Shown here piece after piece: positions 1 through 64,000 of a DNA stretch of 64,000 bases. The notes under the pieces are model-generated. The model saw only the letters and a list, made by a program, of their open reading frames with translations. It did no database searches and had not been told where the DNA came from. The DNA comes from Bryoerythrophyllum caledonicum (taxonomy: Eukaryota > Streptophyta > Bryopsida > Pottiales > Pottiaceae): assembly GCA_963971425.1 (NCBI GenBank), contig OZ020521.1, positions 12,293,519 through 12,357,518 on the forward strand, in the 5' to 3' direction. The position numbers and the translations under genes were made by a program. Every line of letters starts with the position of its first letter. Position 1 is the first letter of the stretch.

Positions 1-1665
1 ACGGTAAAGTCCTTAGATTTAAGGTCAGGCTAGTAGCCCAAGGGTACACACAGAAACCAGGAATAAACTTTGAGCAAACTTACTCCCCCGTAATGGACAA
101 TACATCTTTTCGTTACCTTCTAAGCATAGCAGTCCAGCTAACCCTCGAAACCCGTCTATTAGACGTCGTTATAGTATATCTATATGGTGACCTAGACACC
201 CAGATTCACATTAAACCCCCACCAGAGATCACCACCTAAAGTCCTTTCTACTTACCCGAGGATTCACAATCCACCCAGCCCTATCATGTGTATTCATCCT
301 TAAGGACGATACTGGTTTCGTGATCCGCGCGGTATACGTTGATGACTTCAACTCGATAGGACATCAACGTTAAGTAAATACGTAGAATTATTATTAACCA
401 AAAAATTCGAGATGAAAGTATTAGGCCGCACATCCTACTGCTTGGGTCTACAAATCAAACACTTCGAGGATGGCAACTTGCTTCTTCATCAACAGACCTA
501 CGTCATGAAGATGCTACCTGTATTCAACATGGAGAATGTCAACGCGCTCTCCGCCCCCATGATCGGCAAGAGTCGCACCGAAGAAGATCCATATCGACCG
601 GCCGAAGTCAACGAGGAGGAGATCGACAAATCCCAGTACCTAGCAGCCGTCGGAGCCCTACTATACCTCGCCACCAACACGAGGTCGGACATCTCATTTG
701 TAGTTAGTGTACTTGCACGGCACAACCAGAAGCCCACGACCCGACATTGGCAAGGCATCAAGCACCTCCTCCGATACCTCCGCGGGACAGAGGATCTCGG
801 ACTTCACTACCGAAAACAAGCACCGAGCGACATAGTCGGATACGCCGACTCTGGATTCAAGACCGATCCTTTGACCGACAAGTCCCAGACTGGCTATAAC
901 TTCATCAAGAACGGTGCACCGATATCATGGCGATCAACCAAACAAACGGTCACCGCCACCTCCACCAACCACGCCAAGCTGTTTGTCTTCCACGAAGCAT
1001 CGCGCGAGGCAGTATGGCTGCGCACCATGCAAGAAGCTATTCTTCAGATGAGCGGACTTCCACCTAGAAACAACGCAACCATCATATTCGAAGACAACGC
1101 AACGTGTATCGAGCAAGTGTCTTCGGGATTCATCAAGGCTGACCGTGTCAAACACATCAGCCTCCACATCTTTGGTTACACACAAGACCTCACCGAAACT
1201 TATCAGATTCAGGTCAAGAAGATCCCATCGGCCGACATCATTGCCGACGTTCTGACGAAAGCATTACCAGCTCCCCAACACCGGAAGTTAATCACAGCAG
1301 CAGGTATGAGAACCCTGAGTGAATTAGATTCCGAACGATGACTTTATTCTTTTTCCTTCATATTTTTGAAGTTTTTTTAATGAGGAAGATCATCGTTCGA
1401 GGAGGAGTGTTAAAATAGGATGAATGTACATCCATTCACTCCGGGGTTCTTAATCAGGAGCATTCGGCTCACCTACCCGGATTAGGTAGACCTTCTAGTT
1501 AACACGTAGTTAACCACCAGCTACCAGCAATTAACTCACAACTAACTAAACCTACCGTTAATCCCGAGGCATTAATGCCTCGAGATAAATAAACAAAGGC
1601 TTGTGCTCACAGAGACAGTTCATTCTTGTTGTTCATCTGGTTTGTTTGCTTCACGTCTCTTAACA
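1..1665 (+). mobile_element. Ty1/copia LTR retrotransposon, 3' remnant (fossil)
   Basis: Fossil of a Ty1/copia element, entering from the left edge. Positions 1-1341 encode the end of pol: reverse transcriptase (VRLVAQGYTQ-type segment near the start) and the copia RNase H region (YADSGF, SWRSTKQ, ADVLTKALP). A purine-rich stretch just before position 1408 looks like the polypurine tract. The 3' LTR is read as 1408-1665, about 258 bp, opening TGTTAA and closing TTAACA, a usual small copia LTR. The 5' half lies outside the window. The element looks broken, with a few interruptions. No age estimate is possible without the 5' LTR. Confidence 0.85.
1408..1665 (+). repeat. copia 3' LTR
   Basis: The boundaries are set by the short terminal inverted repeat TGTTAA/TTAACA and by the purine-rich tract directly upstream. 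The length of about 258 bp is typical of small copia LTRs. The partner LTR is not in the window, so the ends are a reading of one copy only. Confidence 0.6.
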
Positions 1666-1999
1666 GGGGTACGCCGAAAGTGACCACGGTAGGAAAGAGA
1701 ATAAAAACAATGTCGGCAGACACCAACGGACACCCGAGCTCGCCCACTCACTCGCTCACTCCTCCACAAATTCGCTAACTTCCACCACAAAATAATGCGT
1801 AATTACCATTTTATCGACATGGCAGATCAAATATCCTATGTATGTGTATGAATGTGCTGCACTGGTCGATCGATTCAGCTTCACATGTCGTGTGACCTTT
1901 GCGATAGATTCTAGATTGAAAACGGATCAGAGAATTGGTTGGGGTGGAAGATGTGACGATGGGTTTGGAGTAAGTAGGGTTAGGGTTTGGTGTCGTGTG

Positions 2000-4133
2000 A
2001 TGGCTGAGGGGAAGTTGGAGATCGACGTGCGGGCGAAGACGTCGACGGCGTTGAACCTGCGCGTGAGGTTGCGGACGTCGGCCGCGCATCATCGCCTCTC
2101 TGGCTCCGTGCGCGCCTGCTTCCGCACCTGGGTCGTGCGCGTCAGCTTGACTCTTCTGCCAGTGCTGCCAGCCCGTCATGCACCGCGCAGAGCGACTAGT
2201 CGGATTCGCAAGCTCTGGCTGAGAATCCGCGGCAAGCACCACGTCGAGACTAGTGCCATACCGCAAGCGAGCAACCTTGCCCCTGTGAAGAAACCCAGAT
2301 GGAGTCGCACATTGTCGACTGTCGGTAACCAGCTGCTGCTGCGGAAGAACTCTAGCTCTAAGGAGAAGATTGTATCTCAGGTGCGTGAGTGTCCTCCACA
2401 TCTCAACAGATGTGCAAGAAGATAACAGTCATTTGTAAAGTCACTTGAACTTTGAACAAGACACCCCCTCTCTTTCATAAATAGTTCTCATTTCATCGAC
2501 GATCAGTTCAAAGGAGAGAAAGGCAGCTAATGTCCTTGGTTGATCTCATGCAAACTATTTTCTTTCTTCAATCTCAAAGACAGCTATATCCACTTTGAGT
2601 TCAGTAATCACCACGCTCTTCCTTACTTGATTGAAGGAGAAGATCACCACGCTCTTTGTTGATTGATCTAACAACTGTTCCGAGCGAGGAAAGAGTACTC
2701 ACTGGAGGCGGTATCTTGTTGACCCTCCCTCTCATATTCAGGGCCCGGGTGTGAGAAAGAATTTGAGAGGGATCTGTTGTTGGATGTGGTCGTGCTGCTG
2801 TGTGTAGGAGCGCGAGAATGGATTTGTGGATGCTTTGAGATCAGACAGAGCGGTCATGGCAATGCACGGAGTGGGCATGGCGTCCACATTGATAGTCCTG
2901 ATGCAGCTCACAGGACTTCCACTCTTTGTCATCTTGGCAATTGCCGGAAGAATCGTCTTTGTGAATCGCCACTCTTCCTCCTTTGGCCTGAGGTTTCAGC
3001 AATTGTGGCAAGAAGCCACGAGTATCGGCGCCATTTCTCTGGTGCCTCAGGTGATGTAATATTCCCTTTTGTGTTTGCTTGCCAGACAATGAGTTCTAGA
3101 ACGAGCAGACATCTAGTGGTAGTCGCACCTAGAGATCGGAAATGTCTTCTCCTTGAAAGGTGGTAGCCTAACGTCACGTTTCCTATCTTTGAGTTTGGAG
3201 CTGGATCAGCTTTGACCTTCTCTCCTGGTTACCATTTTCTTCCACTGATCTCTGGAGATCTTTGAAGAAGGATAATCACACCAATATCCTTGGAGATTAC
3301 ATCCCATTAGTCCCTTATTATTTTCTCCACGACATCTTTGGAGATCAGTAGAGGTGTGACTACCACCACTAGTGGTATATGCATGCTTTGCTTGATGTTT
3401 TGATGAGCTGCACATTGAATTGGATATTTGACTAACGTTTCTTGTTATGATGTTGTTTGCAGGCATTGGGGGTGGTACTTCGTCCTTATTTGCCGCAGTC
3501 CGGCGAAGGCGTCATGGGCACCATCACTCTAATTTTGGTACTTTTGGTATGACTTTCTGCTCTCTCTTGAGTTGAGATTTTGTATGTCTGGGACGAGGTT
3601 TAGGGTTTAGGGTGCACCAAGAATGAAACTTCAGATAGTGATTTCTAGAGTTGGACAGTGAGGAAAATGTTGAGCTGGTTTCGAGATGGTGAAGATTGTA
3701 CCTCACAAGTGTGGAGAAAATTTTAGCTCTACTTGAACAACGTAGACTACTAAAGTAAATATTGTTTTTGATTTTGTATGTGTTTCAGGCAAGATACCAG
3801 AGGCTACCTTTCAAGGCCTTCCACTTCTTTGGTGTTTTATCAGCAGGAGGAATCCCCGCAATTCTCGTCTTGTGGGCTCCCATTGTCCAGTTGGTAAAAT
3901 CGTCTTTGTGTGAATATTAGCTAGCTCTGGCCACTGAGAAAAAGTAGTAGTTTATCGCACTATCCCTGTGGTTGAATTGATAGGTGCTGTGCGTGGGCAT
4001 TGTGCAGTGGAATTGTTGGTGGAGCCCTGCCGATGTCAGCTTCATGCAAATACTCACTGGCCTGGTGGCAGTTGTGAGCAATTGCTTCCTAGGATATTTA
4101 CGCAATGGAAACATATTGCTTTCAACCTCATGA
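2000..4133 (+). CDS. Multi-pass membrane protein of unknown function, 5 exons
   Basis: Proposed exons are 2000-2380, 2808-3050, 3463-3546, 3789-3893 and 3984-4133. All junctions are GT-AG and all are in phase 0, which gives 320 aa. The first 127 residues are very basic (Arg-rich, opening MAEGKLEIDVRAK). The rest is strongly hydrophobic, with about four likely membrane segments (for example STLIVLMQLTGLPLFVILAI, GTITLILVLL, GIPAILVLWAPIVQLVLCVG and ILTGLVAVVSNCFLGYL). The join from SQ to ERENGFVDALRSD is inferred. If exon 1 is wrong, the protein would start at the ATG at 2856 and be about 177 aa. I do not recognise the family. Consistent phase 0 across four introns is the main support. It converges tail-to-tail on the aminotransferase gene at 4631. 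Confidence 0.55.
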
Positions 4134-4630
4134 ATTGAAAATCTGACGAAGACATGCGTCCATAAACATTAAAGAATATCAAACTTATACACATTGTACG
4201 TGACAACCGGCCATTCCTTACAAAATCTTCCACTGTAGAAATTTACCATGTGAGTGCACCACTGACTTAGGACTCAACAGACTAGTCCACAGACGTACTA
4301 TTGTACTAAAGTCAGCTGGACAAGGTGGTAAGCAACATTGCCGATCGTGCGCTTCCTGTTATGTGGAAGCGCATAACAGGAAGCGACAATGACAGTGCTA
4401 AAAAAACGAGTCTCTTTTCAATAATGCAGTCCGGTGGAACACAGAGGTTTCTCATTACAGGATTCTAGCAGAGCATGTCTTCTGTTACAGATCTTATTTT
4501 GATGAAGAGAAACATAAATCCAAAAGAATGCAGCGACGGTTGTAGAGAGTTGCATCTAATATATCTCACCTTCACACCAGTGTCAATCTGCTCTCTATAT
4601 GTTACACGATCCAGTTCAATTCCTCCTCTT
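4134..4630. other. Convergent 3' intergenic region
   Basis: About 500 bp between two convergent genes, so it should hold both 3' UTRs. It includes a short near-palindrome around 4350-4385 (two inverted copies of cttcctgttatg). I see no gene. Confidence 0.5.
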
Positions 4631-6398
4631 TCAATACACAGGATTCTGCATGAACTTCTGCAAGCGAAGGAATGCCACGAGGAGAGTCTCCTCATCAACA
4701 GTAGCGAAGCAGAGCCTGAACCACCCCGGATAGCGACACCAGCATGATGTCCCGGGCGTCAGATGCAACCCCACTTTGTACAACAGATGCTCCCACAGCT
4801 TCAATTCTTCATTCCTGGACGGTGACCTCAACACATGCCGGAGATCGATCCAACAAAACAGCCCCCCCTGGCTCTTCACACACCCGATGCCCACCTTCTG
4901 CAGCTCCGCCGTCACCTTGCGGTACCGTTTTGTGAGCCTGCTTCTGCTCTCAAATAAGAACATGCTCATGAACTGTTCGTCAGAGAGCAACGAAGTGCAC
5001 AGCTGCTGCGTTGGGGTAGACACCGCACAGTACCTCGCCATCCGGCTTGCAGCCTCCAACACCTGCTTGTTCCAGGAGTACAGAACGCCCACCCTGAACC
5101 CTGAGAGGCCCAAGTCCTTGGAGAGCCCATAGATGATGTGAACATAACTCCGGTTGTATGACTTCTGAGTGTCCAGTATTTCTGCAATGCTTGTGAAAGT
5201 GGAGCCTTCGAAGGTGCAGGCTGCGTAAATCTCGTCCATAAGGAGATGAATCTTCTTCTCCTGGGTGAAGGATAGCAGGGACGTCAAAGCAGCTCGGTCC
5301 AGCAGACTGCCCACGGGATTTGAGGGGTTGGTGATCAGTATTGCGCGTATTCTGAAGCCCTTATTCGAAAACCTCCGAAACTCACTCTCCAAGACCTCAG
5401 GTGTCAGCTTGAACTCGCTGCCACAGGTTAAGGGTACAAGCTGAGCCTGGCTCCTCCACCTTATGTCACGATAAAACCTGTGCAGAGAGCAGCCAATTAA
5501 GATCAGGTTAGAGATCCTTCATCCACTCACATAGAGAGAATGTCAAGTCCAAGTGAGTCACGTACATACCCGGAGTAAAATGGTTCAGGAATGAGAATTG
5601 CGTCATTCGGCTGAGTCAAGCAAAATGCTAAGATCTCAATTGCAGGAGTGGCGCCTGCCGTCAACACCATCTGCGATGGCTCAAACCTCACCCGGCCTCC
5701 CATCACCATCGCCATGAACCTTGCAAGCACCTGACGTCCAGTTACCGCAACACAACAGTCGAATCCTCACATACAGTTCAGATGAACTCCAAGTCTGCCT
5801 TCCTGCCACATGCTACCGGTAGAGAACACAAGACATCATGTTTATGCTTACAGTTTTGAAGGACATAAGTCCGCTGAAATCAGCATAGCCTGCGTTCTCA
5901 CTCAAATCCAGAAGGTTGTCCCCCCACTTGGAAAGCCAGTCTTGTAAAAGATCCAAAGACAACTGCACCAACAATCATTTCACACATGATAAGAACGACT
6001 GATCTCACATCACAAGAAGTGGAAACACAGGGTTGAGGGTTTACCTTATTCTCTGATGTTCCGAGATCAATGCAGCCAGCCGGGTTGGCAACCACGTCAT
6101 ATCCATTTTCCGTCATTTCCTTGAGACCCATCCCATAAGCCGACTCCTTGGCAGCAAGCACATCACGCACCCTATCTGCAACCGGCGCTTCCTCCTGCAC
6201 GGGTTCCACAGCAGGAGGCTTGGGGAGCGGCAAGCCGATCCTCTTGGGCCGCAGCTGGATGAAGTAGAAGCTCACCATGGGAATGATGCAGCCCAGCGCC
6301 AGCCCATAGCGCCCTCCCAGCATCCCCTGCAGAGGCACTATCAGCCCCATGACGACGCCGCCTTGCTCCAACTCCTCCTCTTCCCAACCCCTCACCAC
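4631..6398 (-). CDS. ACS10/ACS12-like PLP aminotransferase with N-terminal membrane segment
   Basis: Four exons on the minus strand: 6398-6045, 5962-5852, 5730-5570 and 5477-4631. All junctions are GT-AG, giving 490 aa. It is a fold-type I PLP enzyme of the 1-aminocyclopropane-1-carboxylate synthase family. Visible signatures are the glycine-rich MVLTAGATPA, the ITNPSNPVG stretch, LLMDEIYA, and the PLP lysine in LSKDLGLSGFRVG (about Lys329). The N-terminus holds MGLIVPLQGMLGGRYGLALG followed by a hydrophobic segment. Its VPLQG motif plus single membrane segment is the hallmark of the divergent ACS10/ACS12 subgroup, which in Arabidopsis act as amino acid aminotransferases rather than ACC synthases. 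True ACC synthase activity is therefore unlikely, though not excluded. The C-terminal PGWFRLCFA is the usual ACS-family ending. An earlier or later start (the Met in MGLIVPLQG) is possible. Confidence 0.88.
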
Positions 6399-9296
6399 AT
6401 GGCAGCAAAACTCACATCCACCCGTGTCTCTAACTCCATCCTACCATCACCAACACAAAACAACAACATCAGCATGCCCACCTCCACAATCAACCCTAAC
6501 ATCAAAAGGACCCTCAAATACCAAGACTACATATTCCTAGGTACAAAGAGTGATCACATTCACATAATTGTTGGCAAACAGACCAATAAAGCGGAGTCCT
6601 AGCTGATTGCAGAAATAACAACTGCTGCAACAACATCCATGTGTAAACAGACATATCAACATAAGATCTACTTCCACGTCAAATCAAGCCTATACAACAA
6701 CAATGACCTCACAATGAACCCTAACATCAAAGAAGAAGAATTTTCCATGGTTCTCTTAAACCCATGTTCGGAGTGTAAAAAACTGTCATCCCAGAAAACT
6801 GTCCGACACATGTAAGCAATCCTATCATGATTCCAATCACATTCACAGCAAACAAAGGCAAAAGGGGAGGTTGATCTCCACATCAAATCAAGTCTGAATT
6901 GTATACAACTGCAACTGTGGAGGTTTTTTCAACATGATTCTCACCAAAGAAGAGTTGAGAGTGCTTGAAGGTGATCTCAGTTACCACGATCGACCCACAA
7001 CGACAACTTCGAGTTACTACGTATACGATCCAAAGTCTGAGGAGTGGCCGAGTTATAATCGAATGAGGGAGGGAAGTGGGATGAAAAAGAGATTGGGAGC
7101 CAGGCTGGGAAAAGGTCTGAGATTGGGAGTGAATGTGAGGAGGGGATTTGTGAGGACAGAAAAGGAAAGGAAGATGAACTTCGTTTTTCTGAATGAGACC
7201 GGGATGGATGGATGGATTTTTTTAATTTTTTTAATTTTTTCTTCTTCCGGAAGAGGGAAGAAAAGCGTGCATGAGGAATGTTGTGCTACCTTTTCTACAC
7301 CAAGAGTAGTGATGGCAGGTAACCCTTTAACCCTTTAAGGCCAAGCGACTTGTTTTGGGTCGTTTCGGTACGATATTCTCAATAGTAATTGCTATAGACC
7401 ACCTCCATGAAAGACATAAACTATGAGAAAGAGGTGGAGGAAGATGGGCATCTACTGAGACAGTTGCCACAAAAATCACTGCAAGCATTAGTGAGCGACC
7501 GTAAATGGGGGTTGTGATGAAATGTACCCTGTTTGTAGATGTTCTATATAATCTAGAACACCCGTAGATTCTTGCAAGCTAAAAATTATGATTTTGGGCT
7601 CTACTCAATGCAAGCTAACGTTCCCGAGCCTGTAGTATAGTATCAAATCTCACACCACATCATAGCTACACTCGTCAGATGATTGGTCATCAACTGGTTG
7701 TAAGATGATATTATGTTTTTGAAGGATATTCAATGAAGCTAATATGACACGCCAAAAAGTCCTCCCTGTAGCGTTGAGTTGTACATATGAAGAGACAAAC
7801 GCCACTATTTCAATTTTGTGAGGGTGATGGTGGAGAACTGTTTTCAAGTGTAGAGACCCGACATAGCTGAACATTTTGTTCTAGTGACGGTTAAAGTCAC
7901 TATTGGCAATGCTCTAAAAGCTCGGTAGTTCCTACACACCTTGCCCAAGTTAGGTCACCTTCTCCATGTGGCCCCAAATACTAGCATAAGACCATAACCT
8001 CTGAAGGACCAAGTGTCCATTCAGGAGACAAAACTTTTCACTTTGACAACAACTATCTTTCCATTCGCACGGTCAAAATTCACAATTTCTTACCACATCA
8101 TCTCATGTAAAGTTTTGAAGAAGATCCTGCAATTACATTCTCAAAAAACTCATCTTGGTAGTTTCTTTTATCAATGGAGGCGAGATTCCTCAAGTATGCC
8201 TTGGTCCCTTAGGGAATAAAGTACGGGTGGGCATGTGGGGTGACCCTTTTCACTTTACATGAAAATTATAATAGAGTAGCTTGGTTGAGGATGTGAGTAC
8301 TCGAGCTCTAAGAACTGCACTTGCATTATCCTGCAGAGAAATAAACTTCAAAAAAGATGCTTGGATAATCCGCTGCAAATCCCTGGTTTTATACAAGACC
8401 ATAGGACACTTTTCACAAGCCACATGATTTCACAAGGTTTTATTCACCTAGCAGAGAGATAGAGAAAAGATGTAACACTAGATTTTGAAGAAGCACTTGG
8501 AAGATGATATGAGTACATATCCCTTTTAGGATGTCGGGTGGCTATGGCCGGCCAAGAAAATGGTTGAATTGTACATGGCCACAATTCAATTCAACCAGCA
8601 AAAACCAAATTGGGAAAGGCAAATGTGGACATACGAGGATTTCAGAGTTGATTCAGATGGCCTTGTGGCGAGGCATCTACTGCTACTCTCCGAAAATAAC
8701 TATGACCATACTTCAAGGTTGAGACAGAAGTGTGATCCCATACTCCACTTTAACGCTCTTCTCTTGCCCCCTTTTGGGGGTTGGACACCATGTCCATCAT
8801 CATGGCCTCAGGTGAGTCTTTCCAGTTGCCAAAGTTCTTCAAGTCAACCTGTAGATGACCACAAAAGACGTTTCACAAGAGAGAATAACAATAGTGTTAA
8901 TCGCAAAGTGAGGCAAGTGTTTTAACCTCTTTTCTTGAAATTAATCTATAAACAGCTCAACAAGGAAAAAGGCGGCTAAACTTCATGACCTCTCCTTCCT
9001 TCTCAAAGGCAGCTAAAACTGGTTCTAACTTGAGCTTAGTGATCTCGATAGCTATTGAGAGTAGTGTTTAAATTTTATCAAAACTTTGGTAATAATTATA
9101 ATGATATCTTCCCTAAGAAAAACCTTGACATACTAGATTTAATTGTGATTTCATTCAATAATGGATGAGTAATCTAAGATGCTGCAATCAAGTGGGTGAA
9201 ATGAAGTACAAGTCCAATCAAAAACACGAATGGATCTAGAAAGAAGGTGAGATGGCAGGTGAGAAAGTGGGTGAGTTCACAAATAACTCTACTATT
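6399..9296. other. Intergenic region, no supported gene
   Basis: About 2.9 kb upstream of the aminotransferase and downstream of the TLDc gene. Open stretches at 6934-7338 and 8560-8925 encode low-complexity or unrecognisable peptides with no splice-supported extension. Part of 6399-7300 is probably promoter and 5' UTR of the aminotransferase. A short tandem ttaattttttt motif lies near 7220. Confidence 0.4.
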
Positions 9297-11788
9297 TCAA
9301 TGTAACACTTTTCGTTCATAAAACTGCCCACATACCTTTCGTCGTTGCTCAGCGAATAGGTTTTCTCGGTGTTGAAGCTTAGCTTGCAGCTCATCAGCAC
9401 TTGCTCCTCCAAGACCCCAGACTTCTACTTCGCCAACTCTGCCCTTGACAGCTCCATAACCCTGTCCAGAAAACATAAATAGTGATCACTCGTCTGTGAA
9501 TACTAAAACTTGAGAACTATTTGAAATAAATGTAATATACTAATAGAAAGTGAAGTAGTTGTTCACCTGTCCCGGTACCAACGCTCCAGTGTGATAGGAT
9601 TTGTCCAAGGCATGATGCTGAATGGTGACATTCAAAAACTCATCATCTAACCACAAACGCTCTTTCCCTTGTGAACCACCGAAACCAACTCCCTCTGGCT
9701 TCGGATGAGACCTATAAACAGTACCCGGAAGCCGCTTGTGGCTGTAAACATAGTTCGTCTCTCTGCCTGCAAGCCAAACAATATAAGTAGATCAATTCTT
9801 AGTAAAAAAACCACAACCTGTGAGGAGAAAATAGCATGAAGAGTTCTTACCCGTTGAACGCAAAGGTGCAAACTGGGGTAAGATCGCGAAGAGGCAGCAG
9901 CCAGAAGTTCCATAGAAGACCTCCTTATTGTCAAATCCTCCTGGAACAAGCGCCCCTACCACCCACTTCTCCCCTGTGGATTCGTTGTTATCGCCCTCTA
10001 TGGAGGTTCCGGAAATCAGCATCAGCAAAGGAGCCTTGTAGCCTTCCACTCGCGCCCAGAACCGACTTATTCCTCTTCCATGACCGGAAGCCCTGCAAGG
10101 AAATCAACCAAATTAGTATGGATTCAGCACTACCATCTCTCTCTAAAATGATCGTAGAATAATCTCACGGTCAATAAACTCACATAGGGCTGGGAAAGAT
10201 ACACTGATTTCTGATGATTCTTAGACTTGAATAAGAGCATATTCCTGTAGGTGCGTGGTTTCTAGGGAAGAGATTGCTTGTACCTGTACAAGAGGGTAGG
10301 ATAGCTATTAGAGGAGCTCCACAGGTCACAAGCGGCTGTAACAAGGTCTGCGCCGCTAGCGTCTCTTTGAGACAGCCCCACAGCCCATGCAGTTCCTAAT
10401 GTGAGCAGCCCTGGCGCCAGCACTTCTGAATCCTCTGGAGCTTCTGTGGCTTGTGGAGCAGAGTCCTCATCCGATTTGATAATCTGAATATTAGGACCTA
10501 AATGTCAGAAAAAACTTGGAATCGAAGGTAAAGACAAAGACCAACAAAGCACTGTTATATGAAATGGTTTATAAAGAGTTTCACCCTTTCTTCTGAACCA
10601 AGTCGCAGCAGGAGAGCTTTGACGTATTGAGCGAAGCAGTCTGTAATGCCCGGAATGGTTGCTAGAACCCAGGATGTCACTTTGTCCATGGATAGCTCTT
10701 CCTTGCCTTTCCAAGCTGCATCAGTGGATGCCCCACTTGCAGCAGGGTAGCATGAAGCAAGCAGAGGACGCAAATTTGGCAGGGTCACATGCAGTTCCTA
10801 ACAAGCGTGAATCCTTGATTAGCAGGTGTAAACAACAACAGTTATCAAGAAACCTTAGCCTACTCGGTTACAAAAGAGAACAATTGCAAAACTGTCAGCA
10901 CAACTGTCTTATATCATAATCTACATGACAAGATTTCTAGGGAGTAATCAAAGAATGGAAGCTCAAACCTGGAACATGCACATTTTGGAAAATGGTGAAA
11001 AAGAGGTTACAAACCTGATGATCTTTAACATTTTTGAGCCTTGAGTGGCACATCAACAACCAGCAAAGCAAGAAGACGTCTTGCAGCTGGCTCATTGTAA
11101 CAAATCCAGTTAAGTCCTGGTCCTCTCCTTCAACTCGTAATCCAGGAAGCAACTCATGCTCCTGTTTGCCTTTCACAAACACGGCAAAGAGCATCTTCAA
11201 GTTGACTGCACCGTAGCCTTGCTTGCAGCACATATCAAAGCCCGAGAGAAAGAGAGGCCAATCCACCTGCCAATAATCACAAGCAGAAAGTCATTAAATG
11301 CAATAATATTTAATCTAGAAGACTCATGATCTGTAGAAAATTCCTGACCTGTCCCGAATTGCTGTTGAAAAATGTTCGCGTAACCGCAGGTCCCACTTCC
11401 GAAATGAACAAGGGAAGAGCAGATTCCTCATCCTCTACTTCATCGTCTACCAAGTTCAGTGGAGCCAGATTGAGAGCTCTCTGCAAATCACATCTCCATG
11501 GTTTCAGATTCCATTACTCTGACTGCAAAGATAACAAAAATAAACAGAAAGAAAACTTGCCTCAAGTGTCGAAGTGGGGATGGATTGCTGATTGCCATCA
11601 CTCAGAGTGGAGAAGGCAGGCTTCAGAAAACTCAGCTCAGATTGCAGTTTCCTTTCAAGCTGAGAATGTCCTTGCCCTCCATCCCCTGCTCATGCACATT
11701 ATGAAATGAACAAATGACTGAAGAAAAATAATAGAGAGTAGTTAATTTCTGGTTACAAACCTTCACTTGAGGATGAAGCGTTTCCCAT
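9297..11788 (-). CDS. TLDc-domain protein (plant TLD family)
   Basis: Nine minus-strand exons: 11788-11761, 11685-11561, 11480-11349, 11266-11015, 10797-10585, 10483-10284, 10092-9851, 9766-9567 and 9461-9297. The phases agree throughout, giving about 518 aa. It opens MGNASSSSEG, a possible N-myristoylation start (Gly2). The TLDc domain spans roughly residues 270-475: LLMLISG, VPGGFDNKEVFYGTSGCCLF, NYVYSHKRLPG, GVGFGGSQGKERLWLDDEF and EVEVWGLGG. TLDc proteins are linked to oxidative-stress protection and V-ATPase regulation in animals. The plant role is less clear. Intron 2 has a GC donor (GAG/gcaagt). At the end, AAG/gtatgt after EQRRK is a good donor. The true protein may continue into an unseen exon rather than stop at 9297. 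The exon 5/6 join is the least certain. Confidence 0.82.
11559..11560 (-). other. GC-AG intron donor in TLDc gene
   Basis: The second exon ends CTTGAG and is followed by gcaagt. A GC donor with otherwise perfect consensus is the standard minor variant of U2 introns. Both neighbouring exons are in frame only with this donor. Confidence 0.75.
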
Positions 11789-12669
11789 GGCTCTTGAACA
11801 CTCAGTCTGTCCCTGCCACACCATGCACAAATTCTAACCATCTCATCAACACAGATCCTGGTTGTTTCTAAGACAGCTTTCAGAAAGAAAAAAGAATGTT
11901 CAAGTGGTTCAGCTGTTGTTCTAAAGTTGAGATACTAGCGTTTTTTTTTCCAACCCTATTCAACAACTGTGTAAAGCTAGAACCTTGAGTCCTGGAACGT
12001 GAAACCCTAAAGCCCAACTACACTAAACTTTGGCTTTCGTTTGTAGGATTCAAGTGGATCATCGTCTACCCAAATGAGCTCCCCTTCCAAATGACATCAA
12101 TCCACCTATTTCCATACATCAATTCACCTAACTCCTGACAGATAAACATACTTACCCTCAATTGTTATATCAATTCTGCTCACCCTTTACTATGCAAATT
12201 GTATGCTTCAGCTGAAACTTGTAACACAAATCACAATACAGAGACCCAACTTTCGGCTCCCTCATCAGATGACGAAGTAGAAATTGACAAGCTGGCTATT
12301 GATGAAACTCTGGATGAGTGGTCAGCAATCTCACCACCAGTTCTCTCTATGACGAAGCAGCTCATTTGGTTCGGGCTTCTGATGGCCAGCTGGCTCCTGC
12401 CCTTACCCATCTGGCTTTGACATTTGTAAGGATTTTGGACAAGAATTATGGGCGAGCTTCTACCTACCTACTTACCTACCTTCCTACCTACCAGCCTGGT
12501 AGGACGAGGTAGGTAGTTACAGTCTACACTCTTTATATGTTACGAGTCGGGAGCAGAAAAATCATAACACGTAAGTTAGTCCAGCCCATCACCACCACCT
12601 TCCTATCACTAAGCATATGCACATGAGCAATTGGTAGACGCACATGAGCAATTGGTAGATGCACATGAT

Positions 12670-12722
12670 TCAGAATTTGGTTTAGAATTTGGTTCATAAT
12701 TTGGTTCAGAATTTGGTTCATC
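12670..12722. repeat. Short tandem repeat, aatttggttcag units
   Basis: Four to five imperfect 15-16 bp units sharing the core aatttggtt lie head to tail. It is seen directly. No function is implied. Confidence 0.6.
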
Positions 12723-13009
12723 CCGAACTTACATGACGGTATGGTCAGCATGTAGGGGACGAATTTCTAGAAAGTGCTCCAAAAAGCAGGGGTCAAGTCC
12801 CTGAAACCTGCTTTTTGGGTGCATGAGCGGGGAGCAAATGTATGGTGTTGTGAGGTACCAAATCCAGCTCCTACGAGGCCAGGTTTGGTGTCTCAAACCC
12901 ATATCGGGTTGAGGTGGAAAACTGGTTTGATTACAAACCAAACCATTTGTTTATCCTTCTTTGACTTTACAATTTTTACCATATTTGTGACTTATCCGTT
13001 CCCGGTGCG

Positions 13010-13100
13010 TTCCCACATCGTTCTCATGTGTTCTCAATTTTCCCAAGTGTGTTCTCACATCGTTCTCATGTGTTCCCAATTTTCCCAAGTGTATTCCCAA
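13010..13100. repeat. Two-copy 47-bp tandem repeat
   Basis: The unit contains cacatcgttctcatgtgtt followed by ctcaattttcccaagtgt and occurs twice in direct tandem with few differences, with a trailing partial third copy. Confidence 0.6.
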
Positions 13101-13651
13101 TCGAGTTTCCAAGTAGGCATGGTTGTTCCCTGATGTTTCCAAGTGATTCCAACGTGTTACTTTAAAATGTCAGAAAACAAAATTTCACTTCACGAGGGAT
13201 CCGTGGGGATCCGGATGGGAGCTCCGTATGGTCGCATGTGCATTTGCTTACTGCCACTCTATACCATACCCTAGGATCGGATTCAACACTCTTGTGCCGA
13301 ATAATTGATAAATTCTAAAAATAGATTGTTGTGAATGTCCAAAAAGAATATTCTTCAAAATTCGTTTTTCACAGTGTTAAAAAATTGAAGTTTTTGAAGA
13401 AGATTTTCCAAAGAAAATAGCAGCTATTTTTAGAAGTATATGAAGCCAAATCCCACCTTGAGGTACAATATTTGGTTCCAATTCGACCCCATTTCCACCC
13501 ATTGACTCCTTTTCACCTTCAAATTAAGGCTTAGTATTGGTTAAGAGTCAAGACCCCTAACTTTTGGAGGGCACTAATAGGGGTACATAGTGGTAGAAAC
13601 ATGCCAAACATGGTTGACCACTTTGAAAATTCATAACTAATTCACATCTCA

Positions 13652-14044
13652 TTGGAAAAATATGAAATCACTTGGGATGAGATTGAGGAAGAAGAAGTTG
13701 CAAGCAAAGGCACAGAGGAAGAAGAAGTTGCAAGCGAAGGCATCGAGGACGAAGAAGTTGCAAGCAAAGGCACGGAGGAAGACGAAGCCGACGGTGAGAG
13801 CCAAACTCCACAAACATGTTTGAAAGGAAGTCGTGAGCAAATCATAGCCATGGGGCTCCAGAAGTGGCAGTATTTGAAGGGATACCCTGTGGACGGAGTC
13901 GTCAATATGGAAGAATGGGCGCGTGATGTTGGACTCGTGGAGTCGGAGGAGGAGAGTGATGGTGATGAGAAGAAACACAACTTTCAAGCGCAAAAAAATG
14001 AAGATACCACCCAAATGAGCGTACTCATGCTATTCAGACGATGA
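13652..14044 (+). pseudogene. Acidic-repeat protein gene, left-arm copy (truncated)
   Basis: This open frame of 130 codons matches the C-terminal two thirds of the intact right-arm copy at 55639-56235: acidic units of the type EEEEVASKGTEE, then TPQTCLK, REQI and LQKWQYLKGYPVDGVVNMEEWARDVGLVE (split here as QKWQYLKGYP and EEWARDVGLV). The first 70 or so residues of the partner are absent. Upstream DNA is unrelated because the inverted-repeat arm ends here. Relative to the partner, a net 7-bp insertion after GATGAGAAGAAA shifts the frame, so the basic KLKRKKMK tail and the acidic SDDDD end are lost. It is best read as a broken host gene copy created by the duplication edge. Function is unknown. 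Confidence 0.65.
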
Positions 14045-15695
14045 TTGACAAAGGCCAGCTCAATGTCATCCTATGTGTCATGATAATAGTGTAAATTTCC
14101 AGTTGCAGTTGAGTACAGCATGTGCAACTGTGTACCGTATGTGCAATGCGTGTTATGTACTAATAAAAAAGCCAATATTGTGTTGTTTGTGCGAATTGCG
14201 TTATTTTGTCAGCCAACTTGCAACTGAAGTTTTTTTTTTAATAAGACTCGGAGTTTCGTTGTCGGGAAACATACCACTTACGGTTGATCCAAAGCATCAC
14301 AAAGGCGATTTTTTGTGTAACAATTGTGAGGATAGGTAATATTGTGACAATTGAGAGACGTTTTCTTGATGATCAAAAGCATTTCCTATGAACAATTGGG
14401 GCCACCCCCATCATACTCAGCTTTGGTGACATGCTAGTTCAAGAAACACCAATTTGGCCAGAATGGCTCCACCCATCCAAGTAGAGTTGTTCAAGGTGTT
14501 GTCGGGCATGCACTTTGGTGCTTGCAACACAAATCTCATCACGTTAGAAACTCACAAGTTATATTTGCAAACAAGAAGTCTACCCCCGGCATCTCACTTC
14601 CTCTAATCTCAATTAGAACTATAAACCAACTTTGATGAACAAAATCCAAGAAACAACCGAGATTACACTGTCTGGTTTAGACACTCCCTGTACAAACCAA
14701 TTGTCTTTTATAATACAGTGGTTCGGACACAATGGGTATCACCTAGGTATTACATAAGTATTGCCTAGATACTTCAAGGGTATGACCTTGGCATTACATA
14801 GGTATCACCTTAGACAAAAAAGATATATTTTCCAAATGTCTTGCACACCCTCCATTTTGAATTACTTACCTATGAACCGGACCAACACATAGGATATACA
14901 TGCACATATTTAACTCTGTTGAACATAAGAAAGCGTATTAAAGTTTTGCACGACTTACACCTTTGGATTAAAGATTTTTCAACTTACATGTTTCATTTGG
15001 AGGTCATTTCAATAGCTAGACTTTATCATGTTCAAATATCACACCATACATGTAGAATATTGTGGCCACTAGAGGGTCGTTATGACGTTCAAGGGTTGAA
15101 AGTCTTGCAAAAGTTATCCTCTTTCCTCAGATTTAGATCTGTGTTCCAAGTCATATAATCTTTGAATACTTAACCAGTAAGCCAACCACTAATCTGTTAT
15201 TCTGCATCCATGTTTGCTTGCTCATTATGTTAAGGTTCTATCATTCTCTTCCGATACATCGATGGCAAATGGATCCTTTGCTAAATGAATGGATGATCGA
15301 CTATGTGAAGATAGTCTTCAGAAACATCTTCAGACGCCAACAGAGCTTATCATTTCTTTGCTTGGGATCACATAGAATTGACCTCAACAGATTCAAATCA
15401 AGTCGACCAACCTGCGAACAGCTATATCCACAATAACCAGACAGACACCAGTAACATAAATAAGCTCTCATCCACATTGCATACAGTGCAAAAGTATTTA
15501 GAGAGTCTCCCACCGGAGAGAAAGTGAATGCACCGGTATATTTACAGCAAAATTGACCCGGTTGTCGGACATAAGCAACAACCAAGTAGAGTTCACAAAA
15601 CATGATACTCAAGGCAAGAGTGGCCAAATTCTCTGTAAAATGAACCACCTCCAATAAATCGCATAATCACACTACTACTCTCGAAAATACACTAC
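14045..15695. other. Inverted-repeat arm, non-coding part
   Basis: No gene supported. It holds a tandem of degenerate ggtattacataagtatt units (14740-14810) and a dispersed module at about 14930-15075 that recurs at 46.2, 49.2, 49.6 and 54.4 kb. The 15150-15650 part is the 3' flank of the small basic gene, with relatives at 52.1-52.6, 53.8-54.4 and 56.7-57.2 kb. Confidence 0.5.
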
Positions 15696-16073
15696 TCAAA
15701 TCACATGGGTGGTATGCCTGCGCCTGCCCACGCCCATCAAGTTGTTCTTGATGCGCCGCAGGTAGAAAAGGGGGTTGATGTAGTTCACCCTGGCCCTGGT
15801 GCGGGCCCTCTGGTGCGCCACTGGATGCGCCACCCGGTTCTTCTGCCACCGCAGCCGCGCCAACGGGTTGTACCTGCACCCCATCAATCACCCCACATTT
15901 CAACATCACACCATCACCATGTCTATTCCACAAACATCAATGGACATGAAACTATGCAAGCTGCCGTGAAGCAGAGGCGAGCCTCCTCCTCACCTCTGCA
16001 TGCGCCACCGCATGTTCCCTCGAGGGTGCGTGGCCGCAGCCACCTGAGCATCAGCGTGCCGCAAGGCGTCCAT
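15696..16073 (-). CDS. Small very basic protein, copy 1 of 4
   Basis: Two exons, 16073-15994 and 15873-15696, with donor AG/gtgagg (phase 2) and acceptor tgcag/gtac, coding 85 aa. It opens MDALRHADAQVAAATHPRGN and contains NMRWRMQRYNPLARLRWQKN, then HQRARTRARVNYINPLFYLR, and ends NNLMGVGRRRHTTHVI. It is extremely rich in Arg and His, with no signal peptide or membrane segment. I do not recognise the family. The same exon structure occurs four times in the window, and the exons are far better conserved than the introns, which argues for a real gene. It pairs with copy 4 (53413-53790) across the inverted repeat. RNA or DNA binding would suit its charge, but this is only a guess. Confidence 0.65.
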
Positions 16074-17486
16074 GACTCAAGCGCCCGAATGCGAGCTCCA
16101 ACTTACTACAGCTACCACAATGCAAGCTGCCGGGGAGTAGAATCTGCGCGGTTTGGAGATGGGATCAGAGAAGCGTCTGGTGCAAGATCTGGATTTGGAG
16201 GTGCTGATCGTTGGACTATTGATGAAGAGGTCACTGGGAGCGTGCTTATAAGTTTCTGTCGGAGGCGGACTTTGCACACAGGTGTCATGTGCAGGCGGCA
16301 GCGAGAGCTATCAACTCTGACACGTCAGTTGTACCAAACCAGATATCTTATGCCACGTTGCAGCGGGAGACGAGGTTGGTGACAGAAATTATTTGGATTG
16401 ATGCTTGTGAAGCACTGCAGTGAAGAAAGATTCCTTCTTACCATGATGCACACACCAGCTCTCTAGATTCATCAGAATGACCAGCGTGGAGTTTGACACA
16501 TGTTCAGCGTTCTAAGGTGCAAGTCTGGCGAGTGCGACTAGATTTTGGGGAACTCATAATGAGATTCCGAACTTCTGACCAGGAGAGTTGGCCGAAGTAT
16601 AGTCTGGTGGGATTCGACCGTTGTGGAGATTGAGAGTTGCCAATGAAGGTTCGAACTAGCCCTAGTCAACACAACAATTAGTGAACGGCGTAGTATATCA
16701 GCCAGTTATCATATCAAACGATCCTTTAATATCATCCACTCTGTTAAAGATTACTTTCCTTGCAACATTCTCTGCCATTGACAGGTATATACTGGTCAGG
16801 TTGTTGTGGGACAATGAACAGAGGAGAATCAGAGCGTAGCTGATTACAGATAGTCGGACGGAAATTCCAACTTAACCGGATAAAACTTTAGTGATCAGCC
16901 AAAATCTAAGTACTAATGGTAACATTCAGGTCTTACCGACATGAAGGTCATGTATAATGACCGGATGCATGAATGAAACTGGCTGTGAGTGACAGGAAGT
17001 TACTCTCACAAAAGATCCCGGACAGTTATGTTGAGACAACCAAATTTGCTGCAACGACGAAAAAATTATCGCGTGTATTAAACCATTTCAGACTGCGAAA
17101 GTCGCAAAACTTGTTGGAAGCGACTCATAACAGTCCATCTTAAATCCTGGTGCTCATCTCAACACATCGCCTCATCAAAACCTGCCCGCGACAACCTTCA
17201 CCGCTACGTCGTATCCACATACCGAAACCATACACCTCATCATGATCGCATCCATACACACAAACCATTGCAAAGTACCCGCCACAACAAATAACATATA
17301 CAAGATAAAAGAATGCCCTGGTATATTTACAGCAAAACCGAACCCCGACTGTCGCATGTTCAAATGCGACATCCTTGCAGGGTCCACTACAAAATCTCAC
17401 ACTCGCACCAAAGCCCGCCTTCTCTGTACAATGAACCACCTCCAATCAATCGCGTAATCACACTACCACTCTCGAAAATACACTAC
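16074..17486. other. Spacer between tandem small basic genes
   Basis: About 1.4 kb, matching 52.04-53.41 kb in inverted orientation. It should contain the copy 1 promoter and the copy 2 3' flank. An open frame over 15705-16382 on the plus strand is an antisense shadow of copy 1 and its upstream region. No other gene seen. Confidence 0.5.
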
Positions 17487-17858
17487 TCAAATCACATGGG
17501 TGGTGTGCCTGCGCCTGCCCGCGCCCGTCAAGTTGTTCTTGATGCGCCGCAGGTAGAAAAGGGGGTTGATGTAGTTCACCCTGGCCCTGGTGCGGGCCCT
17601 CTGGTGCGCCACGGGATGCGCCACCCGGTTCTTCTGCCACCGCAGCCGCGCCAACGGGTTGTACCTGCATCACCGAACCCAAGCCAGGCTCAACACCCGA
17701 CAACATGACGACACCTCGACTTAAACCTGCAAACAGTGAAGTGAAGTGCCAGCAATCCAGGATGCGGTGAAGCCTCACCTCTGCATACGCCACCGCATGT
17801 TCCCTCGAGGGTGAGTGGCGGCACCCACACGAGCGTCAGCATGCCTCAACGCGTCCAT
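17487..17858 (-). CDS. Small very basic protein, copy 2 of 4
   Basis: Exons are 17858-17779 and 17664-17487, with the same phase-2 junction as copy 1, coding 85 aa. It differs from copy 1 at a handful of positions (start MDALRHADARVGAATHPRGN, end NNLTGAGRRRHTTHVI). The 114-bp intron shares almost no sequence with the 120-bp intron of copy 1, while exon 2 is nearly identical between them. It lies about 1.4 kb upstream of copy 1 in tandem, same strand. It is the inverted-repeat partner of copy 3 (51669-52040). Function is unknown. Confidence 0.65.
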
Positions 17859-19983
17859 GGCTAACAATCTGGGACTCCAAACTCACAGCAAATTCGTCTC
17901 GTTCACTCAATGAAGCCTCGGGAAACCGTGAAGCTGGAGAAATCCCTGAGCGTGATATCACTACAAAATCTCAAGTACTATGCAGACAGGAAAGAGTAGT
18001 GATCGAGTGTGAAATGCCGTCACGATGGGATTCTTCAGACTCGCGTGGAGATATAAGCCATGAGCTGCACGCGCAAAACCGTCACCGCACCTAAAAGCAC
18101 CATTTTCTAGGAGTGGTGTACGGCTGGGATCCAAGTCTATGAACTGGGTACGTGACGGCTTTCTGGGTACGTGACGGCTCTCTGGGTACGGTGTCGGACT
18201 TGGATGGGTGATGGTGCCAGTGAGAGGATGGCGGGTGCATTGACAGGTGGCGTGTTCTAGAACCACCGCCAGCATTCGAGAGTGCCAGGTCACTCCTTCT
18301 GAAGAGTCAGTCATCACAGACATGGATGGATCCTTCGAAATATCTCGGACCTAAGGGGGTTTTACACCATGGTGGAGAACTCCACCGGCCGGTCAAGAAG
18401 TCTCGGCCAAGACATGGTTATTTGAGGCGAGCGGTGGAGTTGGACAAGACAAAATAAGAATAATGTAATGCATGAAGAAGTCTTGACCGGTTAGTAGTGT
18501 AAACACCCAACGGTGAAGTCCACCGGCCAACTTCATAAGGTGAAGACCACCGGTGAACTTCACCACCAAGAAAGTTTATGCTAGCCAATGGAAACCACAA
18601 TTTCTAATGGTCCCCATGGACATGTTATGTAACTTTATGGGCTCCGTTGAACTACAAAAATTTATATCTTTTGCATCAAATGTCCAAATGTAGTACAGTA
18701 ACAGTTGTTGGGAAAAAAGCCCCTATTTGTCGAGTTTGTGTGGTAAAAATTTAACATGAATACAATATACATGTTGTTAGCACACACAACCATGTCATAA
18801 TTGATTTGTTTCAAACCTTTTAATTATTTTCTTGCCTTTTCTTCAATTACCACACAAGGCTTGTTGATGCTAACATTAGACTAGGTAACAACATATCTAT
18901 GTGCTTACTGTGGGTTCTACTTTATAATTTTTATACTACAAAAAAAATCGATTTGGTTGTTCAAAATTTATTTACCAAAAGTACATCAGGAAAATAGAAG
19001 GCAATTTTGTTCATCTGTAGAATATATCAGAGATATATGTTTCTTATGGTCATATTGATTCCATGTGGGTCGTAAATCGCATTCCATATCAATATCAACA
19101 TAAAATCAATATTTTTTCAATCTTTCTTGACATCATATTGTAAAAAGACAATATGAAGTTGGTATAAAATATTTTCAATACAATAATTTTAAAAATGAAA
19201 TATGAAAAATAACACATAGTTTGAAAAGAATATTAGTATGAAAGTTTAGGACATTGTTTTTTTGTGTGGACAATAATTGACCCAATTAATAGAAATGAAA
19301 TGATTTTTGCACATTAGACGAGTGTGTATAAGAAATCTCAAAAGATGTCAATATAAAAATAAAAATATAGATAAGATATACCTTGACAACGATTGATGTC
19401 CAAATATAAGGTCAAACTCAAAAGCAACTATTCTAAATAAAACATGTACCATCAATGTAAGTTGTTTTTTTAATTTCCTTCCCGCTTTTTGCCAATGTCA
19501 TCTTGTCTTTTCCTTTTAATTTCTTCTATGCGCCAACTCTTTGTAGATGAAAAATCATTTTCCAAATTAGCTTTTAATTTCATTGAACAAAGGATGGATA
19601 TCTCCAATCTACTTATTGTTATAAGGTCCCCATGCATTTTTGGCCATAATCACCTTTCAAAATCTACACATTTTAGATCAAGAGTAAAAATGTAGTAAAA
19701 CCTGTTGGAAAAAATGGTCCTACTTGTCTAATTTGTGTGGTAAAAAGTTCACTTGAACTCAACAGACAATGTAATTTTGAGAACTATTTATTACACCGGG
19801 TTAACTCTACTTCTTGTTTAGAAAACATAATCTAGCATAGAGTTTTTGGGTTACAGTCAACTTTGAAAATCTAAGAAAAAGTAACAAGTAGTAAACTCCT
19901 ACTTGAAACACAAGCCCCATAATCATGTCATTTACAATCAAAGAACAGTTGAAAATCAATAGCAATAAGAATTTGCAAATATG

Positions 19984-20460
19984 CAGAATCCCCCTCCACT
20001 AAAATGCATGTAACTCACTCAATACTAATCTAACGGACTTGAAATTTACACCACATAAACTAGACAACAATGCACATCTTTGAAAAAACAAGTGTTGTAA
20101 AAGGATCTTCTATCAAGAAGTTACAGCACAACGAAGTAGTAGTGTTCAAAAATGACCCTGAATTTTATGGCAGAACCCCCTTCTACTAAAATGCACGTCA
20201 CTCACTGCATATTTATTGAATAGACAAGAAATTTGTACCACATAAACTAGACAAAAATGCACATCTTTGAGAAAAACAAGTGTGGGATAAGAATCTTCCA
20301 CCAAGAAGTTACATCACGCCGAAGTTGGAGTGTTCAAAACTGACCCTGAATTTTAAGGCAGAACCCTCTTCCACTAAAATGCACGTGACTCACTCAATAC
20401 TTATTGAATGGACTTGAAATTTGTACCACATAAACTAGACAAAAATGCGCATCTTACTCA
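19984..20460. repeat. Tandem repeat, about 187 bp unit, 2.6 copies
   Basis: Direct repeats start near 19984, 20170 and 20359, each opening cagaaccc-ctccactaaaa and including ccacataaactagacaa. They lie inside the TIR DNA transposon and are seen directly. Confidence 0.75.
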
Positions 20461-20815
20461 ACAATTGATTTTCAAAATTGACACTCATGGAAGGAGAAGC
20501 AAGAACTTGAACTATTGTCAAATTTAGCAATTTTGGAGGGGGAAGAATTTTTTTAGAAAGTTCTTCTTCTCCAATGGTTTGGTTTCTTGTCTAGGGGGTT
20601 GAGGTTGGACAAGAAACTAATCCAAAAGAGAGCACCTCTTTAAAAAAGTGTTGCCACATAGGCATCCATGTCATTTTTTCATCCATGCTTGAAGTTCTTC
20701 ACCGGTCAAGTCTTGGCCATAGTGTAAAACCAATCCGGTGAAGAACAAATTGTTCTCCAATCATATTGCTCCATTTCCCTTGAATTCTTGGCCGGTGGAG
20801 TTCTCCACTATAGTG

Positions 20816-20826
20816 TAAAGCGGGCC
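20816..20826. repeat. Target-site duplication of outer LINE, left copy
   Basis: taaagcgggcc at 20816-20826 is repeated exactly at 45489-45499, immediately after the (TTC)n tail of the LINE. It fixes the ends of the outer LINE at 20827 and 45488. Confidence 0.9.
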
Positions 20827-21829
20827 GTAGATTGTGGGAGAGCGATGAGGACTGAGTGAGCTCCGAAATTCCAGGTGAGGGGAGGTGAGACTTAGTTTCA
20901 GAAACAAGACTTTGGGCACCAAAAGGTGGCTGATTTTGGTGAGAGCTCGCCGCACATCTTAGATCTGAGAAGAGAGGCTCGGGAAGTAGACCGTGTTGGA
21001 AAGAGCTCACAAACATCAGATCTGGAGTTTGAGTGAATGTATGAGTGATTAGATCTATGATGTGCGTTTACTGAGAAGCCTGGGAGCAAGTGTTGGCGCA
21101 TAGATCTGACTTAACCTCGTGCCACAAGTTTTGCCTTAGATCCGAATGTTGGATAGTAGATCTGTAAACCTTCTCTGTTAAGTCGACACACCTCCCCAAC
21201 CCAGGGATTTATCTTACAAGTATAGCAAGGAAGACAAGACCAACCGAAGACAACAGAAGCACATCGCCCAACATTGGCACACGGAGATCAAGCAATCGCA
21301 CCCTCAGCCGTGGAGAACACCACAATCAGCAACAGCAAACGCACAAGCCCATATTGCAGCAACAAGACAGACAAACACCCCTGTAAGTTTTCTCCAAAAC
21401 GTCACAAGTTTTTTATTAACACATATGATATGCAGCTCACACACCATTAGTCAACACCCTCTGTCTTACAATTATCTTCTTGAATCAACCTCACACATAA
21501 CATAGATCACCAGTAGGTACAGCAATAGACTAACCTAATACATATAACCTAACCTTAGATCACAATAATCCTGTGCACGCACATAGAAATCTCTACATCC
21601 ACAATAGAGCGTGGAAGCGCTGCACATTTTTTCCTAGAATCTCGCAGGAACATAGAAGACGTTGCAAGAGCACAAGTCGACACCTCAGAACCGAATCAGC
21701 ACCTTCCAACCAATGGCCAAGAAGAGAGCAGCTACTCCGAGCGCAGCGAAACCCACCAACCTGTAGAAACAATCAACTTGACTTAGATAGAACCTCATTT
21801 AGACTTCGCAACTTGCAGACTCAGACAAC

Positions 21830-22020
21830 AGCAACAGGCACAGACCCATAACCAAGCAGACTCACAACCCGGATCAACATAGCCTCAATAGGACCGAGAC
21901 TTAAACCGGAGTAGACTAGCAACTAGCACAGACCCATAACCAAGCAGACTCACAACCCGGATCAACATAGCCTCAACAGGACCAAGACTTAAACCGGAGT
22001 AGACTAGCAACTAGCACAGA
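21830..22020 (+). repeat. Tandem repeat in LINE 5' UTR, about 89 bp x2
   Basis: Two direct copies contain cacagacccataaccaagca and ggagtagactagcaactagc with only a few differences. Confidence 0.8.
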
Positions 22021-22084
22021 CCTACAAGACACACAACAGGAGTAAATCCACGCAGAATCGACACAGACCAGCGCCTCATACACA

Positions 22085-22300
22085 CAGAAGACCTAGACCA
22101 ACATCAGTGGACATCGACGGGATCCATACCCTGCAGGCACTCACAAGAAAGACACACAACAGACAGACGCAGATTGACGTTGAAAACCTAGACCAACATT
22201 AGTGGACATCGATGGGATCCATAACTTGTAGGCACTCACAAGAAAGACACACAAAAGACAGACACAGACTGACATTGAAGACCGGAGCTGTAGACAGACG
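22085..22300 (+). repeat. Tandem repeat in LINE 5' UTR, about 108 bp x2
   Basis: Two direct copies share gaccaacatcagtggacatc (second copy with minor changes) and actcacaagaaagacacac. Confidence 0.75.
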
Positions 22301-22916
22301 CTGCAAGCACAAGACACAACAAACATAAGCCGCAGACTGACGTTGAAGACCTGGATTGAAGTACCGCTGGAGCCCTCTGAGAACACACACGACCCAAGAA
22401 CCAAACCCGTACTAGAACGCGAACCCAGGACTGGAATTGTACTGAAGTCCACAGTGAGTAAGGAAGCCCGCAGGAAGTACTATCTCCGTACACACAAGTG
22501 CTACAGCAAGAGCTCTAAGTCCAGAACACACAAGTCCACATCGAGTACTGGAGCCCGCAGCGAGTGAGAAGCACTAAAAACCTGTACACGCAAAAGGAGA
22601 GACATACACAGCGACTGTTGTTCGAAGGAGGAGCTGTGAAATACCAGCCAGCGACCTCCCCCAGGAGACTAGCGACCTCCCTCAGGAGGACAGCGACCTC
22701 CCCCAAGAGTCTAGCGACTCTCTCCCAAATAGCCCAACGACCTTCCCTTCTAACGACCTCCCTAGTCGACACCCACACCCATACCAACCTTTCCCAGCCA
22801 AGCCAAGCGACTTACCCCACCCCTTAGCGACCTACCCACCCCTTAACGACCTACCCCAGCCCATTAGTCCTAGCTCAACGACTCCAGGCCAACGCCCTAC
22901 ACCTATCAGGACCCCC

Positions 22917-24561
22917 ATGGATGCCATGGACACCGAGAACCCACACCCAGGAGTCATGAAGATCACAGAGGCTGAAGACTTAGCCTCAATGGCAAGTGGA
23001 GGCCCAACCCCATCCAAGAAAGCTAGAGGTAACTATCCCACCCCCATTCAAGTCTCCATCCCTGACCTCTCCTCATTTCGTTTTTTGGTTAGGCTTCTCT
23101 ACCATGGAAAAGCTTGCCAAGGATGTAGGACAGGAGCCCCTATTCAGTGGAGAGAGTATCAGAGATATGATAACGCATGGAGTACCCAAGGATGAAGCAG
23201 AGGAGGCCCTTGGCGCCACTGTGGCTTACCCGAGGATCCCGCAATTATTATATTCATCGATTCGCAACGACAACATCGAAGGCCAACATTACAACCTTAC
23301 ACATGTACCCTTCGATATCCCTACGCACCCTATCACCGGACTATCCTATGACTTCCATGTGGCAATTCACTTTGAATTGCCACCGCACCCCATGTACCAT
23401 GATGATGTGAAGAGGCTAGCACTAGCTCGACTCAAACACATGCACATCCCATTAGGCACCAATCTAATGGACCCCATGGCCGTTCTATGCAAAGGGGTCA
23501 AAAAAGAGGGGCAGAAGGGTATATGGTCAAGAATTATTAAACTACACCTCCTCAGGCCAGAGGTGGATGCTATTGCCCTCCTTCGTGGCACTAGATACTT
23601 CATTCTACATTTGGACCCCATAGGACAGGCCTCCTTAGGGAAAGTATGTCAAACTTTCCATGCAATAGCGAGGAAGAATCTATCAATGCGAATCAAGAGC
23701 GAGTCTCTCAAAGGTGTGACTGCCCACACCCTCTTCCAAGATGTGGTGACAAACAGTTTCTCGAGAAACTTGGAATTCGAGATTACAGATGTGCAGAAGG
23801 TACAGGAAGATTCACACGCCTTCATTGTTGCCCCAACCCCTCAACAAGCCAAGAAATTCGAGCTACACCAAATTACCACACAACATGAGGTGATGCCAGC
23901 GCGTGCTAGTAGCTCTGGAGGCCTCTCTCCAGCTGATAGAGCCAAGAAGGATGCATTAACGGTCACCGTCTCACATCTTCCCATCCTTATGAGCGTGGCA
24001 GAAACCACGGCAGCCATTCACCAAACCTTTGAAGCCAAGAATATCATCTCCCTATGGTTTCACAAGCAGCAGAGAGGAATGCACAACGATAGTGCCAATG
24101 TGGAATTCCCTAACCCCATCATCTACCGCCAATTTCTTCACAAGACATTCACCATAGGGCATCACCAAATGGAGATTTCTCCCCACCGCCGTAGCCCCGA
24201 AGGAGAGGACCCACCCGCCACCGCATTATTGGAGAAGTGGGGTTTTAATGACATCAACAAAGCCCTCGTAAACACCGTGGAGTCTCTCCAAACTACCCCC
24301 GCTCCCGCAAGCATCACCAGGTCAGAAATGACCTCCATTATAGATGCATGCAACAAAAGACTGCGTCAGGAGCTCTCTACCCTTAGAGAGGACATCATCA
24401 AAGACACTAGAGCCTACACCGATAACCGCACCAGTGAGCTACAAGCCAAGTTATCAAATGTGGAACAGCTAATGACCTCAACATTGATGGCTATGCAACA
24501 AATTACAGGATCGAGGCCACCACACACTCCAGCCTTGGAAGACCACTCAAACGTGGATTGA
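22917..24561 (+). pseudogene. LINE copy 1 ORF1 (RRM-like, coiled coil), frameshifted
   Basis: Homologous to the intact ORF1 of copy 2 over almost its whole length. It opens MDAMDTENPHPG in one frame, then continues in another after a 1-bp change in the T-run near 23085 (FWLGFSTMEKLAKDVG). The long frame 22996-24561 gives 521 codons. The centre (ALTVTVSHLPILMSVAETTA to MEISPHRRSPEG) has the beta-alpha-beta character of an RRM. The end (TSIIDACNKRLRQELSTLRE onward) is a predicted coiled coil. ORF1 proteins of LINEs bind element RNA and form particles. This copy would not be expressed intact. Confidence 0.75.
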
Positions 24562-25079
24562 CCAATGACCCCAGCCGAAGAAATCACCAATATGGCACCA
24601 ATATGGCACCACATGGAAGGACAAGGTTGGCACCCCTCCCCTCCATACTCCTCAATTCTCTTCGAACATTCCTATTATCCCCTCTAGTATGTTTTCTTCT
24701 TGTTACTACTATATGCTAGTTAGTACTCTCACACATACTATATTAGTACCCCCAACACCACCACAACTAGATGTAAACTCCCAAAGGCTTCACCCTCTCA
24801 CTATCTTGCCCTTAATAATGACATATCTTTTCACTACTATAGTTGCAGTATACCTTAGCCTTACCACATGATGTACCTCCTCATCACTAGTCACCTCCTA
24901 CTCTAGACACATTCTCTACTATTACCACAAAATACTTACAACTAAATGTATGACCTGGAGACCTCACGGTGAACACATGTATTGTTTTTGGGGTTTCACC
25001 TCACATATCTATAAGCATTGTCATTGCATATACCATTACGGTATGAATATCTCTTGGGAAAAAAAATACAAGATACACA

Positions 25080-25790
25080 CACTCAACACTCATACATCCT
25101 TACGACATCTCTACATCACAAACACACCCCATACACACACACACAACACACAAATCCTACTCCCACAAACACCTCCAACTTATAAGAACACTTACCACCT
25201 TGCATGCCACCTCTTACACACACCTCCCAAAAACACAACCAAACAAACTATCACCAACACAAACTCACCAAAAACAATCATCATAATTGAATACATATCA
25301 GCATACACACACACACACACACACACAAAATCAAGACAAATACACAAACACCCACACACTCACACACACACAAATACACACAAAATAAAACCATAAATAC
25401 ACACGTACACACCTACACAAAAACAAAAATACATCCACACAACCAAATATACACACATAAGACCAAAAATACACATAATACATACACACACATACAAACA
25501 CACACACTCACACATCCACAATCGCAAACACAACCCTACTTATACAAAACCACAAAGACACACACAAAAACACACCTAAAAAACTATAAACAAGCCCACA
25601 CACACACTATAAAAAATACATATACAAAGATAACACTCAAAACCACAGAAAACATCATAATCGCAACAAATCCCACAAACAAAAACACACACACAAGTAC
25701 TAAAAACAAGAACATAAAAACAAAAAATTACCAAAAACTTATACACAAACCAAAAAACCAAAAACAACACCCTAAACCTCTACACTATAA
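25080..25790 (+). repeat. CA-rich low-complexity tract in LINE copy 1 ORF2 leader
   Basis: Long (CA)n-like stretches of acacac, broken by A-runs, occupy the place of the Asn/Thr/Tyr-rich ORF2 leader of copy 2. No clean reading frame remains here. Confidence 0.6.
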
Positions 25791-25812
25791 AATCCTATTA
25801 TTACTAAGTAGA

Positions 25813-25836
25813 GATATAGAAACCAACCCGGGACCC
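25813..25836 (+). other. 2A-like motif DIETNPGP in LINE copy 1
   Basis: GAT ATA GAA ACC AAC CCG followed by GGA CCC encodes D-I-E-T-N-P-G-P, the D(V/I)ExNPGP consensus for ribosomal skipping. It is preceded by a Leu run, as in known 2A peptides. It is conserved in copy 2 at 35793-35816. Confidence 0.85.
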
Positions 25837-28506
25837 ATACCTAATGTACTAAAAAGACATCCCACAACACATAAGAAAAACGCCAAATTATACTTCATAC
25901 CAAATACCATAAAATTACAACCGGAATACAAACACATTGCTCAGACATTTTCACCCCTTCTCAAAACCACACACATATTACATCAACTACACAACATAAA
26001 GCACCCAAATATTGCCCAATATATACAACAAAAAAATACACATCCATCAACACATATTTTATATGCATTAGTCATTACCACCCACCCAAACATAGACGAA
26101 TGTAACCGTCTCCTAAATCTACAAAACCCAAATATAACTACATGGACTAACACATTATTACAAACTTTATTAAACCTACAAAATCCACCCGAAAGTCATA
26201 TCCGCACCACATACCCCTATACAAAATTTCTCGAAGATAACCTAAATATCATAAACCACAGAAACTCAATACATAAAGATTTATACGACTTTATACACAG
26301 TCAAACCGCACCCCCCACAAGCAACACAATAAAACAGAAATTCCCCTTCCTCCCTAATAATTCAATTAATGAAACACTAAAATGTTTTGACCCCATAATA
26401 GAATACACACACCCACCTCCTCCCCCTTCTTTTTCCCCCCCCCCCACCGAACCAAAACACTAACACAAACAACGAACATACAAACATCATGACATGGAAT
26501 ACATCATCTCTAAACACCGCTCTCCCCAGCTTACAAACTTTGGCTACATATGCAGAAACACCACTGGCCCTTATAGTCATTCAAGAAACTAAAATATCCG
26601 CCACAAAATCTACCAAATACATACAAAACATATTCCAAGACTATAAACTAGTTCTTAATAACACGCATGCACTAACCAGATGTATCCAACAACGGAGACC
26701 ATATACACCTGGACGAGGAGGCCTACTTACACTAATACACAAAAAATATGCCTTCCCGGGCAACATCAAAAAAATTCCTACCCCAATGAACATATCCCCC
26801 TATCTTCAAATAATTAGAATTACTAACCAACCATTACAACCATGGATAATTTTTCATATGTATATGCCATCTCACCCCGAAGATACTAGATTTATTATAG
26901 ATATACAAAACACTATCACATCCCAACTAAATCAAAACCCTAATCATACTTACTTGTTATGTGGAGATTTCAACAGAGACATAGCACTAATTGGAAGACA
27001 AAACGGAAATCATAATACACCACCTCAAACCATAGACTATCAATGGCGCCACTTCACAGAAAACCTTAACTTCACCTATATAAACACCGATACACAATAC
27101 TCCAGACAAGGTGGCTACAACTATAATGATTGGAGCCTAATAGATGGCTTTTATATAAATACAAATAACAGTACACAATACACTTCCACAACAAACAAAG
27201 ACATTATTCCCAACTCAGACCATTCACCAATACAACTCAACATCCCAAATAACATACTAATAAGTCGTACACCCACAACCGCAAACAATACTACTAAACG
27301 CATACTTAACCCCATCCCAAAAAATAACTTAGAAAAATTCAACACAAAATTCTTCGAAGAAAACTCCACATCAATTGACTCTCTCATAAACATCCTTGAC
27401 AATAATAATCAACGCTCTCGAACACAATGGCACGAAACATGTCACACTCTAGATATAATTATAAACAATATCTCTAACACATTGGAACAGACTTGCATGG
27501 CCCAACCAATACCACAAATGACAAACCGTACAGCACAACAAGGTGGCTACTTACCCCGAAAACTCTCAAAAATATGGAAACAACACTTAACCACATACCA
27601 TACAATATGTAAAACAATTAGAATCGTAAAAAATAACCCACAATGGCGTAACCATCCCATATATAATGAATTACTAACTCTACAACATACCCAAATTCCC
27701 GCCCCGCCGCCCTCAAACCTACCCCATGACACATGGATAACAGACATTGCACTAATCGCAAAAAAAAAGCCAATATACAAGCACGAAAAGTAACTACAAA
27801 ATATTCAAAAGACAATATTAAAAAAGCCATCTCAAAATATAGACAACTATATGAAACCAGCCCTAAGAAAATAAATAAAAAAGTTTTTAAAAACTCTGAA
27901 TCCCCCCCACTAGATTGTATCATCGACCAATATAATAATATCCTAACCCGTCCAGAAGATATCGCAAACGAAATATTCAAACAACAGACAAAAAACAATA
28001 GACCCACAGTACTAACATGCAACTACCAACCACAACATCCAATCAAATGCACATGTGCAGTACGCCAATACCCATAGCATGATCGAGATGGTTTTACCCT
28101 AGACAAACGAGGCGACCCAGAAACTCCATTACACACATACTTCAACAGAGCCATATACGATACATGCCTATGCAACCTCGGAAATAACAAAGCCCCAGGA
28201 CCAGACCGCATACCAAACTCAATACTCAAAAACATGCCCTTTAGATTTCACAAATTAATATTTCTATTTTTCTCTCATTGTTATTAACAAAAACAAATTC
28301 CAAACTCATGGAAAACAAGTGCAACAATTTTATTATAAAAAAAAGGAGATCCCTCAATATTACCAAATCATAGACCAATAGCATTAGCCAATATAATATA
28401 TAAACTCTACACCAATACCCTTACCTCAATATTATCTTCATATGGTGAAAAATTTAAAATCCTACACGATAGTCAAGAAGGATTTAGAGCAGAGAGAAGT
28501 ACCTCT

Positions 28507-28519
28507 AGACAAATACAAA
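28507..28519. repeat. Target-site duplication of inner LINE, left copy
   Basis: agacaaatacaaa at 28507-28519 is repeated at 40933-40945. It lies inside the RT gene of copy 1, so the duplication also marks the split of that gene. Confidence 0.92.
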
Positions 28520-28531
28520 GAAGAAGAAGAA
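28520..28531 (-). repeat. (TTC)n 3' tail of LINE copy 2
   Basis: On the minus strand the element ends in four TTC units instead of poly(A). Copy 1 ends the same way at 45476-45488. Simple-repeat tails are usual in LINEs that need a specific 3' RNA end for priming. Confidence 0.85.
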
Positions 28532-28556
28532 CGCCGGTTCCCGAAGGGAACCGGCG
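28532..28556 (-). other. Terminal 3' hairpin of LINE copy 2
   Basis: A perfect 11-bp stem (cgccggttccc with gggaaccggcg) closes a 3-base loop, directly before the (TTC)n tail. Copy 1 keeps a 10-bp version with a bulge at 45452-45475. This suggests a structured 3' end recognised by the RT. Confidence 0.85.
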
Positions 28557-29074
28557 TGAATAAAGTGTCTGTTCGTTCCATTGCAAAGACCATGCCCACC
28601 GGACAAGGAATTAGCGAACTGGAACTACTTCCCCCTTACGAGGGTAGACACTATGTAACGAGTAGCCAGAAACCAACCAACAACGACCAACCACGACCAA
28701 ACTAACTAAACAACAAAAAGCAAAATCAAACAGGCAGCCAATCAGGAAGAGACAGAGTGGCGAAGTTCCTAAGGGGGGTCTTGCCTATCAGGGAGGACTT
28801 GGTTGTTTTCGATTTTGCGTTTATGCAGTAAAATAGACATGGCATGTTGAATAGCGATGGTGTTGAAATTTTTAAAGGTAGTTTTAATTGTATCAATGGG
28901 TATCTTGAGGGTATCTTCGAGAGTTTTCATAGATGGGATAAAGGTGGTGGCACGAGCGCCGGATGTGATAACAATAAGGGGGTCCACATTCCAGCCGAGG
29001 GCAATGATGTCGTCTATGAGAGGTTGGTATTTATCTATTTTGTTTTGTATTGTTTCCGGGGAGAATCTATCGTT

Positions 29075-29185
29075 GCAATATGTAAATTCGATGAATTGAA
29101 TGGTGTAGTCTTGGTTGATGTTCTCGGGTGGTGGGTCGTTGTATGGTAAACCTTTGACACAAAGAATGTCCGGTTTGAGCCTAGC
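29075..29185 (-). other. Restriction-like endonuclease (PD-(D/E)XK-like) segment of ORF2
   Basis: The order CCHC finger, then R-x-K-P-D, then about 24 residues, then E-F-T, then a conserved NKIDKY, parallels the zinc finger plus RLE at the C-terminus of R2-type and Dualen elements. Copy 1 keeps RLKPDILCVRG and FIEFTYCNDRF at about 44890-45010. The third catalytic position is Thr rather than Lys, so activity is uncertain. Confidence 0.5.
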
Positions 29186-30559
29186 CTTGCAATGACATCT
29201 TTGGGTCATACATGGGCATGGAAGTAGCCATGGGGGGACCGTGTTTTCTTGTGGATTGCTATTAAAAGTGCCGGCGTTCATAAGTATGAAACATCTCGAT
29301 TTATTGTAGGAGGTGATTAGTTTTCGGACTTCCCATACCGCTTTGTTATGTCTTTTAACAATTAGGGAGTGTATGTGGTGGTTTTGGCATTTGAGTAGCA
29401 CATGAAGCCATGTGTCGGGGTCCGTTGAGGAGCATATGGGGCATGTTATGGATGGGAATCTTTCTATTCCAAAGAAGAGTTGTTTGCGAGCATTTCCCAT
29501 GTACTGACCCGTCCGGAATTTGATGAGGCACGTTATTTGTGAGTCTGAGATGTTGGGATTTTTCCAAAAGTTTGTAGAGAGTTCATTGTCTATGTCATTA
29601 TTGTTAGTCCATTTTTCTATGTTAGGAATATTTTCTGAGATTGTATCCAGGTTGTTGTAGAGGTCTTGTTTTTTGAGATATTTGCCCAGGAATCTAATTG
29701 GGCCTTTGTCAGGGGTATCTTCTTTGGAAGGCCAATCTTCTTTTTGAAAGTAGTATGGGGTGGCATGAGCATGTTCGTGAGGGTCTTTGGCGTTTTTGTG
29801 TGTTTTTTCTCGGCCTTCTTTTGCAAGTTTGTCTGCTTGTTCGTTGCCATCAATGTTGGCATGGGCTCTCACTTTGTGAAGGATTGTGATTTGTGTACGT
29901 TTTTGTAACATTTGTACCATTGATGTTAGTATGGTTTGGTCGGGGTGACTGTTGTGAAGGGTTGGGTGTGTTATTTGAGTGTTTAGTAGGTAGAGTGCAT
30001 TTATACAATCGGTGAATATATGTGCAGGTTCATTTTTGTATTTTGTTGTGATGATTTGTAGTGTTTTGTGAATGGCCATGAGTTCTGCTCTGAGGATATT
30101 TTGTAGCCCATGGAGTCTTTTGGCTAGTTTAATTTCTTTGGTAGAATTATATATGCCATAGCCAGCTTTTTCTCTTCGCCAAGAGCCCGGGCTAATTTGT
30201 TCCGGTGGTTTAAAGGAGCCGTCGGTGTAATAACTGTATGCGGGGTTAAATTTTGGTGTGGTATGAGTTGGGTAGTCTGGGAGAGGGGGAGATATGACGG
30301 AGTAGTTTAATGTGTTGTTGTCATAGTTTAATTTTGACCATTTTTTACTTTTGTTTACGGGGGTTTGTATGGGTGTTGGTGGGGCCGGTTTTGTGTATGG
30401 TCGTTGTATGTCTAGATTGTCTGTTATGGAGGTAAGTTCCGCAAGTTGTTCTAGGGAGCCGAGGTTTTGATTTTGATGATGGACGCATAGTATTTGTAAT
30501 GTAGATGGCTCTATTCGGGGTTTTTTTTAGCTCGGGTGGGATATTAGGTTCTTCGTATG

Positions 30560-30920
30560 GTATTGTGTCTGCTTCAAATACTGCAATGATGTGGGAATCT
30601 GGGAATGGGTTTGAATGTTGGTTGTTGTTTTGGTACCAATTGTTGTTCGGTGTGACGATGATTGTTTTTGTGTTATTTGGATCGTGTTTGGCGGCAAGTC
30701 TAGCCCAATGTATGGCTTGTTCTATTTCTTTCTCGTTGTGGGGGTGAGCTATTCCATTTCCGATCCATTTGTGTTCAAAGGCCTTGCCTAGGGATCCAAA
30801 TATTTTGTCTCTTTCGTACGGTGAGTAGAATTTATTTAGTTTAGTAGGACATGTGATCGGGGAGGAAAAGTATGAGTGTTCGATGTTAAAGGATGATATT
30901 AGTGAGTCTAAAATGGGGGT
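30560..30920 (-). other. PCIF1-type methyltransferase-like segment of ORF2
   Basis: Between RT and RNase H is a conserved block: FNIEHSYFSSPITC, FYSPYERDKIFGSLGKAF, WIGNGIAHPHNEKE, IIVTPNNNWY. In PCIF1 m6Am methyltransferases the matching elements are ESPLNC, a D-x-x-FGS-x-G motif, EANPPF, and FIVFIPEW. The spacing agrees. The catalytic NPPF is replaced by AHPH in both copies, so a structural rather than catalytic role is likely. The match is from memory of the family, not from a search. Confidence 0.4.
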
Positions 30921-33900
30921 GGGTATTGTGTATTGCGCATTTTTGAGGGGGTCAGTTTTTGGTATTCGATATTTATATCTTTGATAAAGCCATATTAGTT
31001 CGGTTTCAAAGGGTTGGGTTGTTGGTTCAATGTTTGTAGGGGTTTGTAATTTTGTATGATATTGGTTCCATAACCATTGGAGCCGGGTAATGGGTATGGT
31101 GTGTAAATGTCGGCCGTTTTCTTCGTATAGATGTGCTTGATTGTTATCTATTTGAATTGTGTTTGAGGATGTAAGGATATCATTTTCGGGGTTGCATTCT
31201 GTTGTGTAGATGTTTAAGAGTGGGATAATTATGGGTGGCGTTACGGACCTTGAGTCTAAGGATTGTTCTTGTGGATGGTGGGCAAGGATGATATCTGAGT
31301 ATATTTTGTTTTGGATCTTTTGGTAGTATTGTTTTAATTTTTCAGTGTTATGTGTGGAGGTATTGGTGTCATGCCGTGGAAAAAGGTCTCTTTGGGGGAG
31401 CCATTTATTGTATGTATTATCATTGTGTTGCCATTGGCATAGATATTTTGTGTAGATATTTTGTATGTTATTTGTGTCTGTGTGTTGGATATGTTTATGG
31501 TTTATGATATTATTAATGGGGTATGTGGTAGGGTTTTTGGGGATGTATGTTGGGGGGCGGGGGTGGTATGTATGTGGGGGGTTAGGGGGATTGGTTGGTG
31601 TGAGAATATTTCTTGGGATGATGTTATTGTTGAGGGTGATGAATGGATCTTTAAGTGTATGAGAGTATGGGTGTATGTTGCAAGGAGTATGACATATAGT
31701 GGGGCATGTTCTGTGGCAAAATAGTTGTTTAGCAACACTTAGGGCACTCTTTATTAGTTTAGATGAGGTGAAGTGGTAGGTTTTGAAGTCCTCATTGTTC
31801 ATGATGTGTGTACCGTTAGGTAAGGTAATTTGGTTTAGTTCAAAAATATTTTTTGAGAGGAGTTTTTGTAGAAGCTTTTGGGAGAGTTGGGCATTGAGTG
31901 TGTTATGATTTAATGTTTCTTGGCGCCATAGTATTTCTAGTGTTGTAGGATTAGTGAGGAAGTTCGGGAGCGTACTTTTAAGGTGGGCTCTAGCTATATG
32001 TTTTAATAAGAAGAATGTTCGTGTTATTGGTGATCTTATGCAGTCACTTTTTTTAATTCTCGGTATGTTTTCAGCGCCACCATATTGGGCAAGGACATAG
32101 TGAGTTAATCCATTATATATTTTCTCAAGTCTTCCTTTATCATTTAGAGCATTTTGCAGTTGTTCGCCTATACAACGGAGGTATGCGTTTTTGAGGGAGA
32201 AAGCTTCAAGTCCAAATAGGTTATGTGGTAGTTGGGTTATTGCGTTTGACATACATTTTGGTAATCCACATATGGTTTTTTGTATGGCTATTATTTTTTT
32301 ATCAAGTTTTTTGATAGCTGGCATAGAGTATGGTACACCGTAAAAACTGTATGCCACACCTGGGCGTAGTACGGTATCAACCATTTTTATTTTTTGTTTC
32401 ATGGTGGCTGGGCATGTTGTTAGTTCTTTGCATTGTTTGATGAGTTTTGTCGTTGTGGTGTGGATTTGGATTTTCCATTTTAGTGAGGGAACAAGGTTTG
32501 TGCCTAAGTATATGTATGGTTCATTTTGGTGTAGTATGGGGATCGGTTGATTGCGGTAATTGATGTTCGAGGCTTGCATTAGGGCTTTGAAAGTGGTAGG
32601 ATTCAATTTGGATTTGTTTGGGCAACCGGTAGCGGCACATTTTGGTACACCTACATCCATACCGTCCCATTTACAATATCTATCAATTTTGTTTAGTTGT
32701 ATTTGGATTGATTTGATTTTGTTAGTTATGGTGGCTAGGTCATCCGCGTATGCGGCAGAGTTTATTATGACTTGTGATGTGCCAAAAGTGTATCCGTAAT
32801 TTCCTCTTTCTAGCCATCTAAGTAGTGGTTCTAGAAATATAATGAATAGGTATGGGCTGAGGGTGTCCCCTTGTATAGTCCCTCTTTGGATGGGAATAGG
32901 TTTTGTTTTCCCAAAGTGTTCACCGGTATAACAAGTAGATGATTTAGAATAGATGTTTCCAACAAGTGTGGTTGCATCTTTTGGGTAACCTAGGTCCATC
33001 ATTATTGTTAGGAGTCGGGCATGGTCTATTGAGCCAAAGGCATTTTTGAAGTCCACGTATAGTATGTATATATCTTGGTTAGTAAACTTTGCATCTTCTA
33101 GTGCGGCTATTATAGTTTGTATTTGTCGTGCGGTACTTCTCTCTGCTCTAAATCCTTCTTGACTATCATATAGGATTTTGAATTTTTCGCCATATGAGGA
33201 TAGTATGGAGGTAAGTGTACTGGTAAAGAGTTTGTATATTGTGTTAGCTAGTGCAATTGGTCTATGGTTGGGTAGTATGGACGGATCGCCTTTTTTGTAT
33301 AGTAAAATTGTTGTACTCAATTTCTATGAGTTTGGTATCTGTTTTTGTTTATAGCAGTGGGAGAAGAATAGAAATAATAGCTTATGAAATCTTGGAGGCA
33401 TATTTTTGAGTATTGAGTTTGGTATGCGGTCTGGGCCTGGAGCTTTATTATTTCCAAGATTTTGAAGGCATGTGTCGTATGTGGCTCTGTTGAGGTATTT
33501 ATGTAGTGGAATTTCTGGTTCACCCCTTTTGTCAAGGGTATATCCGTCCAGGTCGTGCCATGGATATTGGCGTACTGCACATGTGCATTCTATTGTATGT
33601 AGTGGTTGGTAATTACATGTTGGTACTGTTGGTCTATTGGTTTTTGTTTGTTGGTTAAATATTTCATTCGCAATATCTTCGGGGCTAGTTAGTATATTAT
33701 TATATTGATCTGTGATACAATCCATTGTTGGGGATTCAAGGTTTTTAAAGACTTTTTTGTTAATTTTTTTGGGGCTGATTTCGTATAGTTGTCTATATTT
33801 TGAGATGGCTTTTTTAATGTTTTCTTTGGTGTATTTTGTGATTATTTTCCGGGCTTGAATGTTGGCATTTTTTGCAATTAGCGCGATATCTTTTATCCAT

Positions 33901-35792
33901 GTATCGTGGGGAAGGTCTGGAGGTGGCGGGGTAGGGATTTGTATGTGTTGTAGAGTTAATAGTTCATTGTTTATGGGGTGGTTACGCCACTGAGGGTTGT
34001 TTTTTACAATTCTAATGGTTTTGCGTATGGTATGGTATGTGATTAGGTGTTGTTTCCAAGTTTTAGCAAGTTTGCGGGGTAGGTATCCGCCTTGTTGAGA
34101 AGTTCTATTTGTCATTTGAGGTATTGGGTGTGCTCTACAGGTTTGTTCTAGTGTATCGGAGACTTTATTAATGAGTTTGTCTAGGGTGTGGCATGCTTCT
34201 TGCCATTGAACTTGTGTTAATTGACTATTGTTTTCAAGAGTGTCTATGAGGGAGTCGATTTGTACGGAATTTTCTTCGAAGAATTTTGTGTTGAATTTTT
34301 CTATGTTAGTTTTTGGGATGGGGTTGAGTATGCGTATAGTATCTTTGTTTAGGATTATAGGAGTTCTACTAAGTAGTGTGTTTTTGGGGATGTGCAATTG
34401 TACGGGTGAATGGTCCGAGTTGAGAATAATATCTTTGTTTGTTGTGGAGGTGTATTGTGTATTGTTGTTTGTATTTATATAGAATCCATCTATAAGACTC
34501 CAATCACTATAATTATAGCCACCTTGTCTAGAGAATTGTGTGTCGGTATTGATATAAGTGAAGTTTAAGTGTTCTATGAAGCGACGCCATTGGTAATCAA
34601 TGGTTTGAGGGGGGGTGTGCTGGTTTCCATTTTGGCGGCCAATTAACGCTATGTCTCTGTTGAAGTCTCCACATAATAGGTATGTATGATTGGGATTATT
34701 ATTAATTTGGGATGTAATAGTGTTTTGTATATCTAAGAGAAATCTAGTATCATCGGGGTGGGATGGCATATACATGTGAAAGATTAACCACGGTTGTAGT
34801 GGGTGGTTAGTGATTTTAATTATTTGAATGTATGGTGATATGTGCATTGGGGTAGGGATTTTGTTGATGTTGCCTGGGAATGTATATTTTTTGTGTATTA
34901 ATGTGAGTAGGCCACCTCGGCCCAGAGTGTATGGTCTCCGTTGTTGCATACATCTTGTAAGTGTATGTGTATTGTTAAAGATGAGTTTATAGTTTTGGAA
35001 TATATTTTGTATATATTTTGTGGATTTTGTGGCGGTTAGTTTTGTTTCTTGTATGACTATGAGGGCCGGTGGTGTGTCTATGTGTGTGACCAAAGTTTGT
35101 AAGCTAGGAAGAGCAGTGTTTAGTGAGGAGGCATTCCATGTGATTATGTATGTATTTTCTTGAGTTGATCTAATGTTTTGGTTTTGAGGAGGGATGTAGG
35201 GAGGAGGTGGGGGTGGGTGAATGTACTCTGGTATAGGGTCTAGACATTTTAGAGATTCATTTATAAGTTTGTTAGGGAGGTAAGGGAATTTTAATTTTAT
35301 TGTTTCATTTGAGGGGGGTAGGTTCTGACTATGTAAGAAGTCATAAAGTTTTTTATGTATTGAGTTCTCATGTTTTATAATATTTTGGTTGTCTTCTAAG
35401 AATTCAATATAAGGATGTGGAGTGTGAATGTGTCGTTCTGGTGGGTTTTGTAAGTTTAGTAAAGTTTGTAGTAGTGTGTTGGTCCATGTAATTGTGTTCA
35501 AATTTTGTGGATTAAGGAGATTGTTACATTCATCTATGTTTGGATGAGTAGTGACTATTAGTGCATATATGATGTGGGGTGGTGGGTGCGTATTCTTTTG
35601 TTGTATGTATTGGGCGATATTCGGGTGGGTCGTGTTGTGTATATGGTGTAATGTATGTGTGTTTTTAAAGAAAGGTGCGAAGGGTTTTGCAATGTGACTA
35701 TATTCTGGTTGGAGTTTTATGGTATTAGGTATGAAGTATATTTTGGCATTTTTCTTATGTGTTATGGGATGTCTTTTGAGTATATTTGGCAT

Positions 35793-35816
35793 GGGTCCGG
35801 GGTTAGTTTCTATGTC
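35793..35816 (-). other. 2A-like motif DIETNPGP in LINE copy 2
   Basis: On the minus strand, residues 295-302 of ORF2 read D-I-E-T-N-P-G-P after KLLLLLGG. Skipping between G and P would release a 301-residue leader from the enzyme part, which would start PMPNILKRHP. Confidence 0.88.
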
Positions 35817-36748
35817 TCCTCCTAGAAGTAGTAGGAGTTTGGTGCATGTATGTTTAGTGTTATATTTTAACTTTTTTGATTTTTGTAAGATTCTTTGAGG
35901 CTTTGTTATGTTATTAAGGTCTTGTATGTTTGGAGGGAGATGAATGTTTATATTTTGTATGAGGGTAGTGACTTTTTTGTTATTTATTTCTAAAGTGAGT
36001 GTATTTATTATTTTTTTTATTTTTTTTTGTATCCATGTATTTATTTGTTTAGTTGTTTTTATTTTATTGCTGTTGGATCGGTGTGTGCATGTTTGTTTGT
36101 ATTTTTTTGTGGTTATGTTTGGTTCGGTGTACGTGTGATTTTTATGTGTAAGAATATTTGTATATGGGTTTATGTTGGTATTTGTGGGGGTATTTAAGTC
36201 TTTTTTATATGTAGTTGTGTTAGTGTTTATGTTGGGGTTTATACTATTATCATTATTATTATTTTTTTGGGTTTTTGCATTAGTATGTATATCAGTATTT
36301 ATACTGATGTTTGTACTTGTACTTGTATTTGTATAAAGGTCACTATTTGTATTTGTATAAAGGTCACTATTTGTATTTGTATAAAGGTCAGTATTTGTGT
36401 TTAATACAGTATATGTATTTGTTCTTGTATATGTATTGTATGTACAGTATTTGATATAGTACTTGTATTTATTTTTTGTTTTAATACAGTATGAGTATAC
36501 CATATGTAGATTGTATGGCGTATACTCTACGGGGTACATGTTTATGTATTCTACCATGTATTCTACTGTGTATTTTACTGTATGTATGGTGGATAATACT
36601 ATATAGAGTACTAGTAGTGCTACTTTGTATACTACTATGTATTTTGATATGTATTGTGTATAGGTATTGTAATTACAAGGTTTATATACCTTGTACATGG
36701 TATATATTGATGTATGTGTGATATCTTTTTCCTTGTGGTCTTTAGTCT

Positions 36749-38719
36749 TTACATTCTTGGCAGTCCATCTTCAATTCTTGGTGTGCTCATGGCTTCGGTT
36801 AGTGCTTGCAATGATGCAAGAGTAGCACTCATCGTGTGTTGAATGCTAAGCATTTGAGTCTTCAATTCGTCACTTTTCTTGTCCGCATATGCTTGTGTTT
36901 CCAACCGTATTTTCTTGTTGCTTTCTTCCACCGCGGTCTCCACTATGGCAAGGATGTCTTTCTTCGTGAGGCTTTGAGATGTTTCTTCCATCTTGAAGGC
37001 CTCCACGGTGTTAACAATGGCTTTGTTAACGTCGGAGAAGCCAAATTCTTCTACTTGCTCCTTGGTAGGGGGCTCAATTCCATCAAGGCTTCTCCTATGG
37101 GGAGCGAAGTCGACATAGTGACCTCCTAGCTTGATGACCTTGCCCACAAACTTCCTGTAGATTATAGCATTAGCACAATGGACATTGGCACTTCCATTGT
37201 GCCTATGTCCATTGTCACGATGGAACCAAATGTGATTTATGTTATGCGTTCCCATAGCCTTGTGAATTTCAGCATTAGTGTCCTCAACATTCATACGAAT
37301 GGGTAATTGAGTTAGGGTGAGAGTAATGGCATCCTTCTTTGCCTTGCTCTCACGTGCAATGCCACTTGAAGATTCTCCTCCGTTGCCCGTTGGTTGGAGC
37401 ATCTCGTGGTTGGTAGCAATTTGATGTAGCTTAATCTTCGCCGCTTGTTGTGGAGTTGGTGCTATGATAAATGCATGGCTCTCTTCTCTCCCTTTCTGCA
37501 CACTAGTTACTTCAAACTCATGCCCACGGTTAAAACTATTACGAAGAATGTCTACAAAAAGAGAATTGGCAGAAATACCTTTGAGTGATTCACTTTTAAT
37601 TTTTGTGGAGAGATTAGAGTTCCTTGCAATAGCATGATAGCTTTTACATACTTTCCCTATTATATATTTCTTGTCTAACTTGAGGATGAAAGGTCTAAGC
37701 CCTTTGAGGAGGCTTATGCCATCAACCTCGGGTTTGAGAAGATGCAATTTAATTGTGCCCGCCCAAACTCCCTTTTTCCCGGCATTTTTCACACTCATGC
37801 AAAGGATGGATATAGGGTCAATAATCTCATTACCTACTTCGATTTCCATGAATTTTAGCCTATCAATCACCAAGGTTTTAACCTCATCATGCATGAGGAC
37901 AAGATTGCCTACCTCAAAGTGGATGGACACTTGAAAATCAAGGGCAAGCCCCGTAACTTCACTCACCGGGATGTCGAATGGTATTTGGGTTATGTTGTAG
38001 TGTTGCCCAACCGCCTCCTTCCTTACGCAAGGGTATAGGATTTGGGGGATTCGCGGGAATGCCGGGGTTGCTAGGGTGATTTCTTTGGCCTCCACTTCTT
38101 TGACTCCTCTTGTTACCATGTCGAGTATAGACTCATCATTGATTAGTGGCTCCAGCCCCATCTCCTTGGCCATATCCTCCAATACTTGAAATCCCAACCA
38201 AAATTTGAAGGGGGGAGCCTCGGGTTCGATAGTGATCACCATACCTTCTTCATTGGAGCTCCTCTTTTTCTTGCTAGAGGGGGATACTCCATCTTGGTTC
38301 GTTGTGGGGGCGGTGCTTGGGTGTCTCTTAAATTTTTCGCCGGATGCTTCAATCTCCATGTCGTCTCCGTACATAAGAGTTCGTCTACTTCCCCATTGGT
38401 CCATGCTTATATCCTGGCTTGCCGGGTCAGTGCTGCAGGGAGATGGGGTTCTGTGGTGGTAGAGGAGGTTGTTATTAGAGGAAGGTGGGTCGTTATGGAG
38501 GGGTGGTGTCAAGAGGGGGGAGGTCACAGGTGGTAGGAGGGTCTTTTCTGGGGGATGGGGGGACGTTAGTGGGATAGAAGGGTCACTGATGGGGGTAGGA
38601 GAGTCGTTGGGGGAATTAGGGGGGTTGTAACTTTGGTTGGGGGGGTCGTTAACCCATTTGGGGAGGTCACTATTCAAAATAGGAAGGTCGCTGCCTGGTT
38701 CTAGGAGGTCTCTGTGCAA
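36749..38719 (-). CDS. LINE copy 2 ORF1 protein, intact (RRM-like, coiled coil)
   Basis: An open frame of 656 aa. The first 110 residues or so are Pro/Ser-rich and disordered (PPNSPNDSPTPISDPS). A basic stretch SSKKKRSSNEEG could be a nuclear localisation signal. The middle (FKFWLGFQVLEDMAKEMG to HAFIIAPTPQQA) is conserved with copy 1 but unrecognised. Residues about 475-570 (AITLTLTQLPIRMNVEDTNA, then NGSANVHCANAIIYRKFVGK, then VDFAPHRRS) look like an RRM. The end (ESNKKIRLETQAYADKKSDE onward) is a coiled coil. It probably coats the element RNA and nucleates particles. It is separated from ORF2 by only 50 bp. It is intact, unlike ORF2. The Met at 38719 is the first in frame, and later starts are possible. 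Confidence 0.82.
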   Translation of the reverse strand: MHRDLLEPGSDLPILNSDLPKWVNDPPNQSYNPPNSPNDSPTPISDPSIPLTSPHPPEKTLLPPVTSPLLTPPLHNDPPSSNNNLLYHHRTPSPCSTDPASQDISMDQWGSRRTLMYGDDMEIEASGEKFKRHPSTAPTTNQDGVSPSSKKKRSSNEEGMVITIEPEAPPFKFWLGFQVLEDMAKEMGLEPLINDESILDMVTRGVKEVEAKEITLATPAFPRIPQILYPCVRKEAVGQHYNITQIPFDIPVSEVTGLALDFQVSIHFEVGNLVLMHDEVKTLVIDRLKFMEIEVGNEIIDPISILCMSVKNAGKKGVWAGTIKLHLLKPEVDGISLLKGLRPFILKLDKKYIIGKVCKSYHAIARNSNLSTKIKSESLKGISANSLFVDILRNSFNRGHEFEVTSVQKGREESHAFIIAPTPQQAAKIKLHQIATNHEMLQPTGNGGESSSGIARESKAKKDAITLTLTQLPIRMNVEDTNAEIHKAMGTHNINHIWFHRDNGHRHNGSANVHCANAIIYRKFVGKVIKLGGHYVDFAPHRRSLDGIEPPTKEQVEEFGFSDVNKAIVNTVEAFKMEETSQSLTKKDILAIVETAVEESNKKIRLETQAYADKKSDELKTQMLSIQHTMSATLASLQALTEAMSTPRIEDGLPRM

Positions 38720-40932
38720 AGGGGGGTCTCTTATTCTACTGGGAGGGTTACAATAGGTAGGTCGCGGGGAGGGGACAGGGAGGGGATTATGCCGTTGGAG
38801 AACGGGAGGACGAGAGGGTCGGGGGTCGGGAGGTTGAGGGAGTCTGGGGCGAAGAGACTGAGGAGGGTGCGAGGGTCAGAGGTTGGGAGGCTTAGCAAGG
38901 CTGGAGCAGGGGCTGAGTGAAGGCTAGGTGAGTTAGGGGTCGGGCGATTGAAGGGGTCTGGAGAGGGTCCGTGTCTGTACAAAGAGTGCACGAGGGGAGG
39001 GGAGCGGGGGAGTACAGGTGAGGTTAGGTTGAAAGGGTTGTGAGAGGGTCTGTGTCTATACAGAGAGTTCGCGCGAGGGGAGGGGAGCGGGAGAGTGCTG
39101 GTAAGGTTGAGAGAGGTTCCGCGAGGGGAGGGGAGCGGGAGAGTACTGGTGAGGCTGAGAGAGGTTCCGCGAGGGGAGGGGAGCGGGAGAGTATTGGTGA
39201 GGCTGAGAGAGGTTCCGCGAGGGGAGGGGAGCGGGAGAGTATTGGTGAGGCTGAGAGAGGTTCCGCGAGGGGAGGGGAGCGGGGGAGTGCAAGTGAGACT
39301 GGAAGAGGTTTCGCGAGAGGAGGGGAGCGGGGGAGTGCAGATGAGGCTGAGGGAGGTTTTGTGAGGGGGGAGTGTAGGTGGGGCTGAGAGAGGATTTGGG
39401 GGAGGTTTCGTAAGGGGAGGGGAGCGGGGGAGTGGAGGTGAGGCTCAGAGGGGATTAGTGGAGGGAGAGGAGCAAGGGGGTGCAGATGAGGCTGGGGAAG
39501 GTTTCGTGAAGGGAGGGGAGCGGGGGAGTGTAGATGGCGCTGAGAGAGGATTAGTGCGGGGAGGGGAGCGAGGGAGGGAAGGGATAGTTTTAGGGTTAGT
39601 TTCTGTGAGGGAGCTAGGGTTTGCTGCTGTGGATAGATCGGGGAATGTGAGGGGAGGGGAGCGGGGGAGGGAAGGGAGTCTGGGGTTTGCTGTTGTGAGT
39701 GGGTCGGGGAATGTGAGGGAAGGGGAGCAGGGGAGGGAAGGGAGGGGTTTCAGTAGGGGATTCGGAAGGGGAGGGGAGCGAGGGAGGGAGGGGAGGGGTT
39801 TCAACTGGAGGATTGGGAGGGGAGGGGAGCGATTGGAGAGAGGGGGGTGGAAAAGTCGAGGAAAGTTACTGGGATGTGCTATGTGGGGTTGTGAGGGAGG
39901 GCGGCCAGTGGAGAAGAGCTGGTGGGGAAGGGGAAGGTGATGAAGGAGAGTAGGGTTGGGGGAGGAGGGGGAGATTAAAGAGGGAGGAGTTGCAAAGGGA
40001 ATTGATGGATCTGTGAGAATGCTTACCTCCTTATTTGTCCTTGCTCTTGATCTTGCTTGTTTGTGTGGTGTTTGCTGCTGTAGCGTTGTTGCTTGTCTAT
40101 TGTTCTCCTGTCTCTGCCCGTCTTCAGATCTCCTATTGCTGCTGCTGATGATGTATGGGCTTGTAATGTTGGTGCAGATCTCGAGTAGGTGCGCGCGAGT
40201 TTGCGTGATTTGTGTAGATCTGTAGTGATTTTGCCAGCGCTTCCGCACACAATGTGATATTACCAAAAAATTTAATCTAATACGACATAATGTGCATCTT
40301 TTGTATGTGTTGTGTTTCCTAAGGAATCTGCTAAGCAATGAGCTTCTAAGGAATGATTGCAAGTGAGAGCAAATGTATACGATGCAAGGAAAGTAAATGA
40401 ATTTGGTGCAAACAATATAGGAGAGAGAAATGCTTATCACTGGTGTTGTTGTTGAAGCATGATTGACGCAGCTGCCGTAGGGCAGCTCTATCCTGTGTGT
40501 ACGATGTGGATCTTCAATGTTGAGTGTTGCATGAGTGGGTTGGGGAGGTGGAGCGACTGCTGGAAGGATGCAGATCTAGTCTGCGGAGATCAGATCTGGG
40601 TATTTCGCCACATAGAGGAGAGGCTGTAAGCTTAGATCTAAGTTCCAACACTGGTATCCCCGCTTTCAGCACCTTACCACCTCAGATCTAGCACAACTAT
40701 CCACTCTTTGTGATCGTGTCTACACAAATCTTGGTAAGAGCCCTTTCCAACTTCTCCAACTCTCACGCAGCTCTTGCAAACATCCAGACTAGCCTCAGCT
40801 TCCACACAAACGAGGGCTCCACAGCAACTCCAGCCACCTGTTACTGTTCGAGTGTTTGGTTTCTGAGACTGAGTCCCTCCACTCCCCTCACCACAAAACT
40901 CGGAGCTCTACTCAGTCATCCTGGACCCATCC
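38720..40932 (-). promoter_or_regulatory. 5' UTR of LINE copy 2
   Basis: About 2.2 kb. The first 150 bp match the 5' end of copy 1. AGATCT recurs seven times between 40125 and 40690. The inner half is strongly purine-rich on the plus strand and holds the 48-bp minisatellite. A 331-codon open frame in the sense direction (40440-39445) is Pro/Ser/Leu low complexity and is probably a by-product of the C-rich strand. Confidence 0.6.
38990..39810. repeat. G-rich 48-bp minisatellite in LINE 5' UTR
   Basis: About five near-perfect 48-bp units, 39072-39310 (gcgaggggaggggagcggga, then gagtactggtgaggctgaga, then gaggttcc), with degenerate units on both sides. Each unit carries several G runs on the plus strand, so it could form G-quadruplexes or triplex DNA. 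The element's sense strand is the C-rich one. Confidence 0.85.
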
Positions 40933-40945
40933 AGACAAATACAAA
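40933..40945. repeat. Target-site duplication of inner LINE, right copy
   Basis: agacaaatacaaa, identical to 28507-28519. LINE copy 1 resumes here within its RT gene. Confidence 0.92.
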
Positions 40946-43900
40946 CTATAATAGCGGCACTAGAAGATGCACGATTCACAAATCAAGACATATACGTTCT
41001 ATATGTTGACTTCAAAAATGCCTTTGGCTCTATAGACCACGCCCGATTATCAGCAATAATGACTCATATCGGATACCCAAAAGATGTAATTGCACTAATT
41101 GGAAATATCTATTCTCAATCATCTACTTACTACATCAGTGAGCACTTTGATAAAACTAAATCCATCTCCATTCATAGAGGCACTATACAAGGAGACACCC
41201 TCAGTCCATACCTATTCATTATATTTTTAGAACCACTACTTAGATGGTTAGAGCCAGGCGATAACGGATACACCTTTGGTACATCACAAATCACCATAAA
41301 CTCCGCTGCATACGCCGATGATCTTGCTACTATAACCAACAAAATAAAATCAATACAAACGCAACTTGATAAAATTGACAGATACTGTAAATGGACTGGT
41401 ATGGACGTAGGCGTCCCAAAATGTGCGGCTACAGGATGCCCAAACAAATCTAAATTGAATCCAACCACATTTAAAGCCCTAATGCAAGCTTCTAACATCA
41501 ACTACCGCGGTCAACCAATCCCCATACTACACCAAAACGAAGCATATGTTTACCTAGGCACAAATCTTGTCCCCTCTCTAAAATGGAAAATCCAAATCCA
41601 CACTACAACAGCAAAACTCACTAAACAATGCAAAGAACTAATAACATGTCCGGCCACCATGAAACAAAAAATAAAAATGGTTGACACCGTAATACGCCGA
41701 GGGGTAGCATACAGCTTCTACGCAGTACCATATTCTATGCCAGCTATTAAAAAACTTGACCAAAAAATTATAGCCATACAAAAAACCATCTGTGGTATGC
41801 CAAAATGCATGTCAAATGCAATAACCCAACTCCCACATAACCTATTTGGACTTGAAGCTTTCTCCCTAAAAAATACCTATCTAAGATGTATCGGGGAACA
41901 ACTACAAAATGCTCTAAATGACAAAGGTAGGCTCGGAAAAATATATAATGGACTAACACAATACGTTCTTGCTCAATATGGTGGTGCCAAAAATATACCC
42001 ATAATTAAAAAAATAGATTGTATAAGATCACCTATAACCCGTACATTTTTCTTATTAAAACACGTAGCTAAAGTTCACCTTCAAAGTACTCTTCCAAATT
42101 TCCTATTAGATCAAACATCATTAGAAACATTATGGCGGCAAGAAACATGCAACCATAATACACTCAACGCCCAACTCTCCCAAAAACTTTTACAAAAACT
42201 CCTCTCAAAAAACATTTTTGAACTAAAACAAATCACTCTACTAAACGGCACACACATCATGAATAACGAGGACTTCAAAACCTTCCACTTCACCCCATCC
42301 AAACTAATCAAGTGTTCATTAAATGTTGCCAAACAACTTTTTTGCCATCCAACATGCCCAACTACATGCAATATTCCTTGTAACATACACCCACACTCCT
42401 ACATACTACAAGACCAATTCATCACCATCAACAACAACATTCTCCCAAGAACCACTCTACCACCAATCCATCCTCCCAACCCCTCCTCCCAACCCCTCAT
42501 ACCCATACCACCCTCACCCCCCAACATACATCACCAAAAATCCCACCACATACCCTGTCCATAACATCATAAGCTACAAACACATACAACAAAAAGATAC
42601 CCATAGAATACAAAATACCTATACAAAATACCTTTGCCAATGGCAACACAACAACAATACATTCAACAAATGGCTCCCTCAAAGACACCTTTTTCCAAGA
42701 CACGACTGTAATGCCTCTACATTCAACACCGAAAAGCTAAAACAATACTATCAAAAAATCAAAGATAAATTCTACTCGGAAATCATTAAAACACACCACC
42801 CCCAAGAACAACTACAAGACTCAAGATCCGTAACCCCACCTATAATCATCCCACTCCTTAACATCTATACAACGGAATGTAATCCCGAAAAAAATATTAT
42901 CACAACCTCGAACTCAATAAAACTAGAGAACAATCAAGCCCATCTATATGAAGCAAATGGCCGACATTTACACACTATCCCCACTACTAGACTCCGATGG
43001 CTATGGAACCAATACAATAGAAAACTAAAAACCCCTACAAACATTGAACCAATTACACAACCATTTGAAACCAAAATAATTTGGCTATACCAAAGATATA
43101 AATACCGCATCCCAAAAAATAACCCCCTAAAAAATGCACAATACACAATACCCACATCTATTCTAGACTCACTAATATCATCCTTTAACATTGAACAATC
43201 ATACTTCTCTTCCCCCGTCACATGTTCCACCAAATTAAAAAAATTCTACTCACCTTTTGAAAGAGATAAAATATTTGGCTCCCTGGGAAAAGCATTTGAC
43301 TATAAATGGGTCGGAAATGGTATAGCTCACCCCCACAATGAAGAAGAAACTCAACAAGCACTACACTGGGCCCACCTCGCTGTGAAAAACGACCCACAAC
43401 ACACATCTACACTCATTATCACCCCAGAAAAAAATTGGTACCAAAACTTTAATCCCCAGTCAAGCCCATTTGCAGACTCCCACATCCTTGCAATATTTGA
43501 AGCAGACTCAATTCATTATGAAGAACCTACTATACCACCCGAGCTTAAAAAGCCGAGAATTGAACCATCTAGATTACAAATAATATGTGTCCACCACCAA
43601 AACCAAACCCTTGGCACCATAGACCAACTTACCGAACTCACCTCCATAGCAAAAACTCTTAACATAAATCGGATATATACAAAGATAGTCCCACCAACAC
43701 CTATACAAACATTAGTCAATAAAAGCAAAAAATGGTCAAAACTAAACTACAATAACAACACATTAGATCACATTTTCCCACTTCCACCCCTCCCAGACTA
43801 CCAAACTAACACCGTACCAAAATTTGATCCTACATATAGCTACTATACCGATGGCTCTTTCAAACCACCAGAATAGATCAGTCCGGGTAATTGGCGCAAA

Positions 43901-45304
43901 GAAAAAGCCGGTTATGGAATGTATAATCCTTCAAAAGAAATCAAACTAGCCAAACGACTGCATGGACTACAAAACATCCTCAGAGCAGAACTCATGGCCA
44001 TCCACAAAACACTAGAGATTGTTACAACAAAATACAACAATGAACCAGCACACATTTTTTCAGACTGCATTAACGCACTATACTTACTAAACACCCAAAT
44101 TACACATCCGACCCTCCACAATAGCCACCCCGACCAAATAATACTAAAATCTATGGTACAAATGATACTAAAACGAAGACAAATCACAACTATCCACAAA
44201 GTTCGAGCCCACCCCGATATTGATGGTAACGAACAAGCGGATAAACTTGCAAAAGAGGGCCGGGAAAAATCATACAAAAATGCCAAAGACCCACACGAAC
44301 ATGCCCACGCCACCCCATACTACTTCCAAAAAGAAGATTGGCCCTCCAAAGAAGACACCCCCGATAAAGGCCCAATTAGATTTTTGAACAAATACCTACA
44401 AAAACAAGACCTATATAATAACCTTGACACAATCTCAGATAACTTCCCTAACATAGAAAAGTGGACTAACAACAACAATATTGACAATGAACTCTCTACA
44501 AATTTTTGGAAAAATCCAATCATCACCGACTCACAAATAACATGCCTTATTAAATTCCGTACCGGACAATACATGGGAAACGCCCGAAAACAGCTCTTCT
44601 TTGGAATAGAAAGATTCCCATCTATAACATGTCCAATATGCACATCCACATACCCTGACACATGGCTACATGTTCTACTTAAATGTCAAAACCACCACAT
44701 ACACTCCCTAATTGTCAAAAGACATAACAAAGCCGTATGGGAAATCCGCAAATTAATCACCTCCCATAGCAAATCTAGATGTTTTATCCTCATGAATGCC
44801 GGCTCCTTTAACAACAATCCACAAGAAAACACGGTCCCACCATGGCTACTCCCATGTACATGTGAAACCCAACGATGCCATTGCAATGCCCGACTCAAAC
44901 CAGACATACTATGCGTTAGAGGCCTTCCATACAAAGACCCCCCACCCGACCACATAAACCAAAACTATACCATTCAATTCATTGAATTTACATATTGTAA
45001 TGATAGATTTTCCCCTATAACAATCAAAAACAAAATCAATAAATATCAATCCCTAATAGATGACATCAATGCCCTTGGCTGGAAAGTGGACCCCCTTATG
45101 GTAATCACAGCCGGCGCTCGCGCCACCACCTTTATCCCATCTATAAAAGTCGTAGAAGATATCTTCAAAATTCCCATCAATACAATTACAAACACTTTCA
45201 AGAATATCAACATCATTGCCATACAACACGCTATGTCCATCCTTCTACATAAACGAAAAATTGAAAACAACCAAGCCCTCCCAGATATTCAAGACACCCC
45301 ATGA
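40946..45304 (+). pseudogene. LINE copy 1 ORF2, 3' part: RT to RLE-like end
   Basis: It continues the RT of copy 1: YVDFKNAFGSIDHA, QGDTLSPYLFIIF, YADDLAT. Long frames are 41059-42564, 42323-43876 and 43919-45304. The frame shifts once near 42500, in a Pro-rich stretch, and a TAG at 43874-43876 lies in frame just after the RNase H start (YYTDGSFKPPE), where copy 2 has CAA. It keeps the methyltransferase-like block (43150-43530: SYFSSPVTC, FGSLGKAFDY, GNGIAHPHNEEE), RNase H (RAELMAIH, DCINALYL, ADKLAKEG), CCHC finger (CPICTSTYPD, LLKC) and RLE-like end (RLKPDILCVRG, FIEFTYCND). The protein ends KIENNQALPDIQDTP. Confidence 0.85.
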
Positions 45305-45451
45305 AATTACCATTCTTCATTTCTATGGTTCTCGGTTTATGGTTACTTGTTGCATAGTGTCTACCCTCGAGAGGGGGAAGTAGTCCGAGCTTACCAATTC
45401 CTTGTCCAGTGGACACGGTCTTAGTAGTGGAACGAACAGACACTCTATTCA

Positions 45452-45488
45452 CGCCGGCTCCCTCGGAGACCGGCGTTCTTCTTCTTCT
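45452..45488 (+). other. 3' hairpin and (TTC)n tail of LINE copy 1
   Basis: cgccggctcc pairs with ggagaccggcg around a short loop, with one bulged A. It is followed by four TTC units and the 11-bp duplication taaagcgggcc. The same arrangement as copy 2 confirms that the element uses a fixed 3' end. Confidence 0.8.
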
Positions 45489-45499
45489 TAAAGCGGGCC

Positions 45500-46570
45500 T
45501 AAGTTGGCCTCTTCACATTGCCACCCTCCCTCTTCTGGGGGTTTGTTGTGGGGCTTAGAGCATCTCTACCACAGAGATGCCAATCCGGGGATATTTGCCC
45601 GGGGATGCCCACAGTTTGTGTGGTTTCTCCACTGCCCTGTCGGGCATCAATTCTCTCGGCGCCAAGACGAGAAAATTTCTCTCCATTCCCCATTATTGTT
45701 CTCCGCTTCCTAACATCATCTCCGCTCCCCAACGTCGTCCCACGCTACCCACTGTCCCTCGTCCTCGTCCTATCTGTCCACTTTTTGCTAAAGTTGGGTT
45801 GTCTTTCCACACTGACACGTTGTACGCAGTGAGTGGCTATGGTGGTAATGTTGTTTCAGCAAATTATCCCGGTGACTCTGCAAAACCTTTGGAAATGGTG
45901 TATAGATGTCTGCCCGGACTCTTGAGACGGATCGGGAAGGCAAATGCAAACTCTGCGGCGGAGGAGCAATGAGGCGCGTGCACGCCAATCCGCCCATTTT
46001 GCGGAGTGCCCTAGTGGAGATGCTCTCACGTTACAAGGTAAATTCCTTACAAACCAACTAAACTTCTTGAACATATATTTGAACATATATTTTGCAATCT
46101 CAAGGGGTTGATGGAAAATAATTATTTTCAAACGAAAGAAAATCTACCATATTTAAGTTTACCTATAACCCTTAAGCGTAAAAAGGTGTCAGTAGTGGCC
46201 ACAGTATTTTACATATATGGTGTCTATTTGATCACAATATGGTTCACATATTGGAATGCCCCTTAATTGAAAGATGTTAGTTGAAGAATCTTTAATCCAT
46301 AGGTGTAATCCTAAACCTTCATTCCAAAGGTGTATGATTTTCATCATATCAGAGCAATATGAAAATTGTATGTCTTATTGGAATGCTATACAATCTATTC
46401 CAAACATTCTTGCAACCCTAGTTTGAACGTGATTTTTTTTTGTTTTAAACTACTTTTGATAAGTTCTCTTTAATTTTAACGTGTTGTATTTATTATTTTA
46501 GTACTTAAGGATATTAATTGCCATTACCACTAATATGATTTGTTGGTATAAAAGAAAAGAAAACATTCAA
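45500..46570 (+). repeat. Large inverted repeat, left arm (inner part)
   Basis: It resumes the left arm after the transposon block and matches the reverse complement of about 48960-50870. Homology includes the TIR element at 45558-46025 and the flank up to about 46570 (for example gtacttaaggatatt on both arms). Confidence 0.85.
45558..46025. mobile_element. MITE-like TIR element, 468 bp, left-arm copy
   Basis: Ends are gagcatctctacca and (tagt)ggagatgctc, a terminal inverted repeat of 13-14 bp. The flanks are tta and tca. The orthologous copy in the right arm is 49883-50776 with the same flanks, so it was present before the inverted duplication. This copy lacks about 430 bp of the other. No transposase. 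Confidence 0.75.
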
Positions 46571-46659
46571 TAGCTAAGAAAACAAAATATCTTGATTTTT
46601 TCATAATTGTTTGCTATAGAATAGTGTGCTATGAAGTTTTGTCAAATATGCCAGTCTTC

Positions 46660-46750
46660 AGTTTTTTGTTTTTAGTCTTCAGTCTTCAGCCTTCAGCCTT
46701 CAGTCTTCAGTCTTCAGCCTGCAATCTTGAATCTTCAATCTTCAAACTCG
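46660..46750. repeat. Heptamer microsatellite (TCTTCAG/TCTTCAA)n
   Basis: About ten imperfect 7-bp units in direct tandem. A second cluster of the same unit lies at 47105-47170. The unit is not a plant telomere repeat. Confidence 0.75.
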
Positions 46751-47104
46751 TTCCCGTTGGCCTATGATGTGGTGGCTCTAAAGGATTAAAGGTAAGGGTG
46801 AATGATAAGAAACCATAACCTCGGACGGGTAAAACAGGACGGCCAAACGACGAGCTGACCATCCAAAAGATTGGCTCCTAAACTTCAAACCCAAAGTGAC
46901 CTACAATCGTCCCTCACCGGCGGAAACAACATAAAAGACTCACCATGTGCGTGATCAACTCCACTTCGCCGCCATAAACATAAAAATAGAGCTATTAGTA
47001 AATAATCACATAACCCGCAACAGTGTTTACGATGCAGAAATAAAAATAACAAGCCTCCAAAACCGGCTATTAAGAATAACAAAGCCACAAGTCACAACAT
47101 ACGA

Positions 47105-47170
47105 GCCTTCAATCTCCAATCTTCAATCTTCAATCTTCAATCTTCAATCTTCAATCTGCAATCTTCATCT
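47105..47170. repeat. Heptamer microsatellite (TCTTCAA)n
   Basis: About eight units of tcttcaa in direct tandem, related to the cluster at 46660-46750 in the same spacer. Confidence 0.75.
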
Positions 47171-49882
47171 TCTATTTTCAAGTCTATAAGCCTTCAAAGT
47201 CTTCAAGCATTGAGAAGAAACTCAACTCCACACTCATCCTAACCACATCCAACAAAAAATAAAAAGGCATTAGACCTGTTTTTGCTTCTAAATTCATAAC
47301 ATTTGCAATTTTTTTTCCAAAATGAGAAATTGATAGCTTTCTAGAAAGCTAACATAATTACCTATATTTTTACAAAAGTTTCACTTTAAACAAATTCTCT
47401 AAGAAATACAGATAGCTCTACAAAGTCACGGGTTTCAAAAGATAGAGGCAACAAACCTACCTCTAATCAACAACTTATAACGTTTGCTACATAACTTCAA
47501 TTGATTTGAGTTATAATTTAAAAAAAGCTAAGAAACAGTTCCACAATGCATGATATTTTCAAAGAGAGACGCATAAACTACAAACTTTGGTGGTCGCCCA
47601 AATTTCTGCTCGTCTTTGTTAGGTGGCACTAGACCCTCCTCCACTCACAAGCTTGAATTATTTTTTCACAATTCTAAATCAAGCAAAAAATTCTCTATAA
47701 AAGCACATCTTAAAGAAAAATAGACCCTCAAAATTTTATTCAAAAATATTTCTTATTACAAGAGTTATGGTCAATCAAAATTAACAGCTTTCTACACTGA
47801 CATACACTTCGCTCCAAAAGCACACTAACTTCATTCTTTTCAAAAATTCGACTAGGAGGGAGGGATAAGATGCCTACTTATCCTCTAGATCCCTAAAGTG
47901 GATGAGATCAATCCATGTGCATCTTATATGGACATTAAAATACTTATTGGCCCAAGAAAAACTCCTAAAGGGAAGTTCTTATTAATCTTTTAAGGCCAAC
48001 GAACATCTAGAGTTCTTACTAGGAGGTAAGCCACCCTTTATCTACCATCGTTTAGTTTCTAATATTCAAATAGAACACAAAAATACATATACTAAGTGCA
48101 AAACTTCAATCAAAACTAAGTAGAGGTAAAATGTAAAGTCAAAGAACAGTATTACTCCATCTACAAGAACTTAAGGATGTGCTTGATAGTGATTGTAATG
48201 TAATCTGCACGTTGAATTTTTGTCAAATGATTTATTGGCCCTTGTAACCATCGATGGTGGCCAGCGCTTATCTCAATTGGCTAAGAAATGCAAAAATAAT
48301 GGTCTTTGTTTAGGCCCTCAATCTTCCTTCAAATGTCACTTCACAAGTGCCCGGTTCAACTCATTCAGTTTTAAGTAAGATCACTAAAGCACGAGCATCT
48401 CTTTAGAGATTATCATGTCAACGCCGATCAACACGAGGCTGTTTCAGTAGACGAGAAAATCCAGCTTCATCTCGTGGATGGAATGATAATGGTGTAGAAA
48501 CCGTCGGTTGAGATGGTTGAATTAGCAACTGAGACAATGAAAGCTCTAATTCTACCTTTGGTTCAGACACTAGATCTTGTGACTCTATTCAAATCCTCAT
48601 ATTCAACATTTTACACTTTGAACTTTAAATCCAAACACAAATTCTAAGAATGTAAAGAAATACTTTGAATTGGTGAATATTATTTACGGCTTTCGCTTTT
48701 TGAAAAACTCCATAAGCAACAAGCATCACCGTGAAGCTACTAGAAGTGTCACTAATAAATTCCGTCTTTCTAATCAAAGATCTTTCTAAAATATATACCA
48801 ATATATGTTTTACACACTGTAGATATTTACATCAGGACAACGGACCCTTAAAGTAAAAAAATTAATGGTTTAAAACCTAGTATAATCAACTACGAGAGTC
48901 AAAACTTACAAATTCAAAGTAAACACAATGCAAAATAAATGCCTAAATAAATGGAGCGTGCATTAAGTGGATCTCATATATATATTTTTTTGTACCAACA
49001 AATTGTATAAGTAGTAATGGTGATCAATATCCTTAAGTACTAAATAATAGATATAATACGTTAGACTTGAAAGAAAACTTATGAAGTGGAGTTTGAGAAG
49101 AAAAAAGAATCACCTTCAAACTACGGTTGCAAGAGTTTTTTGAAAGAGATTGTATACCAATCCTGTAAGACGTACAATTTTCATATTGCTTTGATATGAT
49201 GAAAAACATACACCTTTGGATTGAACGTTTCTCAACTAACATCTTTTATTTGGAGGTCATTTTGATAGTGAACCTTATCATGTTCAAATACAACACTATA
49301 CATGTAAAATACTTGACAATTTTCCCACTTCTCAAACATGTAGAAGGTTAAATAATGATCCCGATTTGAAATGTCATGTGCCATTGAATCGAATTCAACA
49401 GAAATACCAACTTTTGTAACTATTGTATACATCAATACTTATAGCTTGTATGCCAAGTATACAAAAAAGACATCATGTTGCAACCCAAATATGGCTTTCT
49501 AGACCTTTGAAATTGAATCGTCTCTTAAGATCCGTATATAATATATACCGACACATATTTTATTTCATAGACTTAAAAAAACTATCAAAGTTTAGCAAGA
49601 CCACACCTATGGATTAAAGATTCTTCAACTAACATCTTTCAATTAAGGGGCATTCAATATGTGAACCTTATTGTGTTCAAATAGACACCATATATGTAGA
49701 ATACTGTGGCCACTACTGGCACCTTTTTACGCTTAAGGGTTATGGGTAAACTTAAATATGGTAGATTTTCTTTCTTTTGAAAATAATTATTTTCCATCAA
49801 CCCCTTGAGATTGTAAAATATATGTTCAAATATATGTTCAAGAAGTTTAGTTGGTTTGTAGGGAATTTACCTTAAAAAGTGA

Positions 49883-50776
49883 GAGCATCTCTACCAGGGC
49901 ACTCCGCTCCGGTGAAAATGGGCGGCTTGGCGTGCACGCGCCTCACTGTTGCTCCACTGTAGAGTTTGCACTTGCCTTTCCACTCTGTCTCAGGAGTCCG
50001 GACCGACATCTACACCCCATTTCAAGAGGTTTTGCCGAGTCACCGGGATGATTTGCTGAAACAACATTACCACCATAGTTACTCACTGCGCACAGCGTGT
50101 CAGTGTGGAAAGGCAACGCGACTTTAGCCAATAGCAGACAGATAGGACGAGGACGAGGGACGGTGGGTAGCGGGGGACGATGTTGGGGAGTGGGGGACGA
50201 TGTTGGGGAGCGGGGGACGATATTGGAGAGCGGGGGACGATGCTGGGGAGCGGGGGATGATGTTGGGAAGCGGAGAACAATAATGGAGAGTGGAGAGAAT
50301 TTTTCTCGTCTTGGCGCCAAGAGAATTGATGTTCGACGGGGCGGTGGAGAAACCACGCACAGAATGGAAGGCGGATTGGGCAAATATCCCCAGGATGGCA
50401 TCTCCACCTCGGAGACGCCAGCCCAGGGTAGTCACCCGGGGACTTGGCAACCGGAGAGACCAACCAACGATGATGCCGGATAAAGTTCGCATCGAAGCCC
50501 GTAAACCATCTGTTTACTGTGCACACATTCCAGCATTTACTCTCCAAAAAGGTCGCAACTTGCAGTTGTACGTGGAAGATTTGTATACGCCCTTCTACGC
50601 CGGCATAACTTGACTCTTGGACGGCAAACAAACTCAGAATGGCATTTGGGTTGTCCAGCCCCGCCTTCCCGGTCGACCGGGATGCCGCGTCCGTCCCTGC
50701 GGTGGTGGAGCTATGTGTAAGAGCACACAACAAACCTGCAAATCTCTTGGGGCCTAGTACCCCGGTGGAGATGCTC
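49883..50776. mobile_element. MITE-like TIR element, 894 bp, right-arm copy
   Basis: It has the same terminal inverted repeat as 45558-46025 (gagcatctctacca and ggtggagatgctc) and the same flanking trinucleotides. It is longer because of a G-rich tandem (50165-50280) and about 400 bp near one end. No transposase frame; the open frames over 50083-50733 are low complexity. Confidence 0.7.
50165..50280. repeat. Short G-rich tandem repeat
   Basis: Five or so units of about 22 bp with core gggggacgatgttggggagc, inside the longer MITE copy. Confidence 0.75.
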
Positions 50777-50900
50777 TAAGGACTCACGCCCGGGCTTAAC
50801 CCCACACAACATACCCCCAAAAGAGGGAGGGTGGCAATGTGAACAGGCCAACTTAGGTCCGAGATATTTCGAAGGATCCATCCATGTCTGTGATGACTGA

Positions 50901-51217
50901 GGGCCTTACCACACGTGAGGGGGAGGAAGTTTCACAACTTTCTCTAACATGGTACTAGTGGCACCAAAAATATTCTTTTCCTCCTTACATTGTGGACTTC
51001 CATGCACTAGTGCCTAGTAGTTTTCACATGCAATTATTTTGCCAAGTCATTGCCATGTAGATTCCAAAGCAACATCCAATGCAAATTCCAAAGCTACAAA
51101 GTTGCTCCATGTCATTCTTGCCACTCCCCCTACTTCCTCTCATGTGGCAACCACTTGCTAATTTGAACCGATGTGAGTCATCCAACTCACTGCCTTTCCT
51201 CTCGTGTGGTTTGGCCC
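50901..51217. mobile_element. MITE, 317 bp, TSD TGA, right arm only
   Basis: Ends gggccttaccacacgtgagg and (reverse complement) gggccaaaccacacgagagg form a 20-bp inverted repeat. tga flanks both ends (50898-50900 and 51218-51220). The left arm at about 18310 has a single tga with no insertion, so the element arrived after the inverted duplication. Its 3-bp TNA duplication suggests PIF/Harbinger. Confidence 0.88.
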
Positions 51218-51668
51218 TGACTCTTCAGAAGGAGTGACCTGGCACTCTCGAATGCTGGCGGTGGTTCTAGAACACGCCACCTGTCAATGCACCCGCCATC
51301 CTCTCACTGGCACCATCACCCATCCAAGTCCGACACCGTACCCAGAGAGCCGTCACGTACCCAGAAAGCCGTCACGTACCCAGTTCATAGACTTGGATCC
51401 CAGCCGTACACCACTCCTAGAAAATGGTGCTTTTAGGTGCGGTGACGGTTTTGCGCGTGCAGCTCATGGCTTATATCTCCACGCGAGTCTGAAGAATCCC
51501 ACCGTGACGGCATTTCACACTCGATCACTACTCTTTCCTGTCTGCATAGTACTTGAGATTTTGTAGTGATATCACGCTCAGGGATTTCTCCAGCTTCACG
51601 GTTTCCCGAGGCTTCATTGAGTGAACGAGACGAATTTGCTGTGAGTTTGGAGTCCCAGATTGTTAGCC

Positions 51669-52040
51669 ATGGACGCGTTGAGGCATGCTGACGCTCGTGT
51701 GGGTGCCGCCACTCACCCTCGAGGGAACATGCGGTGGCGTATGCAGAGGTGAGGCTTCACCGCATCCTGGATTGCTGGCACTTCACTTCACTGTTTGCAG
51801 GTTTAAGTCGAGGTGTCGTCATGTTGTCGGGTGTTGAGCCTGGCTTGGGTTCGGTGATGCAGGTACAACCCGTTGGCGCGGCTGCGGTGGCAGAAGAACC
51901 GGGTGGCGCATCCCGTGGCGCACCAGAGGGCCCGCACCAGGGCCAGGGTGAACTACATCAACCCCCTTTTCTACCTGCGGCGCATCAAGAACAACTTGAC
52001 GGGCGCGGGCAGGCGCAGGCACACCACCCATGTGATTTGA
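51669..52040 (+). CDS. Small very basic protein, copy 3 of 4
   Basis: Exons are 51669-51748 and 51863-52040, with a 114-bp GT-AG intron in phase 2, coding 85 aa. It opens MDALRHADARVGAATHPRGN and ends NNLTGAGRRRHTTHVI, matching copy 2 across the inverted repeat. The upstream 450 bp are equally conserved between the arms and may contain the promoter. Function is unknown; see copy 1 for the composition. Confidence 0.65.
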
Positions 52041-53412
52041 GTAGTGTATTTTCGAGAGTGGTAGTGTGATTACGCGATTGATTGGAGGTGGTTCATTGTA
52101 CAGAGAAGGCGGGTTTTGGTGCGAGTGTGAGATTTTGTAGTCCACCCTGCAAGGATGTCGCATTTGAACATGCGACAGTCGGGGTTCGGTTTTGCTGTAA
52201 ATATACCTCTGCATTCTATTTTTATTGAATTTCTCTTTGGGAAGACTTCTCCAGTACTTTTGCAGCTTATGCAATGTGGATTAGAGCTAGTTTATGGAAA
52301 TGGTGTTTGTCAGGTTCTTTTGGATGAAGCTGTATGCAGGCAGGTTGAAATGATTCGAAGCTGTTGAGGTCAATACTACGTGATATGAGGTTAACATTGC
52401 CACTAGCACTTGAGGAGCCCAACAGAAAAAGAATGTAGACCCAGGTGTTGCACTCGCTCTGTACTCTGTGCTATTGTAGAGGGGTCATGCATCTAAATGC
52501 AAGCCAAGGAATGTTAAGCTCTGTTGGCGTCTGGGGATGTTTCCGAAGGGTATCATGACATTATGCATGAACTTTATGTACCTAAGACCTGAGTATTGGA
52601 CTTACCATTTGGATTTTAGCTGATCATTCAAGTTTCAACCGGATGAGTTATAGGTAGTTGTCTCCGACGATCGGAAATTAGCAACGAACTCTATTTATTG
52701 TCTAATTACAACTTGACTAGTGAATCTCAGTCACTGGCAGAGAACATTGCAAGCAAAGCAATTGTTAACAGAGTCAACTGACATTGAAGGAACGCTTGTT
52801 ATGACAGGCTGAGGAAAGAATATATGTTACTGGAAGCCACCCTTCATGAATAAAACTGAACTTCCGGAAAGGTCGATTGTAAACTGAACTGCGGCCAACG
52901 TTTCTGGCCAGAAGTTAAGAATTACAATTTCGATTTATGAAATCCCGTCGCTCTCGCCAGATGTGCACCTCACAACGCTGAACATGTGTCAGACTTTACA
53001 CGGATCATTCTGATGAATCTAGAGAGCTGGTGTGCGCATCATGGTAAGGAGGAATCTTTCTTCACTGCAGTGCGTCACAAGCACCAATCCAAATAACTTA
53101 TGGCACCAACCTGGTCTCCCGCTGCAACGTGGCATAAGATATCCGGTTTGCTACAACTGACGTGTCAGAGTATGATAGCTGTCGCTGCCGCCTGCACATG
53201 ACACCTGTGTGCAAAGTCCGCCTCCGACAGAAACTTATGAGCAGGCTCCCATTGAGCTCTTCATCAATAGTCCAACGATCATCACGTCCAGATCCAGATC
53301 TTTCAACAGAAGCTTCTCTGCTCCCATCTCCAAACCGCGCAGACTCTACTCCCCGGCAGCTTGCATTGTGGTAGCTGTAGTAAGTTGGAGCTCGCATTCG
53401 GGCGCTTGAGTC
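52041..53412. other. Spacer between small basic gene copies 3 and 4
   Basis: About 1.37 kb, the inverted partner of 16074-17486. It contains the 3' flank of copy 3 (to about 52600) and the upstream region of copy 4. No gene supported. Confidence 0.5.
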
Positions 53413-53790
53413 ATGGATGCCTTGCGGCACGCTGATGCTCAGGTGGCTGCGGCCACGCACCCTCGAGGGAACATGCGGTGGCGCATGCAGAGGTGAGGAG
53501 GAGGCCCGCCTCTGCTTCACGGCAGCTTGCATAGTTTCACGTCCATAGGTGTTTGTGAAACAGACACGATGATGGTGTGATGTTGAAATGTGGGGTAATT
53601 GATGGGGTGCAGGTACAACCCGTTGGCGCGGCTGCGGTGGCAGAAGAACCGGGTGGCGCATCCCGTGGCGCACCAGAGGGCCCGCACCAGGGCCAGGGTG
53701 AACTACATCAACCCCCTTTTCTACCTGCGGCGCATCAAGAACAACTTGATGGGCGTGGGCAGGCGCAGGCACACCACCCATGTGATCTGA
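53413..53790 (+). CDS. Small very basic protein, copy 4 of 4
   Basis: Exons are 53413-53492 and 53613-53790, with a 120-bp intron in phase 2, coding 85 aa. It opens MDALRHADAQVAAATHPRGN, has the core YNPLARLRWQKNRVAHPVAH, and ends NNLMGVGRRRHTTHVI. It matches copy 1 across the inverted repeat. The 3' flank to about 54360 has a further decayed relative at 56.7-57.2 kb. Function is unknown. Confidence 0.65.
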
Positions 53791-55638
53791 GGAGGTTATT
53801 TGCGAGAGTAGCAATGTGAATGTGGAGGAGATTCGTTGTACAGAGAAGGTCACTCTTGCCATAAGTATAAGATTCTGTTAACTCCAAACGATTGCTGCAC
53901 TTGTGCGACAATCGGTGCGATTTTGCTGCAAATATATCGGTGCGTTCATTTTAATTTCACTTCCTCTCCTGTGAGGATTCTCTTAAGTACTTTTGCACCG
54001 TATGCAATGTGGATGAGAGCTAGTATAAGGAACTGGTGTCTGTCTGGTTATTTTGGATGAAGTTGTACGCAGGTTGGTCGACTTGATTCGAATCTGTTGA
54101 GGTCAATTCTACGTGATCCCAAGCAAAGAAATGATAAGCTCTGTTGGCGTCTGAAGTTAGTCGATCATTCATTCATTTATCAAAGGATCGAGTTGCCGTC
54201 GATATATCGGAAGAGAATGATAGAACCTTAACATAATGAGCAAGCAAACATAGATGCAGAATAACAGATTAGTGGTTGGCTCACTGGTTAAGTATACAGA
54301 GATTATATGACTTGTAACACAGATCTAAATCTGAGGATAGACGATAACTTTTGCAAGACTTTCAACCTTTGAACGTCATAACGACCCTCTGGTGGCCACA
54401 ATATTCTACATGTATGGTGTGATATTTGAACATGATAAAGTCTAGATATTGAAATGACCTCCAAATGAAACATGTAAGTTGAAAAATCCTTAATTCAAAG
54501 GTGTAAGTCGTGCAAAACTTTAATACAATTTCTCGTGTTGGACAGAGTCACATGTGCATGTATATCCTATGCGTTGGTCCCGTTCATATGTAAGTAATTT
54601 TAAATGGAAGGTGTGCAAGACATTTGGAAAATATACCTTTTTTTTGGTCTAAGGTGATACCCATGTAATGCCAAGGTCATATCCTTGAAATATCTAGGCA
54701 ATACTTATGTAATACCTAGGTGATACCCATTGTGTCCGAACCACTATATTATAAAAGACAATCGGTTTGTACAGGGAGTGTCTGAACCAGTCCAATGTAT
54801 ACGGTATACGGTTCGTAGCTAACGTTGAAGGGCTTAGTAGAATCCATGTAAAGAGGAGGGCAAGATCTCCGCATAGTCATTTAGAAATAAATTCGACCTA
54901 GGATACAACGAACATACTAGCTGAACTTATGGAACATACAATCCTGAAGGAGCTCGGATTTGTCACTGAGATTTTACTCTAGATGATCTTGGTGACTCAA
55001 GTGTAATCAAAGGTATCTACTCGGTTGTTTCTTGGATTTTGTTCATCAAAGTTGGTTTATAGTTCTAATTGAGATTAGACGAAGTAAGATGCCGGGGGTA
55101 GACTTCTTGTTGGCAAATATAACTTGTGAGTTTCTAACGTGATGTGAATTTTGTGTTGCAAGCACCGAAGTGCATGCCCGACAACACCTTAAACAACTCT
55201 GCTTGGATGGGTGGAGCCATTCTGGCCAAAGTGGTGTTCCTTAGAACTAGCATGTCACCAAAGCCGAGTATGATGAGGCCGGCCCCCAATTGTTCATAGG
55301 AAATGCTTTTGATCATCAAGAATACATCTCTCAATTGTCACAATATTACCTATCCTCACAATTGTTACACAAAGAATCGGCTCTGTGATGCTTTGGATTA
55401 TCCGTAAGTGGTCAGTTCTCCGACAACAAAATTCTGAGTCTTATCGGAACAAAATAAAAACTTCAGTTGCAAGTTGGCTGACAAAATAACGCAAGTCGCA
55501 TAAACAGCACAATATTGGCTTTCTTATCACATAACACGCATTGCACATACGGTACACAGTTGCACATACAGTACTCAACTGCAACTGATAATTTACACTA
55601 CTATCATGACACATAGGATGACACTGAGTTGGCCTTTG
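53791..55638. other. Inverted-repeat arm, non-coding part
   Basis: Inverted partner of 14045-15695. It includes the dispersed module (about 54405-54520) and the ggtattac-type degenerate tandem (54650-54740). No gene supported. Confidence 0.5.
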
Positions 55639-56235
55639 TCAATCATCATCGTCTGAAAAACATGAGTACGCCCATTTGGGTTGTATCTTCATTTTTTTGC
55701 GCTTGAGTTTCTTCTCATCACCATCACTCTCCTCCTCCGACTCCACGAGTCCAACATCACGCGCCCATTCTTCCGTATTGACGACGCCGTCCACAGGGTA
55801 TCCCTTCAGATACTGCCACTTCTGGAGCTCCGTGGCTGTGATCTGCTCACGACTTCGTTTCAAGCATGTTTGTGGAGTTTCGCTCTCACCGTCGGCTTCG
55901 TCTTCCTCCGTGCCTTGGCTTACAACTTCTTCGTCCTCGATGCCTTCGCTTTCAACAACTTCTTCCTCTGTGTTTGCGCTTGCAACTTCTTCTTCCTCTG
56001 TGCCTTCGCTTGCAACTTCCTCTTCCTTTGTGACTTTGCTTGAAATTTCTTCTTCCTTCATGAAGTTGCTTGCAACGTTTTCTTCCTCCGAGGCGTTGCC
56101 TGCGGCTTCTTGTTCCTCGTTTCCTTCACTCACAGCTCCTTCTTCCACATTCCAGTCTTCCTCCTTGCCAAGTTCATACACAGTTTCTTCATCTGCCACC
56201 TTTCCACTTTTTAAATGAGCCATGTTGTTGATCAA
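55639..56235 (-). CDS. Acidic-repeat protein, intact right-arm copy
   Basis: An open frame of 198 aa without introns. Residues about 25-130 are imperfect 12-13 residue acidic units of the type EEEVASEGTEE. These are followed by a non-repetitive segment (TPQTCLKRSREQITATELQK, WQYLKGYPVDGVVNTEEWAR), a basic patch KKLKRKKMK and an acidic end SDDDD. The non-repetitive block between repeats and tail is the likely functional part. It resembles nuclear acidic proteins in composition only, and I do not recognise a family. The Met at 56235 or the one four codons later (MAHLKSGK) could be the start. The left-arm copy at 13652 is broken. Confidence 0.55.
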   Translation of the reverse strand: MINNMAHLKSGKVADEETVYELGKEEDWNVEEGAVSEGNEEQEAAGNASEEENVASNFMKEEEISSKVTKEEEVASEGTEEEEVASANTEEEVVESEGIEDEEVVSQGTEEDEADGESETPQTCLKRSREQITATELQKWQYLKGYPVDGVVNTEEWARDVGLVESEEESDGDEKKLKRKKMKIQPKWAYSCFSDDDD

Positions 56236-58346
56236 TGGTACTGCTTACAAGATAATAAATGAAGATGATGGAGGTAGCTTATGTATAAGATTTTGAAAGT
56301 AAAATATCTTAAAGTAAAAGTTTTTCTCTCAAAAGTAAAATATTTAAAAGTAACGTAAGTGTATGATTTCAATAACTTGAGTTTCTCGACTGCTAGAGCG
56401 GACTTTAATCAATCATCATTGCAAGATAGTAAATGAATATGCAAGGTAGCATATGCAATTACTTATACCATTCTAAAAGTAAAAGAATCTTAAAGTAAAA
56501 TTTGCTTTTTTCAAAATTCGCCATGTGGCGTGCAAGCGCTCATGAAGTGGAGTACAAGCAATCAAGTTGAGCCGTTAGTAGCCAATTAAGGATCTCATTA
56601 TCAACCCGGGTCGAGCATTGCACCAGGGTTGTGGCTCTGGGGACGCTTGGCTTGGGCCTCCAAGCCTCCCCAACTGGATTCGAAGGCCGGACATTCATTT
56701 TAATTTCACTTTCTCTCCTGTGAGGATTCTCTTAAGTACTGTTGCACTGTAGGCAGTGTGGATGAGAGCTAATTTATGTTACTGGTGTCTGTCTGGTTAA
56801 TTTGGATGAAGCAGGTTGAAATGATTCGAAGGTGTTGTGATAAATACCAGGTGATATGATTTTAATCTTGCCGAACACTTCATTACTTCAACGAAAATCC
56901 GTTTGAGTTCCAGAGTTTGCACTCGCCCTGTACTCTGCGCTACTGCGACTAGAGGGGCGCTCATGCAATTGATCGCAAGCAAAGGAATCTGCTGGCGTCT
57001 GAGGATGTTTCCGAAGGGTATCATGACTTAGTAGATCGTCCTTCATCAAACGATCTTATTGCCATCGATATGTCGGAAGAGAATGATAGAACGTTAACAT
57101 AATGAGCAAGCAAAAATGAATGCACAATAACAATGTGGTTGGCTCAGTGGTTGAGTTAACGAAAACTCATATGACTTGGAATTCAGATCTAGATCTCTGG
57201 ATAGAGAACAACTTTTGCAAAACTTTTCAGTAGAATCAATGTATCGAGGAGGACAAGATGATAGTGATTCAAGAAGAAAATCGACCCAGAATGCAAAGAA
57301 CATAAACTCAACTTAAGAATATACATTCCTAAAGGAACTCAGATAATCTAAGTCCATATCGATCAACTTGAGATCAGAACATGCGTAGTGCGAATCAAAT
57401 CCAAACCCGAAACTAGCATTCCATGGGATTCCTTCACAAGTCTAGATGCTCGAACTGACTCAGTCTCTTCTGAATCAACTAGGTTACCGGTAAACTGCCT
57501 CAGAAACAACCCTAACTGTAACAACTTCCTGCTGCTACTGTACATTCAAGCCTCCTTTATGTCACCTTCTATAATCTCACCAACCTTAAATGTAAAACAT
57601 GTATTTCTTCATAATCATGATCATGTCGAAGTAGGTCACAAACAGCTCTCTTGTTATGTTAGCAATTTAATCAACGGAAGCTTCTGCTTTACTTTATCCT
57701 TCTCCACCTTAGAGACATGAAAACAGTCTTAAGTTCCGGCCAATCATAGTTGCACAACTGTATACCAGACTGACGTAGGAAATGCTTGGGTGGAAGAGGT
57801 TATCGGTAGGATTTTCTAATTATACTTCCGTTATGGAGAGTGGAAAGCAAGGGCCTGCCCATATCCTTCAATGACCATCCAGTACTACCCTGACGAGTCT
57901 GCTTTTTCTTTTGAAAAGTGCAGTTGATAAGTCTGTGGACATGGTGAAAGATGTGATTTCATTTGGTTCACAGATGGTTGCCATGTGGACCCGGTTCTAC
58001 TCGTTCGTTGTTGTAGAATATAAGATCAGATCGCTGCAAAAGCCAAAGAGTTCTGCGCTCTGAGAAATTTTTGTGGGCTCTACGGAGCATCACAATTGAG
58101 CTGAGATTAAAAAGGAGACCATATATTAATCAGGTTTGCTTTCAGCTCAGAAACAAATGTTGTTCCAGTTAACTCAGTAACTGAAAACCTTTGAAAGCTC
58201 AATACCTACATCATTTATACAGATACAATTGGTAATCTACTGAAGGCGATTGTACACTTCGCACTGTACGCAACTCCATGATCCTTCTTCTGCATAGTTT
58301 CGGGGGCTGGTTGTGCGAATCCACAGGAGCTCGGAGGAGGCGCTGA
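56236..58346. other. Intergenic region with a decayed copy of the small-gene 3' flank
   Basis: 56690-57240 resembles 53950-54360 in direct orientation (tctcctgtgaggattctctt; aacataatgagcaagcaaa). 56280-56500 has dispersed aaagtaaaa motifs. The rest, including open frames near 57400-57700, shows nothing I can support. Confidence 0.5.
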
Positions 58347-60132
58347 TCAAATGCGAGACTTGATCAATGGAGTCTGCTTCGCAAGATGCGCCTGAGCCGC
58401 CGCTACACCGCTTCCGAGCGTCACTGGGTACCCGACCTCCATCAAACAGAGCTCCACTCCCGCCAAGGCACCGAGCAATTGCAACTGCAAGTGGAGCAAT
58501 CAGACAACCAACAGCAAGTCTGAGATTCATCTACCGCAATCTGTGAAGTATGACAATCATGTCTCACTTACCTCCATGTGTGGAATCTGACATTGGGACC
58601 TGCATCTGTGAAGGTGATGTGCATACCTCATTCACGTTTCCGAGGTGGCCAATGCGGAAGACCTTCCCTGCGATCTTGTTGAGACCAACACCCAAGCTGA
58701 GGTTGTACTTCTTGTACGCAATCTTCACAACGGCGTTGCTGTCGATCCACGACGGCACCACCACGGCGGTCACGGTGTCACTCTTCCACTCGGGCTTCTT
58801 CGTACACAGAGTAAGACCCCACGCTCTCACAGCTTGCCTGGCAAACAATGGAAGAAGATGATGAGTCAAGATCTGTGGGAGTCTAAGATGCTATAGTCTA
58901 AGATGCTAGAGACTGACTCTACCTAGTTGCTTCGGCGAGACGACAGTGGCGAGCGATGACGTTGTCGAGCCCTTCCTCGTGCAGGATCATGTCGAGCGCC
59001 GCCCGCAGGCCGTAGAGCATCTGGCTGGAGGGCGTGTAAGGCCAGTAGGTGCCGGCCTGGTAGAACTTGAGGTAGTCGCCCCAGTCGAAGAAGACGCGCG
59101 TGGACTTGGAGTGCTTGGCGGCTTCCAGGGCTTTCGGGCTGGCGCACACAATTCCAAGCCCAGTGGGCAGCGACAGCGCTTTCTGCGAGCCGGTCAGCGC
59201 GACGTCCACCTTCCAGTCGTCCATTCGGAAATCAATGGCGCCAATCGAAGACACACCGTCCACCAGCAGCAATGCAGGATGCTTCGCCTCATCTGTGAAC
59301 ATCACAAGGTAAGCAATCCAGCCGTCTCTTCTCTGGTGAAGGCAAGAGATGAGGATGAGGGTGTTCGTTTACCGAGGATGCGACGCACGGCGCCGATGTC
59401 GTTGGTGACGCCAGTGGATGTCTCGTTGTGCACCACGCAGACGGCCTTGACGGAGTGCGACCGATCGGCCTGCAGCTTCTGCCGCAGCACATCCAAGTCG
59501 GCGCCGTCGCCCCACTCGCAGTCCACCACGTCCACGTCGAAGTTGTAGCGCTGCATCTGGTCGATCCACAGGAGGCTGAATTGCCCTAGACGGAAGGAGA
59601 TGATCTTATCCCCTGGCGACAGAGTGTTCGTCAACGCACTCTCCCATGCTCCAGTACCTAATTCAATGCAAAAATCCGCGTCAAGCGAGGTAACGTCCTC
59701 AAATCATCACCTCCTCCCTAAACTAGACACACTCTACCTACATCTGTGCACTTCTTCGTTCTGTCTAAAACAGAAAACAATCAACAATTCCAACTGCTAT
59801 TCAACTTCAAAAGTGAGCAACAGACAGAAAACCCAAAAGAATCAAGAAAACCATCCTCATCTAGCAACCTCGACACATAGCACAAACGGCGAGTTACCTC
59901 TCATCACAAAGAGAGTGCATAGCTGACCTGTGGTGGGGAAGATGAAGGAGGTGGCCGTGGTGGTGCGGAAGATCTGCTTGACGTCGTCGATGACGGACTT
60001 GGAGAGCTTCGGGAAGGCGGGCGACCGGTGATCCTCGTTGCTGCGGTTCATCGCGCGCAGGACGGGCTCCGGGACATTGGTTGGACCTGGAACGAAGAGG
60101 TGGTTCCGCCCGGGCGCCGGGTAGTACTCCAT
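58347..60132 (-). CDS. AGT1: Serine:glyoxylate aminotransferase, peroxisomal
   Basis: Five minus-strand exons: 60132-59928, 59657-59373, 59292-58923, 58837-58627 and 58484-58347. All are GT-AG and in frame, giving 402 aa (Arabidopsis AGT1 is 401). It is the PLP enzyme of photorespiration that converts serine and glyoxylate to hydroxypyruvate and glycine. It opens MEYYPAPGRNHLFVPGPTNV. Other landmarks are GAWESALTNTLSPGDKII, VHNETSTGVTND, LLVDGVSSIGAIDFRMDDW, the PLP lysine in TGSQKALSLPTG (about Lys201), and GKVFRIGHLGNVNE. The C-terminus SRI is the peroxisomal targeting signal type 1 of plant AGT1. No breaks. A (CA)n run lies about 30 bp upstream of the start codon. Confidence 0.96.
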
Positions 60133-60158
60133 GGCCGCAAGGTACAAGCTCACCCGCA

Positions 60159-60163
<5 letters not shown>

Positions 60164-60190
<27 letters not shown>
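60164..60190. repeat. (GT)n microsatellite in AGT1 5' region
   Basis: About thirteen GT units on the plus strand, 30-60 bp before the AGT1 ATG, hence (CA)n in the probable 5' UTR of that gene. Confidence 0.85.
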
Positions 60191-60193
<3 letters not shown>

Positions 60194-61205
60194 CTGCAAC
60201 TTGTGCGTGTGCGAGAGAAAAAAAGTTGCAATTGAGAGGTGCAACTTCGTGTGGAAGTTGGAAGCTGTAGGTGGTCAGGCACCTGAGGAAATGCCTGAGG
60301 CTGGTGTAGCGATGGAAATCCAAGGCAGCCCGCTCACTTTCCGGCTGCTGCTGCTGCTGCTTCTGGTGTTCGCCAGCAGCCCAGGATAAGGGGCCGTCAC
60401 CAATCCGGATAATTTGGACCAGAAAAAACAGGCAGTGCAGTCCACACACAAAGTTGCATTGCATCCACACTATATGTTTTTACTCTTGATGAATAATTTT
60501 TACCGACTCTGTTGACAATAGATAGTTATGCTTTTGGTAAAAATCTTCATGAAAAGTAGCACTTTAAAATCATTGTGTGTGGTTACACGAAACATCATGA
60601 TCAGTGTAGTGGTTCCAGGATTCCTTTTCACGGTCGGTGTTTACTCGCGTGTTGTTTGGGACCTGTTGATAAACACACGCGTAAACTGATGATTGATACA
60701 TGATAATGTGGAAATTGGAGTGTTAATTGGAGGCTTCCACTCTGTGCCAAATCTAAATCATTTAAAGTGAGAAAATTGTCACCGTCTTTGAGTTAGTGAG
60801 TCCTTTTCCAGGTAACTTGGTTTAGTGGCGTCTTTCATTAAGTTGAAAGAAATAAGCTGGATACAGAGGTTGACGTCCTGAGAGCCAATCACCGCTCAGC
60901 TGCTGCAAGAGCCAGCTTCAGAAAATTGCTACCCACTCTGTTTTAGTTTCTGGTTTTTGTGACTACTATTTTCATGTACAGTACACAAAATATAGACAGA
61001 ACCGTTTGACTTAGGCCCACTGGGATGTACAAGGGCAGCTGATCCTAAGGTCCAACACGGCGCTTGCATCATCAAGAGAAACTTTTCTTGGTTGCATGGA
61101 GACTGGCAAGGTTCTCAACTTCCATGTTCCTGGGTCGACCTGGCATTCATCCCACGTTGATGAATATTCTGGACTGGTCTGATGTAGAAGGTGTATGTTC
61201 AAGCC
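60191..61205. other. AGT1 upstream / UBR7 downstream region
   Basis: About 1 kb. It should hold the AGT1 promoter and the UBR7 3' UTR, since both genes are on the minus strand. No gene seen. A short (CTG)n-like ctgctgctgctgctgctt lies at 60344-60361. Confidence 0.5.
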
Positions 61206-63605
61206 TCAATTGTAGCGTCTCTTTTTCTGATTCAAAGTCGCAAAGAAGTCGTGGATATCCGCACTGGTAACGGTTCTTCCACTCTCACCAAAAGGCGCCT
61301 GTTGAGTCATAGCTCCTTCATTGTTAATCCACTTGAGATTCAAAGATCTTTGAACAAACGGTAAAGTATTATTTCAGGGGAAGGGAGAGCTACCAAAAAG
61401 GTCTTCAATTGAGATGTCATGTCGTTGAAGCCGTGCAGCAGCTCTATTTGTTGCACATGGTCCAAGCCCTTCATCAAATCCAGTCCATCAACTTGCGCAC
61501 GAGACTCGTCTCTTTTCCGCTTTGCTGAAGCCTCATATGACTAAAGATAACAGGTGAACATCCACATCAGAAGCCATATTGTGGCACAAAGACGGATCAA
61601 TCACAACGATGCGAACTGAGTATAAAAAAGTGAATTGGCCATACAACAACAATAATAAAATACCTGCAACGTATCATCTGAGTCCAGAAGAAAACCAAGC
61701 TGATTCTCCTCGTATATCCTTAAGCAATTCGGACAGCGACAAAGCTGAGTCCGCCAGCTTTTGACAAGAAAGAGAGGGTGCCCCAGCTGTACGATTGCGG
61801 TTGAGCTCTCTTTCTTCAGCTCACAGCGACATCCATTCTCAGCAACCTCGGGAGAAAACGTCTCATCAACTGGCAGATCCTCTTGCTTTACATCACACTC
61901 CTCTTTGGTCCCATTCTCAGACACGACACTCGCCATTCCATTCTCATGTGGAACACCTGCTTTCGCCACAGGCTTTCCGTTCTCGCTATCTGCGACAAAG
62001 TATAGATAATATGATGTGCGTTAGAGACCACTCCCATGATGTATCGCATATTGATACAGTTTAACAGAGGCTGGACGGTCAGTTTATGCTTGCCAAACAT
62101 TGAGAGTTTGAGATTCAGAATGGGTTCAACCGATAGACTACATCTTCAGGGCTTCCTAAACTTGCCGAAGTTCCAATCGATAGAGAATAACTTCATCTGA
62201 TTCTAAACCAAAAAGAAAATGAGAAAAATCAGTACCTGGTTCAACAATCTCCACATCCGGTGCGGCGGAAGGAGCAATCACAAAATCCGGGTACTTGGAC
62301 AGAAACAAGCATTTGGGCACACATGCCTTGCAGATGAGTTCATCAAAGACGGGTTCCCCTTCCTCATCCCTTGGAAACTGCAACGAGAAAGTGTAAGAAT
62401 TCAGATAAAGCGTCTTTAAGAATTCAAGGAAATCAATCAAACAGAAGAAAAAAAACGGACCTGGAGAGTAGACGGAAGCCCAAGATGAGCCTCATGAAAC
62501 CAATCCTCACAGATGCAACATTGCAGCATCTCGCCCAGCGCTTCCCCTTCAGGATCCGGATACGCACGGTGACATGTGCAGTACACGCCCTTGTAATTCT
62601 GGTTGTACACATTCTCCGCATTTTCTATTTCTTTGTCCGCCTGCAACTTGCAAATCCCCTGCCCAAACTTGGAGTTCCCGCAGTCGCACCGGAAATGCCT
62701 CCTGGTCCAAAGCTCCACAACCTGTATCATACAAATAAAAATCCATAGGGACTGCCATCAATAACCTCATCAAAGTCAAGTGAAATTCTCATACCTGCGA
62801 AAGAAACACACTACCAGACCAGAGAATGCCGCTGCACCTAAGTACAAAGTAGAAGACACATAACCTTATCAAAATCAAAGATAACCCCATCACAATCTTC
62901 AACAAACTACCCAGTTTCACCGAAGGTTGTGCCAATTTGTAATAAGGACCATGGCCATATGAGGTCAAAGTGTTTTTCGCATGACAATACCAATTTCAGA
63001 GTTCAGGAAGACAGACGCAGAAGATACATAACCTCATCACGGACTTGAGCAGATTATGCTATGAAAAAGGAAGGAGAAAGGGACGTACATCATGACCATC
63101 ATGGCAGGATAAGGAGCACGCGGTGCAGAAACCCGCCTCGCCGCTGGGCGTGCAAGTGAGGCAGGAGAACACAGCCTGCCGCTTCATGTAACCCTTCTTG
63201 TAAGTGCACTCCTTCCCTTCATCTCCTCCCAGAACCAGGTCGGCTTCCTGCACCAACTTTCTGTAAGAAATTGCAGACTCAAGCCCAAACTGGTAAACAC
63301 CAGAGCCCAACTGACTCTCCAGCATCAAATTTGTGTAGAAAGCGACCCTCAATTCCCTCATGAAAAACCATCAACCGCAACCCCCGGCAAGTAACTGAAA
63401 ACCACTCCGCGAGCATGAAACCCTACCGCTCAACACACAGTGGAAACCACATAGCAAACCCTTGCAAATCACCCAAAAACCACATCACGGAACACCAAAA
63501 ACCCTCTCCGATCTCACGCACCAGTTCCTCCTCCTCCACTCGCTCCATGTACTCCGCCAACGTGTGCTCCTCGGCATTATTCTCCTCGTCCACCATGTCC
63601 GCCAT
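61206..63605 (-). CDS. UBR7: UBR7-type E3 ubiquitin ligase (UBR box + PHD finger)
   Basis: Seven minus-strand exons: 63605-63522, 63256-63089, 62721-62461, 62377-62236, 61989-61664, 61540-61394 and 61298-61206, giving 406 aa. The UBR box spans about 35-100 (CTYKKGYMKRQAVFSCLTC, CTACSLSCHDGHD, RHFRCDCGNSKFG). A PHD finger follows at about 115-185 (YCTCHRAYPDPEGE, LQCCICEDWFHEAHLGLP, ICKACVPKCLFL). The C-terminal region matches animal UBR7 in order: WRTQLCRCPNCLRIYEENQL, LDSDDTLQSYE, HVQQIELLHGFNDM, and ADIHDFF ending NQKKRRYN. UBR7 proteins recognise N-degrons or histone tails. In animals UBR7 monoubiquitinates H2BK120. The acceptor of exon 2 (acagaaag/TTG) was chosen to keep the frame. The Met at 63623 is an alternative start. 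Confidence 0.92.
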
Positions 63606-63917
63606 CTTCTTCCCCTGCTGCAAAAGCCAAACCCCCTAAAACTACTACTCTCCGGGTTTGCGAGAAAACAACAAAATGGGTTGCGAGAAAACACAATCGG
63701 ATGTGAGAAGCGAGCAACGAGGAAAGCATCATCTGCTTCCCGCGCAAACCTCCGTATAATAACGGTATTCCTGCAAATACCAACGGGCACCTAAATCTAC
63801 CACTTTTTTCCAAGATGTGGGGCCCCAGTTTTCATCCTGGTTTTCTCATGTGTGAAATGGCTGATGATGTTGATCAGGAATATTGATATGTGATGTGATT
63901 GATTGTGGAGATAGATC
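63606..63917. promoter_or_regulatory. Divergent promoter between UBR7 and OFD1-like gene
   Basis: Only 312 bp separate the two start codons, and the genes point away from each other. It includes both 5' UTRs. I see no clear TATA box. Confidence 0.55.
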
Positions 63918-64000
63918 ATGGAGGTGGAGAAGGAGGAGCTGCGGCGGCAGCTTTACTCATCGCTGCGATCGACCGGCGTCTTGGACTCCATGAAGGTGAA
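63918..64000 (+). CDS. N-terminus of an OFD1/LisH-like protein (partial)
   Basis: The ATG at 63918 opens MEVEKEELRRQLYSSLRSTG followed by VLDSMKVK, and runs off the window. The pattern ELRRQLYxxLRxxGVLDxMK matches the start of OFD1 ([20 protein letters not shown]) and related TOF/LisH N-termini of FOP and FOR20. OFD1 is a centriole and cilium protein, kept in plants with flagellate sperm. Only 27 codons are visible, so the family call is tentative. Confidence 0.5.
   Translation, partial: MEVEKEELRRQLYSSLRSTGVLDSMKV

Follow-up and report, generated by a model that had tools for sequence, protein, structure and literature searches.

A probable dual-endonuclease LINE of Dualen/RandI architecture, carrying a PCIF1-like domain, in an apparent land plant

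The window, a stretch of 64,000 nucleotides analysed as a whole, contains a complete LINE (copy A) that very probably has the dual-endonuclease architecture of Dualen/RandI, in what appears to be a land plant. The second open reading frame (ORF2) of A encodes, in this order, a 2A-like motif, an APE endonuclease, a reverse transcriptase (RT), a PCIF1-like domain, RNase H, a CCHC finger and an R2-type restriction-like endonuclease (RLE), the last assigned by profile and motifs (Table 1). Membership of Dualen/RandI, proposed in a preliminary description of this DNA, is supported by the architecture with both nucleases and by an RT clade that lacks a named Dualen reference. The land-plant setting proposed there fits two host genes of the window, matching ACC synthase (9.4e-74) and serine-glyoxylate aminotransferase (1.2e-63).

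The boundaries previously assigned to A proved exact, being set by flanking 13-bp target-site duplications; the word AGACAAATACAAA has two exact plus-strand occurrences in the window, one at either end of A. ORF2 had been called nearly intact at about 2640 codons, which is fair for A because the frame holds a single in-frame stop, located in the RT, and a single frameshift, which separates the PCIF1-like and RNase H parts. The RT domain starts upstream of this stop, beyond the Pfam match. A Pfam scan of a 656-aa ORF from ORF1 of A gave zero families above cut-off. The (TTC)n tail and the predicted hairpin at the 3' end are conserved between A and the second copy, B; the predicted hairpin lies in an 81-nt stretch with z = -2.75 in A and in an 80-nt stretch with z = -1.43 in B, where 18 of 200 shuffles fold equally well.

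Table 1. Features of the two LINE copies in the window, with coordinates, strand and basis of assignment
Feature	Coordinates	Strand	Basis
Copy A, complete LINE, 12,413 bp	28520..40932	-	13-bp target-site duplications at both ends
Target-site duplication of A, element 3' side	28507..28519	.	AGACAAATACAAA, exact
Target-site duplication of A, element 5' side	40933..40945	.	AGACAAATACAAA, exact
ORF1 of A, 708 open codons	36752..38875	-	tblastn, 47% to B over 500 columns
ORF2 of A, about 2640 codons long, with a single in-frame stop and a single frameshift	28769..36698	-	ATG at 36698
2A-like motif DIETNPGP of A, upstream of APE	35793..35816	-	pattern search
APE endonuclease domain of A	34404..35144	-	PF03372 3.6e-5; motifs WN, QE, GDFN, SLID, SDH
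Reverse transcriptase of A, Pfam match	32502..33287	-	PF00078 (RVT_1) 3.4e-25; YADD at 32750
Chromodomain-like stretch of A, tentative	31380..31511	-	PF00385 0.04
PCIF1-like domain of A, HPHN (30749 on) at the place of NPPF in PCIF1	30642..31046	-	PF12237 1.1e-10
RNase H domain of A, motifs D, E, D, D present	29810..30229	-	PF00075 1.1e-6
CCHC finger of A, C-x2-C-x9-H-x4-C	29387..29443	-	motif
Putative restriction-like endonuclease of A (RHN, KPDI, IEFTYC, K..KY, GAR)	28895..29386	-	motifs and profile match
GC-rich 3'-terminal hairpin, predicted	28531..28557	-	folding of A and B ends against shuffles
(TTC)n tail	28520..28530	-	sequence of A end
Copy B, 5' part, up to the insertion of A	20827..28519	+	three blastn stretches, 72-80% to A; 11-bp duplication
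Copy B, 3' part	40946..45488	+	blastn matches to A in two stretches (82 and 85%)
Target-site duplication of B, 5' side	20816..20826	.	11-bp TAAAGCGGGCC
Target-site duplication of B, 3' side	45489..45499	.	11-bp TAAAGCGGGCC
ORF1 of B, 525 codons	22984..24558	+	Pfam: coiled-coil families only, all below cut-off
2A-like motif of B	25813..25836	+	D.E.NPGP pattern
APE domain of B	26489..27040	+	PF03372 1.3e-5, frame residues 1-184
PCIF1-like domain of B	43028..43477	+	PF12237 2.9e-13
CCHC and putative RLE of B	44624..45178	+	motifs; profile comparison

A is inserted into B, which it splits into two parts; the largest blastn stretch between the 5' part of B and A covers 2.8 kb at 79.6%. The preliminary description does not recognise B as a full-length copy hosting A. 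The element ends of A and B match by blastn and duplication search, each copy is interrupted at a few places by stops or frameshifts, and the LINE is present as at least two subfamilies. ORF1 of B likely encodes a C-terminal coiled coil. The insertion site of A is another LINE copy and that of B is unlike rDNA, an Rfam search of the window having returned nothing at gathering thresholds and no rRNA hit. Since A is nested inside B, parts of the two could have been mixed, and the dual arrangement would then be an artefact of nesting or of misassembly. The probability of this is negligible, as the full order is present in A in one piece, B shows the same order on both sides of A, and a relative from another assembly (L003, below) has it in one open frame. 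The conservation between two copies noted earlier holds, the second copy being the element that received A: dN/dS between A and B is 0.03–0.25 in every scored region of ORF2 (APE 0.109, RT 0.081, PCIF1-like 0.149, RNase H 0.052, CCHC-RLE 0.10), demonstrating purifying selection. The two other reading frames, scored in the PCIF1-like and RLE regions only, gave 0.9–4.5.

Pfam matches follow one another in the order APE, RT, RNase H, as had been read from the letters. The Exo_endo_phos match reaches 25.5 bits in B, exceeding the cut-off of 24.5, and 24.1 bits in A, slightly below it; RNase_H is matched in B at 3.9e-9. Among solved structures the RT of A found the R2 RT at 2.3e-25 and no other RT at E ≤ 10.

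A scan of genome contigs yielded 65 candidate stretches, from which seven relatives (L001–L007) were confirmed; the nearest three, at 41–44%, are all environmental contigs. No relative turned up in scans of viral contigs. L003 has the same domain order as A in one 3038-codon open frame, with Pfam matches to APE (2.5e-11), RT (5.9e-24) and RNase H (1.4e-15). In blastp, whose E-values here, like those of hhalign and small-set HMMER, are per pair or handful of proteins and not database-wide, pieces of A matched the single L003 protein in the RT (1e-72), the PCIF1-like domain (2e-6) and the part from RNase H to RLE (1e-29); the APEs of the window and L003 are weakly similar (blastp 0.029, profile 0.11). 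L002 shows APE and RT and ends before an RLE could appear, and L001 starts after the APE and stops before the RLE. An RLE was seen by motif in L004, which is cut at the 5' end where an APE may have stood, and in L005, which has no APE family in Pfam. L007 has an APE and is cut at the 3' end; L006 is two thirds masked, with no APE seen in the remainder. In an unrooted RT tree of 11 rows, including all seven relatives, with long branches and no named Dualen row, the RTs of A, B and L001–L003 formed one clade (support 100/99), apart from R2, L004 and L005 (98/98) and from L006 and L007. Because L004, L006 and L007 are incomplete or masked, the tree is to be read as a separate clade and not as a clean contrast of nuclease types. 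An RLE element of the R2/NeSL/Utopia type that gained its APE independently, outside the Dualen branch, would agree with R2 being the nearest RT among solved structures and with the weak APE similarity to L003. We consider this quite improbable, given the separation of the clade from R2, L004 and L005, the APE-to-RLE order shared with L003 down to the PCIF1-like insert, and the description of Dualen, in the relevant excerpts of PMC4640811 and PMC3636483, as the sole LINE group with both nuclease types.

The RLE had been placed after RNase H together with the CCHC finger, giving two nucleases in one ORF2; the sequence bears out both claims, the APE by Pfam and motifs and the RLE by profile match (hhalign, below) and motif order. 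The C-termini of A and B both contain C-x2-C-x9-H-x4-C, RHN, KPDI and IEFTYC, and RHN, KPD, E-x-T, K..KY and GAR come after the finger in R2 order. A collinear motif pattern derived from R2 was found in 2 of the 353 frames of the window, those of A and B, and in 1 of 300,000 shuffles of the C-terminus of A, a count that favours the element because the spacings were widened after it had been seen. The L003 C-terminus does not fit this pattern; its RLE region retains PD...ELK. When a profile of A, B and L003 was compared by hhalign with one of three R2 sequences, L004 and L005, a match was obtained at 86% probability (score 37.2, pairwise E 5.9e-7). None of 200 column shuffles came above 25.4, the score of the best one, and the remaining controls, the reversed profile and four profiles representing three other domains, scored 11–16. 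Other tests gave less. The profile of A and B had no hit among solved structures. Tests with R2 only returned an HMMER E of 2.1–2.4, yet with A and B at ranks 1 and 2 of 353 frames, an hhalign probability of 1.4%, and local-alignment z of 1.5–4.7 over six comparisons. With L004 and L005 added, HMMER gave 0.068 for B and 0.29 for A, ranked right after L004 and L005, and E 37 for L003. In the reverse direction, L004 (0.0053) and one R2 (0.044) were better than 200 shuffles (best 0.53), and two R2 (0.76, 3.7) and L005 (14) were not. An AlphaFold model of the CCHC-RLE part from a two-row alignment had a pLDDT of 31.4, too low for fold use. Homology of the RLE is supported by the one profile-profile match and the R2-ordered motifs; HMMER alone is weak.

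With R2 (9nl2, 9nl3, 9dou, and 8gh6 and 8ibw, which we take to be R2) the element shares RT similarity, H-x4-C and, in order, RHN, KPD, (D/E)-x-T and K..KY; GAR is common to the element and 9nl2, 9nl3 and 9dou. Unlike R2, A and B carry an APE, RNase H, the PCIF1-like domain and ORF1, and they differ from it in their insertion sites. Plant L1 LINEs have ORF1 and ORF2, APE, RT, RNase H and poly(A). A and B resemble them in ORF1 plus ORF2, APE, RT and RNase H but have the RLE, an R2-like RT, the PCIF1-like domain, and hairpin plus (TTC)n for poly(A). There is little probability that the element is a plant LINE of APE type, from the RNase H-bearing L1 lineage, ending in a zinc finger and no second nuclease: the C-x2-C...H...C finger, the several RLE tests that are non-significant by themselves and the restriction of plant LINEs reviewed so far to L1 and RTE (excerpts of PMC9033089) would suit it, but the R2-ordered motifs after the finger, the profile match where controls fail, the PD...ELK kept in L003 and the match of the RT to R2 and no other RT among solved structures at E ≤ 10 all argue for a second nuclease.

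The PCIF1-like domain between RT and RNase H, like the 2A-like motif, is absent from the preliminary description. PF12237 scores 41.8 bits in A and 49.8–50.2 bits in B (E-value 2.9e-13 to 4e-13 in B) against a curated cut-off of 31.1; L001 gives 25.8 bits, below that cut-off, and Pfam left L003 unreported for this family. The window profile of the domain, compared with three proteins, matched L001 at 9.6e-12 and L003 at 2e-7. Against structures of the cap adenosine methyltransferase PCIF1 (6irv, 6irx), hhalign gave a pairwise E of 7.3e-5 and a score of 35.0, above all 150 shuffles (best 19.5), over 76 profile columns from LP..V..AL to the NPPF loop. Solved-structure searches with the PCIF1-like part reached PCIF1 only at E 0.05–1.4, and an AlphaFold model of the chromodomain-like and PCIF1-like part (three-row alignment) had a pLDDT of 32.5, too low for fold use. 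Judged by sequence profiles, homology to PCIF1 is demonstrated, as is that of the RLE. The domain is probably old in this LINE lineage, because it is common to distant environmental relatives.

NPPF is the catalytic motif of PCIF1, and its letters are present in 6irv and 6irx. Opposite it, the alignment has HPHN for A and B and HPIY for L001 and L003, so HPxx stands in each of the four. From this replacement we infer a non-methylating module, which may bind capped RNA or the transcription machinery; the domain further differs from PCIF1 in being embedded in a retrotransposon polyprotein. A working adenine methyltransferase marking the RNA cap or cDNA of the element is unlikely: PF12237 exceeds its cut-off in both copies, dN/dS is low and the similarity extends to L001 and L003, but the catalytic motif is replaced. 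A chromodomain-like stretch of A has dN/dS 0.07 over 66 codons; PF00385 is below cut-off (A 0.04, B 0.9), with none in L001 or L003. The pattern D.E.NPGP has two occurrences in the six frames of the window, the matching places of A and B, and the motif fits D-x-E-x-N-P-G-P, the pattern of 2A ribosome-skipping peptides.

The abstract by Kojima and Fujiwara on Dualen from 2005 is said to name a cysteine protease. Pfam hits in the scanned A and B pieces, L001 and L003 include no peptidase family, though a divergent one could escape. Features of Dualen/RandI are known from excerpts of PMC4640811, PMC3636483, PMC8226300, PMC4438587 and PMC3747384. The element resembles that group in an APE upstream of RT in the same ORF (A, B and L003), a PD-(D/E)XK-type RLE with CCHC downstream of RT (profile and motif based, HMMER weak), RNase H in A and B, and a short-repeat tail that is not poly(A), here (TTC)n; green-algal RandI families end in (ATT)n or (CTATTT)n (Table 3 in the excerpt of PMC3747384). 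It differs in its host, which looks like a land plant. The PCIF1-like domain and 2A-like motif of A and B may be further differences.

Such an element would spread by target-primed reverse transcription, in which the proteins of both ORFs would bind its RNA. A nuclease, presumably the APE, would nick the target, and the RT would prime on the nick with the template 3' end marked by the hairpin and (TTC)n tail. RNase H would remove the template, and the CCHC-RLE module may bind DNA and make or position the second-strand cut. Ribosome skipping at the 2A-like motif would probably separate the low-complexity leader of ORF2 from the enzymatic part, and the PCIF1-like module may bind capped RNA or the transcription machinery without methylating. 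A wider reading is possible and is offered tentatively: dual-endonuclease LINEs of land plants and distant environmental eukaryotes would share an ancient PCIF1-derived domain with the Asn of NPPF changed to His throughout, a captured cap-methyltransferase fold turned into a capped-RNA- or polymerase-binding module beside two jointly selected nucleases.

The place of Dualen has been taken as a sign of APE replacing RLE in LINE evolution (excerpt of PMC4640811). Purifying selection on both nucleases in land-plant copies would mean that the two are retained because they are used and are not only a leftover. A literature search, with subscription journals and Repbase outside its scope, found no work in which PCIF1, methyltransferase and non-LTR retrotransposon occur together; the PCIF1-like module would place the fold of a cap enzyme within a LINE polyprotein. 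The element makes testable both the use of two nucleases by one LINE and the recognition of capped RNA by a LINE through a PCIF1-like module.

A single LINE family is represented in the window by two full-length copies, copy A being nested within copy B, which it interrupts. The coordinates that the preliminary description had assigned to A were exact, with 13-bp target-site duplications at both ends. Blastn between the copies returned five aligned stretches (72-85% identity). Most of ORF2 is covered by two long ones, of 2.8 kb at 79.6% and of 4.4 kb at 81.9%, and alignment in the 5' third was limited to two short stretches. Because ORF2 dS between A and B is near 0.9-1.0, they are two subfamilies, not recent sister copies. 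The element's 3' terminus is a GC-rich hairpin plus (TTC)n. Tandem repeats of 48 bp occupy part of the 5' region of A (39012-39629), and different repeats (88 and 95 bp) that of B (21830-22283). An inverted duplication of 4.6-4.8 kb (13685-18310 / 51217-56027, 84-99% complementary in pieces) flanks the LINE pair, with a second, inner inverted pair at 45617-46253 / 49655-50359 (87-95% complementary).

Coordinates of the LINE copies, their ORFs and two host genes in the window
Feature	Position	Strand	Remark
Copy A	28520-40932	minus	two exact flanking 13-bp target-site duplications
Copy B	20827-28519 + 40946-45488	plus	flanking 11-bp duplications; A sits inside
ORF1 of A	36752-38875	minus	
ORF1 of B	22984-24558	plus	
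ORF2 of A	start 36698, end 28769	minus	about 2640 codons
ACC synthase exon	4631-5392	minus	9.4e-74 to 1iax
Serine-glyoxylate aminotransferase	58922-59368	minus	1.2e-63 to 6pk1

The ACC synthase and serine-glyoxylate aminotransferase sequences point to a land-plant host. The same two genes would also be compatible with a charophyte alga. By eye, a frame at 346-1338 (plus strand) resembles the end of a Ty1/copia RT/RNase H, and frames at 61604-62491 (minus strand) resemble an N-recognin UBR7 gene. Pfam gave nothing at E ≤ 0.1 for the ORF at 412-1341.

A Pfam scan of ORF1 from both copies found no family above the cut-off. ORF2 encodes, in order, a low-complexity leader, a 2A-like motif, an apurinic-type nuclease (APE), RT, a weak chromodomain-like part, a PCIF1-like part, RNase H, a CCHC finger and an R2-type restriction-like endonuclease (RLE). 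The 2A-like motif reads DIETNPGP, and the pattern D.E.NPGP matches twice in the six window frames, once each in A and B. A Cys/His-rich stretch, CHxTCPTxCxxPCNIH, lies before the chromo-like part in both copies (31671-31718, minus; 42343-42390, plus) and is possibly a zinc knuckle. In A, ORF2 is broken by a single in-frame stop within RT and a single frameshift that precedes RNase H; where B aligns, four stops interrupt A's frame, and there are several indels. Over the aligned A/B codons, from just 5' of the 2A motif through the end of ORF2, dN/dS was 0.109 for APE, 0.081 for RT, 0.07 for the chromo-like stretch, 0.149 for the PCIF1-like part, 0.254 for the stretch preceding RNase H, 0.052 for RNase H, 0.032 for the RNase H-to-CCHC interval and 0.10 for CCHC-RLE. 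As a control, the other two frames of the PCIF1-like and RLE regions gave 0.9-4.5. We conclude from the low ORF2 dN/dS that selection preserved both nucleases and the PCIF1-like domain in the lineages producing A and B. The earlier claim of a dual-endonuclease LINE, with APE before RT and RLE after RNase H/CCHC, was borne out.

When bacterial and archaeal genome contigs were scanned once with the RT, seven relatives (L001-L007) were confirmed out of 65 candidate stretches. The closest, L001, L002 and L003 (41-44% identity), lie on MAG contigs classified under Clostridiales and Mollicutes; judged by content, these are probably misbinned eukaryotic DNA within the reference genome collection. Their large retrotransposon frames stand inside MAGs so labelled, and their habitat is probably sediment, because the isolate names contain 'Sed'. 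They are mutually 55-61% identical (first long match) and represent separate families. In L003 a single reading frame, open for 3038 codons, encodes APE (Pfam 2.5e-11) and RT, then a PHD-like finger and a PCIF1-like stretch, followed by RNase H (1.4e-15), the CCHC finger and RLE. Blastp of A against it was collinear (RT 1e-72, PCIF1-like 2e-6, RNase H-to-RLE 1e-29), with a weak APE match (0.029). L001 has RT and PF12237 (9.4e-6), and its sequence stops before RNase H could appear. The PHD-like finger, which follows RT and precedes the PCIF1-like part, was recognised by eye from residue 1954 in L003 and 1163 in L001, and none was seen in the window element; Pfam gave a zf-RING_15 match of 0.018 in L003.

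A maximum-likelihood RT tree was built from 11 rows: A, B (only the part right of the A insertion), L001-L007 and two R2 elements, the silkworm-type 8gh6 being omitted. In this unrooted tree, A, B and L001-L003 fell on one side of a branch with support 100/99, and another branch (98/98) grouped the two R2 rows with L005 and with L004, whose 5' end is cut off and may have carried an APE. L006 and L007 formed long branches; L006 is two thirds masked, and APE was not seen in it.

Neither Pfam (RLE of A or B) nor a search of the A+B profile against solved structures gave an RLE match, and an AlphaFold run on CCHC-RLE gave no usable model. With R2 sequences from the solved-structure library alone, the HMMER profile ranked the A and B frames first and second of 353, yet at E 2.1-2.4; hhalign probability was 1.4%, and local alignment gave z 1.5-4.7 in six comparisons. 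When A+B+L003 was aligned with R2+L004+L005, hhalign probability was 86% (pairwise E 5.9e-7, score 37.2), spanning C..C, H..C, RHN, KPD, K..KY and GAR. The best of 200 column shuffles scored 25.4, and four profiles of three other domains plus a reversed profile scored 11-16. The R2+L004+L005 HMMER profile placed B (0.068) and A (0.29) directly behind L004 and L005, and gave E 37 for L003. In the reverse direction, L004 (0.0053) and one R2 (0.044) outdid all of 200 shuffles, the best of which reached 0.53; L005 and two other R2 fell short. The nuclease motif is PD...EFT in the window, the textbook PD...ELK in L003, and PD...D-V-T or D-V-Q in R2. We take the RLE as established at the sequence level, its fold being putative.

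PF12237 matched the PCIF1-like part of A (1.1e-10) and B (4e-13), both exceeding the cut-off. Run against three proteins, the window profile of this part matched L001 (9.6e-12) and L003 (2e-7), and structure-library searches reached PCIF1 at 0.05-1.4. By hhalign, a four-row profile matched PCIF1 structures with pairwise E 7.3e-5 and score 35.0 (best of 150 shuffles 19.5; RT and RLE profiles 14.5-14.6); A+B alone scored 30.5 (control 18.8). The alignment sets NPPF of PCIF1 against HPHN in both window copies, and against HPIY in L001 and L003; all four share His-Pro. Because HPxx replaces NPPF while profile similarity persists, we read the domain as a retained fold lacking the canonical methyl-transfer site. 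It is probably old in this lineage, with an altered active site, and its use would most likely be binding of capped RNA or the transcription machinery. In the library of papers searched, none joined PCIF1 with non-LTR retrotransposon and methyltransferase.

Dualen/RandI, the LINE group with both nuclease types that the element would extend, is recorded for green algae alone in Table 3 of PMC4438587 (2015) and, among plants and algae, is confined to green algae in Table 3 of PMC3747384 (2013). A 2022 review (PMC9033089) names L1 and RTE as the LINEs of plants, PMC8226300 reports Dualen in all Chlamydomonas relatives it studied, and PMC12747079 (2025) describes LINE/Dualen expansion in cryptophytes. 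Judged by title, the papers in the searched library that mention both Dualen and plant include no land-plant genome study. Membership in Dualen is supported by architecture together with the RT clade, which lies apart from R2 in a tree whose rows include no named Dualen reference. The observation is confirmed, and so is the reading given to it. What appears to be new is the PCIF1-like domain, together with the 2A-like motif and the probable land-plant host.
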